A DNA stretch of 64,000 nt, from contig JAAZMR010000028.1 in the NCBI GenBank assembly GCA_012798695.1, positions 62,001 to 126,000 on the forward strand, in the 5' to 3' direction. Origin of the DNA: Bacillota bacterium (GTDB lineage: Bacteria > Bacillota > Limnochordia > DTU087). Made by a program: the position numbers and the translations under genes. Below are positions 1 through 64,000 of this stretch, one piece after another (within the stretch, counting starts at the first letter, position 1; each line of letters begins with the position of its first letter). The notes beneath the pieces were generated by a model. The model did no database searches, was not told the origin of the DNA, and saw only the letters and a list, made by a program, of their open reading frames with translations.

Positions 1-63
1 CATTTTAGCACCACCACAACTACCTGTCAAGGGCTAAAGCCGGTGGGGGCCGGCAGCTTTCCT

Positions 64-3000
64 CTAGCCAGTTACGGCTTCGGCCCCCACAGGTTCCGCT
101 TTGGCTTCATCCGAAACCTCTACAGGTTCGGCCCCATCAGCCTTCGTCACATACACTGTCCGGTAGTGTGACATACCCGTACCAGCAGGTACCAATTTGC
201 CGATAATGACATTTTCCTTTAGGCCTAAGAGCGGATCGTATTTACCCTTAAGCGCAGCATCTGTCAACACACGGGTAGTCTCCTGAAAAGAAGCCGCGGA
301 AAGAAAGCTTTCTGTAGCCAACGATGCCTTGGTAATACCCAGTAAGGCGGGCTTGGCTACTGCTGGTTCTCCACCTTCCGCTATTACCCGCCCATTTTCA
401 TCCTCAAACTCAGAGGAGTCTACCAAACCGCCAGGCAACAAATCAGTATCTCCAGGCTTCTCAACCTTCACTTTGCGGAGCATTTGTCGGATGATGACTT
501 CAATATGCTTATCATTGATGTCAACACCCTGCGAGCGGTATACTTCCTGTACTTCCCGTACCAAATAAGATTGAACAGCCCGCACTCCTTTGACCTTTAA
601 GATCTCATGGGGATTTACCGAACCTTCCGTCAGCTGATCCCCAGCTTCCACGTAGCCACCTTCTCTTACCTTGAGGCGGGCCCCATAAGGAACGGTATGA
701 CTCTTCTCTTCCCCATCCTCTGTGGTTACGATTACTTTCCGAACCCCTTTACTCTCAGTAATAGAGGCCTTGCCGGATACTTCCGTTATGATCGCTTGGC
801 CTTTAGGCTTACGAGCCTCAAATAGCTCTTCCACCCTAGGCAAACCGGCAGTGATATCATCACCTGCCACCCCACCGGTGTGGAAAGTCCTCATGGTCAG
901 CTGTGTACCCGGTTCTCCAATAGATTGGGCGGCAATGGTACCTACAGCCTCACCCACATCTACCAGTTTGCCAGTGGCCAGGTTCCGGCCATAGCACCGT
1001 GCACACACACCATGGCGAGTCTTACAGGTAAGCACTGAGCGAATTTCGGCTTCCTCTACACCTGCTTTTTCCACCGCCTCAGCCATATCTTCATCGATCA
1101 GTTGATTGGCTTCAACCAACACTTCTCCGGTTTCCGGATGCAAAATCGGGGCTGCTGCCACTCTTCCGGTCAGCCGCTCACTGAGTGGCTCGATAACTTG
1201 TTCTATGTCACGGCCCACGTCAGTGATGGCTCTCATCCCAACTCCCTGTTCAGTACCACAATCCACCTCGCGTACGATTACGTCCTGGGCCACATCAACC
1301 AGCCGCCGCGTAAGGTAACCCGAGTCAGCCGTTCTCAGGGCTGTATCGGCCAAACCCTTACGGGTACCATGAGTTGAGTTGAAGTACTCTAAGACAGTCA
1401 GGCCTTCTCGGAAGTTAGCCTTAATGGGTATCTCAATCGTCTTGCCAGTTGGGTCAGCTACCAAACCTCGCATACCGGCTAGCTGGCTCAGCTGTGATTC
1501 GTTACCACGGGCACCGGACCGAGCCATCATCCAGATGGGGTTAAAGTCATCACTATGGTCCCGCATAGCCTGTGTTACTTCTTCCTTAGTCCTGGTCCAG
1601 ATATCACAGATTCTCTGATATCTTTCCTCAGCTGTTAGCAATCCCCGACGGTGCTGCTGTTCTACGGTTTCAACTTGCTCCTCTGCCTGGGCAATCAATG
1701 GCGCCTTCTCCGGTGGGCTGGTGATATCACAGAGAGCAACAGTGGTACCGGATATGGTAGCATAGTGAAAGCCCAACCGTTTCACATCATCTAGCACTTC
1801 AGCTGTACGAGTATTGCCAAAGAAGCGATAAAGCCGTCCCACTAGGTTAGCTAGTTCTTTGCTGCCGACAACACCGTTGTAGAAACCCAATTCCTCCGGC
1901 ATAATCTCATTGAAGAAGACACGGCCCGCCGTAGTTTCAAGGGTTTCCCCTTTCCACCGAACGGTGATCTTGGCATGTAGGTCTATCTGTTGATCCGCAT
2001 AGGCCATATGCACTTCTTCAGGAAAAGAGAAATGCCGGCCTTCACCCCGGGCCCCATCTTTCTTCTGAGTCAAGTAGTAGCAGCCGATTACCATATCCTG
2101 TGTAGGAGTGGTAACAGGGCGGCCACTGGCAGGCAAGAGAATATTATGAGTCGACAGCATCAAGAGCCGTGCCTCTGCCTGCGCTTCGGCTGACAACGGT
2201 ACGTGTACCGCCATTTGGTCACCATCAAAGTCAGCATTATAAGCAGTACATACCAATGGGTGAATCCGAATTGCCCGGCCCTCAACTAGTACCGGCTCAA
2301 AGGCCTGAATACCTAGTCGGTGCAAGGTCGGAGCTCGGTTTAGTAGTACCGGATGTTCTTTGATAACCTCCTCCAAGACATCCCAGACCTCAGGCCTAAC
2401 CCGCTCTACCATACGCTTAGCACTCTTGATATTGTGGGCATGGCCTAGATCGACCAGCCTTTTCATGACAAAAGGCTTAAACAACTCTAGAGCCATTTCC
2501 TTGGGCAAGCCACACTGATGCATCTTCAGTTCCGGCCCTACAACGATCACAGAGCGGCCCGAATAATCCACTCGCTTGCCGAGTAGATTCTGACGGAAAC
2601 GCCCTTGCTTGCCCTTCAGCATATCTGAAAGAGATTTGAGTGGACGGTTCCCAGGACCTGTTACGGGGCGGCCCCGCCGTCCGTTGTCGATTAGGGCATC
2701 TACAGCTTCCTGCAGCATGCGTTTTTCGTTGCGCACAATAATATCTGGCGCTCCCAGCTCCAATAACCGTTTCAGCCTGTTATTCCGGTTAATCACCCGC
2801 CGATAGAGGTCATTTAGGTCAGAGGTCGCAAATCGGCCACCATCTAACTGCACCATAGGCCGCAACTCCGGCGGGATCACTGGAATTACGTCTAAAATCA
2901 TCCACTCCGGACGATTCCCGGATTTCCGGAAACCTTCAATTACTTCCAACCGACGAATAGCTCTTGAACGACGCTGCCCGGTACTCTCCTTGATCTCCAA

Positions 3001-3576
3001 CCGTAATTCACGGGAAAGCTCCTCTAGGTCAATTTCCTCCAGCAATCGTTTGACTGCCTCAGCCCCCATGCCGGCCTGAAAACCATTTCCATACTTGCTG
3101 CGGCATTCGCGATATTCTTGCTCATTCAAGAGCTGTTTCTTAGCTAAGGGTGTCTCGCCCGGATCAATTACTATATATGAAGCAAAATACAGGACCCTTT
3201 CCAAAGTCCGTGGAGACATATCTAAGGTCAGCCCCATGCGACTCGGGATCCCTTTGAAATACCAAATATGGGAGACCGGTGCAGCCAATTCCATATGGCC
3301 CATCCGTTCCCGCCGCACTTTAGCCCGGGTAACCTCTACACCACACCGATCACATACAATACCCTTATAACGAACTCGCTTGTATTTCCCGCAATGGCAC
3401 TCCCAGTCCTTACTAGGGCCAAAAATCTTCTCACAGAACAATCCCTCGCGTTCCGGCTTCAAGGTCCGATAGTTAATTGTTTCCGGTTTCTTAACCTCAC
3501 CACTAGACCAAGCCCGGATCTGCTCCGGTGAAGCAAGGCCAATGCGAATGGCATCAAAATTGTTGACATCCATCAT
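64..3576 (-). CDS. rpoC: DNA-directed RNA polymerase subunit beta'
   Basis: Catalytic largest subunit of RNA polymerase. The N-terminal zinc-ribbon cysteines [20 protein letters not shown] follow the opening [20 protein letters not shown]. The metal-binding active-site motif NADFDGDQ lies near residue 450 and the trigger/bridge region contains [16 protein letters not shown]. Length is about 1170 residues, normal for Firmicutes. I start at the ATG at 3576 because AGAGGAG lies about 10 bases upstream and the protein then begins as its relatives do; the frame stays open 23 codons further without a better SD. It follows rpoB by under 100 bases and shares its transcript. The stop lies 63 bases from the window edge, so any downstream ribosomal genes are not visible. 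Confidence 0.98.
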
Positions 3577-3664
3577 GAAGCAACCACTCCTCTTGTCTAG
3601 AACCGTCTCGCACAAAAGGTGATGGAGCTCGCTAGAACCCCGCAAAAACTATCTCCCTGTTCCT

Positions 3665-6600
3665 TCACATATCTTCATCATCGTCATCGTAGTCTGGATC
3701 CAGATAGTCATCCTCTTCTTCATCAATGGACTCATCTTTTTCATAGTCCAATTCATCATAGTCCACCTCATCAGCTTCGTCTTCACTGATTGTGTCCGGA
3801 TCCATCTCCTCATCAGCCGTATCATATTCTTCTGGTAGATCATCGTCCCCATCACTTTCCATCTCCGGCTCTCCTGGTGCTTCATCTGGCACCATCTTCC
3901 TACCCCGGAATCTCTTGCTTTCAGATTCCTCTGTATCATTCTCTCGGTCCTCTTGCTCGCCCCGCCGTCGCACCTGACCGATCTCTCTACTTTGAATATC
4001 AATACCCAGTTCTTTGGCCATCTCACTGACGTCTTCGTCGACTTCCTTAATCTCTACTTCGCCTGCATCACTGAAAACCCGTACATCCAGGCAAAGACTT
4101 TGCAGTTCTTTAATCAAAACCTTGAAAGACTCGGGCACACCGGGCTCGGGTATGTTCTCACCCTTGACGATGGCCTCATAGGTCTTGACTCGGCCCACCA
4201 CATCATCGGATTTGACGGTCAAGAGTTCCTGGAGAGTATAGGCGGCACCATAGGCTTCCAGTGCCCACACTTCCATCTCTCCAAACCGCTGGCCCCCGAA
4301 CTGTGCCTTGCCACCTAGTGGCTGTTGGGTCACTAATGAGTAAGGGCCTGTGGAGCGAGCATGAATCTTATCATCCACTAGATGGGCCAATTTGAGCATA
4401 TATATATAACCAACCGTTACATCGTTCTCAAAGGTTTCTCCGGTACGGCCGTCACGCAGACGGATCTTCCCAGTCTCTGGCAGGCCTACCTCTTCCAGCA
4501 TGGCCTCGATCTCATCCTCTCCAGCACCATCAAATACCGGTGTGGAGACTCGTACACCCTTCGCTGCCGCTGCCCACCCTAAATGCGTTTCCAATATTTG
4601 CCCAATATTCATTCGAGATGGGACACCCAAGGGGTTAAGAACGATCTCTACTGGCCGCCCATCGGGCAGAACCGGCATATCTTCCTCTGGCAATATGCGA
4701 GCAATGACCCCCTTATTGCCATGACGCCCCGCCATTTTGTCACCTTCAGAGATCTTGCGCTTCTGAGCTACATATACCCGTACCAAGCGATTGACACCTG
4801 GTGACAGTTCATCACCATTGTCCCGGGAGAAAACCTTCACATCAACTACGGTACCACCTTCTCCATGGGGCACCCGCAAGGAAGTATCCCGTACTTCTCG
4901 AGCTTTCTCACCAAAAATCGCCCGCAATAGACGCTCTTCCGCAGTTAGTTCCGTTTCGCCCTTAGGCGTCACCTTGCCGACCAAAATATCTCCTGGCTGT
5001 ACTTCGGCTCCGATCCGAATGACGCCCCGTGCATCTAGATCCTTGAGGACATCCTCCCCGACATTGGGTATATCCCGGGTAATCTCTTCAGAACCTAGTT
5101 TCGTATCTCGAGCCTGAGCCTCATATTCCTCAATATGAATCGATGTAAAAACATCATGCTTGACCAAATTCTCGCTGATCAAAATGGCATCTTCGTAGTT
5201 GTATCCTTCCCATGGCATGAAGGCCACCAACACATTGCGGCCCAGAGCCAGCTCGCCATTATCCGTAGAAGGCCCGTCTGCAATCACATCACCCGCATGG
5301 ACCCTCACGCCCTTTCTGACGAGGGGGCGCTGATTGATGCACGTTCCCTGGTTGGAGCGCTCAAATTTCATCAAATTGTAGATATCCCGACCCCCGGCGC
5401 CAGTCCGGATCACTATCTCCCGAGCAGTTACCTTTTCCACCACACCTGAGTTCTTGGCAACAACCATCACACCTGAATCCAGGGCGGTCTTAAACTCCAT
5501 GCCGGTGCCTACATAGGCTGCCTCGGCTTCCAAAAGGGGTACCGCCTGGCGCTGCATATTGGCCCCCATCAATGCTCGGGAAGCGTCATCATTCTCCAAG
5601 AAAGGGATCAGCGCTGTGGCTACACTAACCAGCTGCTTAGGTGACACGTCCATAAAATCTACCTGTTCCGCCGGAACAAGGAGAATCCGATCCATATATC
5701 GAACTGTAACCCGGGGATGGATAAATCGTCCATCAGCATCCAAGGGTTCGTTAGCCTGAGCGACAACATAGTTGTCCTCTTCATCGGCAGTCAAATACCG
5801 TACTTCATCGGTGACTCGCCCATTATCTACCCGGCGATATGGTGTCTCGATGAAGCCATACTCGTTCATCCGGGCATAGGTACAAAGTGATCCGATCAGG
5901 CCGATATTGGGCCCTTCCGGAGTCTCAATGGGACACATCCGGCCATAATGGGAGTGGTGTACATCCCTAACTTCAAACCCGGCCCTCTCCCGGCTGAGGC
6001 CACCTGGCCCCAGGGCAGATAGCCGCCGCTTGTGAGTCAACTCTGCCAATGGGTTGGTCTGATCCATAAACTGGGACAACTGACTGCTGCCAAAGAATTC
6101 TTTGATAGCCGCCACCACCGGCCTAATGTTAATCAAGGCTTGGGGGGTAATAATGTCCACATCTTGAATGGTCATGCGTTCACGCACAACCCTCTCCATC
6201 CGGGAAAGCCCAATTCGAAACTGGTTCTGCAAAAGCTCCCCCACAGCCTTCAACCGACGGTTGCCTAGATGGTCAATATCATCAGTACTACCCACACCAG
6301 ACATGAGATTAAAAAGATAACCTACCGTAGCAACTATATCCTGTTGAGTAATAGCCCGCTGATCATCACCAGGCTGGCCATTGCCAATGATCTTAACCTC
6401 TTCATCATCTTTGCCTCTTACATAGACGGCATTGACTTTGGACTCAACTAGGCGCTCCGCCGTACGGCGATCTATTCGAGCATTAGCATCTACCAAGATC
6501 TCGCCAGTCTCGAGATGTGCTATGGGCCTAGTCACAATCCGTCCCGTGAGACGCTCCGTGATGCGCAGTTTCTTATTGATCTTGTAGCGCCCTACAGCGG

Positions 6601-7399
6601 CCAGATCATAGCGCTTGTTATTATAAAAAAGTGTTTCAAATAAACTCCTAGCAGACTCTTCGGTGGGAGGCTCTCCAGGCCGCAGCCGCTTATAGATCTC
6701 TATGAGTCCTTCCCCTTCAGATGCAGTGTTGTCTTTATCTAGTGTCGGTCCAAGGGCCGGGGGATCATTGAATAACTCAACGAGCTGAGCATTGGTGCCA
6801 TAGCCAACCGCTCGCAGCAGCACAGTCACCGGCAATTTGCGAGTCCTATCCACCCGGACATATACTACGTCATTGGCATCTGTCTCAAACTCCAGCCAAG
6901 CACCCCGGTTAGGAATTATGCTAGCATTATAGATATATTTACCACTGGAGTGCAGCTCTTGCCCATAGTATACTCCTGGCGACCGCACTAGCTGACTGAC
7001 GATAACTCGTTCTGCTCCATTGATAATAAAGGTCCCTTTTTCTGTCATGAGAGGGAAATCCCCCATGAAGACCTCTTGTTCCTTTACTTCGCCGGTCTCT
7101 TTGTTGATGAGACGCGCCCGTACTTTTAGTGGCGCCGCATAGGTCACATCCCTATCCTTACATTCCTCCACAGAGTACTTGGGGTCACCTAGCGCATGAT
7201 CAATAAACTCGAGCACCAGGTTCCCGGTAAAGTCTTCAATAGGGGAAATATCCTCAAAGGTCTCCAAAAGCCCTTCGTTGAGAAACCATTCATACGACGA
7301 GCGCTGGATATCAATGAGGTTAGGCATGTCAAGCACTTCTTTGATACTGCCAAAATTGATTGGCTTCTGCCTTTCTCTTACTTGTGGCATTGCGGCCAA
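3665..7399 (-). CDS. rpoB: DNA-directed RNA polymerase subunit beta
   Basis: Second catalytic subunit of RNA polymerase. Family landmarks include the rifampicin-region segment with [20 protein letters not shown] and [10 protein letters not shown], and the conserved [12 protein letters not shown] near residue 890. The start is uncertain: GTG at 7408 has an AAGGAG only two bases away, ATG at 7390 is 15 bases from the SD, and TTG at 7399 is 6 bases from GGAGAGGTG, so TTG is preferred. The last ~100 residues form a very acidic tail of Asp/Glu runs ending DDDDEDM, after an arginine-rich stretch. This is long for the family. It has its own sigma-A promoter and a leader of about 280 bases, and is followed by rpoC. 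Confidence 0.97.
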
Positions 7400-7681
7400 A
7401 GTGCTCACCTCTCCTTCAGGATCTCCGTTCTACCACCGAATCAGAGGCACCGTGCCTACAGGAGGCAAACCCCTTCAAACCCCTACAGCAAGAAATGGGA
7501 GACTGGCATCTATGCTTATGCATAGACCTCTCCCTGTTTTTCCCATGGCCTTGCTTAGAGAACGCAAAGCACACCTTTTAGCATTCGTCTCTTTGTCTGT
7601 AAATATGCGTCGGGAGTGCAAATAATGGTAAGCCACCAATGCTCTGTCCTGTATTATGGCACACTACACCTACTATAACAC
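7400..7681 (-). other. Long untranslated leader of rpoBC
   Basis: Between the inferred transcription start near 7681 and the rpoB start lie about 280 bases without a convincing gene. The stretch contains short inverted repeats such as TGCCTCCTGTAGGCA near 7460 but no terminator with a T tail. Its role is unknown; the region sits where some Firmicutes carry a small methyltransferase gene, which is absent here. Confidence 0.5.
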
Positions 7682-7687
7682 TTACTG

Positions 7688-7716
7688 ATTGTATCATGCC
7701 TTTTCTTGTGTGTCAA
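7688..7716 (-). promoter_or_regulatory. Sigma-A promoter of rpoB-rpoC
   Basis: On the minus strand TTGACA (7711-7716) and TACAAT (7688-7693) are separated by exactly 17 bases. This near-consensus promoter lies between the rplL terminator and rpoB, so rpoBC can be transcribed independently of the ribosomal protein genes. Confidence 0.85.
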
Positions 7717-7821
7717 GCATGTCAGGGGCTTATTTCATACGGCCCCACCAAGGGATGTATATATATAGGAAACCCCGTTACAACACGAAGACTCGTGGTA
7801 GTCTCTTATTGCTGTTGATAA

Positions 7822-7852
7822 TAAAACGAAATGGGGCGATGGATCTCGCCCC
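7822..7852 (-). terminator. Rho-independent terminator after rplL
   Basis: Minus-strand hairpin GGGGCGA-GATCCA-TCGCCCC (stem arms at 7833-7839 and 7845-7851) followed by ATTTCGTTTTATT. It lies 60 bases after the rplL stop and upstream of the rpoB promoter. Confidence 0.8.
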
Positions 7853-7912
7853 TAATCTACTTTCTTCGCCTACAGCCGGATTTAGTAATGTCCAGCAAGA
7901 ATCAAACCACTA

Positions 7913-8287
7913 TTACTTAATCTCTACACCGCCGCCAACTTCTTCGATCTTGGCTTTGATATCCTCGGCTTCTTCCTTGGATACGCCCTCTTTAACGGCC
8001 TTAGGCGCTTCGTCAACCAGGCCCTTGGCTTCCTTCAGGCCAAGCCCAGTGATCTCGCGTACTGCCTTGATAACCTGGATCTTCCTATCACCTGCGCTGG
8101 TCAGAATGACGTCAAACTCAGTCTGCTCAGCCTCTTCTGCTCCAGCTACCGCGGCGCCGGGCATAGCAGCTACTGCCATAGGAGCTGCTGCAGAAACGTC
8201 AAATCTTTCCTCAATAGCCTTAACCAGTTCCGAGAGTTCCAATACTGTCATATTTTCAATGGCGTCCAACATTTCCTCTTTAGTCAA
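7913..8287 (-). CDS. rplL: 50S ribosomal protein L7/L12
   Basis: Stalk protein that recruits translation GTPases. The N-terminal dimerisation domain reads [20 protein letters not shown]; an Ala/Gly-rich hinge ([19 protein letters not shown]) leads to the C-terminal factor-binding domain with [20 protein letters not shown]. The start chosen is TTG at 8287, eight bases after GAGGAGG. This gives 124 residues and the canonical MTKEEM opening, whereas the upstream ATG at 8317 has no SD and adds ten atypical residues. It follows rplJ and is closed by a terminator. Confidence 0.96.
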
Positions 8288-8374
8288 CTTAATTGCCTCC
8301 TCATCTGAATTACTCATTTAACCGGTATAATAATCCTTGTCCCTATCTGCCTGTAATGGTTAAGCATCCATCCA

Positions 8375-8902
8375 TTAGGCACCGGCAGCTTCCTTCTGCT
8401 CACGCACTGCATCTAAAGCATATACCAAATTGCGCATGATACCCTGTAATGCATTGGCTAGGCCTGCAATTGGACCCTGCATTGCTCTGGCCACCATGGC
8501 AAGCAACTCATCTCGCGGTGGCAGATCCGCCAAGGCCTGGACCGCGTCTATGCCTATGACATTACCTTCTAGTACTCCACCCTTGATCTCCAGCTCCTTA
8601 TGGGAACGCGCAAAGTCGCTGATGATCTTGGCTGGAGATACAGGCTCATCATACCCAAGCGCGATCGCTGTCGGTCCGCTCAGGTATTGCTCCAGGTCGG
8701 GCAAATCCACTTCCCTTGCCGCTCGTATAGTCAGGGTGTTCTTGGCAACCTTGTATTCCACACCCGCTTCTCGCAGCTGACGTCTTAGTTCAGTAATCTC
8801 TTGCACATTGAGCCCGCGATAATCGGTCAAAACTACAGCTTGAGCTCGGCTGAGCTTACCCTTAAGCTCTTCCACTACGGCTACTTTTTCCGGTCTTGCC
8901 AC
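8375..8902 (-). CDS. rplJ: 50S ribosomal protein L10
   Basis: Stalk base protein that binds 23S rRNA and anchors L7/L12 dimers. The N-terminal half contains AVVLTDYRGLNVQEITELRRQLR and YKVAKNTL, typical of L10; the C-terminal helix that carries L7/L12 follows GPIAGLANALQG. The start is GTG at 8902, six bases after GGAGGTG, giving the usual opening VARPEKVAVVEELK and about 175 residues; longer in-frame starts lack an SD. It is preceded by an L10 leader with an attenuator hairpin, so L10/L12 autoregulation is likely. Confidence 0.96.
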   Translation of the reverse strand: MARPEKVAVVEELKGKLSRAQAVVLTDYRGLNVQEITELRRQLREAGVEYKVAKNTLTIRAAREVDLPDLEQYLSGPTAIALGYDEPVSPAKIISDFARSHKELEIKGGVLEGNVIGIDAVQALADLPPRDELLAMVARAMQGPIAGLANALQGIMRNLVYALDAVREQKEAAGA

Positions 8903-8934
8903 TCTCTTCACCTCCATCTGTGCGACTACCGCCA

Positions 8935-9088
8935 ATAAAAAAGACCCCACAGACTTGGTCTAGAGGGCCTTATCACATCATGCAGAAAATCACGATGTAC
9001 TTTACCTCCAGCCTCGGTTGGCGGATACCCTTTAAGTCTGAAAGACACCGACTGTCTTTGGCCGAGTAGTCATTTGCATTTATTTTTC
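8935..9088 (-). promoter_or_regulatory. L10 leader (ribosomal protein autoregulatory RNA) with attenuator
   Basis: The minus strand between the promoter and rplJ carries the landmarks of the Firmicutes L10 leader: CCAAAGACAGTCGGTGTC, then a segment matching the CCGAGG kink-turn region (CAACCGAGGCTGG). It ends in AGACC...GGTCT followed by TTTTTT (8935-8962), an attenuator-like terminator. Known family role: L10(L12)4 binds the leader and represses its own operon. Boundaries are estimated. Confidence 0.85.
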
Positions 9089-9094
9089 AGCTAG

Positions 9095-9123
9095 AGTATA
9101 GCATACCCAAAGCTATGGGTCAA
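9095..9123 (-). promoter_or_regulatory. Sigma-A promoter of rplJ-rplL
   Basis: Minus-strand TTGACC (9118-9123) and TATACT (9095-9100) with a 17-base spacer, directly upstream of the L10 leader and just after the rplA stop. Confidence 0.85.
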
Positions 9124-9156
9124 ACCTGCTTAACGCGAGTACACCAGGGGCCTTGC

Positions 9157-9879
9157 TTACTCCTCTTCGTCCTTCTCCGTCAGCACGTTGACAATCACCT
9201 GTGGGTTAATCTTCACACCAGGACTCATGGTAGACGCCATGGCCACTTTGCGCAAATATTGACCTTTAGCTGCAGCCGGCCTTGCCTTGATTATGGCGTC
9301 CATGAGAACTCTAAAATTGCCCAAGAGCGCTCTTTCACTAAAAGATGCCTTACCAATGGCTACGTGTACACCGGCTGACCGGTCAACTCTATACTCAATC
9401 TTACCGGCTTTCAGTTCTTCAACTGATTTGCCTACTTCGAAGGTTACGGTACCGGCCTTCGGGTTGGGCATTAATCCTCGCGGTCCCAGCACCCGTCCTA
9501 GGCGACCCACCATACCCATCATGTCTGGTGTGGCCACCGATACATCAAAATCCAGAAAGCCGTTCTGTACCTTTTCCACTAGATCTTCTGCACCTACGAT
9601 ATCGGCTCCTGCTGCCTTAGCGGCCTCAGCATGTTCTCCTTTAGCAAAAACTGCTACCCGCACACTCTTGCCGGTACCGTGGGGCAACACCACCGTACCT
9701 CGCACTTGTTGATCAGCGTGCCGTGGGTCGACTCCCAATTTCAAAGCTACCTCGATTGTTTCATCAAACTTCGCGGTAGCCATCTCTTTTACCAGCTTGA
9801 CTGCTTCTGTCGGTGTATATAACTGTTCGGTATCGACTGCTTTGGCAGCCTCCTGATATCTCTTACCTCTTTTGGCCAT
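9157..9879 (-). CDS. rplA: 50S ribosomal protein L1
   Basis: Forms the L1 stalk of the large subunit near the E site. It begins [16 protein letters not shown] and contains the signature [21 protein letters not shown] around residues 125-145, then the second-domain motif [17 protein letters not shown]. At 240 residues it has normal family length. SD GGAGGA lies seven bases before the ATG. It lies 62 bases after rplK and is followed by a separate promoter for rplJ. Confidence 0.98.
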
Positions 9880-9941
9880 TGCTTGTGTCCTCCTCTGTGG
9901 TAATAGCGGATAATTCCTCCCACAACCAACGAGTAAATCCT

Positions 9942-10367
9942 CTACTTCTGCACTACGATCCCCATGCTCCGGGCGGTCCCTGCCACCATGCGCATAGCAG
10001 CTTCTACGTCACTGGCATTGAGATCAGGCATTTTCAATTCTGCAATCTCTCGCACTTGCTCCGTAGTCACCTTGGCTACTTTGTGTACATTAGGCGTCCC
10101 GGAAGCCTTATCGAGTCCGGCGGCCTTCTTCAGCAAGACAGCTGCCGGCGGCGTCTTCGTTATGAAGGTAAATGAACGATCCTCGTAGACAGTGATCACT
10201 ACGGGTATGATCATCCCAGCCTGATTGGCAGTTCGCTCATTGAAAGTCTTGCAGAATTCCATGATATTTACACCGTGTTGACCTAGGGCCGGACCTACCG
10301 GTGGCGCGGGGTTTGCTTTCCCTGCCGGTACCTGCAGTTTGACAAGGGCAGCTACTTTCTTTGCCAA
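9942..10367 (-). CDS. rplK: 50S ribosomal protein L11
   Basis: Component of the GTPase-associated centre. It contains [31 protein letters not shown] at the N-terminus (proline-rich linker and rRNA-binding face) and ends SMGIVVQK. Starting at TTG 10367, six bases after GGGAGGTG, gives 141 residues and the canonical [12 protein letters not shown] opening. An upstream in-frame GTG at 10376 overlaps the SD and is not usable with it. It lies 30 bases after nusG in the secE-nusG-rplK-rplA run. Confidence 0.97.
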
Positions 10368-10397
10368 TACTTCCACCTCCCTTACACTAACACGGAA

Positions 10398-10940
10398 TTA
10401 CGCCTTTTCTACCTGTCCGAAATTCAGCTCTACCGGCGTATCCCGTCCAAAAACCGAGACAATCACCCTTAGTTTGCCTCTCTCTAGGTTGACTTCTTCA
10501 ATGGTCCCCGTGAAATTCACGAAAGGCCCATCGATAACTTGTACATTGTCCCCAACTGAATAGGCAACCTTGGGCTGTTGTTGCTCTAGTCCCATCTGGT
10601 CTCGAATAGTCTGCATTTCTTCTTCCATAAGTGGGATCGGCTTATTGCCTGAGCCCACAAAACCTGTAACACCGGGGGTATTGCGCACAACATACCAGGA
10701 ATCATCGCTCATGATCATTTGCACCAGAACATAGCCAGGGAAAATCTTCTTTTTCACGATCTTCTTTTTCCCGTCTTTAAAATCCATTTCTTCTTCCACG
10801 GGAACCAGTACCGAGAATATCTTGTCTTCCATGGCCATGGATTCTACCCGGCGCTCCAGATTGGTTTTTACTTTATTTTCATACCCAGAATAGGTATGAA
10901 TCACATACCACTGAGTATCTAGATCCTGGATATCATCCAT
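10398..10940 (-). CDS. nusG: Transcription termination/antitermination factor NusG
   Basis: Elongation factor that binds the RNA polymerase clamp and couples to ribosomes or Rho. The NGN domain opens [22 protein letters not shown] and includes [34 protein letters not shown] split across residues ~60-95. The C-terminal KOW domain reads [19 protein letters not shown]. It has 180 residues, normal length, and lies 40 bases after secE. Confidence 0.98.
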
Positions 10941-10980
10941 GATGTAAAGGGGAGCACTGGTGATATTTACACCGGCCCCC

Positions 10981-11208
10981 TCACCCCCTTAATCTTCTCA
11001 ATAGGAAAAGGATTTGACCGAAACCCAGATCCACTAAGCTAATAAACACAGCGACAACTGCCACCGATACAATGACAACAATCGTGTAGGTGGTTAGTTC
11101 CTTGCGATTGGGCCATACTACTTTTCTCAGTTCTGCCCGAACCTCTTTTAGAAATCGACTGATCCGCTCCAAAAAAGGCTTCCTTGCACTCTTGGTCGTT
11201 GCTCCCAT
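10981..11208 (-). CDS. secE: Preprotein translocase subunit SecE
   Basis: Small single-pass clamp subunit of SecYEG. It carries the conserved amphipathic stretch [20 protein letters not shown] followed by one membrane helix ([20 protein letters not shown]). The start is the ATG at 11208, preceded by AAGGAAGTG at six bases, giving 75 residues; a longer frame reaches 11247 without an SD. It sits between rpmG and nusG, the standard arrangement. Confidence 0.95.
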
Positions 11209-11284
11209 CTGATTCACTTCCTTACACGGGGCATGACAGGATGACATTTTACCTCTGTTACCCGCCGAGTTTGAAAGTATAAAG

Positions 11285-11434
11285 CTAACGAGTCTCTTTA
11301 TGGGCAGTATGCTCTTTACAGAACTTGCAGTACTTCGTCATTTCCAAACGATCCGGATCATTGCGCCGATTCTTGGTGCTACGATAGTTCCGGTTCTTGC
11401 ACTTGCCACATTCCAGTGTAATGCCTACCCGCAT
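11285..11434 (-). CDS. rpmG: 50S ribosomal protein L33
   Basis: A 49-residue zinc-ribbon ribosomal protein, easily overlooked because of its size. The translation opens [17 protein letters not shown], contains [21 protein letters not shown] and ends HKETR. Two CxxC pairs (CGKC and CKFC) mark the zinc-binding type. SD GGAGGTG lies seven bases before the ATG at 11434. It is first in the run rpmG-secE-nusG-rplK-rplA and has a good promoter 37 bases upstream. Confidence 0.95.
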
Positions 11435-11470
11435 CCGGTCACACCTCCAGCCCTAGTCAGTTACCTTTAG

Positions 11471-11499
11471 AATCTATCACATAAGCTTAGGCCTGTCAA
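11471..11499 (-). promoter_or_regulatory. Sigma-A promoter of rpmG-secE-nusG-rplK-rplA
   Basis: Minus-strand TTGACA (11494-11499) and TAGATT (11471-11476) separated by 17 bases, located just upstream of rpmG. Confidence 0.75.
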
Positions 11500-11642
11500 T
11501 ACGAGCAGGCCTCATCGTTGGGCTTATCTTCACCGTGCTGATCAAGGTGATTCAATATCATAATGCAGGATCAGATCTAGGCATCCCCGCTTCTCTGACA
11601 ATATATGCAGGTATTCCCTATGATGCAGCTGAAAGAGGAGAC

Positions 11643-12299
11643 TTAACCCGTGGCCCTTTCATCCCGCTTCTGTAGATATCGCTCCAGCTTGCGTTTTACT
11701 CTTTGTAGAGCGTTATCAATGGACTTCACATGCCGATCAAGGCTGTCAGCGATTTCCTGATAGGACTTGCCCTCGAGGTAATACATCAGCACCCTCCACT
11801 CCAGGTCGCTGAGAAACTCACCCATCTTCTGCTCAATATGAATAAACTCTTCTCGGCTGATCACTAATTCCTCTGGATCTGTAACCTTAGTCCCCGATAG
11901 GACATCTAACAATGTTCTATCTGACTCTTCATCATATATAGGCTTATTTAAGGATATATAGGAGTTAAGAGGAATATGCTTCTGGCGAGTAGCTGTCTTT
12001 ATCGCAGTGATGATCTGTCGAGTAATGCACAATTCCGCAAAAGCGCGAAAGGAAGCTAGTTTGTCGGGCCGGAAATCCCGGATCGCCTTGTATAGACCAA
12101 TCATTCCTTCCTGAATGATGTCTTCCCTATCGGCACCGATAAGAAAATAAGAGCGTGCTTTGGCCCTGACAAAGTTCTTGTACTTGTTGATCATATACTC
12201 TAGCGCAAGCTCATCGCCTTCACGTACAAGCTCAACTAACTGCTCGTCATCCAGGCCGATATAACCTTCATACAGTTTGCGCTGCGCCTGACTGCTCAA
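11643..12299 (-). CDS. sigH: RNA polymerase sigma-H factor (early sporulation)
   Basis: Alternative sigma factor for the transition to stationary phase and entry into sporulation. Region 2 contains YKNFVRAKARSYFLIGADRE and DIIQEGMIGLYKAIRDF; the stretch CITRQIITAIKTATRQKHIP is nearly diagnostic of SigH; region 4 ends with YQEIADSLDRHVKSIDNALQ. The start is TTG 12299, eight bases after GGTGGAGG, giving 218 residues, the same length as the B. subtilis protein. A nearby ATG in the SD-distal region is in another frame and closes after 11 codons. A sigma-A promoter lies about 240 bases upstream. Confidence 0.95.
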   Translation of the reverse strand: MSSQAQRKLYEGYIGLDDEQLVELVREGDELALEYMINKYKNFVRAKARSYFLIGADREDIIQEGMIGLYKAIRDFRPDKLASFRAFAELCITRQIITAIKTATRQKHIPLNSYISLNKPIYDEESDRTLLDVLSGTKVTDPEELVISREEFIHIEQKMGEFLSDLEWRVLMYYLEGKSYQEIADSLDRHVKSIDNALQRVKRKLERYLQKRDERATG

Positions 12300-12622
12300 A
12301 CATATCGCCTCCACCCGGTTGATTTTGCCTAACAGAGATTGTCCCTGCAGCAAACACAGGACAAAATCCCTTCCCCGAGCAGAGCACCAAGGTGTCTGTG
12401 GGGGAGTCCGGTCCATGTCCCTTGACTTCCCTGTGATAAAATGGAACCACCCGAAGCCTTCCCCATAGGGTGTTTACCGGTTAAAAACTGTCATACCGCG
12501 TTCTGACCGATGGGCTCAGCTTGTCCATTACGCACAAAATCATTATACAATAGCCTAGAGGGGGCGTCAAGAAAGCGAGTCCAAGCGGTTTTGAACCAAA
12601 ACACTCACTGCAGGTTGGCATT
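12300..12622 (-). other. Untranslated leader of sigH; no gene seen
   Basis: The 323 bases between rlmB and sigH hold the sigH promoter (12542-12570) and a leader of roughly 235 bases. In B. subtilis the gene for the endonuclease Rae1 (yacP) lies here between rlmB and sigH. No such reading frame or remnant is recognisable. Confidence 0.5.
12542..12570 (-). promoter_or_regulatory. Sigma-A promoter of sigH
   Basis: Minus-strand TTGACG (12565-12570) and a perfect TATAAT (12542-12547) separated by 17 bases, just downstream of rlmB. Confidence 0.85.
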
Positions 12623-13369
12623 TCAGCCATGGTTTACCTGAGCACTGGCTCTTTGCCTGACCACCTCATACATCATGACGGCGGCCGCCACAGCAGCATT
12701 CAAAGAGTTGATCTGCCCATACATAGGCAACCTCACTGTTAGGTCACATCTCTCTCTGGTGAGGCGGGCCATACCCTTGCCCTCTCCCCCGATCACTAGT
12801 GCCATTGGCCCGGTGAGATCAGTCTCAAAGTGCAAATTCTCCCCAGTCATGTCTGCTCCCACCACCCAAAGCCCCGCTTCTTTCAAGGTCGCAATCGCCT
12901 GGGACAAGTTAGTCACTTGTGCCACCGGCACGTATTCCACTGCGCCTGCGGAGACCTTAGCTACCGTCGACGTCAATCCCACGGCTCGCCTTTTAGGAAT
13001 GACTACACCATGGGCACCTACTGCCTCTGCTGTGCGCAATACAGACCCAAGATTATGGGGATCCTGAATGCCATCCAAAATGATAATTAACGGGTCTTCA
13101 GATTGGGCCTGTGCTCTCGCAATCAAATCTGGTAGTGCTGCATAACCTACGGGTTTGCGCCAAGCGATCACTCCCTGATGGGCCCGGGTACGACTCTTTC
13201 TGTCCAGCCATTCCCGTTCTCGCCACTCAATCGCGATCCCGGCTGCTGACGCTAGTTGTATGATCTCCCGCAGACTGCGCTGCGAGCCCTCAGCCAATAC
13301 CAGCTTGTCCAGCTTGGCTCCTGCTCTTAGGGCCTCTCGCACCGGATTCTTACCTTCAATCTGTTCCAT
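12623..13369 (-). CDS. rlmB: 23S rRNA (guanosine-2'-O-)-methyltransferase RlmB
   Basis: SpoU-family SPOUT methyltransferase expected to methylate G2251 in the 23S rRNA P loop using S-adenosylmethionine. The N-terminal RNA-binding domain opens MEQIEGKNPVREALRAG. The catalytic domain has motif 1 DGIQDPHNLGSVLRTAEAVG, motif 2 ALVIGGEGKGMARL and motif 3 RLPMYGQINSLNAAVAAAV. The proline of the usual PM-G-x-SLNVSVA motif is present, though alanine replaces Val/Ser in places. At 248 residues it has family length. It is co-directional with mrnC 27 bases upstream. Confidence 0.94.
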   Translation of the reverse strand: MEQIEGKNPVREALRAGAKLDKLVLAEGSQRSLREIIQLASAAGIAIEWREREWLDRKSRTRAHQGVIAWRKPVGYAALPDLIARAQAQSEDPLIIILDGIQDPHNLGSVLRTAEAVGAHGVVIPKRRAVGLTSTVAKVSAGAVEYVPVAQVTNLSQAIATLKEAGLWVVGADMTGENLHFETDLTGPMALVIGGEGKGMARLTRERCDLTVRLPMYGQINSLNAAVAAAVMMYEVVRQRASAQVNHG

Positions 13370-13396
13370 GCTCTAGACTCCTCATGCCTTTTCCCA

Positions 13397-13864
13397 TCAT
13401 GTCTCGGAAATATCAGCCTCTGGCACCAATAACAGCAATTCCCGCAACCGCTCTTGCTCACCGGCCAAGTACAAATAGCCTACCAAAGCTTCAAGGCCGG
13501 TACTCAAACGATAGTCTATTACCTTAGCCCCCCGGGGCACAGCACTACTTGTGTTGCGTCCCCGTCTGACTATCTCCATCTCTTGTTCATCCAAAACCGG
13601 TTCCCAGGCCTCTAAAATCCGGGCCTGGCTGCCAGCGTTCACCCAGTGTACTGCCTGTTTGTGAAGATTGTGCATGCGTCGATAACCGCTGTCTACCAAA
13701 CGCAGACGAATCCACAGTTCAAAAACTGCATCACCGATATAGGCTAGGACCAAGGGGGGCAATCCTCGGAGTTCTTCCAAGGACAGAACTCCCTCCCCTA
13801 AACCCATGAGTCCCTGAGACTGATCTGGCTGCTCTTGGGTAGAATGGTGATCATTTGCCGCCAT
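13397..13864 (-). CDS. mrnC: Mini-ribonuclease III
   Basis: RNase III-like dimer without the double-stranded RNA-binding domain, which matures 23S rRNA in Firmicutes. The catalytic signature is LAYIGDAVFELWIRLRLV (acidic residues in helix alpha-5 style), with RGRNTSS and the second acidic motif TGLEALVGYLYLAGE. It has 155 residues, with about 35 extra hydrophilic residues at the N-terminus relative to the usual start. It lies between cysS and rlmB, the conserved order. Confidence 0.93.
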   Translation of the reverse strand: MAANDHHSTQEQPDQSQGLMGLGEGVLSLEELRGLPPLVLAYIGDAVFELWIRLRLVDSGYRRMHNLHKQAVHWVNAGSQARILEAWEPVLDEQEMEIVRRGRNTSSAVPRGAKVIDYRLSTGLEALVGYLYLAGEQERLRELLLLVPEADISET

Positions 13865-13927
13865 AAAAACACCTCATCATTGACTTCCTACACTAATTCC
13901 CTACTGAAGAGGTCTTACAATAGAAGT

Positions 13928-15415
13928 TCACAATCTCCAGCGGGTGCCTAGAGGAGAATCTTCTAGCTTCACACCTAATCTGGCCAATTCATCCCTAATG
14001 AAATCGGCTGTAGCCCAATTCTTTTGTGCTCTCGCCTGCTGCCGCACAGCAATCAGAAGCTCGATCAGTTCACCGAGTAGTTCTTGCGAGCCAGAGGCTG
14101 ATCGGGCTGAATCAACTAACCCCAGAACATCTCCACCCAGCTGATCGAACACTTTAGCTGCTGCCTGTAAGGCGGGAAAACTCTCCCGACGTTCGTCTTC
14201 AGTCAGATCAGCTAATTGTGCTTCAAAAGTGTTGAGACTGCGAACTAACTCGAATAGAGCGGCTACCGCTGAAGCAGTATTAAAATCATCTTCCATGGCA
14301 GCTACAAACTTGGTCTGAGCACTAGTAACTGCCTCCACTAACTGCTTAATCGCCGGAACGGCACTCTCGCCTAGAGGCCGAATGCCTCCACCTCTAGATA
14401 CCTCGGTCTGACTGACAGAGACCATCAAATGCTCTAGGTTGGTTACCGCATTTTGCAGCCTTTCCCAACCTCGGAGTGCCTCCGCAAGTTTCTCCTCACT
14501 ATACTGCAAAGGGCTGCGGTAATGAGATGATAACACATAGAAACGAATAGCGCCTGCTGGGTATTTTTCGAGAAGCTCTGTTAGGGGAGTAAAGTTGCCC
14601 AATGACTTGGACATTTTCTCATCTTTGACATGCAAAAGTCCATTGTGTACCCAACAGCTTGCGAAGGGAGGGGTACCACTATATGCCTCTGATTGAGCCA
14701 CCTCATTTTCATGATGAGGGAAAACCAGATCGACTCCACCCCCATGCAGATCAAAATGGTTTCCCAAATACTTAAGGGCCATAGCTGAGCATTCTATGTG
14801 CCATCCAGGCCTGCCCTTTCCCCAAGGGCTCTCCCAGGCTGGTTCTTGTGGTTTGGCGCTCTTCCAAAGAGCAAAATCCATGGCATGTCGCTTGCGCTCA
14901 TCTACAGCTAGACGAGTACCTTCTTCCAGCTCATCGAGCCGCTGCCCGGATAGTTTCCCATATTCAGCAAATGTAGTAACATCGAAGTAAACATCACCAT
15001 CCACCACATAAGCATGACCCTTTTCGATCAATCCATCCACCATCTCTATGATAGCCGGGATCTCCTGACTTACCCGAGGGTAAACATCGGCCCGCTTCAC
15101 TCCTAAGGCATCCATAGCTTCCAGATACTCCTGGGCATAGCGGCTGGAAATCTCCAGTACGTCTTCTCCGGTCTGCTGGGCACGAGCTATGACTTTATCA
15201 TCTACATCGGTGAAATTCTGTATCAACCGCACCTGGTAGCCCCGGTACTCAAGAAATCTGCGGATGGCATCCCATATAATGGAAGGCACAGCATGCCCCA
15301 GGTGGCTTTCATCGTAAGGGGTAATGCCGCAAACATAAATAGAAACACGTCCCGCATCACGGGGGACAAACGGCTCCTTCTTGCGAGTTAAGGTATTATA
15401 AATCTGAATGGGCAT
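13928..15415 (-). CDS. cysS: Cysteinyl-tRNA synthetase
   Basis: Class I aminoacyl-tRNA synthetase charging tRNA-Cys. It opens [18 protein letters not shown], carries the HIGH-like motif as ESHLGHAV (normally D-x-x-HIGHAR), zinc ligands C/H in GWHIECSAM and FPHHENE, and the KMSKS loop as [10 protein letters not shown]. The start ATG 15415 is six bases after GGGAG. An alternative ATG 57 bases upstream, also with a GGGAG, would add 19 residues. It is the first gene of the minus-strand run and is divergent from the phosphosulfolactate synthase gene. Confidence 0.95.
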
Positions 15416-15592
15416 GACCTTCTCCCTCTTTTCCACGGCAATGCCGTAAACTTCTTCTATATATCCTAACATAGTCTCTCCCAAAAACCTAGAACATGTG
15501 AGATCAGCGAGTGACCACTAGGAACTCGGTCGCATATGGTAAAGCAGATTGCCTAAGTCTACCCGACTTGATCTTACTTGGAGGGATGTTCA

Positions 15593-16435
15593 ATGACTTA
15601 TCACTTACACAACCCTTGGCATGAGTTTATTCGACCCCCATGGCTGGGTCGGCAGCCCAAACCCAGATTTGCCGGTCTAACCATGGTAATCGATAAAGGG
15701 ATGGATCTGGTGACCACAGAACACTGGCTATCACTGGCTGCCGACCATGTGGATTTTATTAAACTAGGATTTGGGACTGCACCCTTATACCCTAAAGAAC
15801 AGCTGCTCAAGAAGATCTCTCTGGCAAAATCCTATGGAGTTGACATCTATCCCGGTGGTACTCTATTGGAGATCGCCGTCCAACAAGGTAAAATCAGGGA
15901 ATTCCTCTCGATAGTGCAAGACCTCGGTTTTACCTATGTGGAAGTCTCTGCCGGCACCATTGATATCGCTCCCGGACTGAGGCGACAGATCATTACCAAG
16001 GCTCACACTCTGGGGCTGGGTGTGCTGACAGAGGTGGGCAAGAAGGACACTGATGTCCCGTTTGACCCCAAGGCCGTCGCCCAGCAAATTGAAGACGATC
16101 TGGCGACTGGAGCCTATCAAGTGATCATCGAGGCCCGGGAGTCAGGCCGCGGTATCGGCATCTATGACGTGGCTGGTAAAATCCGCGCCGATATTCTCCA
16201 AACCATACTTGATGGTGTCACTCGCCCCGAAAGCATCATGTGGGAAGCTCCTCAAGTCTCTCAACAGCAGAAACTCTTGATCAAGCTCGGCCACAGTGCC
16301 AATCTAGGCAATATCCAGCCAGGCGATGTGCTAGCTTTGGAAGCTACTCGACTGGGAATGCGCTCTGATACCTTCAAGTTGAATATTCAGGAGGTGAGTA
16401 CCAATGCCCAAGTTCAAGTGGCGAATATCCCTTGA
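15593..16435 (+). CDS. Phosphosulfolactate synthase (ComA family)
   Basis: TIM-barrel enzyme that adds sulfite to phosphoenolpyruvate to give (2R)-phospho-3-sulfolactate. Family features are KPRFAGLTMVIDKGMDL near residue 25, VDFIKLGFGTA, YPGGTLLEIA, YVEVSAGTIDI and the acidic IIEARESGRGIGIYD, which cover the phosphate and metal sites. The start is ATG 15593, seven bases after GGAGGG. In methanogens the product leads to coenzyme M; in Bacillus related genes are linked to spore sulfolactate. It is followed by an overlapping 35-codon frame and a UPF0324 exporter, which suggests synthesis and export of a sulfonate (inference). No ComB phosphatase is seen here. Confidence 0.88.
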   Translation: MTYHLHNPWHEFIRPPWLGRQPKPRFAGLTMVIDKGMDLVTTEHWLSLAADHVDFIKLGFGTAPLYPKEQLLKKISLAKSYGVDIYPGGTLLEIAVQQGKIREFLSIVQDLGFTYVEVSAGTIDIAPGLRRQIITKAHTLGLGVLTEVGKKDTDVPFDPKAVAQQIEDDLATGAYQVIIEARESGRGIGIYDVAGKIRADILQTILDGVTRPESIMWEAPQVSQQQKLLIKLGHSANLGNIQPGDVLALEATRLGMRSDTFKLNIQEVSTNAQVQVANIP

Positions 16436-16511
16436 TTGGCTTTCGGTGTTCTTGGCACTGATCATAGCCGCTCTGGTCAAGACCCAGATGCTCACTTATG
16501 TCCCCTGGTAA
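16404..16511 (+). CDS. Small 35-residue membrane protein upstream of UPF0324 transporter
   Basis: A short frame overlapping the 3' end of the phosphosulfolactate synthase gene. It opens MPKFKWRISLDWLSVFLALI and ends MLTYVPW, forming one hydrophobic helix of about 18 residues after a basic N-terminus. Translation support is strong: AGGAGGTGA lies six bases before the ATG. It ends 35 bases before the transporter start. The DWLSVFLALIIAALVK pattern resembles what I would expect of the first membrane segment of larger UPF0324 proteins, so it may be a split-off N-terminal helix or a dedicated small subunit. Not recognised from a named family. Confidence 0.7.
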   Translation: MPKFKWRISLDWLSVFLALIIAALVKTQMLTYVPW

Positions 16512-16546
16512 GATGCATGACCGATTAACACAGGAGGTTTTGTGGT

Positions 16547-17608
16547 ATGAGTGAACTTGGTGAAAACATATCCAGCCGCCAGTCATTACCATCAGTTGCA
16601 CTTTCCTTAGCCCCCCTCCGTAGAGGAATGCGGTTGATCCCAGGCATTGCCTTATTACTCGTCATTGGCTATCTGGGAAAAATCGCTGCAGCTTATGTTC
16701 CCCATATGGAATATGTGCTGTTTGCCATTGCCCTTGGTGCCTTAGTTTCTAACACTATACCCATACCCCAAGTGTTTGTCCCCGGTATTCGCACCTATGA
16801 ATTCTGGCTTAAGGTCGGAATAGTATTGATGGGAGCCAAGTTCTCGGTATCTAGTGTTGTCAACATTGGTGCCACAGGCATTACTTTGGTGATAGCTGAG
16901 ATCTGCCTGGCGATCGTTGTGGCTCGCCTTCTATCTCGAGCAGCCGGACTCTCCGAGGAACTCGGCAGTCTCATCGGAGTAGGGGTCGGCATCTGTGGCG
17001 TATCAGCTATCATCGGTGCCACTGGTGCCATCAATGCTACCGAAGAAGACGCTAGCTATGCCATTGCGACGATTCTCATTTTTGGTGCGATCATGTTGGC
17101 CATCTACCCCCTAATTGGCCATCTCACCCATATGTCTGATACTGTTTTTGGTTTCTGGACAGGATTGTCAATAGATAATACCGCTGAAGCGGTGGCTACC
17201 GGTATGGCTTTTTCCGAACAGGCTGCTGAGGTGGCCACGGTCGTGAAACTTTCCCGCAATGCCTTGATGGGTTTTGTGATCTTGCTGTTTGCCTTGATTC
17301 ATGCTCGACGGGGTATTGCCAAAGAGATCGAAAACAAGGGGGCCTTTCTGTGGGCCCGTTTCCCCAAATTCGTTCTAGGGTTTCTGCTGCTTTCTGCACT
17401 GAAGACAGCGGGATTCTTTAGCCCAACCCAAGCCAAGATTTTGACCAATATCTCCAATTGGGCTTTTCTACTTACCTTTGCCGGGGTGGGGCTCTCTTTA
17501 CAGAGAACCCGGATGAAGGCGGGTTTGAAACCCTTTGTTGTCGGGCTCGGTGTAGAAACGGTGGTTTCTATGGTTACCTTTCTAATGGTTACTCTGACAC
17601 TAAAATGA
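16547..17608 (+). CDS. UPF0324 (YeiH/PSE) family putative sulfate/sulfonate exporter
   Basis: Integral membrane protein with about ten predicted helices and family motifs IALGALVSNTIPIP, YEFWLKVGIVLMGAKFS, GVGVGICGVSAIIGATGAI and AFLLTFAGVGLSLQ. It has 353 residues, normal for the family. SD GGAGG precedes the ATG by nine bases. UPF0324 proteins are annotated as putative sulfate exporters, with little direct evidence. Its place behind a phosphosulfolactate synthase suggests a sulfonate or sulfite substrate (inference). A terminator follows 26 bases later. Confidence 0.85.
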   Translation: MSELGENISSRQSLPSVALSLAPLRRGMRLIPGIALLLVIGYLGKIAAAYVPHMEYVLFAIALGALVSNTIPIPQVFVPGIRTYEFWLKVGIVLMGAKFSVSSVVNIGATGITLVIAEICLAIVVARLLSRAAGLSEELGSLIGVGVGICGVSAIIGATGAINATEEDASYAIATILIFGAIMLAIYPLIGHLTHMSDTVFGFWTGLSIDNTAEAVATGMAFSEQAAEVATVVKLSRNALMGFVILLFALIHARRGIAKEIENKGAFLWARFPKFVLGFLLLSALKTAGFFSPTQAKILTNISNWAFLLTFAGVGLSLQRTRMKAGLKPFVVGLGVETVVSMVTFLMVTLTLK

Positions 17609-17633
17609 GGCCAATCTCCCCAATTTGGCTAGA

Positions 17634-17666
17634 GGCCCCGCCACAAAGGTGGGGCCTTATTTCTTT
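17634..17666 (+). terminator. Rho-independent terminator of the sulfolactate/exporter operon
   Basis: Hairpin GGCCCCGCC-ACAAA-GGTGGGGCC (9 bp with one G-U) followed by TTATTTCTTT, immediately after the transporter stop. Confidence 0.85.
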
Positions 17667-17820
17667 ACTTAGGCCCCATCCCCTCTTTACCTGGCTTTCG
17701 GACTCCCCCTTGATTGATGACCAGCGTAAAACTTAGCATCTACCCCTTATTCCCCAGCTATGTTCAGCGCATTATGGGTGAGGTAAGAGAATATGTTGGA
17801 AAGAGGAAGGGGGGCATGGC

Positions 17821-18270
17821 ATGTTTCATGATATATGCTTACTGGTGATGCTCTTTCTCGGTGTAGTTGGCGAAAACTATCTGGTATCCGTTTCTGCAGC
17901 CATCCTTCTGTTAATCCGCTTAATCGGCCTAGACCAACTCCTCCCTTATCTGGAGGGGCCAGGGCTAAGGCTGGGCCTTACTCTACTCATTCTCTCGATT
18001 CTGACACCCTTTGCCATAGGCCGAATAACTACAGAGGATATCATCGGCGCAGTCACTAGGCCCCAGGGTGCTGCCGCCATTGTAGCAGGCATTGCCGGGG
18101 CCTATCTAGGTGCTCGGGGCCTCAATTTTTTGGAGACTCATCCGGAAAGCATAACCGGTTTGGTAATTGGCACTATCATTGGAGCCACTTTTTTCAAAGG
18201 CATACCAGTAGGGCCACTAGTAGCCGCAGGTATGGCTGCTCTGCTAGCGGATTTTCTGATCGGCTCTTAA
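17821..18270 (+). CDS. UPF0756 (DUF441) membrane protein
   Basis: Small integral membrane protein of about four helices and 149 residues. Conserved elements are VSVSAAILLLIRLIGLDQLLP, GLTLLILSILTPFAIGRI and the C-terminal GTIIGATFFKGIPVGPLVAAGMAAL, typical of UPF0756 (YtwI in Bacillus). Function unknown. A purine-rich AGGAAGGGGGG lies upstream of the ATG. Its stop overlaps the stop of the convergent DUF1002 gene by a few bases. Confidence 0.82.
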   Translation: MFHDICLLVMLFLGVVGENYLVSVSAAILLLIRLIGLDQLLPYLEGPGLRLGLTLLILSILTPFAIGRITTEDIIGAVTRPQGAAAIVAGIAGAYLGARGLNFLETHPESITGLVIGTIIGATFFKGIPVGPLVAAGMAALLADFLIGS

Positions 18271-19226
18271 GACGTAAGAACAATTCTCCCCATAGCTTGC
18301 CATTTACCAGCCGCCCATGATCTCGCTCCCGCGACAAAGGAGAGGAATTGATCCAGTAAGCGAGCCAAAAGATCAATGAGCTGCTGCAGCCAGGTGCGTA
18401 CCGTCCCCTTTAGTCCGGTCTGGGTACCTAGTAGTCGATCAACTCGGTCAGATACCTGGTCCAGCTGTATTTCTATGTCATCCAACCGCAGATCCAAGTT
18501 CTTCATCCTCGTCATCAAGTCTGCTATTCTCTTCACATCAGTGTCGGATAGCCTGATCCCCAGTTCAGCCTCCAACCGACGAATCAGCTGGATGATCTCC
18601 GCTTGATCAGTCAGATTTTGACTGATCACCTCTTCCTTAACCCGTTCCATTAACTGGCTGGCTTTTTCATGCCCGATCGACTCCCCTACTTCCTTCGTCA
18701 CATACAACTCCTGACCGGCAATACGCTTGGCTTGGTCAGGCAGCTCCTCACCAACGGCCGCTTCAAAAGCCTTAAAGATGCCAGTTAAGGCCGCAGTCCC
18801 AGATACCGGCACCGGTGCTGCAACTACCACTTGAGCATCTCGTACCCCGCCTGTAACCAAAGCCTGGGCAAACGTTCGCCTTGAAACCCATGTAATATTA
18901 TGAGTCGATACCTGCAACCCGCTGCCCGGCTGTAAAGGTCTTACATATGCTGACGAAATGGCCCGAGTGCCTAGGTATGAGGCGGGTACAGTGTCACCCA
19001 GAAGTGCATGTTCTTCCGTATTGGTAACCGATAATTCACGTACAGGCTCGTGGCCAGGTTGGATGCCCATAACCCGCACGATTTTTGCCTTATCTTGGGC
19101 TGACAAATCTGCACCCCAGGTGATCACTGCTTCCTCAGCAGTTCGCACAGGCGCTGCTAGAAAGGCCATGAAAAACAGAGCGATCAGCAGCCTTCTCCCC
19201 CAGAGAGCTATGGTTGGGGCCATCAT
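18267..19226 (-). CDS. DUF1002 domain secreted protein
   Basis: Exported protein of unknown function related to B. subtilis YpuA. A signal peptide (RRLLIALFFMAFLAAPVRTA) is followed by the DUF1002 region: ITWGADLSAQDKAKIVRVMG, then VSTHNITWVSRRTFAQALVTGGVRDAQVVVAAPVPVSGTAAL split over residues ~105-145. The C-terminal third is helical, with a coiled-coil-like segment around NLDLRLDDIEIQLDQVSDRVD and a hydrophobic amphipathic end. Two adjacent ATGs follow GGGAGGG. The start overlaps the end of the upstream rlpA-like gene by four bases, so the two are translationally coupled. Confidence 0.85.
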   Translation of the reverse strand: MMAPTIALWGRRLLIALFFMAFLAAPVRTAEEAVITWGADLSAQDKAKIVRVMGIQPGHEPVRELSVTNTEEHALLGDTVPASYLGTRAISSAYVRPLQPGSGLQVSTHNITWVSRRTFAQALVTGGVRDAQVVVAAPVPVSGTAALTGIFKAFEAAVGEELPDQAKRIAGQELYVTKEVGESIGHEKASQLMERVKEEVISQNLTDQAEIIQLIRRLEAELGIRLSDTDVKRIADLMTRMKNLDLRLDDIEIQLDQVSDRVDRLLGTQTGLKGTVRTWLQQLIDLLARLLDQFLSFVAGARSWAAGKWQAMGRIVLTS

Positions 19227-20017
19227 ATTACCCTCCCTGAACCCATAACATCCAGCCTGACACTGCCGATGCCTCGGTCCTTGAGGCCAATCGCTGCCGC
19301 AGCACCACTGGACAGATCGATGATTCGCCCTTCCACATAGGGACCTCGATCATTGATGGTCACCACCACACTCTTGCCATTATGCAAGTTGGTCACCCGA
19401 ACTTTCGTGCCAAAAGGTAGATAGCGATGGGCAGCCGTGAGAGCCGAGCGGTCGAAAACTTCACCACTGGCCGTGGCACGCCCGTGAAAGCGTTCACCAT
19501 ACCAGGAAGCAATACAGAAAGCAGTGATCACCCCATCTGCACCATTATCCAATACTTGTTCCTGGGGAACAGGGATGGTGCCCAGAGCTTGCCGCATATT
19601 ATTGGCCCATATCTTCGCCAGGAGATACTCGCTAGTAAAGTTGAGTGCGGCATGGGCGGCATCGACTGTGGCAATCAATTGGCCCTGCCAGCTGACCACG
19701 ATCGAGCCATTGATCACATCAGGGAATATATCATACGGTGCGTAGCTGCTGCCTGAATACCCAGCCAGCCGGTGGGCGATAATGACAGCCCTCTCAAAAG
19801 GCTTTAGACCCCCGGCGGCAGTTCTGACACGCAGCACAACCCGGCGGTGGATCAAGACCTCGCCTACTTCTCGTCCTCCGATACGAGCCTGCCGTGCCCC
19901 TATGCCTTCTCCAGCCATCACTACCTGCTCAATACGGTAGAATGGATATGGAGACCATGCACCGGCCAAGCAAGTCAAGACTAAGACAATACACAACACG
20001 GCAACCAATTTCCTCAT
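19223..20017 (-). CDS. RlpA-like double-psi beta-barrel protein
   Basis: Secreted cell-wall protein. The N-terminal signal helix is MRKLVAVLCIVLVLTCLAGA. The C-terminal ~95 residues form a double-psi beta-barrel: ASWYGERFHGRATASGEVFD, LTAAHRYLPFGTKVRVTN, VVVTINDRGPYVEGRIIDLS, the hallmarks of RlpA lytic-transglycosylase-like proteins. A middle region with RTAAGGLKPFERAVIIAHRL resembles stretches in other RlpA-like proteins of unknown role. No SPOR domain is present. It is coupled with a DUF1002 protein, suggesting an envelope or spore-coat function (inference). Confidence 0.85.
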   Translation of the reverse strand: MRKLVAVLCIVLVLTCLAGAWSPYPFYRIEQVVMAGEGIGARQARIGGREVGEVLIHRRVVLRVRTAAGGLKPFERAVIIAHRLAGYSGSSYAPYDIFPDVINGSIVVSWQGQLIATVDAAHAALNFTSEYLLAKIWANNMRQALGTIPVPQEQVLDNGADGVITAFCIASWYGERFHGRATASGEVFDRSALTAAHRYLPFGTKVRVTNLHNGKSVVVTINDRGPYVEGRIIDLSSGAAAAIGLKDRGIGSVRLDVMGSGRVI

Positions 20018-20136
20018 TACAAAAACCCTCCTCTATACCCATCTACTTCCATGCATTGATAGTATGGGCTAAAAGGAGGGCTTCCATACACCAGAAAAAC
20101 CCATTTCATCCTCAAGCAACTACTGGCGGCTGCTAT

Positions 20137-21345
20137 CTAGGCCAAGATAGCAGCAATGGCCTGGGCAATAATCCCCTCTCCCTGGCCGGCGGGTCCCAAG
20201 CCCTCTGCAGTAGTCGCTTTGATACTCACCTGATCAACTGTAAGCCCCAATGCTTCCGCTATGTTGAGCCGCATCTGCAGAAGATATGGAGCCAGTCGGG
20301 GACGCTCAGCTATGATCACGCAATCAATGTGGCTGATCTTGGGTAGTGTGCCAGAGCTTCTGATCAGGATCTTGTTGACTTGCTGTAAGAGGTGGAGGCT
20401 GTTGGCACCTCGCCAGCGCATATCCGTATCTGGAAAATGCTGCCCAATGTCACCTAAAGCCATGGCACCCAGCAGCGAATCCATGACCGCGTGCAGCAAT
20501 ACATCAGCATCTGAATGACCCAAAAGCCCCTGATGATAGGGAATTTCCACACCGCCTAGAATTAGGGGCCGGCCTTCTACCAACCGGTGGATATCATAGC
20601 CCCAGCCCACTCGGGTTACAGTCGGGGATTGTCTCTCTTGGCCATCATCCTCTGGCTCATCACTTGCCAAGAGTGCGCTAGCTACAATCAAGTCCTCGGG
20701 TGTAGTCAGCTTGATATTCCGATAAGAACCTTCAATTAGTTGTACTGGCTTGCCCAGTTTTTCGACCAACATACAGTCATCAGTGCCCACACATCCGCTT
20801 TCATTGGCTCGGGTATGAGCTTCATGCAATATGCTGTAATGAAAAGCCTGTGGCGTCTGGATAGCCCAGAGGCTATCCCGAGGCGGGGTGGAAGCAACGA
20901 ATCCTGCGACATCTCGCACCTTGATAGTATCCTTAACCGGTACCGCTACACCCACAGCCCCATATGTCCGAGCTGCCTGGATGGCCGCATCAATCAGCTC
21001 TGTTTTTGCCAAAGGCCGGGCTCCATCATGAACCAGTACTATTTCCGTATCATCAGGTACATGCTGGAGGCCAGCCCACACCGATTCCTGCCGGGTTCTG
21101 CCCCCTGGTATCACCGCTTGTACTTTGCCTACAGAATAACTGTTAACTACATGCCAACCCAGTTTCACCTGATCTTGACCTATTACTACAATGATCCCAT
21201 CGATCTGCGCAGAAGCTTCTAGAGCCAATAGTGTATGAGCAAGGACCGGTTTCCCGGCCAAATGTACAAACTGCTTCCCAGGCCCTTTTAGACCCATACG
21301 GACCCCTTTCCCCGCAGCCGGTACGATCGCTATTACCTGTCCCAT
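20137..21345 (-). CDS. ispDF: Bifunctional IspD-IspF (MEP cytidylyltransferase / MEcPP synthase)
   Basis: Fusion of two non-consecutive enzymes of the methylerythritol phosphate isoprenoid pathway. Residues 1-~235 are Isp[20 protein letters not shown] (nucleotide loop), [15 protein letters not shown] and [16 protein letters not shown] short acidic linker ([13 protein letters not shown]) leads to Isp[20 protein letters not shown] (zinc Asp/His), [16 protein letters not shown] and [10 protein letters not shown]. The start ATG at 21345 gives the usual [12 protein letters not shown] opening. In B. subtilis ispD and ispF are separate neighbouring genes at this locus. Confidence 0.95.
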
Positions 21346-21423
21346 CTCCAATCCACTCCCCTGGTCTTCTTCCCACAAGCCAAACCAACAGATGGTATAC
21401 GATCAAGAGATCCCCAAACGCAA

Positions 21424-21453
21424 TGCAAAGAGCCTCACTCGTTTCAGCGAGGC
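21424..21453 (-). terminator. Probable terminator after yacL-like gene
   Basis: Minus-strand stem GCCTCGCT-GAAACG-AGTGAGGC (8 bp, one G-U) followed by TCTTTGC, a weak T tail, 38 bases after the PIN/TRAM gene stop. Confidence 0.55.
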
Positions 21454-21490
21454 CCTATCCAGTTTATTACTTTAAACAGTCTATTATAGG

Positions 21491-22597
21491 TCACAAGGCC
21501 TTTTCCATCGCTTTAGGCTTAGCAAAAATCATGCGGCCGGCGGCTGTCTGTAAGACACTAGTTACCATGACTCCGATATTTTCTCCGATATACTTGCGCC
21601 CACCATCAACCACAATCATCGTACCATCATCCAAATACGCTACACCCTGCCCCTGTTCTTTCCCATCTTTGATCACATGTACTACCATCTCTTCACCCGG
21701 AAGGACGATGGGTTTCACGGCATTAGCTAGTTCATTGATGTTGAGCACCGATATACCCTGCAGTTCCGCGACCTTGTTGAGATTATAGTCATTGGTGACG
21801 ACCTTGCCACCTAACGCCTTGGCCAGGCGAACCAGCTTGGTGTCAACCTCCGAGGCATCATCAAAGTCTCTATCATCGATCTTGACAGTAACCCCGGGCT
21901 CTTTCTGCATTTTGTTGAGAATATCCAGCCCACGTCTACCTCGATTGCGTTTGAGCACATCAGAAGAGTCAGCGATGTGCTGCAATTCTTCCAATACAAA
22001 AGCCGGGACTATTAGGGTACCTTCAAGAAATTGAGAACGGCATATGTCCGCGATCCGGCCATCAATAATTACGCTTGTATCGAGAATTTTCGAAGGTACC
22101 TTAGGCCCAAAGATACGTCGCTCCCTGCCGGTGTGCCTATCCACCGAGCGGGGAAATACGTTAAACAAATACAATAATTCCTCTTTCTTTTTTAGTGCTA
22201 CGGCCATCGCTACATAACCCATAGACAGAGTCACGATCAAGGGAACGTATTCTCCGACAATTGGTATATGGCTGGGAATAGGAATGGTGGCTAAAATGCC
22301 GATGAGCAATCCGACAACTAAACCAATGGCTCCAATAATCAGTTCATGGGGTGAAGTACGATTCAGGCTGGAAATAAACCGAGACATAAGTTGTTCTATC
22401 TTGGCTATGATGCGTGGCCCTATGATCAATCCAAGAACAGCACCTACTATAGATGCTGTCGGCAAGACTCGGCCATTGGCCAGTGCAGCATTTTGCCATA
22501 GCTCCTCTCTTAACACATAAGCTGTGGCCTGATGTAGAATCCCTGCACCCATAAAGATAAAAACAAGTCGTAAAATTATCCTATACACGATTGTCAC
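21491..22597 (-). CDS. yacL: PIN/TRAM domain membrane protein (YacL family)
   Basis: Membrane-anchored putative RNase. Four predicted membrane helices occupy residues ~1-145. The PIN domain opens KILDTSVIIDGRIADICRS and carries acidic catalytic residues in LDTS, EVDTKLVRLAKALGG and VVTNDYNLNKVA. A TRAM-like C-terminal domain includes VYLDDGTMIVVDGGRKYIG-type residues. It has 368 residues, normal for YacL. It lies between carD and ispDF, the conserved Bacillota order. Biological substrate unknown. Confidence 0.92.
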   Translation of the reverse strand: MTIVYRIILRLVFIFMGAGILHQATAYVLREELWQNAALANGRVLPTASIVGAVLGLIIGPRIIAKIEQLMSRFISSLNRTSPHELIIGAIGLVVGLLIGILATIPIPSHIPIVGEYVPLIVTLSMGYVAMAVALKKKEELLYLFNVFPRSVDRHTGRERRIFGPKVPSKILDTSVIIDGRIADICRSQFLEGTLIVPAFVLEELQHIADSSDVLKRNRGRRGLDILNKMQKEPGVTVKIDDRDFDDASEVDTKLVRLAKALGGKVVTNDYNLNKVAELQGISVLNINELANAVKPIVLPGEEMVVHVIKDGKEQGQGVAYLDDGTMIVVDGGRKYIGENIGVMVTSVLQTAAGRMIFAKPKAMEKAL

Positions 22598-22766
22598 CTC
22601 CTTTATCTAGTCTGCCCCGAACACTCCGCGAACATTACCATGCATATCGGGGTATATCCAAAGATCTAAGTACTATATCTAATAATAGCAGCATTTCACA
22701 CAATAGTAATCCCACGAGTGCGTTACCTGAGCTATAGATAGAAACGCGCCAGGCTAGACCTGACGC

Positions 22767-23243
22767 TTAACCAAGACATTCACCTAAGAGATCCTCGATT
22801 TGTTCCTCTGTTGCATCCTGAGCTAACACCAGTTCACTGATGAGAATCTGCTTGGCATTGTCCAACATCTTCTTCTCGCCGGTTGACAATCCTTTTTCAG
22901 CATCTCTGATCGCCAAATTACGGACTACCTCTGCCACTTCGAAGATGTCACCTGTACGTATCTTTTCCATGTTGGCTCTATAACGCCTATTCCAGTTAGA
23001 GGACATCTTCGACTTCTTGCCTTTGAGGACTTCGACTACTTTAGGCACACCATCTCGATCAATGATTTCTCTTAGGCCGACCTCTTCTACGTTGTCCATA
23101 GGGACCATGACCTTCATCTCTCCAATGGGCAGCTTCATGATGTAGTATTTCTGCTTCTGCCCTAAGACCTCTTTCTCCTCAATCGCCTCGATAACACCTG
23201 CTCCATGCATAGGATAAACCACTTTATCACCAATATTAAACAC
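22767..23243 (-). CDS. carD: CarD family transcriptional regulator
   Basis: CarD/CdnL-type factor whose N-terminal TRCF-like Tudor domain binds RNA polymerase beta. The domain reads FNIGDKVVYPMHGAGVIEAI and YYIMKLPIGEMKVMVPMDNV. The C-terminal helical DNA-binding part includes WNRRYRANMEKIRTGDIFEVAEVVR. GTG at 23243 is seven bases after GGAGGT; the upstream ATG at 23258 overlaps the SD. Length is about 158 residues, normal. A good promoter lies 50 bases upstream. Confidence 0.93.
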   Translation of the reverse strand: MFNIGDKVVYPMHGAGVIEAIEEKEVLGQKQKYYIMKLPIGEMKVMVPMDNVEEVGLREIIDRDGVPKVVEVLKGKKSKMSSNWNRRYRANMEKIRTGDIFEVAEVVRNLAIRDAEKGLSTGEKKMLDNAKQILISELVLAQDATEEQIEDLLGECLG

Positions 23244-23292
23244 CCAAGGGACCTCCATTCCATAGCCAATCTGGCTATACGAACCCTAGTAT

Positions 23293-23322
23293 ATTCTATC
23301 ATCAAACGGCAGAAACTGTCAA
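23293..23322 (-). promoter_or_regulatory. Sigma-A promoter of carD
   Basis: Minus-strand TTGACA (23317-23322) and TAGAAT (23293-23298) with an 18-base spacer, between disA and carD. Confidence 0.75.
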
Positions 23323-23393
23323 TCCCAGCCCCTACCGAGGTTTTTCGAGCTAATTCGCCATCATAGGCCAAATTGCTCCATATCATAAGTCCC

Positions 23394-24473
23394 TCAGATA
23401 TGTCGATCCAAGAGCACCTGTTCCCGTAAGCGCCGCAGACCATCTTGAATGGCCTTTGCCCTCACTTCACCGATCCCCTCCACATCATCCAACTCGTCTG
23501 TACTAGCTGCCAATATGTCAGGAAACCGTTCAAACGTATTGGTTAGGTTCTCGATTACCGGCATGGGTAATCGGGGAATCTTGGTTAGAATACGATATCC
23601 TCTAGGCGTCACCGGTGTATCAAGATTCGTTACCCCACCACTATAACCCAATGCCCGAGCAATTAAAGATAAATCCAATAAGTCCTCTGCACTCCATTGC
23701 CCCAGGATCTCCCAAACCTCATCCCCGGTTTCTTCTTTGCCGGAGGCGAGATAGTCTTTTACTACTAGCAAACCCTGATCCTTAATATCGACCATCAGTT
23801 CCTCCAGCTGCATATTCACCAAACGTCCTTCGGAACCCAGTTCAGCCACATATTTCTCAATCTCGCCAGCTATCCGATCTACCATCTGCGCCCTCTGCAC
23901 TACCTGTGTCACATCTGTCAGAGTGACCAAATCCTCGAACTCCAAAGCACTAATATTGGTCAGCGCTTGCTCCATCACACTCTTGTACTTCTCTAGAGTC
24001 TGGAGTGCCTGATTGGCTTTGGCAAGAATCACACTCACATCCCGCATTACGTATTTAAGATTGCCTTTGTACAGTGTGATTACATTGCGCCGCTGAGATA
24101 TGGAAATGACTAGTTCCCCTGTCTGCCTAGCCACACGTTCTGCTGTACGGTGTCTTGTACCAGTCTCAAATGTGGGAATCAAAGGATCTGGATTCAGCTG
24201 GGCATTAGCAAAGAGAATTCGCTTGGCATCGGTGCTAAGCACAATGGCACCATCCATCTTGGCTAACTCATATAAAGATGTAGGGCGCATCTCTGAATCG
24301 ATCCGAAAACCACCGTCCACCAGATCCAACACCTGCTCACTATCACCGACGACGATCAGAGCACCGGTACGGGCCCGCAGGATATTCTCCAAACCCTCGT
24401 ATAACATGGTCCCTGGTGCCAACATCCAGACTGTCTTCATCATTTGCTCATCCAACATTGGTCTGGCATTCAT
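23394..24473 (-). CDS. disA: DNA integrity scanning protein DisA (diadenylate cyclase)
   Basis: Makes cyclic di-AMP while scanning DNA; in Bacillus it pauses at lesions and delays sporulation. The N-terminal DAC domain carries the catalytic DGA (KMDGAIVLS, near residue 75) and the RHR motif (GTRHRTAERVA, near 107). The C-terminal helix-hairpin-helix region reads LDDVEGIGEVRAKAIQDGLRR. At 359 residues it has normal length. It follows radA closely, as in other Bacillota, and shares its transcript. Confidence 0.96.
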   Translation of the reverse strand: MNARPMLDEQMMKTVWMLAPGTMLYEGLENILRARTGALIVVGDSEQVLDLVDGGFRIDSEMRPTSLYELAKMDGAIVLSTDAKRILFANAQLNPDPLIPTFETGTRHRTAERVARQTGELVISISQRRNVITLYKGNLKYVMRDVSVILAKANQALQTLEKYKSVMEQALTNISALEFEDLVTLTDVTQVVQRAQMVDRIAGEIEKYVAELGSEGRLVNMQLEELMVDIKDQGLLVVKDYLASGKEETGDEVWEILGQWSAEDLLDLSLIARALGYSGGVTNLDTPVTPRGYRILTKIPRLPMPVIENLTNTFERFPDILAASTDELDDVEGIGEVRAKAIQDGLRRLREQVLLDRHI

Positions 24474-24503
24474 AGGCGTCCCCCCCTCATGCTAAAAGTC
24501 GAA

Positions 24504-25895
24504 CTATTCTCTCATGCGAGGCAAAGCCAGCTGTAATCCTTGGGCAACTGAATCTATCGGTACTAGCTGCAGATGAAACCGATGAATGTCCAGTATGCGA
24601 TAGACACTACTGGGTATAATGCATTTTCCAAAACCCAGTTTCGAGGCTTCCCACAGGCGGCGATTCGCTTGGGGTATGCTGCGCACTTCACCGGCTAGGC
24701 CAATCTCCCCTATTACTATCATATCGGCATCCACAGCCCGATTGTATAGGCTACTGCCTACTGCCATCGCCACGGCTAGATCCACACCTGGCTCGTCTAT
24801 TCTTACACCACCGGCTACATTTACATATACATCCTGAGTCTGCAATTGTAAACCACAGCGTTTTTCCAGTACTGCCAGGATCATGGACAATCGATTGGAG
24901 TCTATGCCGTTGGATTGGCGACGAGGTGTACCACCAAAGGGGCTAGGGCCTACCAAGGCCTGAACCTCCACTAACAACGGCCTGGTACCTTCCATGCAGG
25001 CAGTCACTACTGAACCTGGTGCCTGCAGAGGACGCTCTGCTAAGAAAAAAGAGGAGGGGTTTTCTACTTCTGCTAGGCCCTGTTCTCCCATCTCAAAAAC
25101 ACCGATCTCGTTGATAGAACCAAACCGGTTTTTCACAGCTCGTAGTATACGAAAATTGGCGTGTCGATCTCCTTCAAAGTATAAAACCGCATCTACGGCA
25201 TGCTCTAAAACCTTGGGCCCCGCAATGGAACCTCCCTTATTGACATGGCCAACCAGGAAAATCGGAATGTCAAATTCCTTGGCGATGCCCATGAGCCGGG
25301 ATGCAGATTCCCGAACCTGGCTTATGCTTCCTGGCGCTGAAGTAACATCCCCATGGGCCATGGTTTGAATGGAATCAATTATACATAAGGATGGCTGTAG
25401 TTCCACCATGTGGGAGACAACTACTTCGACATCTGTTTCGGTGAGCACCAGCAGCGTGTCCTGAAAGATGCCTAGTCTTTCGGCCCTCAGACGAATCTGA
25501 GGCCCAGATTCCTCACCTGATACGTAAAGAACATTCTGGCCGCCGGCAGCGACTGAGCTCGCTACCTGCAATAATAGTGTAGATTTACCGGTGCCAGGCT
25601 CACCACCAACCAATATTACAGAACCCGGTACTATGCCACCACCTAGCACCCGATCCAATTCCTCAAAGCCTGTGGATTGGCGAGCATCAGATGTGCCGAC
25701 CAGCTGTGAGAGCGGTGTCGGTGGGGTATAACTGAATCCTGCTTGCCTGGCTGCACGCCGATTGCCCGAAGTCTGTGTGGGTTTAATCTCTTCTATCAGG
25801 GTGTTCCATTGATCACAGCCGGGGCATCTCCCAAACCATCGCATAGTTTCGTGGCCACAATTCTGACAAACGTATTTTCTTTTTATCCTGGCCAT
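24504..25895 (-). CDS. radA: DNA repair protein RadA
   Basis: RecA-like ATPase that promotes branch migration in recombination. It has an N-terminal zinc finger CQNCGHETMRWFGRCPGC, Walker A GGEPGTGKSTL near residue 100, Walker B LCIIDSIQTM, the RadA-specific KNRFGS motif and a C-terminal Lon-protease-like domain (GGVRIDEPGVDLAVAMAVGS). The start is the ATG at 25895 behind GGGGGAAG; this gives the usual MARIKRKYVCQNCG. It has its own promoter after the clpC terminator. Confidence 0.96.
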   Translation of the reverse strand: MARIKRKYVCQNCGHETMRWFGRCPGCDQWNTLIEEIKPTQTSGNRRAARQAGFSYTPPTPLSQLVGTSDARQSTGFEELDRVLGGGIVPGSVILVGGEPGTGKSTLLLQVASSVAAGGQNVLYVSGEESGPQIRLRAERLGIFQDTLLVLTETDVEVVVSHMVELQPSLCIIDSIQTMAHGDVTSAPGSISQVRESASRLMGIAKEFDIPIFLVGHVNKGGSIAGPKVLEHAVDAVLYFEGDRHANFRILRAVKNRFGSINEIGVFEMGEQGLAEVENPSSFFLAERPLQAPGSVVTACMEGTRPLLVEVQALVGPSPFGGTPRRQSNGIDSNRLSMILAVLEKRCGLQLQTQDVYVNVAGGVRIDEPGVDLAVAMAVGSSLYNRAVDADMIVIGEIGLAGEVRSIPQANRRLWEASKLGFGKCIIPSSVYRILDIHRFHLQLVPIDSVAQGLQLALPRMRE

Positions 25896-25932
25896 ATACT
25901 TCCCCCATAAATCCGCACAGCAAATCACTTTA

Positions 25933-25961
25933 AGTATAGCATTCCTATTAGTATATATCAA
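25933..25961 (-). promoter_or_regulatory. Sigma-A promoter of radA-disA
   Basis: Minus-strand TTGATA (25956-25961) and TATACT (25933-25938) with a 17-base spacer, between the clpC terminator and radA. Confidence 0.8.
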
Positions 25962-25986
25962 TTTGAACAGTATGAGCTAAGCAGCA

Positions 25987-26024
25987 CAAAAAAAGAGAGC
26001 ACCGGCGAGTAAACACCGATGCTC
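25987..26024 (-). terminator. Rho-independent terminator of the ctsR-clpC operon
   Basis: Minus-strand stem GAGCATCGGTG-TTTACT-CGCCGGTGCTC (11 bp with two G-U pairs, 25997-26024) followed by TCTTTTTTT, 14 bases after the clpC stop. Confidence 0.9.
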
Positions 26025-26037
26025 CACACAGCCCAAA

Positions 26038-28482
26038 TTAGACTCTAGCTACTTCCTCTTCTCTTTTGACGAAGACCAATTGACCATCCTCAGCGCTGAC
26101 CAAGATGGTATCACCTTCGGTAAAGGTTCCACGCAGAATCTCTTCTGATAGAGGGGTTTCCACCAGCCGCTGAATCGCCCGCCGCAATGGTCGAGCACCA
26201 AAGTCAGGTTCAAAGCCCTCGTCAATTAGTACATCTTTGGCTGCATCATTGACCGATATCAACATACCCCGTTCCTGGAGTTGCTGCCTGAGGTCTTTGA
26301 GCATAATCTCCACGATCTCTCTAATGTGCCCTTTGTTGAGTGCGTGGAAGACTATGACTTCGTCAATGCGGTTGAGAAACTCAGGACGGAAAGTCTTGCG
26401 CAACTCATCAATGACTAACCGCTTCATGTCTTGATAACTAGTCTCCTCGTCTTCAACTACCCTAAACCCAATACTGCCACTAGAGCGCTGAATCTGATGG
26501 GCCCCGACATTAGATGTCATGATCAGCACAGTATTGCGGAAATCTACTGTCCTGCCCTTAGCGTCCGTAAGGCGTCCATCCTCCAGAACCTGTAACAGGA
26601 CGTTAAAGACCTCTGGGTGAGCCTTTTCTATCTCATCAAACAGTACCACTGAGTAGGGCCGACGACGCACCTTTTCTGTCAGCTGACCGGCTTCTTCGTA
26701 GCCAACATATCCAGGAGGGGCTCCAACCAACCGTGAGACCGTATGCCGTTCCATATACTCTGACATGTCTAGGCGGATCATAGCATCTTCATCACCAAAG
26801 AGTGATTCGGCCAAAGCCCTGGCCAGTTCTGTCTTACCCACTCCTGTCGGCCCCAGGAAGATAAAAGACCCTACTGGCCGCTTCGGGTCCTTCAAGCCAG
26901 CATATGCCCTGCGAATGGCTTGGGAGATGGAAGTAATCGCTTCATCCTGCCCGATAACCCGACGGTGCAAAACGTCTTCCAAATTCAGCAGCCGATCTAC
27001 CTCTTCTTCAGCCAACTTGACAACGGGAATACCAGTCCAGCTCGATACTACTTCAGCAATATCATCCTCGTCAACGACACCTTCCCGCCTTACTCGGTCG
27101 TTCTTCCATTTTTCTCGGCCATCAGCCAACTCATCTCTCAGATGCTGCTCTTGGTCCCTGAGTGAGGCTGCTTTCTCGAACTCTTCGTTCTTGATGGCAG
27201 ACTCTTTCTCAATACGGATCTCCTCGATTTTGGCCTCCAATTCCTTAAGCTCGGGTGGTGTGACCAGGCCAGATAACCGCACCTTAGAGGCAGCTTCATC
27301 AATTAGGTCAATGGCTTTGTCTGGCAGGAACCGATCACTTACATATCGGTCAGCTAGCTTAGCTGCTGCTGCCAAAGCTTCATCAGTTATTTTGACACGG
27401 TGGTGAGCTTCATAACGATCCCTTAGTCCCTCCAAAATCGCTATACTCTCTTCCACACTCGGCTCATCTACCATTACCGGCTGGAATCTTCTCTCCAAAG
27501 CCGCATCTCTTTCAACATATCTCCGATACTCATCAATGGTAGTTGCCCCAATCGCCTGCAGTTCGCCTCGAGATAGAGCCGGTTTGAGGATATTGCTGGC
27601 ATCAATGGCTCCTTCGGCTGCTCCTGCCCCGATGATTGTGTGCATTTCATCAATGAACAGGATCACATCTCCCGAGGTACGAATCTCTTCCATCACTTTC
27701 TTGAGCCGCTCTTCAAATTCTCCTCTAAACTTAGACCCAGCTACCAAAGCACCCAAATCCAGAGTCACTACCCGTTTTCCTATGAGAGTTTCAGGAATAT
27801 CGCCAGCCACAATCTGCTGTGCTAAGCCTTCTGCGATAGCGGTTTTGCCCACCCCAGGCTCTCCAATCAAACAGGGGTTATTCTTGGTGCGGCGGCTTAA
27901 TACCTGGATTACCCGCTGTATTTCCGCCTCTCGACCAATGACCGGATCCAGCTTACCTTCCCGAGCCATATCGGTTAGGTCTCGCCCAAACTGGTCCAGG
28001 GTCGGAGTCTTGCGTGCCCGACCGGCCTTGCCACTGGCAGGGGGCCCGGCACCTTCACCTAGGAGTTCCAAGACCTGCTTTCTCACTCTCTCAAGATCAA
28101 CACCAAGATTGTGCAATACCTGAGCCGCTACCCCTTCACCCTCCCGAATTAGCCCCAGGAGGATGTGTTCTGTGCCAATATACGTATGGCCCAATTGGCG
28201 GGCCTCATCAAAAGCGAGCTCTAATACCCGTTTAGCTCTAGGGGTGAATCCAATCTGACCGATGGTCATACCCTCACCCCGCCCGATAACTCTCTCTACT
28301 TCAGAACGAACTTGTTCCAATGCACCAAGTTCTTGTAGGGCTCTGGCAGCCACACCATGCCCTTCTGCCACTAGGCCCAAGAGAATGTGCTCAGTCCCCA
28401 CCACATTATGGCCCAGGCGACGAGCTTCCTCTTGGGACAGTACTATGACTCTCTGTGCTCGCTCGGTGAATCTGCCAAACAT
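26038..28482 (-). CDS. clpC: ATP-dependent Clp protease ATP-binding subunit ClpC
   Basis: Hsp100 unfoldase that feeds ClpP. The N-terminal Clp-N repeats (residues ~1-140) contain two HILLGL motifs. AAA-1 has Walker [10 protein letters not shown] and Walker [12 protein letters not shown]. The UVR-containing middle domain has [19 protein letters not shown], where McsA/McsB-type adaptors act in Bacillus. AAA-2 has [16 protein letters not shown] and [15 protein letters not shown]. At 814 residues it matches ClpC rather than ClpE or ClpB. It is the last gene of the CtsR-controlled operon and is followed by a strong terminator. Confidence 0.97.
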
Positions 28483-28509
28483 TAACCCTCACCTTCCTTT
28501 TGCCTTCTG

Positions 28510-29580
28510 CTAGGCATTTTTCTCCTGCAGACCGGTATGCATATACTCACGAACTAGACTTGCCCTATACATATCCCGTTCCGCTGCATCCATATTTCTG
28601 CCGATTAATTTCTGCACATGTGCTGGCCGAATCAAGACCACAAGATATCTGGGGATACGAGCATCCAGTTCCTTGATCAATCCCATATCCACTCCTAGCC
28701 ACACCTCGGAGACTAACTGCATGGCTTCTTGGCTGGAGATGATCCTGGCCTGTGTCAATATTCCTAATGCACGATAAGCTCTATCTGCCAGTTCCGCTTC
28801 ACCTATGCGCACCAGCTGTTGGCGAGCTTCCCTTTCTTGATCAATAATCTGTCTAGCCACTGTAGCCAGATGCTGGATGATTTCCTTTTCTGAATGACCC
28901 AGTGTCAGCTGATTGGATATCTGATAGATGTTGCCTACAGCCTCAGTGCCCTCACCATATAAGCCTCTCACTGCCAGGCCCAGTTTATTAATGGCCGGTA
29001 CTAACCGCTGCATCTGCCTAGTCATGACCAGTGCCGGCAGATGGAGCATCACCGATGCCCTCAGCCCTGTTCCTACATTAGTGGGACAGGCGGTCAGAAA
29101 CCCTAGCTCCGTAGAAAAGGCATATTCCAGTTTCTCCCCAATCACATCATCCACTTGATCACATTGTTCCCAAGCCGACTGTAGTTGAAACCCCGGGTAA
29201 ATAGATTGAATACGCAGGTGGTCCTCTTCATTGACCATAATGCTAACCAGCTCATCACGACGGAGCACCACTGCCTTATGCTTTACATTCTTAGTCTGCT
29301 GGGGACTTATCAGGTGTTTTTCAACCAACAACTCTCTTTCCAGGATAGGCATGTCAGCAATACTAAAGTAGTCCATATTGGCCTGGCTATCGTGTACTGC
29401 CACCGACCGTGCCAATTCAGTGATATGAGTTAGCTGTTCGTCACTCGCCATGTCAGGAAAAGGGATCTTGGCGACATTGCGTGCAAGGCGAATACGGCTG
29501 CCCATGACAATGTCACTATCCGGCCCTTGGCCCCTCATCCACTGGCTGAGGATCTTGTTCACTGCTTCTTGCAAAGACAC
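28510..29580 (-). CDS. mcsB: Protein arginine kinase McsB
   Basis: Phosphagen-kinase-like enzyme that phosphorylates arginines on misfolded proteins to mark them for ClpCP. Landmarks are GSRIRLARNVAKIPFP near residue 30, VLRRDELVSIMVNEEDHLRI, LGFLTACPTNVGTGLRASVM (catalytic Cys) and GEGTEAVGNIYQISNQLTLG. A GTG at 29580 sits nine bases after AGGGGG; a TTG at 29589 is too close to it. It lies between mcsA and clpC, the standard order. Confidence 0.96.
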   Translation of the reverse strand: MSLQEAVNKILSQWMRGQGPDSDIVMGSRIRLARNVAKIPFPDMASDEQLTHITELARSVAVHDSQANMDYFSIADMPILERELLVEKHLISPQQTKNVKHKAVVLRRDELVSIMVNEEDHLRIQSIYPGFQLQSAWEQCDQVDDVIGEKLEYAFSTELGFLTACPTNVGTGLRASVMLHLPALVMTRQMQRLVPAINKLGLAVRGLYGEGTEAVGNIYQISNQLTLGHSEKEIIQHLATVARQIIDQEREARQQLVRIGEAELADRAYRALGILTQARIISSQEAMQLVSEVWLGVDMGLIKELDARIPRYLVVLIRPAHVQKLIGRNMDAAERDMYRASLVREYMHTGLQEKNA

Positions 29581-29607
29581 CTGTGTCAACCCCCTCTCAC
29601 TTTTGGC

Positions 29608-30144
29608 CTAGCGGTCCTCCCGCCGCTCAGCTTCCCGCAGTTCCTTTTCTAGGTGGCGGATCTTATCCCGCAGCTTAGCTGCTTGCTCGTAATTCTCTTG
29701 GGCAATAGCCGCTCGCTGCTGTTCTCGTAGTTCCTCCATCTGCCTGCGATATCCGATAGCAGCACTGCTATACCCGGGCACTTTGCCTGTATGACCGGTG
29801 CCACCTTGAATCCGCCTCAGCAGAGGTTGAATTTGACTCTCAAACTGTTCATAGCAGACACTACACCCCAAACGTCCTACTTCCTTAAACTTGGCATAGC
29901 TGAAACCACAATTAGGGCAACGCCCCATAGCTGTCTCTACCGCGGGGCCCGGAGATATTGTCTGGGCATGCTGCAGCATCCCTGTCAAAAAGTCTTGAAA
30001 GGTAAACGCCGGTTGGGAGACAAAAGTCAATTCACCCTTAGCTTGTGCACATTCCTGACACAAATGGACTTCTGTCTTCATGTTGTTTACGATCTTGGTG
30101 ATATGAACCGTAGCCGGATGCTTGCGGCATTCTTCACATAGCAT
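29608..30144 (-). CDS. mcsA: McsA, activator of McsB (zinc finger/UVR protein)
   Basis: Zinc-binding adaptor that activates the McsB arginine kinase. Four CxxC pairs are visible: MLCEECRKHPA, LCQECA, GRCPNCGF and GCSVCYEQF. The C-terminal UVR coiled coil reads LREQQRAAIAQENYEQAAKLRDKIRHLEKEL split over residues ~135-165. It has 178 residues, normal length. SD GGGAGG lies upstream of the ATG. It sits between ctsR and mcsB. Confidence 0.95.
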   Translation of the reverse strand: MLCEECRKHPATVHITKIVNNMKTEVHLCQECAQAKGELTFVSQPAFTFQDFLTGMLQHAQTISPGPAVETAMGRCPNCGFSYAKFKEVGRLGCSVCYEQFESQIQPLLRRIQGGTGHTGKVPGYSSAAIGYRRQMEELREQQRAAIAQENYEQAAKLRDKIRHLEKELREAERREDR

Positions 30145-30259
30145 CTCCCTTACCTCCCTCTGTGTGCCTTACCAATCCACGAGACTCTGAACACTTAGCC
30201 TGAATTAGTCTATTGCACTGTCGCTCTACTGCTACATTATTGTCTGCACAGGCAGAAGG

Positions 30260-30739
30260 TTAGCTTCCATATAGCAATACCATCAGCATGGAACGCAGTA
30301 ACATGGCTCTAATCCTGCCGGCATAGACCGGATTGATATTCTGCATCTCCTCTGCCAACAGAGAGCGAATGACCACTGCTTCTTTTCTACTCAAGTACTC
30401 GTGGTCCAAGAGCCTGACCAGCACTGCTTCCGCCCCATCCATGTCTATACTTTCACCGATTGTCTCATATATCCAAGGGCAGATCCCTTGCTGGTGTTGA
30501 GGCTCCAAACGGAGAATGCGGATATAGCCACCGCCTCCCCGCCGACTTTCTACTATATATCCCCGCTCGTTACTAAAACGAGTTTTGAGTACATAGTTGA
30601 TTTGGGATGGCACACATTCAAATAACTCTGCCAGCTCGATTCGCCTAATCTCTAGCCCGCTCTGCCCGGATTGATCCAATAAGGCTTTGATATATCGCTC
30701 GATATGATCTGCTAAACTGCTAATGAATGCCACCTCCAC
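30260..30739 (-). CDS. ctsR: Transcriptional repressor CtsR
   Basis: Heat-labile repressor of clp genes; it loses DNA binding when hot and is removed through McsB. The winged-helix DNA-binding region is RRIELAELFECVPSQINYVL and RFSNERGYIVESRRGGGGYIRI, close to invariant in the family. The C-terminal dimerisation part includes LSRKEAVVIRSLLAEEM. The start is unresolved: the annotated GTG overlaps the SD, and the only codon correctly spaced from GGAGG in frame is an ATT at 30724, which would give the family-like opening (I)SSLADHIERYIK. A CtsR operator and sigma-A promoter lie directly upstream. Confidence 0.95.
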   Translation of the reverse strand: MEVAFISSLADHIERYIKALLDQSGQSGLEIRRIELAELFECVPSQINYVLKTRFSNERGYIVESRRGGGGYIRILRLEPQHQQGICPWIYETIGESIDMDGAEAVLVRLLDHEYLSRKEAVVIRSLLAEEMQNINPVYAGRIRAMLLRSMLMVLLYGS

Positions 30740-30751
30740 CCCAGGCGGTTG

Positions 30752-30769
30752 TTTTGACCTTTATTGACC
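30752..30769 (-). promoter_or_regulatory. CtsR operator
   Basis: Minus-strand GGTCAATAAAGGTCAAAA matches the CtsR heptad direct repeat (RGTCAAA-NAN-RGTCAAA) with a 10-base period. It lies just downstream of the ctsR -10 box, so it implies autorepression of ctsR-mcsA-mcsB-clpC. Confidence 0.92.
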
Positions 30770-30779
30770 ATCCGTGTTT

Positions 30780-30809
30780 ATTATACCAGGTGGGGCAGCC
30801 ATTATTCAA
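30780..30809 (-). promoter_or_regulatory. Sigma-A promoter of ctsR-mcsA-mcsB-clpC
   Basis: Minus-strand TTGAAT (30804-30809) and perfect TATAAT (30780-30785) with an 18-base spacer; the CtsR operator covers the start region. Confidence 0.85.
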
Positions 30810-30910
30810 CCCAGCTATTGGATAAGGACAACCCAGGGCACCCCAGAATGGCCGGCCTGGCTCTGATATCCGAAGCATTGCGCAAGATCAGTCCCGAATC
30901 CTCCTTTTTT

Positions 30911-30928
30911 GGTCAGGAAAGGTCAAGG
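30911..30928 (+). promoter_or_regulatory. Possible second CtsR operator upstream of spmA
   Basis: Plus-strand GGTCAGGAAAGGTCAAGG repeats GGTCA with the same 10-base period as the CtsR box 150 bases away, but in the opposite orientation. The half sites are less perfect at their 3' ends. It lies 90 bases before spmA. It could tie spmAB to heat shock or help repress ctsR from a distance. Confidence 0.5.
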
Positions 30929-31018
30929 TTAGGGGTGAAAGTATATCAGAGCAATAATATGTCAACACACCAACATGATACTTTCTGATCAGCATAAGTA
31001 TTAGCGGGGGGGATGCAT

Positions 31019-31606
31019 ATGATCAACTGGATCTGGTTTCTGCTCTTGGCCGGCGGTATCGGCCTTGCCGCCTATAACAATGGAGCGCCTCTAGTTACCG
31101 ATGCAATCCTAGAAGCAGCTGCTGATGCCATCACTCTAGTCATTGGACTTTTGGGGTTGATCTCATTTTGGTCTGGGCTGATGGAAATAGTCGAAAGAGC
31201 CGGCCTTACTGCTCTTCTGGCTAGAGCTTTGCGACCTCTGACGACTCGGCTTTTTCCAGAGGTACCACCAGACCACAGTGCAATGGGAGCCATTATTCTG
31301 AGCATAAGTGCCAATCTCCTGGGCATAGGCAACGCGGCTACTCCTTTAGGGATTAAGGCTATGGAGAGACTCGATGAGCTAAACCCAAAGCCGGGGACAG
31401 CTACTGATGCCATGTGTACCTTTGTAGCTCTCACCACCTCTTCTCTGACCATCATCCCCATTACTGTGATCGCCCTCAGAGCCACAGCGGGGTCTCAGGA
31501 GCCCACCAGGATTATTGCTCCTACCTTAGTCGCCACTGCCTTGTCTACCCTGGCAGCTATTACGGCCGACTGGAGTTGGCGGCGGCTAAGTTCGAGAGGC
31601 CAATAA
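31019..31606 (+). CDS. spmA: Spore maturation protein A
   Basis: Nucleoside-recognition (Gate) family membrane protein needed for dehydration of the spore core. It has about four to five hydrophobic segments. Family motifs are ALVIGL-like LITLVIGLLGLISFWSGLM, GAIILSISANLLGIGNAATPLGIKAM split near residues 90-118, and TTSSLTIIPITVIALRA. The ATG at 31019 is six bases after GGGGGG; an ATG two codons upstream is too close. It is divergent from ctsR and followed by spmB. Confidence 0.94.
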   Translation: MINWIWFLLLAGGIGLAAYNNGAPLVTDAILEAAADAITLVIGLLGLISFWSGLMEIVERAGLTALLARALRPLTTRLFPEVPPDHSAMGAIILSISANLLGIGNAATPLGIKAMERLDELNPKPGTATDAMCTFVALTTSSLTIIPITVIALRATAGSQEPTRIIAPTLVATALSTLAAITADWSWRRLSSRGQ

Positions 31607-31720
31607 GGCTGCCACAGCATTAGCAGCTGTTGATAGGTACCAAGGCTTGCAGGTGCTTGTTATACTCGCCCAAATGGGCATTATCTCTCGGGTCGAGTAT
31701 GGTTTGAGGGGGGAACCAAT

Positions 31721-32260
31721 ATGCTGATCAAGATCATGGAGGCAATTAGCCGGTGGGCTATTCCCATAGTAGTCTTGGGTGTTCCGCTTTGGGGATTAAT
31801 GCGAGGGGTTAAAGTCTATGAAGCGTTTGTGGAAGGAGCTAAGCAAGGTCTACTGACAACTGTGCGGATTACACCTTACCTAATCGCGATGTTCGTGGCT
31901 ATTCGAGTTTTCCGGGTCGCCGGAGGGATGGCCTTGTTGGTCCGAGCATTGACTCCGATTACTGGCATTCTGTCCATTCCTCCAGAAGTAGTCCCCATGT
32001 TTATTATCCGCCCTCTTTCCGGGTCAGGAGCCCTGAGTATGCTTAGAGAATTGCTGACTACTCACGGTCCTGATTCTTTGGTGGGCCTAATGGCCTCCAC
32101 CATACAGGGCAGTACTGAGACTACCTTTTACGTCATCACCATCTACTTTGGGGCAGTCAATATTACCCGAGTCAGGCATTCCTTGCCTATTGGTCTCTGG
32201 GCAGATTTCATCGGTTTTGTGGCCGCTGCCTATGCTTGTATCTGGCTGTTTGCTCGCTGA
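31721..32260 (+). CDS. spmB: Spore maturation protein B
   Basis: Partner of SpmA in spore core dehydration, also of the nucleoside-recognition family. Motifs are YEAFVEGAKQGLLTTVRITPYLIAMFVAIRVFR split near residues 34-65, PEVVPMFIIRPLSGSGAL, and GSTETTFYVITIYFGAVNI. It has 179 residues, normal length. SD GAGGGGGG precedes the ATG. The 114-base gap to spmA contains an inverted repeat (ATACTCG...CGAGTAT) of unknown role. Confidence 0.94.
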   Translation: MLIKIMEAISRWAIPIVVLGVPLWGLMRGVKVYEAFVEGAKQGLLTTVRITPYLIAMFVAIRVFRVAGGMALLVRALTPITGILSIPPEVVPMFIIRPLSGSGALSMLRELLTTHGPDSLVGLMASTIQGSTETTFYVITIYFGAVNITRVRHSLPIGLWADFIGFVAAAYACIWLFAR

Positions 32261-32287
32261 TTTTGTTAATGGCCACATGGGCTTGGC

Positions 32288-32839
32288 TCAACCAGCCTGC
32301 TTTGCCTTTATCAGCGGTTCTTCGCCCAAAGAGCAAACTGCGTCTGATAGAGCCCATGCCCCACTAGCGACCTGAGAGACTAGGTTTGCCATGGGCTGAT
32401 CAATCATCTGACAGTATTGAGCTAAAGTGACAGGAATACATAATTCCCGTATTATTTGATAACCAGAGACAAAAGCCGAGAGCTCAATTTCAGAAGGTAC
32501 GGCAAACCAAGGTAGACCTCTTATGGCCTCCAGGTACTGAGGCCTAGCATCGAAATCCATTACATGCCCTAGTTCATGTGCCAACATGACAACGAGATAG
32601 GATAAGGAGCTATCCCCCAGATCAGGCAGCCATATACATAAGGTCCGATAATCCGGATGATACAGCCATTGTTCCTCTACCCTGCTGCCCAGGAATAATA
32701 CATCTAGCGATTCCGCCTTCTTGAGAAGCCGCTGTACATAAGTATTGTTGGGGAACAGATTCCTGACCGCCCTATCCTTACGTTCCGCCTCCTCTTGATG
32801 TTCGGCAATTAATGATGAACATCCTGACACTGATCGCAT
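32288..32839 (-). CDS. Putative HExxH zinc metallopeptidase, unknown family
   Basis: Not recognised as a named protein. The 183-residue sequence has an N-terminal hydrophilic half and a zincin motif AHELGHVMDFDARPQ near residue 90, followed about 30 residues later by SEIELSAFVSG, whose glutamate could be the third ligand, as in ImmA/IrrE-like domains. The opening CSSLIAEHQEEAERKDRAVRN is not a clear signal peptide, so it is probably cytoplasmic. It is convergent with spmB and has no operon partner. Proteolysis of a regulator is a guess. Confidence 0.6.
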   Translation of the reverse strand: MRSVSGCSSLIAEHQEEAERKDRAVRNLFPNNTYVQRLLKKAESLDVLFLGSRVEEQWLYHPDYRTLCIWLPDLGDSSLSYLVVMLAHELGHVMDFDARPQYLEAIRGLPWFAVPSEIELSAFVSGYQIIRELCIPVTLAQYCQMIDQPMANLVSQVASGAWALSDAVCSLGEEPLIKAKQAG

Positions 32840-33068
32840 AAAAATGCCTCCTCCAAGTTAAGGGTTATTCGTTGTTGGTTCTCCACCGTCACCTAGTCTC
32901 CTTGCGGTAAGTTCCGGCAGCCAACCCAACAAAAACACTGAGGCATCGGCTTCAGCCAACTCCAACTCCTGTTCTGGAAAAATGATGCAGACTAGCCAAA
33001 AGTATGCATAATATTGACCTTGGTTATCCATACTTAGAGTAAGACTAAGTGAGCAGGAGGAATCCCTG

Positions 33069-33224
33069 ATGCTGCATGACTCGGGCAAGAGGGCAGAACA
33101 AATCAAGGTGCTGCAAGAAGCCATAGAATCCATTGCTCAGCACCCCACCCTGGACTGCAAAGCAAAACAGCGAGGCATCCAACCTCTTCAACTGGCCTTA
33201 AGGCGATTGGCTGGTAAGGTATAG
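33069..33224 (+). CDS. Small 51-residue hypothetical protein
   Basis: A short frame of 51 codons that opens MLHDSGKRAEQIKVLQEAIE and ends LALRRLAGKV. It is hydrophilic, mostly helical and basic at the C-terminus. AGGAGGA lies seven bases before the ATG at 33069, a strong SD, and a TTGACC sits about 55 bases upstream without a clear -10. No family recognised. It stands alone between two minus-strand genes and ends just before the terminator of the inositol operon. Confidence 0.6.
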   Translation: MLHDSGKRAEQIKVLQEAIESIAQHPTLDCKAKQRGIQPLQLALRRLAGKV

Positions 33225-33246
33225 CTAAAGCTCAAATTGGCTCCCA

Positions 33247-33283
33247 CCAAAAGGCCTCACCCCCAATAACCGGAGGCGAGGCC
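33247..33283 (-). terminator. Rho-independent terminator of the inositol operon
   Basis: Minus-strand stem GGCCTCGCCTCC-GGTTATT-GGGGGTGAGGCC (12 bp, two G-U pairs) followed by TTTTGG, 55 bases after the iolG stop. It marks the 3' end of the nine-gene operon. Confidence 0.85.
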
Positions 33284-33337
33284 CATTGCGTTAAGGGTAT
33301 TCCCTTTTACTTGTCGGGTCAAGGAAGTCCAGCAGTT

Positions 33338-34360
33338 CTAACCAATCTCTGACAGCTTAACAGGCCGATTCTCTACAGCTGATTTTGCAGCAGCCATAGC
33401 GATTAGAAGAGACTGCAGGCCGTCTTCTCCGGTTACCGGAGGGACAGTGTTTGCCTTTACACAAGTGACGAAGTCATTCATTTCTTCTGCAAAAGAATCC
33501 ATATAACGCTCTAGGAAGAAATAGAGCGGTTTATCACTGATCACGCCATCTTTGTTGCTGACGGTGACCCGTGTAGGTGCTTCGTTCTGAGCGGCAGCAG
33601 CCCCCTTGGAGCCAAATACCTCTACCCGCTGGTCATAACCATAGACTGCCTGACGGCTGTTATCTATGGTACAGACAGCGCCATTGGCAAACTTGAGTAG
33701 TGTTACCGCTGTATCAAAGTCGCCGGCCTCCTTAATCTGCGGGTCAATCAATACATTACCTACGGCATAGACCTCGATTACGTCACTGCCTGTCAGATAA
33801 CGGGCCATGTCAAAATCGTGAATCGTCATATCCATAAAAATGCCACCGGAAACCTTCACATATTCCAAGGGAGGTGGTGCGGGATCCCGAGACGTAATAT
33901 TGACTATGTGCGGTTCACCGATTTCTCCGGATTCAACTAATTGGCGAATGTGCTTGAAGTTCCGATCAAAGCGGCGATTGAAACCGATCTGCAGTTTCGC
34001 CCCAGCCTTATCGACAGCTGCCAGAGCTTGCTTGGTTGCATCTAGTTTCTGGGCAATGGGTTTCTCACAGAAAATCTGTTTTCCCGCCCGGGCTGCTTCG
34101 ATTACATACTCTGCATGTGTACTGGTGGGTGAACAGATCACCACCGCATCGATCGTGGCATCATTGATCAGTTCTTTCGGCTCTGCTACTACCTTTTCAA
34201 TCCCATATTGAGCTGCCCATTGTTGCGTGTTCTCTACATCGATATCTGCGACTGCCACCACCAAGGCATCGGGCACTCTGTAAACTAGATTTTCAATATG
34301 AATTTTGCCAATTCGACCGGCACCGATAACACCAATACGCACCTTTCCATCACTGGCCAT
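33338..34360 (-). CDS. iolG: Inositol 2-dehydrogenase (Gfo/Idh/MocA family)
   Basis: Oxidises myo-inositol (or an isomer) to 2-keto-myo-inositol with NAD. The Rossmann fold opens RIGVIGAGRIGKIHIENLV; the family motif EKPIAQ lies near residue 100 and the catalytic segment GGIFMDMTIHDFDMARYL near 170-190 supplies Asp/His. It has 340 residues, normal. The ATG at 34360 is eight bases after AGGAG; one two codons upstream is too close. It follows iolE by 11 bases and is the last gene of the operon. Specificity within the family is inferred from context. Confidence 0.88.
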   Translation of the reverse strand: MASDGKVRIGVIGAGRIGKIHIENLVYRVPDALVVAVADIDVENTQQWAAQYGIEKVVAEPKELINDATIDAVVICSPTSTHAEYVIEAARAGKQIFCEKPIAQKLDATKQALAAVDKAGAKLQIGFNRRFDRNFKHIRQLVESGEIGEPHIVNITSRDPAPPPLEYVKVSGGIFMDMTIHDFDMARYLTGSDVIEVYAVGNVLIDPQIKEAGDFDTAVTLLKFANGAVCTIDNSRQAVYGYDQRVEVFGSKGAAAAQNEAPTRVTVSNKDGVISDKPLYFFLERYMDSFAEEMNDFVTCVKANTVPPVTGEDGLQSLLIAMAAAKSAVENRPVKLSEIG

Positions 34361-34371
34361 ATTCATCTCTC

Positions 34372-35268
34372 CTAAAAACCGAGTTGCTCTCGTAAGTATT
34401 CTCTAGCCTTAACTGCATACTCCAAAGGTGGAGCAAGGGCAGGATCTTGCTCAGCTTCTACGATAATCCAGCCTTTATAATCGATCTCGTCCAGTGCCTG
34501 AATAACCGGAGTGAAGTCAATCATCCCATCCCCGGGGACAGTGAATACTCCTTGCCTAACTGATTGCAGGAAACTCAACCCTTCATCAAACGATCTTTGC
34601 ATTATGGTGGGACGCAGGTCCTTGAAATGCACATGCTGGATGCGTGGACCAAAGGTCTTGACTATTTGCACGGGATCGCCGCCGGCAAACACTATGTGGC
34701 CCGTATCCAAAAGTAGATGAACCAACTCTGGATCAGTGAGCTCCATCAGTTTTTCTGTTTCGGCGAAGGTCTGGACTCCAGTGCCCATATGATGATGATA
34801 CACGATCTTCATATCCTTCTCCCTGGCCAACCGGCCCAGCTCTTCTAGACCCACAGCTAGCTTGTTCCACTCGGTCTCAGTAAAAACCGGCTTATTTTTG
34901 TGCAGGGGTACATCCATCTGGCCCTGTATGGATTTCCCCTGCTCAGAAACAACGATTACCTCAGCCCCCATGGCATGCAGAAAATCGCGATGTTCGATAA
35001 ACGCATCATAGGTTTCTTGCGGGTCTTTTGTGGTAAAATAAGCGCTAAACCAGGCGCTTGCAATGGAAAGGCCCCGTGGCTTGAGAGCCGCGGCCAATGT
35101 CTTAGGATCCCTGGGGTATTTGTTGCCGACCTCGCTGCCGACATAGCCCGCCTGTGCCATTTCATCTATGCATTGCTCGAACGAGATCTCGCCCCCTAGT
35201 TCAGGCATATCATCATTGGTCCAAGCGATTGGAGCTACACCCAGGCGTATATCACCTTGTCTCAACAT
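34372..35268 (-). CDS. iolE: Myo-inosose-2 dehydratase
   Basis: Dehydrates 2-keto-myo-inositol to 3D-(3,5/4)-trihydroxycyclohexane-1,2-dione. It is a xylose-isomerase-like TIM barrel. Landmarks are RLGVAPIAWTNDDMPELGG at the start, GYVGSEVGNKYP, YHHHMGTGVQTFAE, LLLDTGHIVFAGGDP and HVHFKDLR, which provide the metal-site Glu/Asp/His. The ATG at 35268 is six bases after GGGGGTG; the longer frame to 35295 adds atypical residues. It lies between iolD and iolG. Confidence 0.93.
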   Translation of the reverse strand: MLRQGDIRLGVAPIAWTNDDMPELGGEISFEQCIDEMAQAGYVGSEVGNKYPRDPKTLAAALKPRGLSIASAWFSAYFTTKDPQETYDAFIEHRDFLHAMGAEVIVVSEQGKSIQGQMDVPLHKNKPVFTETEWNKLAVGLEELGRLAREKDMKIVYHHHMGTGVQTFAETEKLMELTDPELVHLLLDTGHIVFAGGDPVQIVKTFGPRIQHVHFKDLRPTIMQRSFDEGLSFLQSVRQGVFTVPGDGMIDFTPVIQALDEIDYKGWIIVEAEQDPALAPPLEYAVKAREYLREQLGF

Positions 35269-35319
35269 TCCGAACACCCCCACATATTCGTTCACAACAA
35301 AACACCTGTACTACAAGGC

Positions 35320-37191
35320 TCACCATTTCCTGGCTCTCGTCAATACCTCTTCATGTTGAGCATGAGCTGCAGTCACCTGCACGTTATCTGAGATCTCTGC
35401 CACTCCCACCCGCCAATATGATTCATAGCCCTCTGAGTGGGTGCCCGGAATGACCTTGATATCGATTAGAGCTGCACCTTCCGCCTTTTGCGCTTTCTCT
35501 AAGGTCCCTCTCAAATCAGCCAAGTCAGTGACAGTATACGCACTGGCGCCAAGACTCCTGGCGATACCGGCGAAATCAACAGTGATATAATCACCATCAA
35601 GTCTGCCGCTAGCAGAACGATAGCGCAATTCATTGCCGAAACCAGCCTGACTGCCATGTTCCTTCTGCAAGCTCTGGATACACTGGAAACCACCATTATC
35701 AAACATGAGGATAGTGATCTTCCGCCCTTCCTGGACAGCAGTGAGCAGCTCCGAGTGCAGCATGAGAAAGCTGCCATCACTGACCATCGCATAGACATCC
35801 TTGTCAGGTTCTGCCATTTTGACGCCTAAAGCCCCGGCAATCTCATAGCCCATACAAGAAAAGCCATATTCCATATGGTAAGTTTTGATCCCCTTGGATC
35901 TCCACATACGATGTAAATCACCGGGCAGTCCCCCTGCGGCGGCTACAATGATATCGTTTTTTGTCAGGAAATCATTGACCACTCCCAAAGCTGTGGTCTG
36001 CATAATCCCATCCTTTGATTGCAGAGAATAGAGCCGATCGACTTCCTGGTTCCACTTCGCCTTGAGGTCAGCCAGATAGTCTGCGCTATATGCAGTCTTA
36101 TACCCCACCTCCTTCAAAGCTTGGGTGAGTGCCAGCAGACCTAATTTGGCGTCTGCTCCGAGGAAGGTAGATGACATTTTAAGACCATCGAAGGCACAGA
36201 CATTCATATTGAGAATCTCGACCTCGGGGTTTTGAAAAGCGGTTTTCGATGCTGTGGAGAAATCTGTTAATCTAGTGCCCACGGCGATAATCAGGTCTGC
36301 CTCTTTGGCCAGTCTATTGGCGGCCAACGTACCAGTAGTCCCCACTCCCCCCATGTTCAGGGGGTGATCCCAGGTGAGAATGCTCTTGCCGGCTTGAGTT
36401 ACCGTTATGGGGATCTGAAAGGCCTCGGCAAACTGCTGCAGCTCTTTTCCGGCCAGGGCATAGTGGACACCACCACCCGCAATAATCACGGGGTGCTGCT
36501 TGCCCTTAATCAACTGCACTGCTCGCTTGATACTGCCCTCAGAGGCCGGCCGTCGGTCAATATGCCATACCCGCTTAGCAAAAAACTCTATGGGATAGTC
36601 ATAAGCTTCACCTTGGACATCTTGGGGCAGGGCTAAGGTAACTGCACCGGTATCTGCCGGATCGGTGAGCACCCGCATGGCATTGAGGGCTGCAGTCATC
36701 ACCTGTTCCGGCCGCTGAATCCTGTCCCAATACCGACTGACTGCCTTAAAGGCATCATTAGCGGTAATAGTGTAATCATGGGGCATCTCCATTTGCTGCA
36801 AGACTGGGTCAGGTTGCCGGTCGGCAAAGATGTCTCCTGGTAATAGAAGAACTGGAATCCGATTAACTGTGGCAGTGGCGGCACCGGTCACCATATTCAG
36901 AGCTCCAGGCCCGATGGAACTGGTACAAGCCAAGATCCCAAGGCGGTTTTTCTGTTTAGCAAAGGCCGTGGCCGCATGTACCGCCCCTTGTTCATTATGT
37001 GCTTGATAATACCGTAGGGATAGACCCTCCGTGTTCTCTAGGGCTTCCCCGATTCCCAACAGGTTGCCATGACCAAAAATACCATAGACACCGTGGACAA
37101 ACTTATACTCCTGATCATCAAGTTCGACATACTGAGCATCTAGGAATCTAAGCAGTGCCTGGGCCATAGTTAACCTAATGGTCTTACTCAT
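35320..37191 (-). CDS. iolD: 3D-(3,5/4)-trihydroxycyclohexane-1,2-dione hydrolase
   Basis: Thiamine-diphosphate enzyme that opens the inositol ring to give 5-deoxy-D-glucuronate. N-terminal ThDP Pyr domain: VHGVYGIFGHGNLLGIGEAL and IGPGALNMVTGAA. Middle domain: KQHPVIIAGGGVHYA. The C-terminal PP domain has EYGFSCMGYEIAGALGVK and the magnesium-binding VSDGSFLM with downstream NGGFQCI. It has 623 residues, typical for IolD. SD AAGGAGG lies seven bases before the ATG. Its start overlaps the iolB stop by eight bases. Confidence 0.95.
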   Translation of the reverse strand: MSKTIRLTMAQALLRFLDAQYVELDDQEYKFVHGVYGIFGHGNLLGIGEALENTEGLSLRYYQAHNEQGAVHAATAFAKQKNRLGILACTSSIGPGALNMVTGAATATVNRIPVLLLPGDIFADRQPDPVLQQMEMPHDYTITANDAFKAVSRYWDRIQRPEQVMTAALNAMRVLTDPADTGAVTLALPQDVQGEAYDYPIEFFAKRVWHIDRRPASEGSIKRAVQLIKGKQHPVIIAGGGVHYALAGKELQQFAEAFQIPITVTQAGKSILTWDHPLNMGGVGTTGTLAANRLAKEADLIIAVGTRLTDFSTASKTAFQNPEVEILNMNVCAFDGLKMSSTFLGADAKLGLLALTQALKEVGYKTAYSADYLADLKAKWNQEVDRLYSLQSKDGIMQTTALGVVNDFLTKNDIIVAAAGGLPGDLHRMWRSKGIKTYHMEYGFSCMGYEIAGALGVKMAEPDKDVYAMVSDGSFLMLHSELLTAVQEGRKITILMFDNGGFQCIQSLQKEHGSQAGFGNELRYRSASGRLDGDYITVDFAGIARSLGASAYTVTDLADLRGTLEKAQKAEGAALIDIKVIPGTHSEGYESYWRVGVAEISDNVQVTAAHAQHEEVLTRARKW

Positions 37192-37990
37192 GATCTTGCC
37201 TCCTTTCAGGAAACATCACCGCTTCTTCTTCCATCACCCATTTATGCTCTGGAACAAAGGTCGGTACACCATAAGGGTTATCATCCAGGTGCCGGATCAC
37301 CCAGATATAGTACATGGCATAACCCGGAGCCGTAATATGGGGATGTACTTTGCTATCGAGAATCTTGACTGAGTCATGATCAGTCAAGAGATAAGCTTCA
37401 TCCCCAATGATGCCCACTCCAAACCCGTGGCTAGGCAGGAACCGGTAATGATAGATCTCCGGTTGGGGATGATGGTGAGGTGGATAGCTCGACCACTTCC
37501 CGGGAAAGTCCACTACTTCACCTACAACCAAGTTAGAATAAGGAGCATTGGTCTTGTCAAAGATAGTCCTGACAATCCTCGTGGAGGTTTCCTGCATGGT
37601 GCCCTTGCCTCGTTCTTCACTACGGGTATCTGTCGCACTATAGAATCTCGGGACAAACTTCACATCACCACTGGTACGTGTGATGTTTAACTCCACATCG
37701 GTATGAGCTGTGATCTTGAGTGCCACATTGGGAGGCAAGTGTAGACAGCTGGGATTGTCGTGAAATAGGGATTCCCTTTCAGCGTGCTGCTCTTCTCCAT
37801 CGAAACTAAATGTGACAGAACCGGTCATGAGCAGCCATGCGCTCTCCTTAGGGCTCTTTTCTTCGTGGACTTCACCGGCCCGCAGCCGTAGGAAGCCGAA
37901 GTCCATCATAGTATTGGCCTGGGCCTCATCCTCAGTAGTAACCGTTGTGTAACCCCACTTGAATGGACCTTTCGCTTTTAAATGATACAA
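37184..37990 (-). CDS. iolB: 5-deoxy-glucuronate isomerase
   Basis: Cupin enzyme converting 5-deoxy-D-glucuronate to 5-dehydro-2-deoxy-D-gluconate (DKG). The double-cupin fold shows the metal motif SSYPPHHHPQPEIYHYRF near residue 165-180 and the late KVHPHITAPGYAMYYIWVIRH. Length 268 is normal. TTG 37990 is eight bases after GGAGG. It is immediately downstream of the split transketolase genes, with 12 bases between them. In the known pathway DKG is next phosphorylated by IolC, but no iolC is in the operon. Confidence 0.94.
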   Translation of the reverse strand: MYHLKAKGPFKWGYTTVTTEDEAQANTMMDFGFLRLRAGEVHEEKSPKESAWLLMTGSVTFSFDGEEQHAERESLFHDNPSCLHLPPNVALKITAHTDVELNITRTSGDVKFVPRFYSATDTRSEERGKGTMQETSTRIVRTIFDKTNAPYSNLVVGEVVDFPGKWSSYPPHHHPQPEIYHYRFLPSHGFGVGIIGDEAYLLTDHDSVKILDSKVHPHITAPGYAMYYIWVIRHLDDNPYGVPTFVPEHKWVMEEEAVMFPERRQDHE

Positions 37991-38002
37991 AACACAGCCT
38001 CC

Positions 38003-38971
38003 TTAGTTCTTTTTATGCAATACCTTTTGCACACTATCGACTATGGCATCAGCCGTCAATCCAAAACGCTGCTTTAGGTAAGCGACATCTCCCACTTCAC
38101 CAAAGAGATCGCGGACTCCCACTCTCTCCATGACCACTGGGTGTTTTTCTGTCAACACTTCCGCTACAGCTGAACCTAAGCCGTTAATAATGCTGTGATT
38201 CTCTGCCGTAACGACTGCTCCGGTCTTCTGAGCACAGCTAATCACCAAGTCTTTGTCAATGGGCTTAAGTGTGAAGATGTTGACTACCATGGCTGAAATA
38301 CCTTGCTGGTCAAGAATATCTGCTGCATCTAATGCCTCAGCTACCATGATGCCGATCGCAAAGATGGTGACATCCTTGCCCTCCCGTAAAAGAGCCCCTT
38401 TGCCGATAGTAAATTCCGATCCTTCCTTATAGATACGAATAGGATTTTTCCTAGCTATGCGGATATAAAAGGGCCCTGGTGTATCAATAACTTGAGGAAG
38501 GATCGCTTTGACCATAGTGTTATCAACTGGTTCAACTACAGTCATAGTGGGGATAGAGCGCATGATTCCCAGATCGTCAAAGGGCATATGAGTGCCACCA
38601 TTATAGGCCGCAGTGATACCAGGATCAGTCCCCACTATCTTGGCATTAAGCTGTGCATAGGCTATGGATACATAGATCTGATCTAGTGCTCTGCGGGAAG
38701 CGAAACAAGCAAATGTATGGCAGAAAGGTACTTTGCCTGTGGCGGAAAGCCCACCGGCAATACCGATCATATTGGCTTCTTGTACTCCGACATTGATAGA
38801 CCTATCCGGATAGGCCTCCTGGAAAGCGATGGTCCCATTAGAGTGCATCAAATCCGCGTCCAAGACAACGATACGCTCATCCTTTGCTGCCTGCTCTAAT
38901 AGGTGTGCCATATATACGTCCTTCATTTGAAGTTCATCAGGGATGCGTTGATCTACTAAGTTCGCCTTCAA
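38003..38971 (-). CDS. Transketolase, C-terminal subunit (split type)
   Basis: Carries the pyrimidine-binding and C-terminal domains of a two-chain thiamine-diphosphate transketolase. Motifs: IVVLDADLMHSNGTIAFQ, SINVGVQEANMIGIAGGLS (ThDP Glu), FACFASRRALDQI, and NGGTHMPFDDLGIMRSIP, where relatives show G-x-SHQ-x-x-ED. The Arg near FYIRIARKNP is retained. Several residues of the substrate channel look unlike standard enzymes (DLMHSNG in place of DLSGSTKT; THMP in place of SHQA). It overlaps the N-terminal subunit gene by four bases. Context suggests it may act on DKG, the IolB product (inference). Confidence 0.88.
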   Translation of the reverse strand: MKANLVDQRIPDELQMKDVYMAHLLEQAAKDERIVVLDADLMHSNGTIAFQEAYPDRSINVGVQEANMIGIAGGLSATGKVPFCHTFACFASRRALDQIYVSIAYAQLNAKIVGTDPGITAAYNGGTHMPFDDLGIMRSIPTMTVVEPVDNTMVKAILPQVIDTPGPFYIRIARKNPIRIYKEGSEFTIGKGALLREGKDVTIFAIGIMVAEALDAADILDQQGISAMVVNIFTLKPIDKDLVISCAQKTGAVVTAENHSIINGLGSAVAEVLTEKHPVVMERVGVRDLFGEVGDVAYLKQRFGLTADAIVDSVQKVLHKKN

Positions 38972-39825
38972 GCTTGTTCCCCCCTTTTCCAGGCTCCCTC
39001 ATACCCTAAAGCCTTGAGCGCATCTTCTATCTGCGCGGGAGTGAATCGCATATGATGGTTGAGCTTGATCCCCTCAGCAAACTGACAGCCTTTACCCTTG
39101 ATTGTATCTAAAATGATCACGGAACTGCGACCTTTAACCGCTTTTGCCTGATGAATAGCTTCATAGATAGCGGTTACATCATGGCCATCAACCAGCTGAG
39201 CATACCAGCCGAAACTCGCCCACTTTTCAAGAAGATCGCCCAATGAGTTGATATCCTTGGTATAGCCATCTAGCTGCTGTTTGTTCTCATCGACAAAGAC
39301 TATGAGATTGTCTAGTCCGGCATTGCCGCCATAGAGGGCTCCTTCCCAAACTTGCCCTTCCTGACATTCACCGTCACCCAAGATAACATAGACACGATTA
39401 TCCTTCCCGCTCATTCTCAGGCCCAAAGCTACCCCCAATCCAGTAGACATCCCCTGCCCGAGGGAACCGGTGGTCATGTCTACACCGGGGGTTAGGTTTC
39501 GATCACAGTGACTAGGTAGGTTTGTGCCGCCCTGATTGAGGGTGAACAACATGTCCTTGGAGAAAAAGCCTCGCAAGGCTAATGCAGCATACAGAGCGGG
39601 ACCGGCATGTCCTTTAGAAAGCACTAACCAATCCCGTTCTTCCATGTCGGGCCGGTTGGGATCAACTCGCATGACGCCACCGTATAATACGGCCAGCACC
39701 TCGACAATGGACATTGCACCCCCGATATGCCCAAATCCAAGATTGCCTAAGGCCTTCAAAGTCTCAATTCTTATTTCCCTGGCAAAACTGTTCAATCTTG
39801 CCACTTCGTGTTCTGCTAACAACAA
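38968..39825 (-). CDS. Transketolase, N-terminal subunit (split type)
   Basis: Carries the pyrophosphate-binding domain of the split transketolase. Motifs: LGNLGFGHIGGAMSIVEVLAVLYG (His contacts), DWLVLSKGHAGPALYAALAL, GSLGQGMSTGLGVALGLRM, and the ThDP/metal motif VILGDGECQEGQVWEGA, with FVDENKQQLDG downstream. Length 285 is normal for the split type. TTG 39825 is six bases after GGTGG and overlaps the end of the larA-like gene by ten bases. Split transketolases often sit in dedicated sugar pathways rather than the central pentose phosphate pathway. Confidence 0.9.
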   Translation of the reverse strand: MLLAEHEVARLNSFAREIRIETLKALGNLGFGHIGGAMSIVEVLAVLYGGVMRVDPNRPDMEERDWLVLSKGHAGPALYAALALRGFFSKDMLFTLNQGGTNLPSHCDRNLTPGVDMTTGSLGQGMSTGLGVALGLRMSGKDNRVYVILGDGECQEGQVWEGALYGGNAGLDNLIVFVDENKQQLDGYTKDINSLGDLLEKWASFGWYAQLVDGHDVTAIYEAIHQAKAVKGRSSVIILDTIKGKGCQFAEGIKLNHHMRFTPAQIEDALKALGYEGAWKRGEQA

Positions 39826-41093
39826 TGCTCACCACCTGAACTGCCAATTTGGGGCAGTGTTGAGGCTCCATAAGGAAACACTGCATATGCCATATCTTCA
39901 CCAACTATGGTAAACCCTGCTCTGATGGCATCTTCGATATTCCGGTAAGTATCGATGCCAACCAAGTCTTCATGGACCAACTGCTCAGAAGTAACCAATA
40001 GCACCTTGATATCATTGGCTATCTTGGCGATGGCCGCGGCCTTGTGGCCACCCAAGACAAATTCTTTGCGAAGCGCCTCCAAAAGCTGTGCTGGTTCTTT
40101 TTTTGAAGTCATCCATTGTCGAAAGATCTTATTGCCATACCCTTCCCGGCATTCAGCCACCAAGATAATGACTCCGCCTTGGCGCACGACCCCGGCACAA
40201 TTATCCAGGGCCTTCTGTGCCTGGTAAAGATTGATATCCTTAGGATCGCCACCTGCACTGACAATGGCTAGATCCAGTCGCTGGGGTACGGAAACTGTGC
40301 CCGCTTGCCGCAAGCGCTCACATAATCTGCGGTGAGCTTCAGTTAGGTCGCCGGCACTCGCATCAATTACTCTATGCTGCTCATCCACAATCACATTGAG
40401 CAGAAAATCCACTCCCACCATGGAAACGGCTTCTTCTAAATCCTCCCGAACGGGATTGCCCTCTAGCCGAGCAGCCATGGCGCTATCTTCAACCATATGG
40501 GCATGGTTACTCCTGATGGTAATTGGTGCCGCTACCCCTGGTACTATAGCTTTGGCGCCACCGGAATAGCCGGCAAAATAGTGAAACTCTACATTTCCGA
40601 TACAGATGCGAAAGTCCGCTTCCACCACTGGGCGAAAGATTTCTACAGGCGTCCCCCGCTGCGTCCGCCCCAAGGCCACCACATCGTGAATATCATGGTT
40701 AATCACACTTACTCGCTGAAAAACACGTTCCCCAACCGATTGAGCAAGCTCCTGGGCAGTCATCGGCCTATGCAATCCTAAGCCGATAACTACGGTAATG
40801 TCTTCATCCTTGACCCCAGCGGCATTGAGCCTTTCTAAGATCGGGGGCAGCAGTATCGAATTCGGGCATGGTCTAGTCGCATCACTAGTTATGATGACTG
40901 CTTGCTGGCCCGGTTCCAGGAGCTCCTCCAGCCTGGCTGATCTTGTGGGATGATCGAGGGCCATCTGTACAATCTCTCGTTCTGGTATGCTTACCTCTTG
41001 TCGTATAGGCAGAAACGTGCCCACATGACCTGCCTTGGGCAGTTGTAAAGCTTGAAAACCGTGTCCGTAAGGTAATGCAACTTCAACCGCCAA
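39816..41093 (-). CDS. LarA-family nickel-pincer 2-hydroxyacid racemase (possible malate racemase)
   Basis: Homologue of lactate racemase LarA, which uses the nickel-pincer nucleotide covalently bound to a lysine. The expected residues are visible: His108 (GLGLHRPM), His171 (VEFHYFAGYSGG), Lys181 (GGAKAIVPG) and His197 (IRSNHAHM), each within three positions of LarA numbering, plus SDATRPCP. The family includes racemases of other 2-hydroxyacids including malate. No larB, larC or larE cofactor genes are in the window. The unusual C-terminus ends GSSGGEHCC. It lies between the PGK-like and transketolase genes, which fits racemisation of D-malate (inference). Confidence 0.85.
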   Translation of the reverse strand: MAVEVALPYGHGFQALQLPKAGHVGTFLPIRQEVSIPEREIVQMALDHPTRSARLEELLEPGQQAVIITSDATRPCPNSILLPPILERLNAAGVKDEDITVVIGLGLHRPMTAQELAQSVGERVFQRVSVINHDIHDVVALGRTQRGTPVEIFRPVVEADFRICIGNVEFHYFAGYSGGAKAIVPGVAAPITIRSNHAHMVEDSAMAARLEGNPVREDLEEAVSMVGVDFLLNVIVDEQHRVIDASAGDLTEAHRRLCERLRQAGTVSVPQRLDLAIVSAGGDPKDINLYQAQKALDNCAGVVRQGGVIILVAECREGYGNKIFRQWMTSKKEPAQLLEALRKEFVLGGHKAAAIAKIANDIKVLLVTSEQLVHEDLVGIDTYRNIEDAIRAGFTIVGEDMAYAVFPYGASTLPQIGSSGGEHCC

Positions 41094-41095
41094 TT

Positions 41096-42358
41096 TTACA
41101 CCTTCCTATATGCTTTCTTTAGTGCTTTAATCAAAGGAAGCTCAACCCCGGATAAGAACCGGACCATGGCTCCACCGGCGGTACAGATATAGTCAAAGCG
41201 CGCCTTGGCGTCATCCACCAGCATGGCTGCCGCATTGACACTATCGCCTCCGCCTACCACACTATAGCCTGGTGAAGCGGCAACAGCATTCCATATGGCG
41301 CGTGTCCCCTGTTCAAACAGGGGATTTTCATAGACACCCATGGGACCATTCACAAAAATGGTACCCGCATCTTCAATCACGGATTTATAGCAGGAGATTG
41401 TCTGTGAGCCAATATCCAGGTATAGCACATCATCAATGGGCAATTCGTCCAAGCTGCATTCCACACGAGAGCCATTTCGCTCATAGGCGAAATCCACCGG
41501 GTTTACGAATCGCTCTCCATACTTCTCTATAAACGCCTGAGCTGGTTCTACAAATCCATCTAATGAACGTTCTTTAAGAAACTGTTCTTGTTGCTTGCCA
41601 AAGCTCTTGCCTTGAGCTATCCACATAATCATCCCCGTGACACCACCGGTCAAGATCCGATCAGCACTGCCATTTTCCAGCACTTGCCGGATCATGCCAA
41701 AGGCATCAGAAATCTTCAGTCCACCGAGGACAAAGATCGACGGCCTTTGCGGATTTTCCATGATTGAGTAAAGAGCCTGTACTTCTGAAATGAGCTGCCT
41801 ACCTCCAGCTGTAGGTAGGACCTCAGCAAACCCCACCATGGATGGAGCGTTTCTGTGGGCCGCCGCAAAAGCATCATTGACGTAGTAATCAGCCAAATAT
41901 GCCAACTGGCGGACTAGATAGCAGTCTACCATCTCCCTGGGAGACAATTTAACTGATCGCTCAAAGGTGGATACTTCCTCAGTCAAATACCGAACATTAC
42001 CCAGTAGTACCGCTTCCCCAGGCTGCAGAGCTTTGACTGCACCCTGGGCAGCCGGACCGGCGACATCATCGATATACCGGACAGTCTGACCCAGTCGGGC
42101 AGATAACCTTTCCGCATGTTCACTCAAGGGGATGAGATTATGATAATCCAAAGTGTCGCCCTGGTGGGCGAGAATAGCCACCTTCGCCCCCTGATCCAGC
42201 AGGGTCTTCAGGGTCGGAATACTCTTGTTGATGCGGTTGTCATTGACGATTTTCTTGGTAACAGGATCAAGGGGCGAATTGATATCTACCCGCAAGATCA
42301 CGGTTTTTCCCTGGTAATCAAAATCATCAATGGTATTGATCTGCAAATCAGCTACCAT
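41096..42358 (-). CDS. Archaeal-type phosphoglycerate kinase homologue, altered substrate site
   Basis: Clearly PGK-fold: RVDINSPLDP near residue 23, DNRINKSIPTL, VNDAFAAAHRNAPS, FVLGGLKISDAF, FVNGPMGVYENPLFEQGT and the nucleotide loop SVVGGGDSVNAAAM. These resemble archaeal rather than bacterial PGKs. The normal His-x-Gly-Arg/Lys-Pro loop, whose basic residue helps bind the 3-phosphate of 3-phosphoglycerate, reads HQGDT (Asp68; codon at 42155-42157). The other basic residues (NVRY, AHRN, NDNR) remain. Two bases separate it from the GAPDH-like gene. Proposed: D-malyl phosphate plus ADP to D-malate plus ATP. An ordinary glycolytic PGK cannot be excluded. Confidence 0.85.
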   Translation of the reverse strand: MVADLQINTIDDFDYQGKTVILRVDINSPLDPVTKKIVNDNRINKSIPTLKTLLDQGAKVAILAHQGDTLDYHNLIPLSEHAERLSARLGQTVRYIDDVAGPAAQGAVKALQPGEAVLLGNVRYLTEEVSTFERSVKLSPREMVDCYLVRQLAYLADYYVNDAFAAAHRNAPSMVGFAEVLPTAGGRQLISEVQALYSIMENPQRPSIFVLGGLKISDAFGMIRQVLENGSADRILTGGVTGMIMWIAQGKSFGKQQEQFLKERSLDGFVEPAQAFIEKYGERFVNPVDFAYERNGSRVECSLDELPIDDVLYLDIGSQTISCYKSVIEDAGTIFVNGPMGVYENPLFEQGTRAIWNAVAASPGYSVVGGGDSVNAAAMLVDDAKARFDYICTAGGAMVRFLSGVELPLIKALKKAYRKV

Positions 42359-42360
42359 GG

Positions 42361-43377
42361 CTACCTCCCCAGTTTCAAGTGCTGATTCGTCACTCCAACT
42401 GCCTCTAGGCGATCTGTCTGCATCTCCATGCTGGCCCGAACCGCATCTATGGTCTCGGGAATGACTACTGCTTCCTGGGGGATATTAATGGCAAAAACGA
42501 TCCTGTCTTCAAATACGGTAATGGTTTCCTCCCAAACAGCAATTTCATACATGTCCCCCCTGGGATTACCTAGATCCCGGGCATAGCGGAATAGAGAAGC
42601 ATTGCCCAGAAACCCGTCAGCTAACCGGACAACGCGAATCCTCGGATGAGCTTCAAACAGCTCTAAGATCTCTTCCTTAGTGGTTTCCCGCTTCGGCTTG
42701 GCTACCACAGAAATGATGTGTCCATGGGTGACCGGAGTGTGCACCAGTACCCCGGTTGCCTTTACGTGAGGCATGATCAGCATGAGATCCACAGCCTGAT
42801 GATTAGGTACTGGATCAACTTTCAGGGCATTCGTCAACCCCCGATGATAATCTCCGGGATCTGCCACCCGCCTGATGATAGTAATGATCACGTTCTCGAT
42901 ACCGATCTCCCGATCCAAGCAATCCACCGAGCGAATGAGCCCAGTTGTATTACAGGAGGTAAGCTTTAGAAACTGCTTGCCCATCCCCTGCTCATAGTTG
43001 GCATAACCATGAAAGAAAACATCAGCTACACTAGTTTTTTCTCCACCTTGGAAAACAGCTTTCTTACCATATTTTTCATAGATTTGCTTGTTCTTGGCAC
43101 CGACACCGGCACTAGTCGCATCCAAAATGATATCGACCTTTTGCACCAGATCTTCCAGGGAACCGGAAATTGGAATACCATATTCTTCTACCTTGTCTCG
43201 GTTCTCTGGTAAAGCCAGGTAGAAGTCGTAGTTCATGCCCCTCTCTTTCAAAGCCATTACCGGCAGTGTGGGGCCTATATCAGCTACACCAACCAGTTCC
43301 ATATCCTTCTGTAAAGCAACTCCGTCGGCTAGCCGCTGACCAATCACTCCATAGCCAACTACACCAACCTTAACCAT
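42361..43377 (-). CDS. Archaeal-type (class II) GAPDH homologue, altered substrate motifs
   Basis: Homologue of archaeal glyceraldehyde-3-phosphate dehydrogenase. Rossmann start VKVGVVGYGVIGQRLADGV, nucleophile Cys142 in TSCNTTGLIRS, RRVADPGDYHRG, a His in PVTHGH (His220, the usual catalytic position) and the conserved MYEIAVWEETI. Motifs nearly invariant in archaeal enzymes are changed: GPIN reads GLTN, HHGPD reads HQAVD, PTT-x-MH-x-H reads PVTHGHII, and HQE near the C-terminus reads PQE. ATG 43377 is five bases after AGGAGGG. First gene of the operon. Proposed: phosphorylating oxidation of D-malate semialdehyde. Ordinary GAPDH activity is the alternative. Confidence 0.85.
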   Translation of the reverse strand: MVKVGVVGYGVIGQRLADGVALQKDMELVGVADIGPTLPVMALKERGMNYDFYLALPENRDKVEEYGIPISGSLEDLVQKVDIILDATSAGVGAKNKQIYEKYGKKAVFQGGEKTSVADVFFHGYANYEQGMGKQFLKLTSCNTTGLIRSVDCLDREIGIENVIITIIRRVADPGDYHRGLTNALKVDPVPNHQAVDLMLIMPHVKATGVLVHTPVTHGHIISVVAKPKRETTKEEILELFEAHPRIRVVRLADGFLGNASLFRYARDLGNPRGDMYEIAVWEETITVFEDRIVFAINIPQEAVVIPETIDAVRASMEMQTDRLEAVGVTNQHLKLGR

Positions 43378-43410
43378 AATATCCCTCCTGATGTAATTCA
43401 GATCATCCAC

Positions 43411-43973
43411 TACTCAAGACTTTCGTCGATCCTTGTCGAAAAATCAACTAATTGTCGACTTGGGCCCATGTAGCGTGTCTCCTCGTGAACTTCATATGCA
43501 GTATCCTTTCCGGTTCCTGATGCTAACTACAAGGCCTTGAGCCACAGTCCCCGTAAATCACTAATAGTTTAACGACAGCACTATGGATTTTCGGTCCTAT
43601 TGCGTTCGTTCTCTAGTAAAATGACCAAATCCTGTCTCTCGGTGAGAACTCATGTCAGTTTCTTATGGACTTTGGAACACGTATCCTACTCAGCGAACAG
43701 ATTCAGCACAGCCACCCAAACCACAGCCATTTACAGTTCTGTTTCCACTTCTTGACAATTCATAAAAGTCTCCAGACACAATCATAGACTGGATCCGACA
43801 ATGTTTTCTAGCTTTGCAGGAATTACATATCTTACAAAGAAGATCGCAATACAAACAGCGACTATTTGCCCATTACCGAGTTTGCCAGACACATGGAAAA
43901 ATCCCGCAATTAACAGTGAAGAGAGGACGTATCCAGCCAATGTCAGAGAGCAAACTCCGTTTATAGTAGCAAT
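43411..43973. other. Intergenic region upstream of the inositol operon; no clear gene
   Basis: About 560 bases between the divergent operon start and the transposase remnant. It is visibly richer in A/T than its neighbours. A 63-codon open frame at 43801-43992 has no SD and no recognisable product. A TTGACA at 43752-43757 on the plus strand has only a CACAAT 19 bases later. The region presumably holds the operon promoter and operator; I found no convincing sigma-A pair on the minus strand. Confidence 0.4.
43427..43460. promoter_or_regulatory. Repeated GTCGA motifs upstream of the inositol operon
   Basis: Three plus-strand GTCGA motifs begin at 43427, 43437 and 43456, spaced by one and about two helical turns; the last two extend to TTGTCGA. 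They lie 50-85 bases before the first gene of the operon. A regulator-binding site is possible; none of the local genes is a regulator. Confidence 0.35.
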
Positions 43974-44341
43974 GATCGGATGCGACGCCTGATGAAGGAG
44001 CTCAATCTAGTTCCTATGCAAGTTCGGAAATGTAAAGCAACAATCAATTCTAAACACTCAGTGCCGGTGGCACTTAACCTGTTTAATAGGGACTTCGGGG
44101 CTAATGCACCGTGTCAGAACTGGTTAGGAGATCTTACCTCTCCACAGAGGAAGGGTGGCTATACTTGGGAGCATTTATCGATCTTTATTCCCGGGAAGCT
44201 GTGGGTTGGGCCCCAGGAACTCGTATGACCATGCCATCAGTCCTCGATGCTGTGAACAAAACCCTACAACTCGAACGTCCCTCCAAAGGCCTCATATTCT
44301 GTTCTGACAGCGGTTCCCAGTATGCTCCCCATGATTACCGT
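43974..44341 (+). pseudogene. IS3-family transposase (OrfB) remnant
   Basis: Degenerate integrase-type transposase. The first part reads RRLMKELNLVPMQVRKCKAT then INSKHSVPVALNLFNRDFGA, like the N-terminal part of IS3-family OrfB. Around 44135-44145 the frame shifts, and the second part reads STEEGWLYLGAFIDLYSREA, VGWAPGTRMTM and FCSDSGSQYAPHDYR, containing the first Asp and a degraded second Asp motif of the DDE domain. After HDYR the similarity ends, so the 3' part and the catalytic Glu are missing. No flanking inverted repeats were found. It lies just before an ABC transporter cassette. Confidence 0.8.
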
Positions 44342-44444
44342 TCTGAAAGATTGCATTCTCCAATGAAATGGAAAAAGGTGGTGATATGCAAACAAAAACC
44401 CGGTTGTTGGTGCACGCGAACATACAAATGGGAGGTCATGAAGC

Positions 44445-45737
44445 ATGAAGAGAATCACTAAAACACTCGCATTATGTGTACTAATGGTCTTGCTCATTAG
44501 TATGGTTAGTTTCGCAAAAGGCAAGATCGAGCTAACTGTACAGACTTATTGGGATCCTGAATTGGGTAGTGGAGCGAGGCTCGAACAGTCGTTCAAAGAT
44601 TTTATGGCTCTCTATCCAAACATCGAAGTAAAGCACATTTACCTACCTCGAGATCAACTCATCCAAAGAGTCTTGTCACAGGTCTTGACAGATACCCTTC
44701 CCGACATTGTCTTTGCCGATAATCCTTGGGTAAGGCAATGGGCAGAGGCTGGTGTCTATAAGGACATTACTCCACTAGTTGAACAGTGGGATGACTACGA
44801 AGACTTCTTCCACGGAACCCGAGATGCTTGTACTTTTCAGGGTAGAGCCTATGCACTACAGCTAGTAACCAACAACTTAGCCTTATTCTACAACAAGGAC
44901 ATGTTTGCCGAATTAGGCATAGCTGAACCGCCCAAGACATGGGATGATATCAAAGCCATCTCTGCCAAAGTCACTGCCAATCTCCCTGGGGTATATGGGT
45001 TAGCCTTCTCCGCATGGGATGACGAGGAGTGTACATGGCAGTTTGAGCCTTTCATCTGGAGTAACAAGGGAAGCTTGCTAGAATTGGATCAGCCAGAAGC
45101 CGTGGCTGCCTTGCAGTTCTGGACTGATCTAGTTAATGAAGGATATACTGCTCGTGACTGCTTGAATTGGCGTCAGCAAGACGTAACTCATCAGCTGGTT
45201 AACAAGAAAGTGGCAATGATGGTCATGGGCCCATGGGAAATCCGTTCCGGACTAAAAGATGCCGATTTCGAATACGGCATTGTACCCATACCAGTACCCA
45301 AAGCGGGATACAATCCGGTCAGCCCCATGGGCGGAGAGTGTTTTGGGTTAAGCTCGTCAATAGACCCAAGTAAGATAGACGCGGCTTGGCAGCTAATCGA
45401 GTACCTAGTAGCCCCAGAACATATGGCCGACTTTACCACGGCATCCGCTACCGTTCCCACCCGGGGTGCAGCCCTGGAGTTCGTCTTAGACAGGGAGCCT
45501 CGGCTAGAGGTATTTGCAAAACAGGCAGAGTATGCCCTGGCCAGGACTGTAGCAGGCGGTGGAGAGAAGTATCCTGAGGTCTCAGCCATCACCCGCAGTG
45601 CTATTCAGCGAGCCCTATCGGGTATGATGGATCCTCAAGCTGCATTCACTCAAGCAGCCGGAGAAATCAAGGAGCTTTGGCCTGCCGACGAATACGAAGC
45701 ACTGAGGAACGAGGTACGAGAGGTTCATAGTCGATAG
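44445..45737 (+). CDS. ABC transporter sugar-binding protein (family 1)
   Basis: Extracytoplasmic solute-binding protein for a carbohydrate. The signal peptide MKRITKTLALCVLMVLLISM is followed by VSFAKG, an apparent signal peptidase I site. There is no usable lipobox cysteine, unusual for a monoderm Gram-positive. Mature-protein features typical of the family are ERSFKDFMALYPNIEVKHIY-like N-terminal fold, LPDIVFADNPWVRQWAEAG, ALQLVTNNLALFYNKDMFAELG and GPWEIRSGL. SD GGGAGG is seven bases from the ATG. Two permeases follow. The substrate is unknown; inositol or a pentose is possible given the neighbours. Confidence 0.9.
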   Translation: MKRITKTLALCVLMVLLISMVSFAKGKIELTVQTYWDPELGSGARLEQSFKDFMALYPNIEVKHIYLPRDQLIQRVLSQVLTDTLPDIVFADNPWVRQWAEAGVYKDITPLVEQWDDYEDFFHGTRDACTFQGRAYALQLVTNNLALFYNKDMFAELGIAEPPKTWDDIKAISAKVTANLPGVYGLAFSAWDDEECTWQFEPFIWSNKGSLLELDQPEAVAALQFWTDLVNEGYTARDCLNWRQQDVTHQLVNKKVAMMVMGPWEIRSGLKDADFEYGIVPIPVPKAGYNPVSPMGGECFGLSSSIDPSKIDAAWQLIEYLVAPEHMADFTTASATVPTRGAALEFVLDREPRLEVFAKQAEYALARTVAGGGEKYPEVSAITRSAIQRALSGMMDPQAAFTQAAGEIKELWPADEYEALRNEVREVHSR

Positions 45738-45815
45738 AACGATCGCACTAGATAGTCTTAGCTATTCAATCTTGGGCGGAAGGGGCTTCCCCTTCCGCCT
45801 CAGGAGGTTTTCAAG

Positions 45816-46691
45816 GTGGGCAAGCTCAGATATAGACTCGGTTGTTATTTGTTTCTCTTACCTGCGATTCTTTACATCTGCCTATTATTGATCTACCCCT
45901 TGATATACAACACGGGCCTTAGCTTTAGGGACGTCAGTCTAATCAGTTATATGAAGGGAACCAGCAAATTCGTAGGTTTTGCTAACTATCAAAAACTATT
46001 TAGAGACCCTATCTTTCATAGGATTCTATATAATACGGCTATCTTTATGGTGCTGTCCATTGTGTTTCAGTTTGTCCTTGGTCTTCTGTTAGCTTTGTTA
46101 TTCGATAGGGATTTCCCCCTGAATAACATATTTCAAGGGCTAATACTGCTGCCTTGGTTCGTACCGATTATGGTAAAAGGCAATATTTTTCGGTGGTTCT
46201 TTAGTGATATGGGCACCATCAACGGTTTCCTAAGTTCTTGGGGTATAATTTCTCAGCCTATTCCTTGGATAACTAGCAACAGCCTACCGATTATATCTTT
46301 ATCCATTGCGAATATCTGGCTGGGAATTCCTTTTAACTTCATCTTGCTGTTTACCGGTCTGAAGGGAATCCCCGTGGAACTCTATGAGTGTGCTCAGATT
46401 GATGGGGCAACAAAGTGGTATCAGACAATCTTTATCACTATTCCGCTCCTCAAACCAGTAATTATTACTACCCTCATGCTCGGATCGATTTTCACCATCA
46501 AAGTCTTTGATTTGGTTTGGATTATCACCAAAGGCGGACCCGGCAACTTATCGCACCTGTTCAGTACGTATTCCTACTCTCTGGCTATGGAACAGTTCAA
46601 ATTCGGTATGGGAGCAGCTGTAGCCATCGTCATGGTATTGATTGTAACGGTGATCACCATTGGCTTTAACTCCATCAAGGTCGATTACTAG
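45816..46691 (+). CDS. ABC sugar transporter permease, MalF/UgpA type
   Basis: Six-helix inner-membrane permease. It opens MGKLRYRLGCYLFLLPAILY, contains PLIYNTGLSFRDVSL, and the EAA loop that docks the ATPase reads YECAQIDGATKWYQTIFITI. It has 291 residues, normal length. The GTG start is eight bases after AGGAGG. It follows the binding protein and precedes a second permease by 12 bases. The local sequence looks more A/T-rich than surrounding genes. No ATPase gene is present, so a shared MsmX-type ATPase is expected (inference). Confidence 0.92.
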   Translation: MGKLRYRLGCYLFLLPAILYICLLLIYPLIYNTGLSFRDVSLISYMKGTSKFVGFANYQKLFRDPIFHRILYNTAIFMVLSIVFQFVLGLLLALLFDRDFPLNNIFQGLILLPWFVPIMVKGNIFRWFFSDMGTINGFLSSWGIISQPIPWITSNSLPIISLSIANIWLGIPFNFILLFTGLKGIPVELYECAQIDGATKWYQTIFITIPLLKPVIITTLMLGSIFTIKVFDLVWIITKGGPGNLSHLFSTYSYSLAMEQFKFGMGAAVAIVMVLIVTVITIGFNSIKVDY

Positions 46692-46703
46692 GGGGAGACA
46701 CTC

Positions 46704-47525
46704 ATGAAATATACGTGGAAGGATTGGAAGTGGACGCTGATAGCCCTGATACCGGTATTGATCTTGATCATACCCATTTATTTTGTATTGATCAGCGGTT
46801 TCGAAACCGTGGAAGAGATCTATCATCAGCCTCCATATTTGGTTCCACCCAATCCCACATTGCAGTACTATGCTGATGCTTGGACAACTCTTAATCACTA
46901 CTTGATGAATAGTGTGGTAATATCCGTAGGGGTACTGATCCTGACAATCGTGGTAGCAGCTCCAGCAGCTTTTGCCTTGGCCAAACTCAATTTGCGGGGC
47001 GAGAAAACAGTATCATTTCTGATGGCATTGGTGCAAATGTTACCAGTGACCACGGTCGTCATTCCCCTGTTCCTGATTTTCTTTAAGCTTAAACTTATCA
47101 ATACGCATGTTGGGGTAATCCTTGGTATTTCGGCGTTCACCATCCCCTTTAGCGTAATCTTGCTGACCGCTTATATGCGCTCCATGCCCTGGGGATTGAT
47201 TGAAGCAGCTCGCATCGACGGTGCATCACTCTTCACCATTTTTGTGCGAATAGTGATGCCTATCTGCAAGCCGGCTCTCTCTACCGCTGGAATGCTTGCA
47301 TTGCTGAATGCATGGGGAGACTTCATCTTCGCAATATCCTTTCTGCAAGAGCGATCTCTGCAGCCCATGAGCGTGGGGTTATATAGTTTCATAGGTCAGT
47401 ATGGCACCCAATGGAACTTGCTCATGGCAGGAAGCATGATTTACTCACTGCCGGTGATCATCGTTGTCACCCTCGCCGGTAAAGGATTGGTGTCTGGCCT
47501 AACTGCCGGTGCATTCAAGGAGTAG
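46704..47525 (+). CDS. ABC sugar transporter permease, MalG/UgpE type
   Basis: Second permease of the sugar ABC system. It opens MKYTWKDWKWTLIALIPVLI, shows PNPTLQYYADAW in the first loop, and its EAA loop reads IEAARIDGASLFTIFVRIVM. The C-terminus GKGLVSGLTAGAFKE matches the typical end of this family. It has 273 residues. SD GGGGGAG precedes the ATG. A perfect palindromic terminator follows. Confidence 0.92.
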   Translation: MKYTWKDWKWTLIALIPVLILIIPIYFVLISGFETVEEIYHQPPYLVPPNPTLQYYADAWTTLNHYLMNSVVISVGVLILTIVVAAPAAFALAKLNLRGEKTVSFLMALVQMLPVTTVVIPLFLIFFKLKLINTHVGVILGISAFTIPFSVILLTAYMRSMPWGLIEAARIDGASLFTIFVRIVMPICKPALSTAGMLALLNAWGDFIFAISFLQERSLQPMSVGLYSFIGQYGTQWNLLMAGSMIYSLPVIIVVTLAGKGLVSGLTAGAFKE

Positions 47526-47531
47526 TTAGAA

Positions 47532-47558
47532 AAGGAGCAGCTGAGCTGCTCCTTCATC
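47532..47558. terminator. Palindromic terminator between transporter and kinase genes
   Basis: AAGGAGCAGCTGAGCTGCTCCTT is a perfect inverted repeat (stem around 47534-47552) seven bases after the permease stop, followed by a short T-rich stretch. It also lies downstream of the convergent kinase gene and may serve both. Confidence 0.7.
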
Positions 47559-47587
47559 TGTTCCCCATTTTGCTCTATCCTAGCTGA

Positions 47588-49321
47588 TCAAGTTCCGGTT
47601 TCCTTCCCTTCCCTAACAGCATCTCTCAGATCCAATAGATCTTTCATGATGTGATACAGATTGGCCTCGTAGCCATCGGTTCCGAAGATATCGTGCAACT
47701 CCTTATACATTCCAAATAGCTTGTTATAGGTCTTCACATTGGTTGGGATAGGCTCAAACTGTCTCTCTTTCAACCCACCCATAGCTGCTTGGGCTGCCTC
47801 TACCGCAGCATGGCCACCATTTTCCGGGCCTGCTGCCACTGCGGCAAACATCGCTGCCCCAAGTGCAGGCGTCTGAGCAGATCGAGAGATTTTCATGGTC
47901 CGGTTAGTGACATCGGCATAGATTTGCATGAGCATCTCGTTTTTCTCGGCAATTCCACCACAATTGATGACTTCCTCAATATGGACACCATATTCTTCTA
48001 GCCGCTCAATGATCACTCTAGAACCATAGGCTGTACCTTCGATCAACGCCCTATACATTTCCTCCGGACGGGTCTGTAAAGTCTGACCTAACATGAGCCC
48101 ACTAAGCCGTACATCCACCAAGATGGTGCGATTGCCGTTATTCCAGTCCAAAGCCAAGAGCCCACTTTCACCTGGTTGCTGTTTTTGGGCCTTTTTGGTG
48201 AGCAGTTGATGGATGTCCATCCCTTGCTGTTTAGCCTCTTCCTGATAGCTGGCAGGTACGCAGTGATTTACAAACCAGTTAAAAATATCTCCCACTGCCG
48301 ATTGTCCAGCTTCCAGCCCATAGTGGTCAGGCAAGACTGAACCCTCGACTATCCCACATATCCCCGGTACGTCTGGTAGACCTGTTTTGAGGCTGGCCAC
48401 AGCTACATCACAGGTGGAGGTTCCGATGATTTTCACCAGGGTGCCTTCTTTAACCCCAGCCCCTACTGCTCCCATATGTGCATCAAAAGCGCCAACACTA
48501 ACAGCTATGCCAGCCTTTAACCCCAGCCGTTCCGCCCATTCCTCTGTAAGCAAGCCGGCCCTTTCTCCTGCAGTATAAGCTGTATTGGGCAGAGACTCCC
48601 GTATCCTGCCGAGACGCGGCTCTAAGGAAACCAAGAACTCCTTATCCGGGTAGCCAGACCAATTGGAGTTGAACATAGCCTTGTGCCCTGCTGCACAGAC
48701 TCCACGTTTGAGTTTGTCGGGCGCCACCGTCCCTGTAAGTAAACCAGGGATAATATCAGCAAGTTCTACCCACGTATAGGCCGCATCAGAGACTTCCGGG
48801 TCCACCTTGAGGCAATGCCAGATCTTGGACCAAAACCATTCGGAGGAATAGGCACCACCGACTTTTGCCAGAAACTGTGGCCTAATCTCCGCGGCCCTAG
48901 CTGTGATAGCCCCGGCTTCCTCATAGGAAGTATGATCTTTCCAAAGCCAAGCCATGGCATTTGGGTTATCCACAAATCGTGGGTCCAGTCCTAATGGGAT
49001 GCCATGAGCATCTACTGGCATGGGAGTACTACCAGTTGTATCTACACCAATACCAATGATCTGATCAGGGCTGAAGTCTTTGCGATTAGCCTGCGCTTCT
49101 CGAATAGCACCACGGCCGGCAGCCTCTAACCCATCTAGATAGTCCCGTGGATCCTGACGGGCAACATTAGGATCAACGGGATCGACAATTACCCCATCAA
49201 CTCCGGCTTGGTAGTTGTATACACTAGTACCAACCTCTTCGCCGGTAGCAATATCCACGACCAATGCTCGCACGGAGTTAGTCCCATAATCAAAGCCTAA
49301 GGCAAAACGCCCGTTTTTCAA
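47588..49321 (-). CDS. FGGY-family carbohydrate kinase, ribulokinase-like
   Basis: Resembles L-ribulokinase AraB. ATP-binding fold starts RFALGFDYGTNSVRALVVDI; the substrate-side segment is GIGVDTTGSTPMPVDAHG; LWKDHTSYEEA and VSVGAFDAHMGAVGAGV (catalytic Asp) follow; the second ATPase motif INCGGIAEKNEMLMQIYAD is clear. About 577 residues, the AraB length class. TTG 49321 is seven bases after GGGGG. No araA or araD is near. It may phosphorylate a pentulose that then enters the transketolase pool, or be unrelated to the inositol operon. Exact substrate unknown. Confidence 0.85.
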   Translation of the reverse strand: MKNGRFALGFDYGTNSVRALVVDIATGEEVGTSVYNYQAGVDGVIVDPVDPNVARQDPRDYLDGLEAAGRGAIREAQANRKDFSPDQIIGIGVDTTGSTPMPVDAHGIPLGLDPRFVDNPNAMAWLWKDHTSYEEAGAITARAAEIRPQFLAKVGGAYSSEWFWSKIWHCLKVDPEVSDAAYTWVELADIIPGLLTGTVAPDKLKRGVCAAGHKAMFNSNWSGYPDKEFLVSLEPRLGRIRESLPNTAYTAGERAGLLTEEWAERLGLKAGIAVSVGAFDAHMGAVGAGVKEGTLVKIIGTSTCDVAVASLKTGLPDVPGICGIVEGSVLPDHYGLEAGQSAVGDIFNWFVNHCVPASYQEEAKQQGMDIHQLLTKKAQKQQPGESGLLALDWNNGNRTILVDVRLSGLMLGQTLQTRPEEMYRALIEGTAYGSRVIIERLEEYGVHIEEVINCGGIAEKNEMLMQIYADVTNRTMKISRSAQTPALGAAMFAAVAAGPENGGHAAVEAAQAAMGGLKERQFEPIPTNVKTYNKLFGMYKELHDIFGTDGYEANLYHIMKDLLDLRDAVREGKETGT

Positions 49322-49651
49322 GGCAAATCCCCCTTCCACACGTTATCTACTATTGTCTTTGTGCGCAAACTACCATCATTCTCCTAACTTGCCTAGGAAT
49401 GTATTCGAAAAAGAATGAAAAAAACCTGCAGAGGCAGAGCAATAGATATCCTTAGGGAAGCCCTGGTACCACGCAGCTTCGCATTATCCCGCCGCCAGCT
49501 GCAGATGCCTACACCTACCGATTGCTTTGTGAGAGCTTTGAAAAAGGTAATCCCGAGATCTCCGACGAATTCTTGTTTGAATAGGCTTTTTGCTGCGAAT
49601 TACCGGTAGTGAAATATCATGGCCAGCGAATGAGAAAGGAAGGCATCAGCT
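49322..49651. other. Intergenic region, no gene seen
   Basis: About 330 bases between the divergent kinase and parA genes. A 64-codon frame at 49415-49609 has no SD and no family resemblance. No clear promoter pair was found for either gene. Confidence 0.4.
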
Positions 49652-50431
49652 ATGGCAGTTATTTACGCCATCGCCAGCCAAAAAGGTGGAGTTGGCAAGA
49701 CAACCACTGTGCTTAATCTAGGGGCTGCCCTTGCCGAGATGGGCTGTAGAGTCTTGCTGGTAGATTTAGATCCCCAAGGGGGACTTACCCTGTCATGTGG
49801 ATATGAGCCGGATTCCTTGGAAACCACGATCTATGATGCTCTGCGTCGCTCTCAGAGTGCTGAACCATATATTCTCAAGACATCATTTGGTGCCCACCTG
49901 CTGCCAGCCAATGTGGATCTAGCACTATCCGAAATGGAGTTAGTTGGCAGCCTAGCCAGGGAACGGCGACTAGCCATGGTGCTTGTGCCGGTACGCCACC
50001 AGTATGACGTAATCCTGATCGATTGCCAGCCATCTCTAGGCCTGCTTACGGTTAATGCCCTGGCCTTAGCTGATTATCTTCTGATTCCGGTTGCCTGTGA
50101 GTATCTGGCACAGAAGGCCATTCAGGGTCTTTTGAAACTGGTCAAGAAAGTACAAGTACATTACAACAGCCAGCTGACTATAGCTGGCCTATTACCCACC
50201 ATGTTTGACCGCCGGACCAATCATACAGCAGAGGTGCTGAAGGAGCTGCACGAGACCTTTGAGCCGCAAATCCGGGTATACGAATATATAGTTTATCGAA
50301 GCATTCGGTTCGCCGAATCGGCAGCGGCCGCGAAACCTATCATCCACTATGCCCGCAGCATTCCCGGTGCCGATGCTTATCGTGACCTGGCCCGGGAGAT
50401 CTTCGTCAGCCTGCCGACAACAGCCAGATAG
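49652..50431 (+). CDS. ParA/Soj family ATPase
   Basis: Deviant-Walker ATPase of the ParA/Soj type used in DNA or protein positioning. Walker A is ASQKGGVGKTTTVLNLGAAL with the signature lysine, Walker A' VLLVDLDPQGGLT, and Walker B VILIDCQPSLGLLTVNAL. Length 259 is normal for chromosomal Soj. SD AAAGGAAGG lies eight bases before the ATG. No parB, parS or plasmid genes are nearby, so it is an orphan here; the chromosomal soj-spo0J pair is usually elsewhere. Role unknown. Confidence 0.9.
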   Translation: MAVIYAIASQKGGVGKTTTVLNLGAALAEMGCRVLLVDLDPQGGLTLSCGYEPDSLETTIYDALRRSQSAEPYILKTSFGAHLLPANVDLALSEMELVGSLARERRLAMVLVPVRHQYDVILIDCQPSLGLLTVNALALADYLLIPVACEYLAQKAIQGLLKLVKKVQVHYNSQLTIAGLLPTMFDRRTNHTAEVLKELHETFEPQIRVYEYIVYRSIRFAESAAAAKPIIHYARSIPGADAYRDLAREIFVSLPTTAR

Positions 50432-50457
50432 ATACACCCTCGCGAAGCACCACCAAC

Positions 50458-50508
50458 TTATCCTTTGATCGATCCTGCCAGCAGTCCCCGCACAAAGTAA
50501 CAATACTT
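50458..50508 (-). pseudogene. C-terminal vestige of an ABC sugar permease
   Basis: Directly after fumB, and overlapping its stop in another frame, the minus strand reads KYCYFVRGLLAGSIKG followed by a stop. This is the typical C-terminal signature of MalG-type permeases (compare RYFVRGLTAGAVKG). No other part of a permease is present, so a deletion has probably removed the rest at the fumB junction. Confidence 0.6.
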
Positions 50509-51085
50509 ACTTTTCGCCGGTTTCTTGGTAATGCTGGGCGAGATAATGTTTCCGCCCGATTGCATAGAGATCATTCCCCAGGGGGTCTACGGCCACGATT
50601 AAAGGAAGGTCTTCTACCACTAAGCGCCTGATCGCCTCAGGCCCTAGTTCAGGATAAGCCACAACAGCTGCTTCCCTAACCGAACGGGCAATTAGTGCAC
50701 CGGCACCTCCGATGGCAGCAAGGTAGATGGCGTGGTGCGCGGCTATGGTGTGCACGACTTCTCTGGCAAGGGGGCCCTTGCCAATGATGGCCTTAAGTCC
50801 TGCAGCGAAAAGTTGAGGTGTATAAGGATCCATCCGCCCACTGGTAGTGGGTCCGATAGACCCAGTGATTTGGCCGGGCCGAGCCGGACTGGGCCCAGTG
50901 AAGTAAATAGTAGCTCCCGCCAATTTGATCGGCAAATCTGTACCTGCAGCCAGAAGCCGCACCAACCGTTGGCAAGCGGCATCCCGAGCTGTAAAGATTT
51001 CTCCACTCAAGAGAAGCCTCTCACCCGCCTCCAGCTGCTTGATGTCATGATCAGTAAGAGGTGTTCGCAGCCGCTGCTTAGCCAT
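50507..51085 (-). CDS. Class I fumarate hydratase, beta subunit
   Basis: C-terminal subunit of a two-chain iron-sulfur fumarase (or the related L-tartrate dehydratase). Landmarks are LLSGEIFTARDAACQRLV, IYFTGPSPARPGQITGSIGPTTSGRMDPY split near residues 60-88, GKGPLA and VDPLGNDLY. ATG 51085 follows GGCGGTGAG by seven bases and overlaps the alpha-subunit stop by eight bases. It would interconvert L-malate and fumarate, which fits as the outlet of the malate route proposed for the inositol operon, though it may be housekeeping. Confidence 0.9.
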   Translation of the reverse strand: MAKQRLRTPLTDHDIKQLEAGERLLLSGEIFTARDAACQRLVRLLAAGTDLPIKLAGATIYFTGPSPARPGQITGSIGPTTSGRMDPYTPQLFAAGLKAIIGKGPLAREVVHTIAAHHAIYLAAIGGAGALIARSVREAAVVAYPELGPEAIRRLVVEDLPLIVAVDPLGNDLYAIGRKHYLAQHYQETGEK

Positions 51086-51965
51086 TTGAACACTCACCGC
51101 CTTTTCTTTGGATAGATTCCCCCACGAGAATAATAGAGCGGCTGCGAGTGGCATGACAGCCGATATTCACGGCTACCGGCAATCCTGCTATGTGAGTAGG
51201 GAAGACCTCAACATTCACTCCCAGTACGGTAGTAGCTCCCCCAAATCCCTGAGGTCCTATCCCCAAATCATTGATTTCATGACAAAGGTCTGTCTCCAAC
51301 TGCCGCAGTGCTGCCACGGGATTGGGCTGAGCTAACGAGCGAACCAGCGCTTTCTTAGCTAGTAATGCGGCCTGCTCCATCGTCCCTCCTACCCCAACCC
51401 CTACTACCATAGGCGGACAGGGGTTGCCTCCCGCTTGGCCTACCGCTTCCAAGACATAACGCTTCACTCCTGGTAACCCATCAGCCGGCCTCAACATCTT
51501 GAGGCCGCTCATATTCTCACTGCCAAACCCCTTGGGGGCAATAGTAATCCTCAGTTCATGCCCAGGTACCACATCATAGTGAATGACTGCCGGAGTATTA
51601 TCACCTGTGTTCCGGCGCTGGAAGGGATCCCTGACTACCGAAGCCCTTAGATAACCCCTCTGGTAGCCTTCCCTGACTCCGTCATTAATGGCATCAGTCA
51701 AAAACCCACCCTCAATGCAAACATCCTGCCCGAACTCAACAAAAACCACCACCATACCACAATCCTGGCAGATGGGGATCTGCTGTTCGGCAGCAATGGC
51801 CGCGTTCCGTAAGAGAGCCTTCAAGATATCTTTGCCAATGGGAGAGCTTTCCTTGACTACTGCAGCTTCTAGAGAATGCCGGATATCATCTGGTAGATAG
51901 TAGTTGGCCTCCATGCAGAGTCTGGCCACTGCAGACGATATCTCCTGTACGTGAATACCAGCCAC
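51078..51965 (-). CDS. Class I fumarate hydratase, alpha subunit
   Basis: N-terminal subunit carrying the [4Fe-4S] cluster. Candidate cluster cysteines are in [16 protein letters not shown] (near residue 60-75), [16 protein letters not shown] and [12 protein letters not shown]. The motif [20 protein letters not shown] is typical. Length 295 is normal. It is translationally coupled to the beta subunit. L-tartrate dehydratase is a close alternative; the malate context favours fumarase. Confidence 0.92.
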
Positions 51966-52114
51966 CCCCGTACCCCCCTACCCCAGTACTCGTTGCTTTA
52001 TGTCCAGTTGTTTGCTCAAACGATGGCGATATCTACTTGTTTCTGTGGATATTACCTCTTTCCTCCATCAGGGATCGAGGCCGAGCCAAGGCCCCGACAT
52101 CGAAGCCATCAGAC

Positions 52115-54475
52115 TTAGCCTTGGGCCCGCTGCTCCAAGATCAAACTCAAAACCAGACCGGCAGCATATACGCTGGTAGTTCCCCCAGCCACGACCCCGG
52201 AATCATTGAAAATCAAGGCCACGAGACTGGCTGTAATAGTAGAAAAGACTATTCCCCGGACCGGTGGATGCTCACCCATAGCAATTTGGACAGCCGGGGT
52301 AGGCCGATAGACCAAAATCGCCATAACACCCAAAGCCACCAAAAGCCCTTTGCTCCAGATACTATAGCGCATCAGCTTTAGATTCATCGATAATTTCCGT
52401 TGCAGGATCCTGCCTATCTCGGACCAATCTCCCTGTGTAACCACCCTCAGAGCTCGAGTGACATGAGATCCTGTTCCCGCCAAGGGAACCAAATTGATCC
52501 AGAGGACACCTATTATGATGACAACCACCACAAGCATGGTCGTCTTCCGCCCAACATGGCTCCATAACCCATAGGCCAAAGGAAAAGCAGTTAACGCGGT
52601 AATGGTGCCACCAGCATTGGCTCCTAGATTAGGCGAGGCCAAGAGAACGATCACTGCCAAAAACCACAAGAGTACTATGGCCGTTACCCGTGGCCAATAC
52701 TCCCGTACCACTAAGGCAGTTAGCAATGATGACCCTATGAGGATACCCATATATTCATTCCCGATACCGTAGAAACGCGCCCCCAACATCACGTCATACC
52801 CTAGAGGAGAAAACTTGATCAGGGGGCTGCCCAGACAAATGTCGAGGACGAGACTCACCGCGGTCAGGCCGCAAACTACTGCGTATTTGCTTTCCATGCT
52901 AGGAGCTAAATACCAGGTTGTGCCTGTAAACAATAAAGCTATGGCCAATGTATAGAAAAAAGCGAACAGTACGGTTGCTGGCCGTAAGACCGGCAGTATT
53001 AGCAGTGCCAAGGGCATAGAGGCAACCAAAAGCAAGGCAAAGGAGATAAAGGCGGTCCACTTCCTCGGTAAGCTGGGGAATGCAATTAAGAATCCAAAGG
53101 CAGTCAAATAGATGACAATTTCCAAGCTCACAAAGGCTCTAAGTAGAGGCGGACGCTGCTTATAGGTAGCCGCACTGCGGGTGAGAAGCTCTTGGAGATA
53201 ATCAAACTCCAATTCGAGCTGATTGCTCCGAGCCAAAGTGATATCAGTCTCTCCACCATCACTACTACCTTTTCTCTCGAAACCAATTACAGCAGGCTGC
53301 ATTGTACTAGTAATCACAGCCCCCGGCAGCCCTTTTGGCCATCGGAGTCCGAGCCAAGAAAGAACCGAAGGGGCAATATCGTAGTTGGTTACTACGCCAC
53401 AGCGCCGTGTAGTTCTGCTGATTAGAAATCCCGGCATAATACCGGGTCCCGCAATCATCATGGGAGTTAGCAGTCTGCCTCCAGCAATGTCCTCTCCAGT
53501 GGGTATGGGGCTGGCAACCATCACCCACTCTCGGTCCAAATCCACTTCCTCCAACAGCTGATCTAGAAACCATTCGATACCTCCCAGAGCCTCGCGGCGA
53601 TAATATTGGTATTGCGATACCCTGAGCTGTTTGCGTTCCGCTTCCACCCTATCCATATCGCCTAGATCTACTACGACGAATTGGGCTATAGGTCTGACTC
53701 CTAGATAGGCATGCCAGAGCGCTTCTAGGTTGCTGCGGCGGCCAGTGGGGAACAGCGGGTCCAGATGGTTCATCCCAGCCCCGACTTTACCCACCGGCAC
53801 TTGACCTCTACCATCCATGGCAATTAACGCCGCCCACCTCTGGTATTCGTCACTATCGGCATCGCCGATAAGTGCAACCCCTTTCCCCGCTTGCCGCAAG
53901 GCTTCGCCTATGACTCCCACCTGCTCAGTACCTACAGAAGCCAGGTTGTTGGCCTTGATACTCTCAATATCCAGCACAACTATACTATCTGATACTGCCT
54001 CCCAGCCGGTCCGGCGACGATAAATATCGCCGGCTTTCTGGTCATGGTATTCCTCACGGGCGGGTAAAGCCAGCTTGGCTCCGGCAGCACCCACCACTCG
54101 AAAACCACCCCCGATTGTGGTATAGGCATTCTCAGGGGTGAGGCCTCCCCCAGTGCGAGTATTCATCAGACCGATCCCGCCGATATGTGCCAGACGCTCC
54201 AGAGAGCCACCGGTCTGTGCCCTCAGATCCTCTAAGGATAGGCGGTTGACTACAACTAGAGTAACCCGCTCCAGGCGATTGGCTGCAGTACTAGAAAGTA
54301 TTTCTGCCCTCTTAGCTTCATGCGCAGCGGCTTGCGAGTGTAAGCGAGATGGGCTGATAGTTGTTTTTACTGCGACAGAGTGCCCTAAGTAGACCAAGAG
54401 GAACAAAACTAGCATAACAGCCACCCAGTTTCCGAACTTACTCTGCCCACCCTCACAGCACAAATCATCACTCAC
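52115..54475 (-). CDS. Large membrane protein with alkaline-phosphatase-like N-terminal domain
   Basis: A 786-residue protein that I cannot name. One N-terminal membrane anchor (residues ~18-35) is followed by an extracytoplasmic domain of about 400 residues with features of the alkaline-phosphatase superfamily fold: TLVVVNRLSLEDL, YTTIGGGFR, FVVVDLGDMDR, PMMIAGPGIMPG and CGVVTNYDIAPSVLSWLGL. The C-terminal ~330 residues contain about ten hydrophobic helices, with conserved-looking ARFYGIGNEYMGILIGSSLL and SPNLGANAGGT. The start of a glycosyltransferase gene's partner lies 16 bases away, so envelope polymer or lipid modification is plausible. Confidence 0.65.
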   Translation of the reverse strand: MSDDLCCEGGQSKFGNWVAVMLVLFLLVYLGHSVAVKTTISPSRLHSQAAAHEAKRAEILSSTAANRLERVTLVVVNRLSLEDLRAQTGGSLERLAHIGGIGLMNTRTGGGLTPENAYTTIGGGFRVVGAAGAKLALPAREEYHDQKAGDIYRRRTGWEAVSDSIVVLDIESIKANNLASVGTEQVGVIGEALRQAGKGVALIGDADSDEYQRWAALIAMDGRGQVPVGKVGAGMNHLDPLFPTGRRSNLEALWHAYLGVRPIAQFVVVDLGDMDRVEAERKQLRVSQYQYYRREALGGIEWFLDQLLEEVDLDREWVMVASPIPTGEDIAGGRLLTPMMIAGPGIMPGFLISRTTRRCGVVTNYDIAPSVLSWLGLRWPKGLPGAVITSTMQPAVIGFERKGSSDGGETDITLARSNQLELEFDYLQELLTRSAATYKQRPPLLRAFVSLEIVIYLTAFGFLIAFPSLPRKWTAFISFALLLVASMPLALLILPVLRPATVLFAFFYTLAIALLFTGTTWYLAPSMESKYAVVCGLTAVSLVLDICLGSPLIKFSPLGYDVMLGARFYGIGNEYMGILIGSSLLTALVVREYWPRVTAIVLLWFLAVIVLLASPNLGANAGGTITALTAFPLAYGLWSHVGRKTTMLVVVVIIIGVLWINLVPLAGTGSHVTRALRVVTQGDWSEIGRILQRKLSMNLKLMRYSIWSKGLLVALGVMAILVYRPTPAVQIAMGEHPPVRGIVFSTITASLVALIFNDSGVVAGGTTSVYAAGLVLSLILEQRAQG

Positions 54476-54491
54476 CCTTCCCTTGGCGAAT

Positions 54492-55709
54492 TTAGAGCTC
54501 AGTCCTCTGACAAATGCGCTGATAAACTCTCTCCACTTGATCTACCATGAAATGAGCATCAAAATGCTTCTTAGCATACTCCGCCGCCTCTGAACCCAAC
54601 CGTTTGGCCAAAGGGCGATCCCTCGCCACAGCCAGCAGAGCTTGCGTAAGTTCTTCTACCTCACCAGGCGATACCAAGATGCCTGTGCGACCAGCTTCCA
54701 CCATCTCGGGAATCCCGCCTACCCGAGTTGCGATCACCGGAATACCCGCAACCATAGCCTCCATGAGGCTAAGAGGCCAACCCTCTGTCAAAGAAGGCAA
54801 CACAAAAGTATCGAAAGCTGGAAACAAGTGCCGGGCTGTATCGCAAAACCCCAAAAAGCGTACATGGTCACTGAGGCCCCTAGCTTGCGCATCTTGCTTC
54901 AATTCTTCCTTGAGGGGGCCATCACCCATGATCACAAATCGCAATGTTGATTCCACTGCGACTACTCGAGCAGCTGCTGCCAGCAAAATGTCAATTCCCT
55001 TTTCCCGAGTCAGACGACAGGCGGTACCTACCACAAAGATATTGGCATCTTCTGCCCAACCCCATTGAGCCCGGTGATTTGCCCGAGCATCGACCATCCG
55101 ATTCGGCTCATGTGTTTTATCCAGCAAAACACCATTGGGAATAAAGCTCACTTTCTCGGCAGGACAACCGATGGTCTGGAGAAGCTCATCTCTAATACCT
55201 GGAGAGACGGCAATGAAATGGGTAGTACCTTTGGCTAGGAGTCTTTCCATGAATTGGCGCCATCTACGTTGTTGCACATCCCGATGTGTTGGCAAGATCT
55301 CGTTATGATAGCTTACCACTACCGGATAGTTGAGCTTGTTTCCGTAGTTTAGTGCCAAACGGGTAACTAGACCGGCTTTGGCGCCATGAGCATGGACTAT
55401 ATCAAAGGGATGGCGGTGAAGGAAGCGAGCAAACCGCCGGATAACCAGTGGATCGACCCAAGGGCGTACGCCATCACCAATATCCAGAGGCAAGATCCGG
55501 CAGACCCCGATCGTTCTTAGACGTTGCATCAGCGTTTCTTCTATTGAGCAGGCCACGGTAATCTCATAGCCGGCTCGCCTTAATCCAGCCATCAAGATTT
55601 CCACATGGGTTAACATACCTCCGGCTGCGGGCCGGATAACTTGAAGTATTCGGGAGATATTACTCACTCCTTGCGACCAACATGATGTCTCTGCCCTATT
55701 CTGGCCCAC
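54492..55709 (-). CDS. Glycosyltransferase family 4 protein
   Basis: GT-B-fold retaining glycosyltransferase. The N-domain opens SRILQVIRPAAGGMLTHVEI and has DIVHAHGAKAGLVTRLAL; the C-domain has GTACRLTREKGIDILLAAA, GDGPLKEEL and the nucleotide-sugar motif FVLPSLTEGWPLSLMEAMVA with VGGIPEMVEAGRTG. The donor is unknown. The start is unclear: AAGGAG is correctly spaced only for an in-frame ATC at 55658, while GTG at 55709 has a distant GGGG. It is followed by the large membrane protein gene, probably in one envelope operon. Confidence 0.88.
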   Translation of the reverse strand: MGQNRAETSCWSQGVSNISRILQVIRPAAGGMLTHVEILMAGLRRAGYEITVACSIEETLMQRLRTIGVCRILPLDIGDGVRPWVDPLVIRRFARFLHRHPFDIVHAHGAKAGLVTRLALNYGNKLNYPVVVSYHNEILPTHRDVQQRRWRQFMERLLAKGTTHFIAVSPGIRDELLQTIGCPAEKVSFIPNGVLLDKTHEPNRMVDARANHRAQWGWAEDANIFVVGTACRLTREKGIDILLAAAARVVAVESTLRFVIMGDGPLKEELKQDAQARGLSDHVRFLGFCDTARHLFPAFDTFVLPSLTEGWPLSLMEAMVAGIPVIATRVGGIPEMVEAGRTGILVSPGEVEELTQALLAVARDRPLAKRLGSEAAEYAKKHFDAHFMVDQVERVYQRICQRTEL

Positions 55710-55751
55710 CTTCTATTTTTCCCCTTACCGGTAGTATCATCCTCATTGCAG

Positions 55752-55791
55752 CGCACAAAAAACCAGGAAATGCCTGATTGCACTCCCTGGT
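55752..55791 (-). terminator. Rho-independent terminator of nadE
   Basis: Minus-strand stem ACCAGGGAGTGC-AATCAG-GCATTTCCTGGT (12 bp with two G-U) followed by TTTTTTG, 54 bases after the nadE stop. Confidence 0.9.
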
Positions 55792-55845
55792 CTCTAGCAC
55801 GTACTGTAGTTTTTGCTATCTCTATCTCCAATAAGCTAGCACCGG

Positions 55846-57525
55846 TTATGTAAGCGCCTCTTCCGCTATTTCTACAGAAGATGCTTCACTGCCATCGTCA
55901 TCCCACAGCCACTGATAGCTCGATACCAAAGGCATCCGCCAGCCGCTGCCAAACCCCCGCTTCGATACTCTCAACCCCGGAGCAGCCTGGTTCCGCTTAT
56001 ACTCAGTCCGCAAGAGAAGCCGGAGAACACGATCAACGGTCTCTATCGGATAGCCTGCTTCCCTAACTTCATGTCTAGTCTTGCCTTCCTCGATAAACAA
56101 CCGCAAGATGCCGTCAAGGATACTGTAAGGGGGCAGAGTGTCTGTATCTTTCTGATCGGGCCGCAATTCAGCCGAGGGAGGCTTAGTCATGGTCGACGCC
56201 GGGATAATCGCTTGCTCCCGATTGATCCAATTGGCTAGACGATAGACATCAGATTTGTAGACATCACTGAGCACCGCTAGGCTCCCACACATATCACCAT
56301 ACAAAGTAGTATATCCCACCGCCAGCTCCGATTTGTTGCTGGCATTGAGTAACAGCCAGCCATACTTGTTGGAAAGAGCCATCCAGAACAGCCCTCGCAA
56401 CCGGGCCTGGATATTCTCCTCAACTACGTCCAGATTGATGTCAATAAAGCAATCTGCCATAGTCCCCTTTACACTAGCCAAGGCATCAGAGATAGGGATG
56501 ATCTGCATATCACAGCCTAGGTTCTTTGCCAAGGCCCGGGCATCAATCATAGAACTAGTGGGTGAATAAGGACTGGGTAGAGAAATGCCGTGGACATACT
56601 CCGGTCCCAAGGCTGCAACGGCCAGACAAGCCACTACAGCCGAATCCAACCCCCCGGACAAACCCAATACGACATCAGTAAACCCAGATTTCCTCATATA
56701 ATCCCGTATACCCAGAATCAGAGCATCATGCAACATGGCGATGGAATTAGTAGTAACTGGTGGCATTTCGCCCCTCAACTTACGATCTTCCATCTCCACG
56801 ATTAGGAGCTCTTCCCGAAAAGGCTGAGTCCTGGCACAGATGTTTCCCTCAGCATCTACAGCCAGCGATTGTCCAGCAAAAATCGATTCATCATTGGCAC
56901 CTACCTGGTTAACCCAAATCACCGGTTTGGCGGTCTTGCGAGCCCTTTGGCTCAGCAATCCTTGGATAGCAGCCTCCTGGCCAAAATAGTAAGGGAAACT
57001 GCCGATATTGACCAAAAGATCCGCTCCCGCTCCGGCTTGGGTCTGCATGAGGCTATCTGGTCCCCCTAGCTCTTCCCCGATCGTGACACCTATGGACAAA
57101 CCGTCTAGATCAAAGCAGTCAGTGGACTGGCCTGAGGCAAAATACCGTGCCTCATCCAATAAATCGTAATCTGCCAACACCCGCTTATGCCGAGAAATGA
57201 TACCTCCCTGGCCATCTAGCAAAAAGGCAGTATTGTATAGGGCCTTCTCCAGTCCTAGGCCATTAGGAAGGCTTTCAACCCCACCGATGATTACCGCAAT
57301 ACCCTGGATACTCTTCCGCAGTGTCTCCACAGCCTTCATGGCGGCAGTTACAAACCCACTGCGAGTCAGAAGGTCCCGGGGAGGATAGCCGGTAATAGCC
57401 ATTTCCGGGAACACGATTAGGCGACACCCCTGCTTTTTGGCCCGGGCAGCATATTCCTGGATCCTACGAGTATTACCCTTCAGATCCCCGATTGCAAAAT
57501 TCAGCTGTGCTAGTGCGATCTTCAA
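55846..57525 (-). CDS. nadE: NAD+ synthetase with glutaminase-like domain lacking the catalytic Cys
   Basis: Last step of NAD synthesis. The N-terminal nitrilase-like domain would supply ammonia from glutamine: Glu41 (VFPEMAITGYPPRDLL) and Lys114 (RHKRVLADYDLLDEARYF) of the triad are present, but the nucleophile position reads GVTIGEELGG, Gly150 (codon GGG at 57076-57078), where active enzymes show GVTICED. The C-terminal synthetase has the P-loop LGLSGGLDSAVVACLAVAAL, SLPSPYSPTSSM and LYGDMCGSLAVLSDVYKSDV. At 559 residues it has family length. Probably ammonia-dependent, with a catalytically dead amidase domain (inference). A terminator follows. Confidence 0.92.
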   Translation of the reverse strand: MKIALAQLNFAIGDLKGNTRRIQEYAARAKKQGCRLIVFPEMAITGYPPRDLLTRSGFVTAAMKAVETLRKSIQGIAVIIGGVESLPNGLGLEKALYNTAFLLDGQGGIISRHKRVLADYDLLDEARYFASGQSTDCFDLDGLSIGVTIGEELGGPDSLMQTQAGAGADLLVNIGSFPYYFGQEAAIQGLLSQRARKTAKPVIWVNQVGANDESIFAGQSLAVDAEGNICARTQPFREELLIVEMEDRKLRGEMPPVTTNSIAMLHDALILGIRDYMRKSGFTDVVLGLSGGLDSAVVACLAVAALGPEYVHGISLPSPYSPTSSMIDARALAKNLGCDMQIIPISDALASVKGTMADCFIDINLDVVEENIQARLRGLFWMALSNKYGWLLLNASNKSELAVGYTTLYGDMCGSLAVLSDVYKSDVYRLANWINREQAIIPASTMTKPPSAELRPDQKDTDTLPPYSILDGILRLFIEEGKTRHEVREAGYPIETVDRVLRLLLRTEYKRNQAAPGLRVSKRGFGSGWRMPLVSSYQWLWDDDGSEASSVEIAEEALT

Positions 57526-57748
57526 ACAATCACCTTCCCTTTGTAGAGAACACCTCTGGCCTTTCCATTATATATCATTCTAGCAGGCTGGCCAGGGCCT
57601 ATGCAAGACGTACCAGGCTGGATTCAGAGACTCTCTGCCGAAATGTGATATAATAGCCAAAACGAGTAAGAGTTCACCCGTCCATTCGCCATTCAATGAT
57701 CGGCAAAGATGGGGCGCCCTATAGACACATTCTAGAGGATGAGTGACC

Positions 57749-58405
57749 ATGCCCAAGAAGCACCGGCGCGGTGGTGTAAAACAGCAACACTCTATTGTTC
57801 CTGGTATACGCAAGCGGCTCCAAAAAATCGCAGCATGCCCTTATGTGCGGGCGGTCACGCCTGGCCGTATTTCCGCGGCCGTTGGCAGCCAGCAACCGAT
57901 GATCGTGTTCCAATATTTCCAAAAGACAGGAATGAAGCTCAGCGGAAAAGTTCCGGGAGCCGTACAAGAGATCTTCGTAGTCAGCTCCAACAAAGAAGCT
58001 GCTCTCAACTGGCTGGTAACTGCCGAGCTGGTTCTTTTGGAGGAAAACCGACCAGGAAAAGCTTACAGCCAGCGCAAAACCAAGCCTGCCAATGAGGAAA
58101 TCCATCTTGCTCCAGAGGCTTCCCCTGATACCATTCAGCGATATATGCAATCACCTAGCTCAAACTTCAGACCCCTAGAAGTGCCTATTGGTGAGCGAAT
58201 GAATGGCCAGATCCGCCGCTTTAGAGATGAGCTGATCCGACAAGAGAAAAAGGAAAAACAAGCAGCCCTCTCAGCCAAGCGGAAACGGCCAAAAGAGCCC
58301 CACACCTCATCTGCCACACCTGTCACCATGGAGGAGTGGCTTGAGGCAGCCGATACGCAAGATACTGCTTACTGGCAAAAGATCAAGGCCCAGAAGGGCC
58401 CGTGA
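57749..58405 (+). CDS. DUF2103 domain protein
   Basis: Uncharacterised protein. The N-terminal ~85 residues match DUF2103: KKHRRGGVKQQHSIVPGIRK, VRAVTPGRISAAVG, and KLSGKVPGAVQEIFVVSS. Histidines and the predicted fold have led to a metal-binding suggestion for the family. The remaining ~130 residues are hydrophilic and helical with lysine-rich runs (RQEKKEKQAALSAKRKRPKE), typical of nucleic-acid or ribosome contact but not diagnostic. A TATAAT lies about 95 bases upstream. It is convergent with typA, seven bases apart. Confidence 0.75.
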   Translation: MPKKHRRGGVKQQHSIVPGIRKRLQKIAACPYVRAVTPGRISAAVGSQQPMIVFQYFQKTGMKLSGKVPGAVQEIFVVSSNKEAALNWLVTAELVLLEENRPGKAYSQRKTKPANEEIHLAPEASPDTIQRYMQSPSSNFRPLEVPIGERMNGQIRRFRDELIRQEKKEKQAALSAKRKRPKEPHTSSATPVTMEEWLEAADTQDTAYWQKIKAQKGP

Positions 58406-58411
58406 GTCTGC

Positions 58412-60232
58412 TTATTTTGGCCGGTTGCGTTGGCTGCGATCGAGCACAGCCTTCCGCAGGCGGATACTCTTAGGCGTAATCTCCACTAGCTCATCTTCAG
58501 CCACAAAGGCCAGAGCCTCCTCCAAGGAAAAAATACGCGGTTCATCGATCTTCGGTGCAATATCTGCCGTAGCTGACCGCATATTGGTGACATGCTTTTT
58601 CTTGGCTATGTTGACATCGAGATCATTCTCCCGACAGTTTTCACCGATAATCATTCCTTCATATACCATAGTGCCCGGCCGGATAAAGAGTATGCCTCTC
58701 TCTTGAATGTTATTGATCGCATAGGCAGTGGCTTCCCCTGTTTCCCAAGCTACCAGGGCTCCACTGGTTCGCTGGGAGATATCTCCCCGGTAGGGGCCAT
58801 ATCCGTAAAAGGTATAGTGCATTACACCATTGCCCTTGGTTTCTGTGAGAAACTCAGAGGCAAAACCAATCAGCCCTCGGGTAGGAACTGTAAATTCCAG
58901 TTTCAACCGATTGTCACCCATCTGGGACATATTAAGCAGCTCGCCACGGCGGGTCCCGAGATTATCCATAACTACCCCCAGATATTCCGTGGGTATGTCC
59001 ACGACCAAGCGCTCCAAGGGCTCCATGATACCGGCATCTGACTCATGGAGAATCACCTGGGGCTTGGAGACAGCCATCTCGTAGCCTTCCCGCCTCATGT
59101 TCTCAATCAAGATAGAAAGATGCAATTCCCCTCTACCAGCTACCTCAAACACATCGGGGCTATCGGTGGCCCTTACTCTCAATGCGACATTTACTCTCTT
59201 TTCCCGCTCTAGCCGGTCCCACAAATGGCGGCTGGTCAGATACTTGCCTTCCTGACCGGCAAAGGGACTATCATTCACCCGAAACAGCATCATGAGCGTA
59301 GGCTGGTCAACCTCCAATGGTGGTAAAGGAGCCGGCTGTTCTACTGAAGTAATCGTATCACCAATCTCGACATTGTCCATACCGGCTAGAGCCACGATCT
59401 CCCCCACTGGTGCGTGATCCGCAGGGACCCGTCTTAGATTTTCGAAGACAAATAACTGACCAACAGTCTCTTTCTGCAATTTGTCGGTGCCGCCTCGGGT
59501 TACCACAACCTGATCACCCCGACTGAGTGTGCCATTGTGCAGACGACCGATGGCAATGCGCCCTATATATGAATCATAATCCAGAGTACTGACCATCAGC
59601 TGCAACGGGGCCTGGGGGCTACCTGCAGGTGCTGGTACATAGTTAACTATCGCCTCTAGAAGTGCTCTTACCGAGCCTTGACCTGCTTGGATGACAGCCA
59701 GAGCATCATCCAGCTCTTCGGCAACTATCCCCAACCGGGCAGTCCCATAGAGCACGGGGTAGTCGAGCAGCTCTTCATCGGCTCCTAGGTCAATAAACAA
59801 ATCCAAGACCTCGTCGACCACCTCTAAAGGGCGGCAATCCGGGCGGTCTATCTTGTTGATTAAGACGATAGGCTGTACTCGGCGAGCCAGCGCTTTCTGC
59901 AACACAAAGCGCGTTTGAGGCATAGGACCCTCAAAGGCATCCACTACCAATAGAGCTCCATCTACCATATCCATGATCCGCTCTACCTCGCCACCAAAGT
60001 CGGTATGGCCGGGAGTATCGACGATATTGATCTTATAGTCTCCATACATGACGGCAGTGTTCTTGGCTAGGATCGTAATACCCCGTTCCCGCTCTAGATC
60101 ATCGGAATCAAGTACTCGATCTTGTATATCGGCATTGGACCGAAAGACACCGGTCTGTTTGAGTATGCCATCCACTAAGGTTGTTTTGCCATGGTCTACA
60201 TGAGCAATAATTGCTACATTACGTAATTCCAT
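58412..60232 (-). CDS. typA: Translational GTPase TypA/BipA
   Basis: Ribosome-associated GTPase with roles in stress and subunit assembly. G domain: [17 protein letters not shown] (G1), [11 protein letters not shown] (G2), [16 protein letters not shown] (G3), [11 protein letters not shown] (G4). The EF-G-like domains and the TypA-specific C-terminus ([40 protein letters not shown]) follow. ATG 60232, with AGGAGG ten bases upstream, gives 606 residues, the usual length; the open frame continues 28 codons upstream without an SD. Confidence 0.97.
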
Positions 60233-60384
60233 AATAGGTTGGCCTCCTGTTAGCAAAAAACGGACAGATCTAAGACTACCCATCCTCTTTAGTCTGATCA
60301 AGAAGGGTATACACATGTATAGAAATGCTTCTGCCTTTACCTGAAATCAATCGAGACGCGTTTACCCCGCAGCGGAAAGAAGGT

Positions 60385-60921
60385 TTAGGCAAATCCCGGA
60401 ACAACTAGTCGCGAGATATACGCAAAGAGAGTGCCCACCAAACTGCCTGCCAGTACATCAGTGGGATAATGAACTCCAACATAGATGCGAGACCAGCCCA
60501 CTAAGGCTGCCCACACAACCCAAAGCAAAGAGTAGCCAGGAAAAGCTAGTGCATAGCTTATTCCCACAGCGAAACTAGCAGTCGTATGCCCGGAGGGAAA
60601 AGAATAGGCACAGATAGGGACATTAAAAGTACGGATCTGTTCTAGTCGGAAGATCGGGCGGGGGCGGTTCACCAACCGCTTGACCACATGACTAACAAAA
60701 TGGCTGCTAGCTAAAGCCGCCAAAGCCCGGCTGCCGGCAATCACATAGGGAGAACGGCGTTGGCTCAGCCCGGCGAATATGGCAGCAAGGGTAATGCCAA
60801 TGGTAAACCCTGCACTACCGGTCCGAGTCACCCAAACAGATAATGTATCCAACAGCCCACATTTGCAGCGTGTATTAAATAAGCGAAACAACCACTCATC
60901 ACTATCACGAATTGTTGACAA
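60385..60921 (-). CDS. PAP2-family membrane phosphatase
   Basis: Lipid phosphatase of the type-2 phosphatidic acid phosphatase family, with about five to six membrane helices and 178 residues. The three catalytic motifs are complete: KRLVNRPRP (C1), YSFPSGHTTASF (C2) and SRIYVGVHYPTDVLAG (C3, with catalytic His). Likely substrates are undecaprenyl pyrophosphate or phosphatidylglycerol phosphate. It is upstream of typA in the same direction, with 150 bases between. Confidence 0.92.
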   Translation of the reverse strand: MSTIRDSDEWLFRLFNTRCKCGLLDTLSVWVTRTGSAGFTIGITLAAIFAGLSQRRSPYVIAGSRALAALASSHFVSHVVKRLVNRPRPIFRLEQIRTFNVPICAYSFPSGHTTASFAVGISYALAFPGYSLLWVVWAALVGWSRIYVGVHYPTDVLAGSLVGTLFAYISRLVVPGFA

Positions 60922-61165
60922 CCTGACCCCTCCCCCTCGGATAGTCTTAGTTTACCACATCTACCGCCGAAGCGCAGTATGAAATTTGCCGCGCAAAATC
61001 CAGACCAACCACCTGATCTTTGGTCCATTGGATAAGGCTTCCTCTAGACTCAACTATTGCCCAATCTAATCATGGCAAATCTGTACAGACTAACCCTAGA
61101 TGCGAATCAGCCAGCATCTCTCGAGTTTTTCCACGATCTGTCAGCGGGAACAGGAGGAGCTAACT

Positions 61166-62833
61166 ATGACATATGACAAATACCGGCCCCGGGTCGCCTA
61201 TTTTTGCATGGAATATGGGCTCGACGAATCTCTGCCAATCTATGCGGGGGGATTGGGGGTCCTAGCCGGAGATATCCTCAAAACCGCCTTTGACCTAAAA
61301 CTACCCTTCATAGGAATAGGCATCCTGTGGAAGGAAGGATATACTACTCAGCTGATTAACGAACACGGGTGGCCATATGATAGACCCGCTACCTATACTA
61401 GAGACACACTTCAGGATATCGGTATTACCATACATATAACCATCAGGGGTGAACAAGTACCGGTAAGGGTATGGCGGGTCGATAGTTTTGGCAATGCTCC
61501 GCTGTATCTGCTTGATACTGCCGTACCTGGCAGCAGCTATGATTGGGTGACACGGCGATTATATGGAGGTACTCCCCAAGACAGGATCGCCCAGGAAATA
61601 GTGCTCGGCATTGGCGGTATCAGAGCTCTGGAGGCCCTGGGCCATACAGTTGATGTATATCACTTCAATGAAGGGCATGCAGTCCTAGCCGGTATTGAGC
61701 TAATCAGACGAAAAAAGGCCAAAGGACTCACTTTTGATGAAGCCCTGGAAGCTACTCGGAGGGAGGTTGTGTTCACTACTCACACCCCCGTGATGGCTGG
61801 CAATGAGGAACATGAACACAGTCTCTTGCGGTACATGGGAGCCTATGATGGCTTGTCATGGGAAGAAATGCGCCGTATCGGTGATGAACCCTTTAACATG
61901 ACTGTAGCAGGCCTGCGTCTTGCCCATCTTGCCAACGGCGTCTCCAAGCTGCATGGCATGACTGCGAGGGCCATGTGGTCAGATAAGGATGACCGAGCCC
62001 CCATCGTGGCCATTACTAATGGAGTCCATGTTGATACTTGGATGCATCCCAACATGCGCCGCGCCTATGAATCCCGCTTAGGCCTCTGGGCTCCCCATAC
62101 GCAAGCCAAGCGAGAGCTTCTACAGGCGATCGCCAAAAGAACCGGAGTCCAGCTTAACCCACAGTCCTTGCTGATCGGTTTTGCCCGCCGTGCGGCTATG
62201 TACAAGCGGCCTGATCTGATTTTCCAACGCATGGATATCATAGGGCCCCTCCTGGAAAGCGGCCGCGTACAAATGGTCTTTTCCGGAAAGACCCATCCTC
62301 AAGACGAGTCAAGCAAACACCTCGTCAGCAAAATCACAGAGATAACCCAATACTTTCCTCAGAGTGTGGTTTTCCTAGAAAACTACGATATGGAATTGGG
62401 GCGCCTGCTGACAGCCGGCTGCGATGTCTGGCTAAATAACCCGCAAAGACCCCTGGAGGCTTCAGGTACATCCGGCATTAAGGCCGCGCTTAACGGCTGC
62501 CTGAACCTCAGTGTTCTAGATGGATGGTGGATAGAAGGTTGTCAACATGGGGTTAATGGTTGGCAATTTGGTGGTGGATATGAAGGGCACAATCAAAGCC
62601 AATACGACTTGGCCAGCCTTTACGAAATGCTCTTACAGGAGGTGCTTCCTACCTACTATGAGAATCCCAGCCGCTGGCAGAACATGATGCTGGCCAGTAT
62701 CAATACAGCCTATCATCGGTTTTCTTCTCAGCGCATGCTGACAGAGTACTATAATATTTTGTATCAACCATCCAGAACCGTCAAACTGTTAGCAGAAGAG
62801 ATTGAGCAGGTCATGATCGGCACCTTGCACTAG
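61166..62833 (+). CDS. glgP: Alpha-glucan (glycogen/maltodextrin) phosphorylase, short type
   Basis: GT35 enzyme releasing glucose 1-phosphate from alpha-1,4-glucans. It opens RVAYFCMEYGLDESLPIYAGG, contains VYHFNEGHAVLAGIELI and FTTHTPVMAGNEEH, then GFARRAAMYKRPDLI, and the pyridoxal-phosphate lysine motif EASGTSGIKAALNG near residue 470. At 555 residues it is of the short archaeal/thermophile-like class. ATG 61166 is six bases after AGGAGGAG. It stands alone; no other glycogen genes are in the window. Confidence 0.94.
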   Translation: MTYDKYRPRVAYFCMEYGLDESLPIYAGGLGVLAGDILKTAFDLKLPFIGIGILWKEGYTTQLINEHGWPYDRPATYTRDTLQDIGITIHITIRGEQVPVRVWRVDSFGNAPLYLLDTAVPGSSYDWVTRRLYGGTPQDRIAQEIVLGIGGIRALEALGHTVDVYHFNEGHAVLAGIELIRRKKAKGLTFDEALEATRREVVFTTHTPVMAGNEEHEHSLLRYMGAYDGLSWEEMRRIGDEPFNMTVAGLRLAHLANGVSKLHGMTARAMWSDKDDRAPIVAITNGVHVDTWMHPNMRRAYESRLGLWAPHTQAKRELLQAIAKRTGVQLNPQSLLIGFARRAAMYKRPDLIFQRMDIIGPLLESGRVQMVFSGKTHPQDESSKHLVSKITEITQYFPQSVVFLENYDMELGRLLTAGCDVWLNNPQRPLEASGTSGIKAALNGCLNLSVLDGWWIEGCQHGVNGWQFGGGYEGHNQSQYDLASLYEMLLQEVLPTYYENPSRWQNMMLASINTAYHRFSSQRMLTEYYNILYQPSRTVKLLAEEIEQVMIGTLH

Positions 62834-63147
62834 AAATTGCGTCCCCCATACGCTCACACTCATCTGGCAATGGAAGTCTCTACTAGCGCGCTCTTTACCT
62901 CGTGGTTCGGTCAACCTCCTCAACCCGGAGCAGCTTACCTTGTGAGATGAGCTCCATAGCCGCTTTCGCTATGTTGGTTTCTCATGGTTCATTGGCCCGA
63001 AGCCAACATTTTGAGTAAACAAAAACGCGACGTACCATAATACGCCGCCAAACAGCCCTTACTCTATGCTGTAGCTGCATCTGCTCCGAACCTGTTCTTC
63101 GATAGCAGTGATACTATCAGCTGCAGCCTGAAAGCGATTTACCAAGG
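62834..63147. other. Intergenic region, possible small minus-strand frame
   Basis: About 310 bases between the convergent glgP and manA genes. On the minus strand 63147-63061 reads ALVNRFQAAADSITAIEEQV then RSRCSYSIE and a stop, a plausible helical C-terminus, but no SD or start is evident and it follows the manA stop by a few bases. No terminator was found. Confidence 0.35.
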
Positions 63148-64000
63148 CTATGCTAGAGGTACATAACTAGTTCGATAGTCCCCTAAACCTGCGACCCTAT
63201 TGGTAATATCTGAGTAGGTATAACCGTGCAGGATCAGAGATTCAATGATATTACGCCGAATATCTGGTACATAGCATTTCATCAACCTGCCGGTACCATT
63301 AAGCAAATACCGGTTTGTGTAAGCAGGAACTAGAACTGAAGTACCTGATTCTAGGGTAGTATAGCTTTCAGGTTGATTGATACATTGCAGCTCGAAATTC
63401 CCTTCCAGGCAAGTGAGAAGATGGAATCTCTCACCTTGAGTTGCTTCTTCCATAGCACCATCAATCGCCAGCAGCTCTAGAGCAAAATAACGATTGGCTA
63501 CCATGATGGTCCGCTCACCTTGTGGGGCTGCCATCACCAAACCCTTTACCGCGTCACTTCTCTGCCCCGAAAACTGAATCACATCCAAGGCCTGCTTGAT
63601 ATGAAGAGGTCGGTAATTACCGGCTGCATCGATTCGATCCCAATCATAGAGTCGATAGACCGTATCCGAGTTCTGCTGGATCTCCGCCACCACGACCCCA
63701 CTGCCTAGGGCATGCACAACACCAGCCGGTACATCAAAAACATCTCCCGGCTTCACCGGCACCCGACCAAGGGATTTCTGGATAGTGCCGTGTCTGATAG
63801 CATCTCGTAGGGATTCACGGGTTGTCCCAGGCTGTAGGCCATAAATGATTTCAGCTCCTGGGTCGGCGGCGATTACATACCAAGCTTCCCACTTCCCCGG
63901 CTCCCCTACTTCGTGATTAGCGGCATACTCATCATCAGGATGCACCTGAACTGACAAATAGTCATTAGCATCAAGGATTTTCAGAAGCAAGGGAAACTTG
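63148..64000 (-). CDS. manA: Mannose-6-phosphate isomerase, class I (5' end outside window)
   Basis: Zinc cupin enzyme interconverting mannose 6-phosphate and fructose 6-phosphate. The visible part begins KFPLLLKILDANDYLSVQVH and includes PDDEYAANH, GDVFDVPAGVVHALGSGVVVAEIQQNSDTVYRLYDW split near residues 80-117, which carries zinc and active-site residues. The reading frame continues past 64000, so the N-terminus is missing. The frame includes a TTG at 63990 that is internal, not a start. It ends RTSYVPLA. Confidence 0.92.
   Translation of the reverse strand, partial: KFPLLLKILDANDYLSVQVHPDDEYAANHEVGEPGKWEAWYVIAADPGAEIIYGLQPGTTRESLRDAIRHGTIQKSLGRVPVKPGDVFDVPAGVVHALGSGVVVAEIQQNSDTVYRLYDWDRIDAAGNYRPLHIKQALDVIQFSGQRSDAVKGLVMAAPQGERTIMVANRYFALELLAIDGAMEEATQGERFHLLTCLEGNFELQCINQPESYTTLESGTSVLVPAYTNRYLLNGTGRLMKCYVPDIRRNIIESLILHGYTYSDITNRVAGLGDYRTSYVPLA

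Follow-up and report, generated by a model that had tools for sequence, protein, structure and literature searches.

The enzymes IolG, IolE and IolD lead from myo-inositol to a ring-opened acid, and the known route of inositol breakdown spends ATP. A pathway of comparable logic for sulfonated sugars is the sulfo-TK pathway, in which a split transketolase (SqwGH) acts on a ketose ending in a non-phosphate anion and passes two carbons to glyceraldehyde 3-phosphate; for this sulfofructose transketolase, a His to Asp change in the phosphate-orienting motif has been reported (PMC11659671). For the racemase Mar2, the parts of the discovery paper drawn on here leave the cellular role open (PMC7583248).

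The window analysed here, a stretch of 64,000 nucleotides from a Bacillota bacterium, contains nine adjacent open reading frames on the minus strand (33338-43380 in its ORF list) that form one operon. A first-pass annotation had proposed that they encode a new pathway from inositol to D-malate, and the genome-level tests that were run support this proposal; the substrates throughout, and the reactions that begin with the transketolase, are what we infer. Judged from the observed genes, their order and families, their recurrence, the scores of IolC and IolA below cut-off, a second GAPDH and PGK, and specific residue changes, the operon probably directs the conversion of myo-inositol to D-malate via 5-dehydro-2-deoxy-D-gluconate (DKG), a transketolase, a GAPDH-like and a PGK-like enzyme.

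Gene content and order of the operon

Protein families were assigned with NCBIfam and Pfam, and the curated NCBIfam cut-offs were applied. The nine genes, in order of transcription, and the fumarase genes of the window are as follows:

42361-43380, minus strand: type II GAPDH-like protein, first in transcription; TIGR01546, 309.5 bits (cut-off 232.9); clade-wide substrate-site changes
41096-42358, minus strand: PGK-like protein, second; PF00162, 355.3 bits; Asp68 at the Arg65 position
39816-41093, minus strand: LarA superfamily protein, predicted malate racemase, third; NF052593 (LarAH6), 492.2 bits (cut-off 500); Mar2 the best solved relative; HK signature
38968-39825, minus strand: transketolase N half, fourth; PF00456
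38003-38971, minus strand: transketolase C half, fifth; PF02779 and PF02780; phosphate-orienting His replaced by Asp
37184-37990, minus strand: IolB/KduI family isomerase, sixth; PF04962, 195.6 bits; TIGR04378, 102.8 bits (cut-off 205)
35320-37191, minus strand: IolD, trihydroxycyclohexane-1,2-dione hydrolase, seventh; TIGR04377, 925.7 bits (cut-off 715)
34372-35295, minus strand: IolE, inosose dehydratase, eighth; TIGR04379, 423.8 bits (cut-off 290)
33338-34366, minus strand: IolG, inositol 2-dehydrogenase, ninth; TIGR04380, 485.4 bits (cut-off 355)
50507-51965, minus strand: fumarase alpha and beta subunits; NF004885, 400.5 bits (cut-off 276), and TIGR00723, 158.1 bits (cut-off 145.15)

The tight packing described in the first-pass annotation was found again, although the eight junctions between operon genes measure -10 to +24 bases rather than the 2-51 bases or overlaps given there. 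Its claim of a single terminator found no statistical support, as nine terminator-like sites compare with 9.4 expected in shuffles; promoter and terminator scans did not rise above chance. The arrangement itself goes beyond chance, since the identical order, GAPDH-PGK-(LarA)-TktN-TktC-IolB-IolD-IolE-IolG, recurs in other genomes. The family assignments claimed earlier held for IolG, IolE, IolD and the type II GAPDH, all above their cut-offs, whereas the IolB-like protein lies inside the Pfam KduI/IolB family but under the IolB equivalog cut-off. Some neighbouring genes, recognised by eye, are presumably ABC transporters, LacI regulators and an IS element.

The same set of genes is found again in Thermotogae and in several Firmicutes lineages. 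IolC is above cut-off in none of the 20 genomes with the module. Cultured strains are among the carriers (Caloramator quimbayensis, Carboxydocella thermautotrophica and Lucifera butyrica), which makes the operon directly testable.

Inositol genes and the proposed route

In the proposed scheme, IolG, IolE, IolD and IolB would convert myo-inositol to DKG, from which the split transketolase would remove two carbons, leaving D-malate semialdehyde. A sugar phosphate, for instance glyceraldehyde 3-phosphate, would accept the two-carbon unit, and the resulting xylulose 5-phosphate would enter the pentose phosphate pathway. The GAPDH-like enzyme would act as a phosphorylating malate semialdehyde dehydrogenase, forming D-malyl phosphate with a yield of NADH, and the PGK-like enzyme as a D-malate kinase in the ATP-forming direction, releasing D-malate and ATP. 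Racemisation of D-malate by the LarA-type enzyme would give L-malate, to be converted to pyruvate and CO2 by a malic enzyme whose gene lies outside the operon, elsewhere in the genome. The configurations of DKG and malate in the scheme follow their generally known stereochemistry. Such a route would probably gain ATP at the point where the known one spends it.

The presence of the classical lower route had been named beforehand as evidence against the proposal, and neither IolC nor IolA exceeds its cut-off in the window's genome: the best match to the DKG kinase IolC (TIGR04382) reaches 115.4 bits against a cut-off of 300, and no match to IolA (methylmalonate semialdehyde dehydrogenase family) was found at E 1e-100. 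Elsewhere, IolA is above cut-off in one of the 20 module genomes, which is not the window's, and in three of five comparison genomes. A phylum sample includes 18 IolD genomes: IolC without a type II GAPDH is found in 15, and the reverse in the other three. G147 is left out of this count, its IolD match being under cut-off, and G070 and G255 cannot be counted as independent of the loci, since their contigs equal those of L018 and L016 in length.

Substrate sites and alternative readings

Substrate-site residues of the GAPDH-like and PGK-like pair were compared with those of archaeal homologues, in 55 GAPDH sequences (44 of the clade, 11 archaeal) and 73 PGK sequences (42 of the clade, 31 archaeal) within length limits. 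Several changes in the GAPDH substrate site are found throughout the clade. At the position of Arg65 of PGK, a ligand of the 3-phosphate (PMC7729029), Asp is present in 42 of 42 clade sequences; all 31 archaeal PGKs have Arg or Lys there. Asp is also found here in the best 120 relatives, including P0006, in which the residue was missed by the motif pattern and read by eye. All named entries among these 120 are labelled phosphoglycerate kinase, a label that would need correction if the route is true.

Both proteins nevertheless fall within the GAPDH and PGK families, and the catalytic Cys motif is retained along with most of the substrate ligands of PGK, as would be expected if they were ordinary enzymes of lower glycolysis travelling with a transketolase, next to a racemase for another hydroxy acid. 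We regard this as unlikely, given the clade-wide substrate-site changes, the ordinary GAPDH-I in 19 of the 20 module genomes, and the occurrence of the pair beside a malate racemase and a malic enzyme even where inositol genes are absent. The window's genome has its separate GAPDH-I next to an ordinary PGK, which bears the SHLGRP motif. This rules out the pair as the cell's sole glycolytic GAPDH and PGK, and with it the objection, raised in advance, that no other gap and pgk genes might exist. In nine further loci (L024, L028, L029, L031, L033, L037, L039, L045 and L046) the pair stands alone, with no LarA, malic enzyme or transketolase and no iol genes.

The N half of the transketolase has the split transketolase of Carboxydothermus as its best solved relative. 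In the C halves, the His of the RSFHR motif is replaced by Asp in 17 of 17 sequences, 16 of which read (R/K)SFDR and one (L032) RAFDR; the corresponding E. coli transketolase numbering we take to be H461 and D469. Two loci without iol genes (L026 and L047) also have an Asp-type transketolase, and in Spirochaete clusters the transketolase is full-length and keeps the ordinary His. Among 17 iolD loci, 13 carry the split transketolase and four do not (L005, L013, L015 and L043). In the three genomes of the latter kind that were searched (G002, G009 and G016), the only copies found have at most 47% identity; two of these were readable, and both have the ordinary His. Non-operon transketolases were read in G001, G009, G012, G016 and G017; L134 and L137 missed the reading pattern and were excluded.

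The four loci that lack a transketolase would fit a reading in which malate is still produced by the pair and the racemase, but from semialdehyde supplied by some other enzyme, such as an aldolase, with the transketolase serving another purpose. The malate module is indeed found with an HpaI/GarL-type aldolase in two loci (L020 and L021) and with class III aminotransferases in two others (L030 and L041). For the operon itself this seems quite improbable, as NCBIfam and Pfam recognise no aldolase in it, and the 13 iolD loci with a split transketolase bear the His to Asp change of sulfofructose transketolase. The resemblance of the transketolase motif to that of sulfofructose transketolase, exact in one copy (RAFDR of L032) (PMC11659671), together with the divergence of the IolB-like protein, could also point to degradation of a different sugar acid or a sulfonated sugar by recruited iol-type genes. 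This we consider very improbable, since IolG, IolE and IolD exceed the curated inositol cut-offs, and none of the nine proteins has a sulfoquinovose family match among the NCBIfam matches listed at E 0.001.

Exit from malate and comparison with known systems

The LarAH6 model is the best of all models for the LarA-like protein, with a score just under the cut-off. The HK signature, common to LarAH6 and Mar2, and six catalytic or cofactor residues are found in the window's protein and in all 27 full-length copies from the 28 loci. By model, solved relative and signature, the protein therefore groups with malate racemases, in agreement with its predicted role in the first-pass annotation. Both larB and larC, genes for the NPN cofactor, are present in the window's genome; among the 16 genomes whose locus includes larA, 11 have both LarB and LarC above cut-off and five have neither.

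A malic enzyme is encoded in 15 of 47 related loci, ten of them without iolD, and also in the window's genome. In a Thermotogae locus without larA (L008), a gene of the tartrate/D-malate dehydrogenase family TIGR02089, which we take to include D-malate dehydrogenase, lies between tktC and iolB, and this genome is the only one of the 20 without a malic enzyme match. When 10 genomes of its family were searched, the gene turned up in this one only, so the swap is a single case. As an exit, malic enzyme or D-malate dehydrogenase has better support than the fumarase suggested earlier, which may still act. Fumarase alone is not favoured as the main exit; it was noticed in passing beside one related locus (L072), whereas malic enzyme recurs in the 15 loci. 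The fumarase genes of the window lie outside the operon, 7 kb away, and are a possible side exit for L-malate.

We think it probable that the pair belongs to an unrecognised bacterial module, a carboxylate version of lower glycolysis running from malate semialdehyde through malyl phosphate to malate and ATP. It would be fed by inositol via the specialised transketolase, and elsewhere by aminotransferases, alcohol dehydrogenases or sugar-acid enzymes, and its exit would be either a malate racemase followed by a malic enzyme or a D-malate dehydrogenase. Queries of the open literature (several of them covering the best 12 to 25 of hundreds of hits, with most subscription papers and preprints outside) found no description of the route in titles or the beginnings of abstracts. 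If true, it would explain inositol use by anaerobes without IolC, and the LarAH6 malate racemase would gain the role left open in the parts of its discovery paper drawn on here (PMC7583248).

The operon shares its first steps, to DKG, with the classical myo-inositol pathway (IolG-E-D-B-C-J-A), having IolG, IolE and IolD above cut-off and a member of the IolB family. It differs in that IolC and IolA are lacking above cut-off in the genome, and that transketolase, GAPDH, PGK and racemase stand in place of kinase, aldolase and semialdehyde dehydrogenase. With SqwGH it has in common the split transketolase and the His to Asp change in the phosphate-orienting motif; unlike in that pathway, the head group is predicted to be a carboxylate, and the leftover malate semialdehyde would be oxidised with formation of ATP. 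Malyl phosphate and malate semialdehyde are also intermediates of an engineered pathway to 2,4-dihydroxybutyrate, which, unlike the operon, is synthetic, starts from malate and consumes ATP; malyl phosphate, presented there as part of a synthetic route, would become a natural metabolite if our proposal is true (PMC12104201, PMC5481828, as far as drawn on here). Finally, the same GAPDH and PGK families serve lower glycolysis, presumably by the same logic, in which an aldehyde becomes an acyl phosphate and this in turn an acid, with ATP formed. The operon's enzymes differ in the predicted substrate, malate semialdehyde, in the Arg65 to Asp change of PGK and in the GAPDH substrate site. If the proposal is true, an acid rather than a sugar phosphate would be the source from which these relatives of the glycolytic enzymes conserve energy.

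The operon and the proposed route

Read from its CH2OH end, 5-dehydro-2-deoxy-D-gluconate (DKG) matches xylulose 5-phosphate in its D-threo head. We infer that removal of a two-carbon unit from DKG would leave 3-hydroxy-4-oxobutanoate of D configuration, i.e. malate semialdehyde, that this would become malyl phosphate by the logic of GAPDH, and that malyl phosphate would yield D-malate and ATP by the logic of PGK. Since the product would be D-malate, either a racemase or a D-malate dehydrogenase would be required to carry it onward, and the loci around relatives of the PGK-like protein supply both kinds. The features in the window are:

33338-43380, minus strand: nine genes side by side, junctions of -10 to +24 bases
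43980-44461, plus strand: short frames resembling, by eye, pieces of an IS-element transposase, separating the operon from a sugar ABC transporter
44445-47525: the sugar ABC transporter
47588-49339: gene for an L-ribulokinase (TIGR01234 score 625.2 bits, cut-off 583.25), with the transporter on one side and the fumarase genes on the other
8928-9079, minus strand: ribosomal protein L10 leader RNA (RF00557, 52.6 bits), the sole Rfam match at gathering score within the window

Named by NCBIfam and Pfam from the first transcribed to the last, the nine genes are type II GAPDH (309.5 bits; cut-off 232.9), PGK (PF00162, 355.3 bits), LarA superfamily, transketolase N half and C half, KduI/IolB, IolD, IolE and IolG. 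The last three each exceed their inositol-family cut-offs; IolB is a divergent family member, which counts against a route from inositol to D-malate.

Recurrence of the gene set and the classical enzymes

When the PGK-like protein was used in a single scan of contigs from public genomes, it gave 382 relatives, the best 80 of which were taken as loci; 33 were treated as ordinary archaeal PGK loci and 47 as having a bacterial-type protein, including L009 from a bin labelled archaeal. Among these 47 (from the best 80 of 382), the same locus contains type II GAPDH in 44, LarA in 28, IolB plus IolD in 17, the C half of a split transketolase in 16, and a malic enzyme in 15 (ten of these without iolD), all lower bounds because contig ends cut several loci. 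No LarA or malic enzyme match was found in the 33 archaeal loci from the same 80. The complete gene order is shared by Thermotogae (L007) and several Firmicutes lineages (e.g. L004, L010, L012), bearing out the conserved synteny for which the first-pass annotation had proposed a search. Nine loci, mostly proteobacterial (L024, L028, L029, L031, L033, L037, L039, L045, L046), have a GAPDH-PGK pair of the same clade with the other pathway genes absent nearby, and count against the route.

L009 is recorded as Candidatus Jingweiarchaeum and encodes a bacterial-type GAPDH-II (79%), a PGK and a split transketolase; mis-binning of a Thermotogae contig or recent transfer is the probable explanation. 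In a Dehalococcoidales bin (L040:8951-11236), GAPDH-II and PGK share one open reading frame of 761 residues; either the two are naturally fused or a stop was missed.

The operon is set apart from the classical inositol pathway by the absence of IolC over cut-off from all 20 module genomes and by the finding of IolA over cut-off in only one (G019, whose locus lacks iol genes), against three of five comparison genomes. Neither gene is over cut-off in the window's genome (2.68 Mb, 130 contigs; listed completeness 100%, contamination 5%), where the best IolC score is 115.4 bits (cut-off 300), as the first-pass annotation had expected. IolD exceeds its cut-off in 18 of 398 genomes of the phylum; 15 of these have IolC over cut-off and the remaining three type II GAPDH, with none having both or neither, a split with a chance of 1 in 816 by simple counting that ignores relatedness. 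Two of the three are apparently the genomes of loci L016 and L018. Nor does the pair look like the housekeeping enzymes: GAPDH-I was found over cut-off in 19 of the 20 module genomes, and in the window's genome it directly precedes the front half of a separate PGK, which lies at the end of a contig and has the usual SHLGRP motif; a PGK back half starts another contig. The genome therefore has gap and pgk genes other than those of the operon.

Malate racemase and the pair without inositol genes

The first-pass assignment of the LarA-like protein to malate racemisation fits the sequence comparisons. Its top model is the malate racemase LarAH6 (492.2; cut-off 500), followed by a second malate racemase model, LarAH5 (387.8; cut-off 462), and its top solved relative is the malate racemase Mar2 (333.8 bits), the next being a lactate racemase (221.1). 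Malate racemases have H or Q, then K, at two positions, according to the available part of PMC11770544. HK at these positions, and six catalytic or cofactor residues, are found in the window's protein, Mar2 and all 27 full-length LarA proteins of the loci, even in Spirochaete copies at 31-33% identity. Mar2 has a KM for L-malate of 0.38 mM, and the accessible portion of its report leaves the cellular role open (PMC7583248). The species that Mar2 comes from, Thermoanaerobacterium thermosaccharolyticum, has in addition a PGK of the operon's clade (P0094). Counting against the route, five of the 16 genomes whose locus includes larA have neither larB nor larC over cut-off (G002, G003, G005, G007, G014; G005 has a contig of 1.1 Mb), reflecting either incomplete bins or an alternative source of the NPN cofactor.

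The malic enzymes of the loci are of one type, with NF009501 as best model, below cut-off because only its first half is matched and the cut-off was set for a longer protein. The window's genome also encodes a protein of this family, on another contig; among the 20 genomes a match is absent only from that of L008. This locus, from a Thermotogae bin, lacks larA; a gene lying between its tktC and iolB belongs to the tartrate dehydrogenases (TIGR02089, 544.9 bits; cut-off 470.4), a protein family that includes D-malate dehydrogenase. It is a single case, with no match in the other nine genomes of the family to which the bin belongs.

Some loci that lack iolD combine the GAPDH-PGK pair with LarA, with malic enzyme or with both. 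The pair adjoins a 4-aminobutyrate-transaminase-type gene in L030 (TIGR00700, 517.8 bits; cut-off 506.65), a different class III aminotransferase in L041, and an IolB/KduI-like gene in L020, L021 and L025, the first two of which also have an HpaI/GarL-type aldolase; in L072 it lies close to fumarase and iron alcohol dehydrogenase. These varied neighbours fit a malate-semialdehyde module of general use, fed from several sources whose substrates are guesses. Spirochaete clusters L035, L036 and L038 combine GAPDH-II, PGK, a divergent HK-type LarA and full-length ordinary transketolase; L035 and L038 also have malic enzyme, and L038 an IolO-type 5-keto-L-gluconate epimerase (307.1 bits; cut-off 300).

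Substrate-site residues and relation to known systems

Arg65 of PGK is one of three arginines binding the 3-phosphate, as stated in the part of PMC7729029 available. Its position is Asp in all 42 clade proteins, against Arg or Lys in all 31 archaeal ones, and Asp in the best 120 database relatives (119 by pattern, P0006 by eye); the His62, Arg122 and Arg170 positions appear conserved in the alignments. GAPDH of the clade retains the catalytic SCNTTG motif and paired arginines. Compared with the archaeal state (11 of 11, given in brackets), all 44 of its sequences have Gln195 (His), His219-Gly220 (Leu-Met) and Pro301 (His), and 43 have His179 (Lys); Asp34 (Lys), in 43 with one gap, suggests use of NAD instead of NADP.

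All 17 transketolase C halves carry Asp where the phosphate-orienting motif ordinarily has His; the His is kept in five readable non-operon split transketolases from five module genomes. Several observations count against the route: the Spirochaete full-length transketolases have the ordinary motif, L026 and L047 have an Asp-type transketolase in loci without iol genes, and four of 17 iolD loci lack transketolase, the three of their genomes that were searched yielding only copies of at most 47% identity, of which the two readable ones are His-type.

A search of the open literature found, in the titles and abstract beginnings of the papers listed, no description of a route from inositol to D-malate; if the inference holds, it would be a new form of inositol breakdown with a new energy-conserving step. 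For its transketolase there is a parallel: sulfofructose transketolase, in the accessible part of its description, has the identical His-to-Asp change (RSFHR to RAFDR) and hands the two-carbon unit to glyceraldehyde 3-phosphate (PMC11659671), and so offers a working precedent for a transketolase accepting a ketose with a non-phosphate anionic end.
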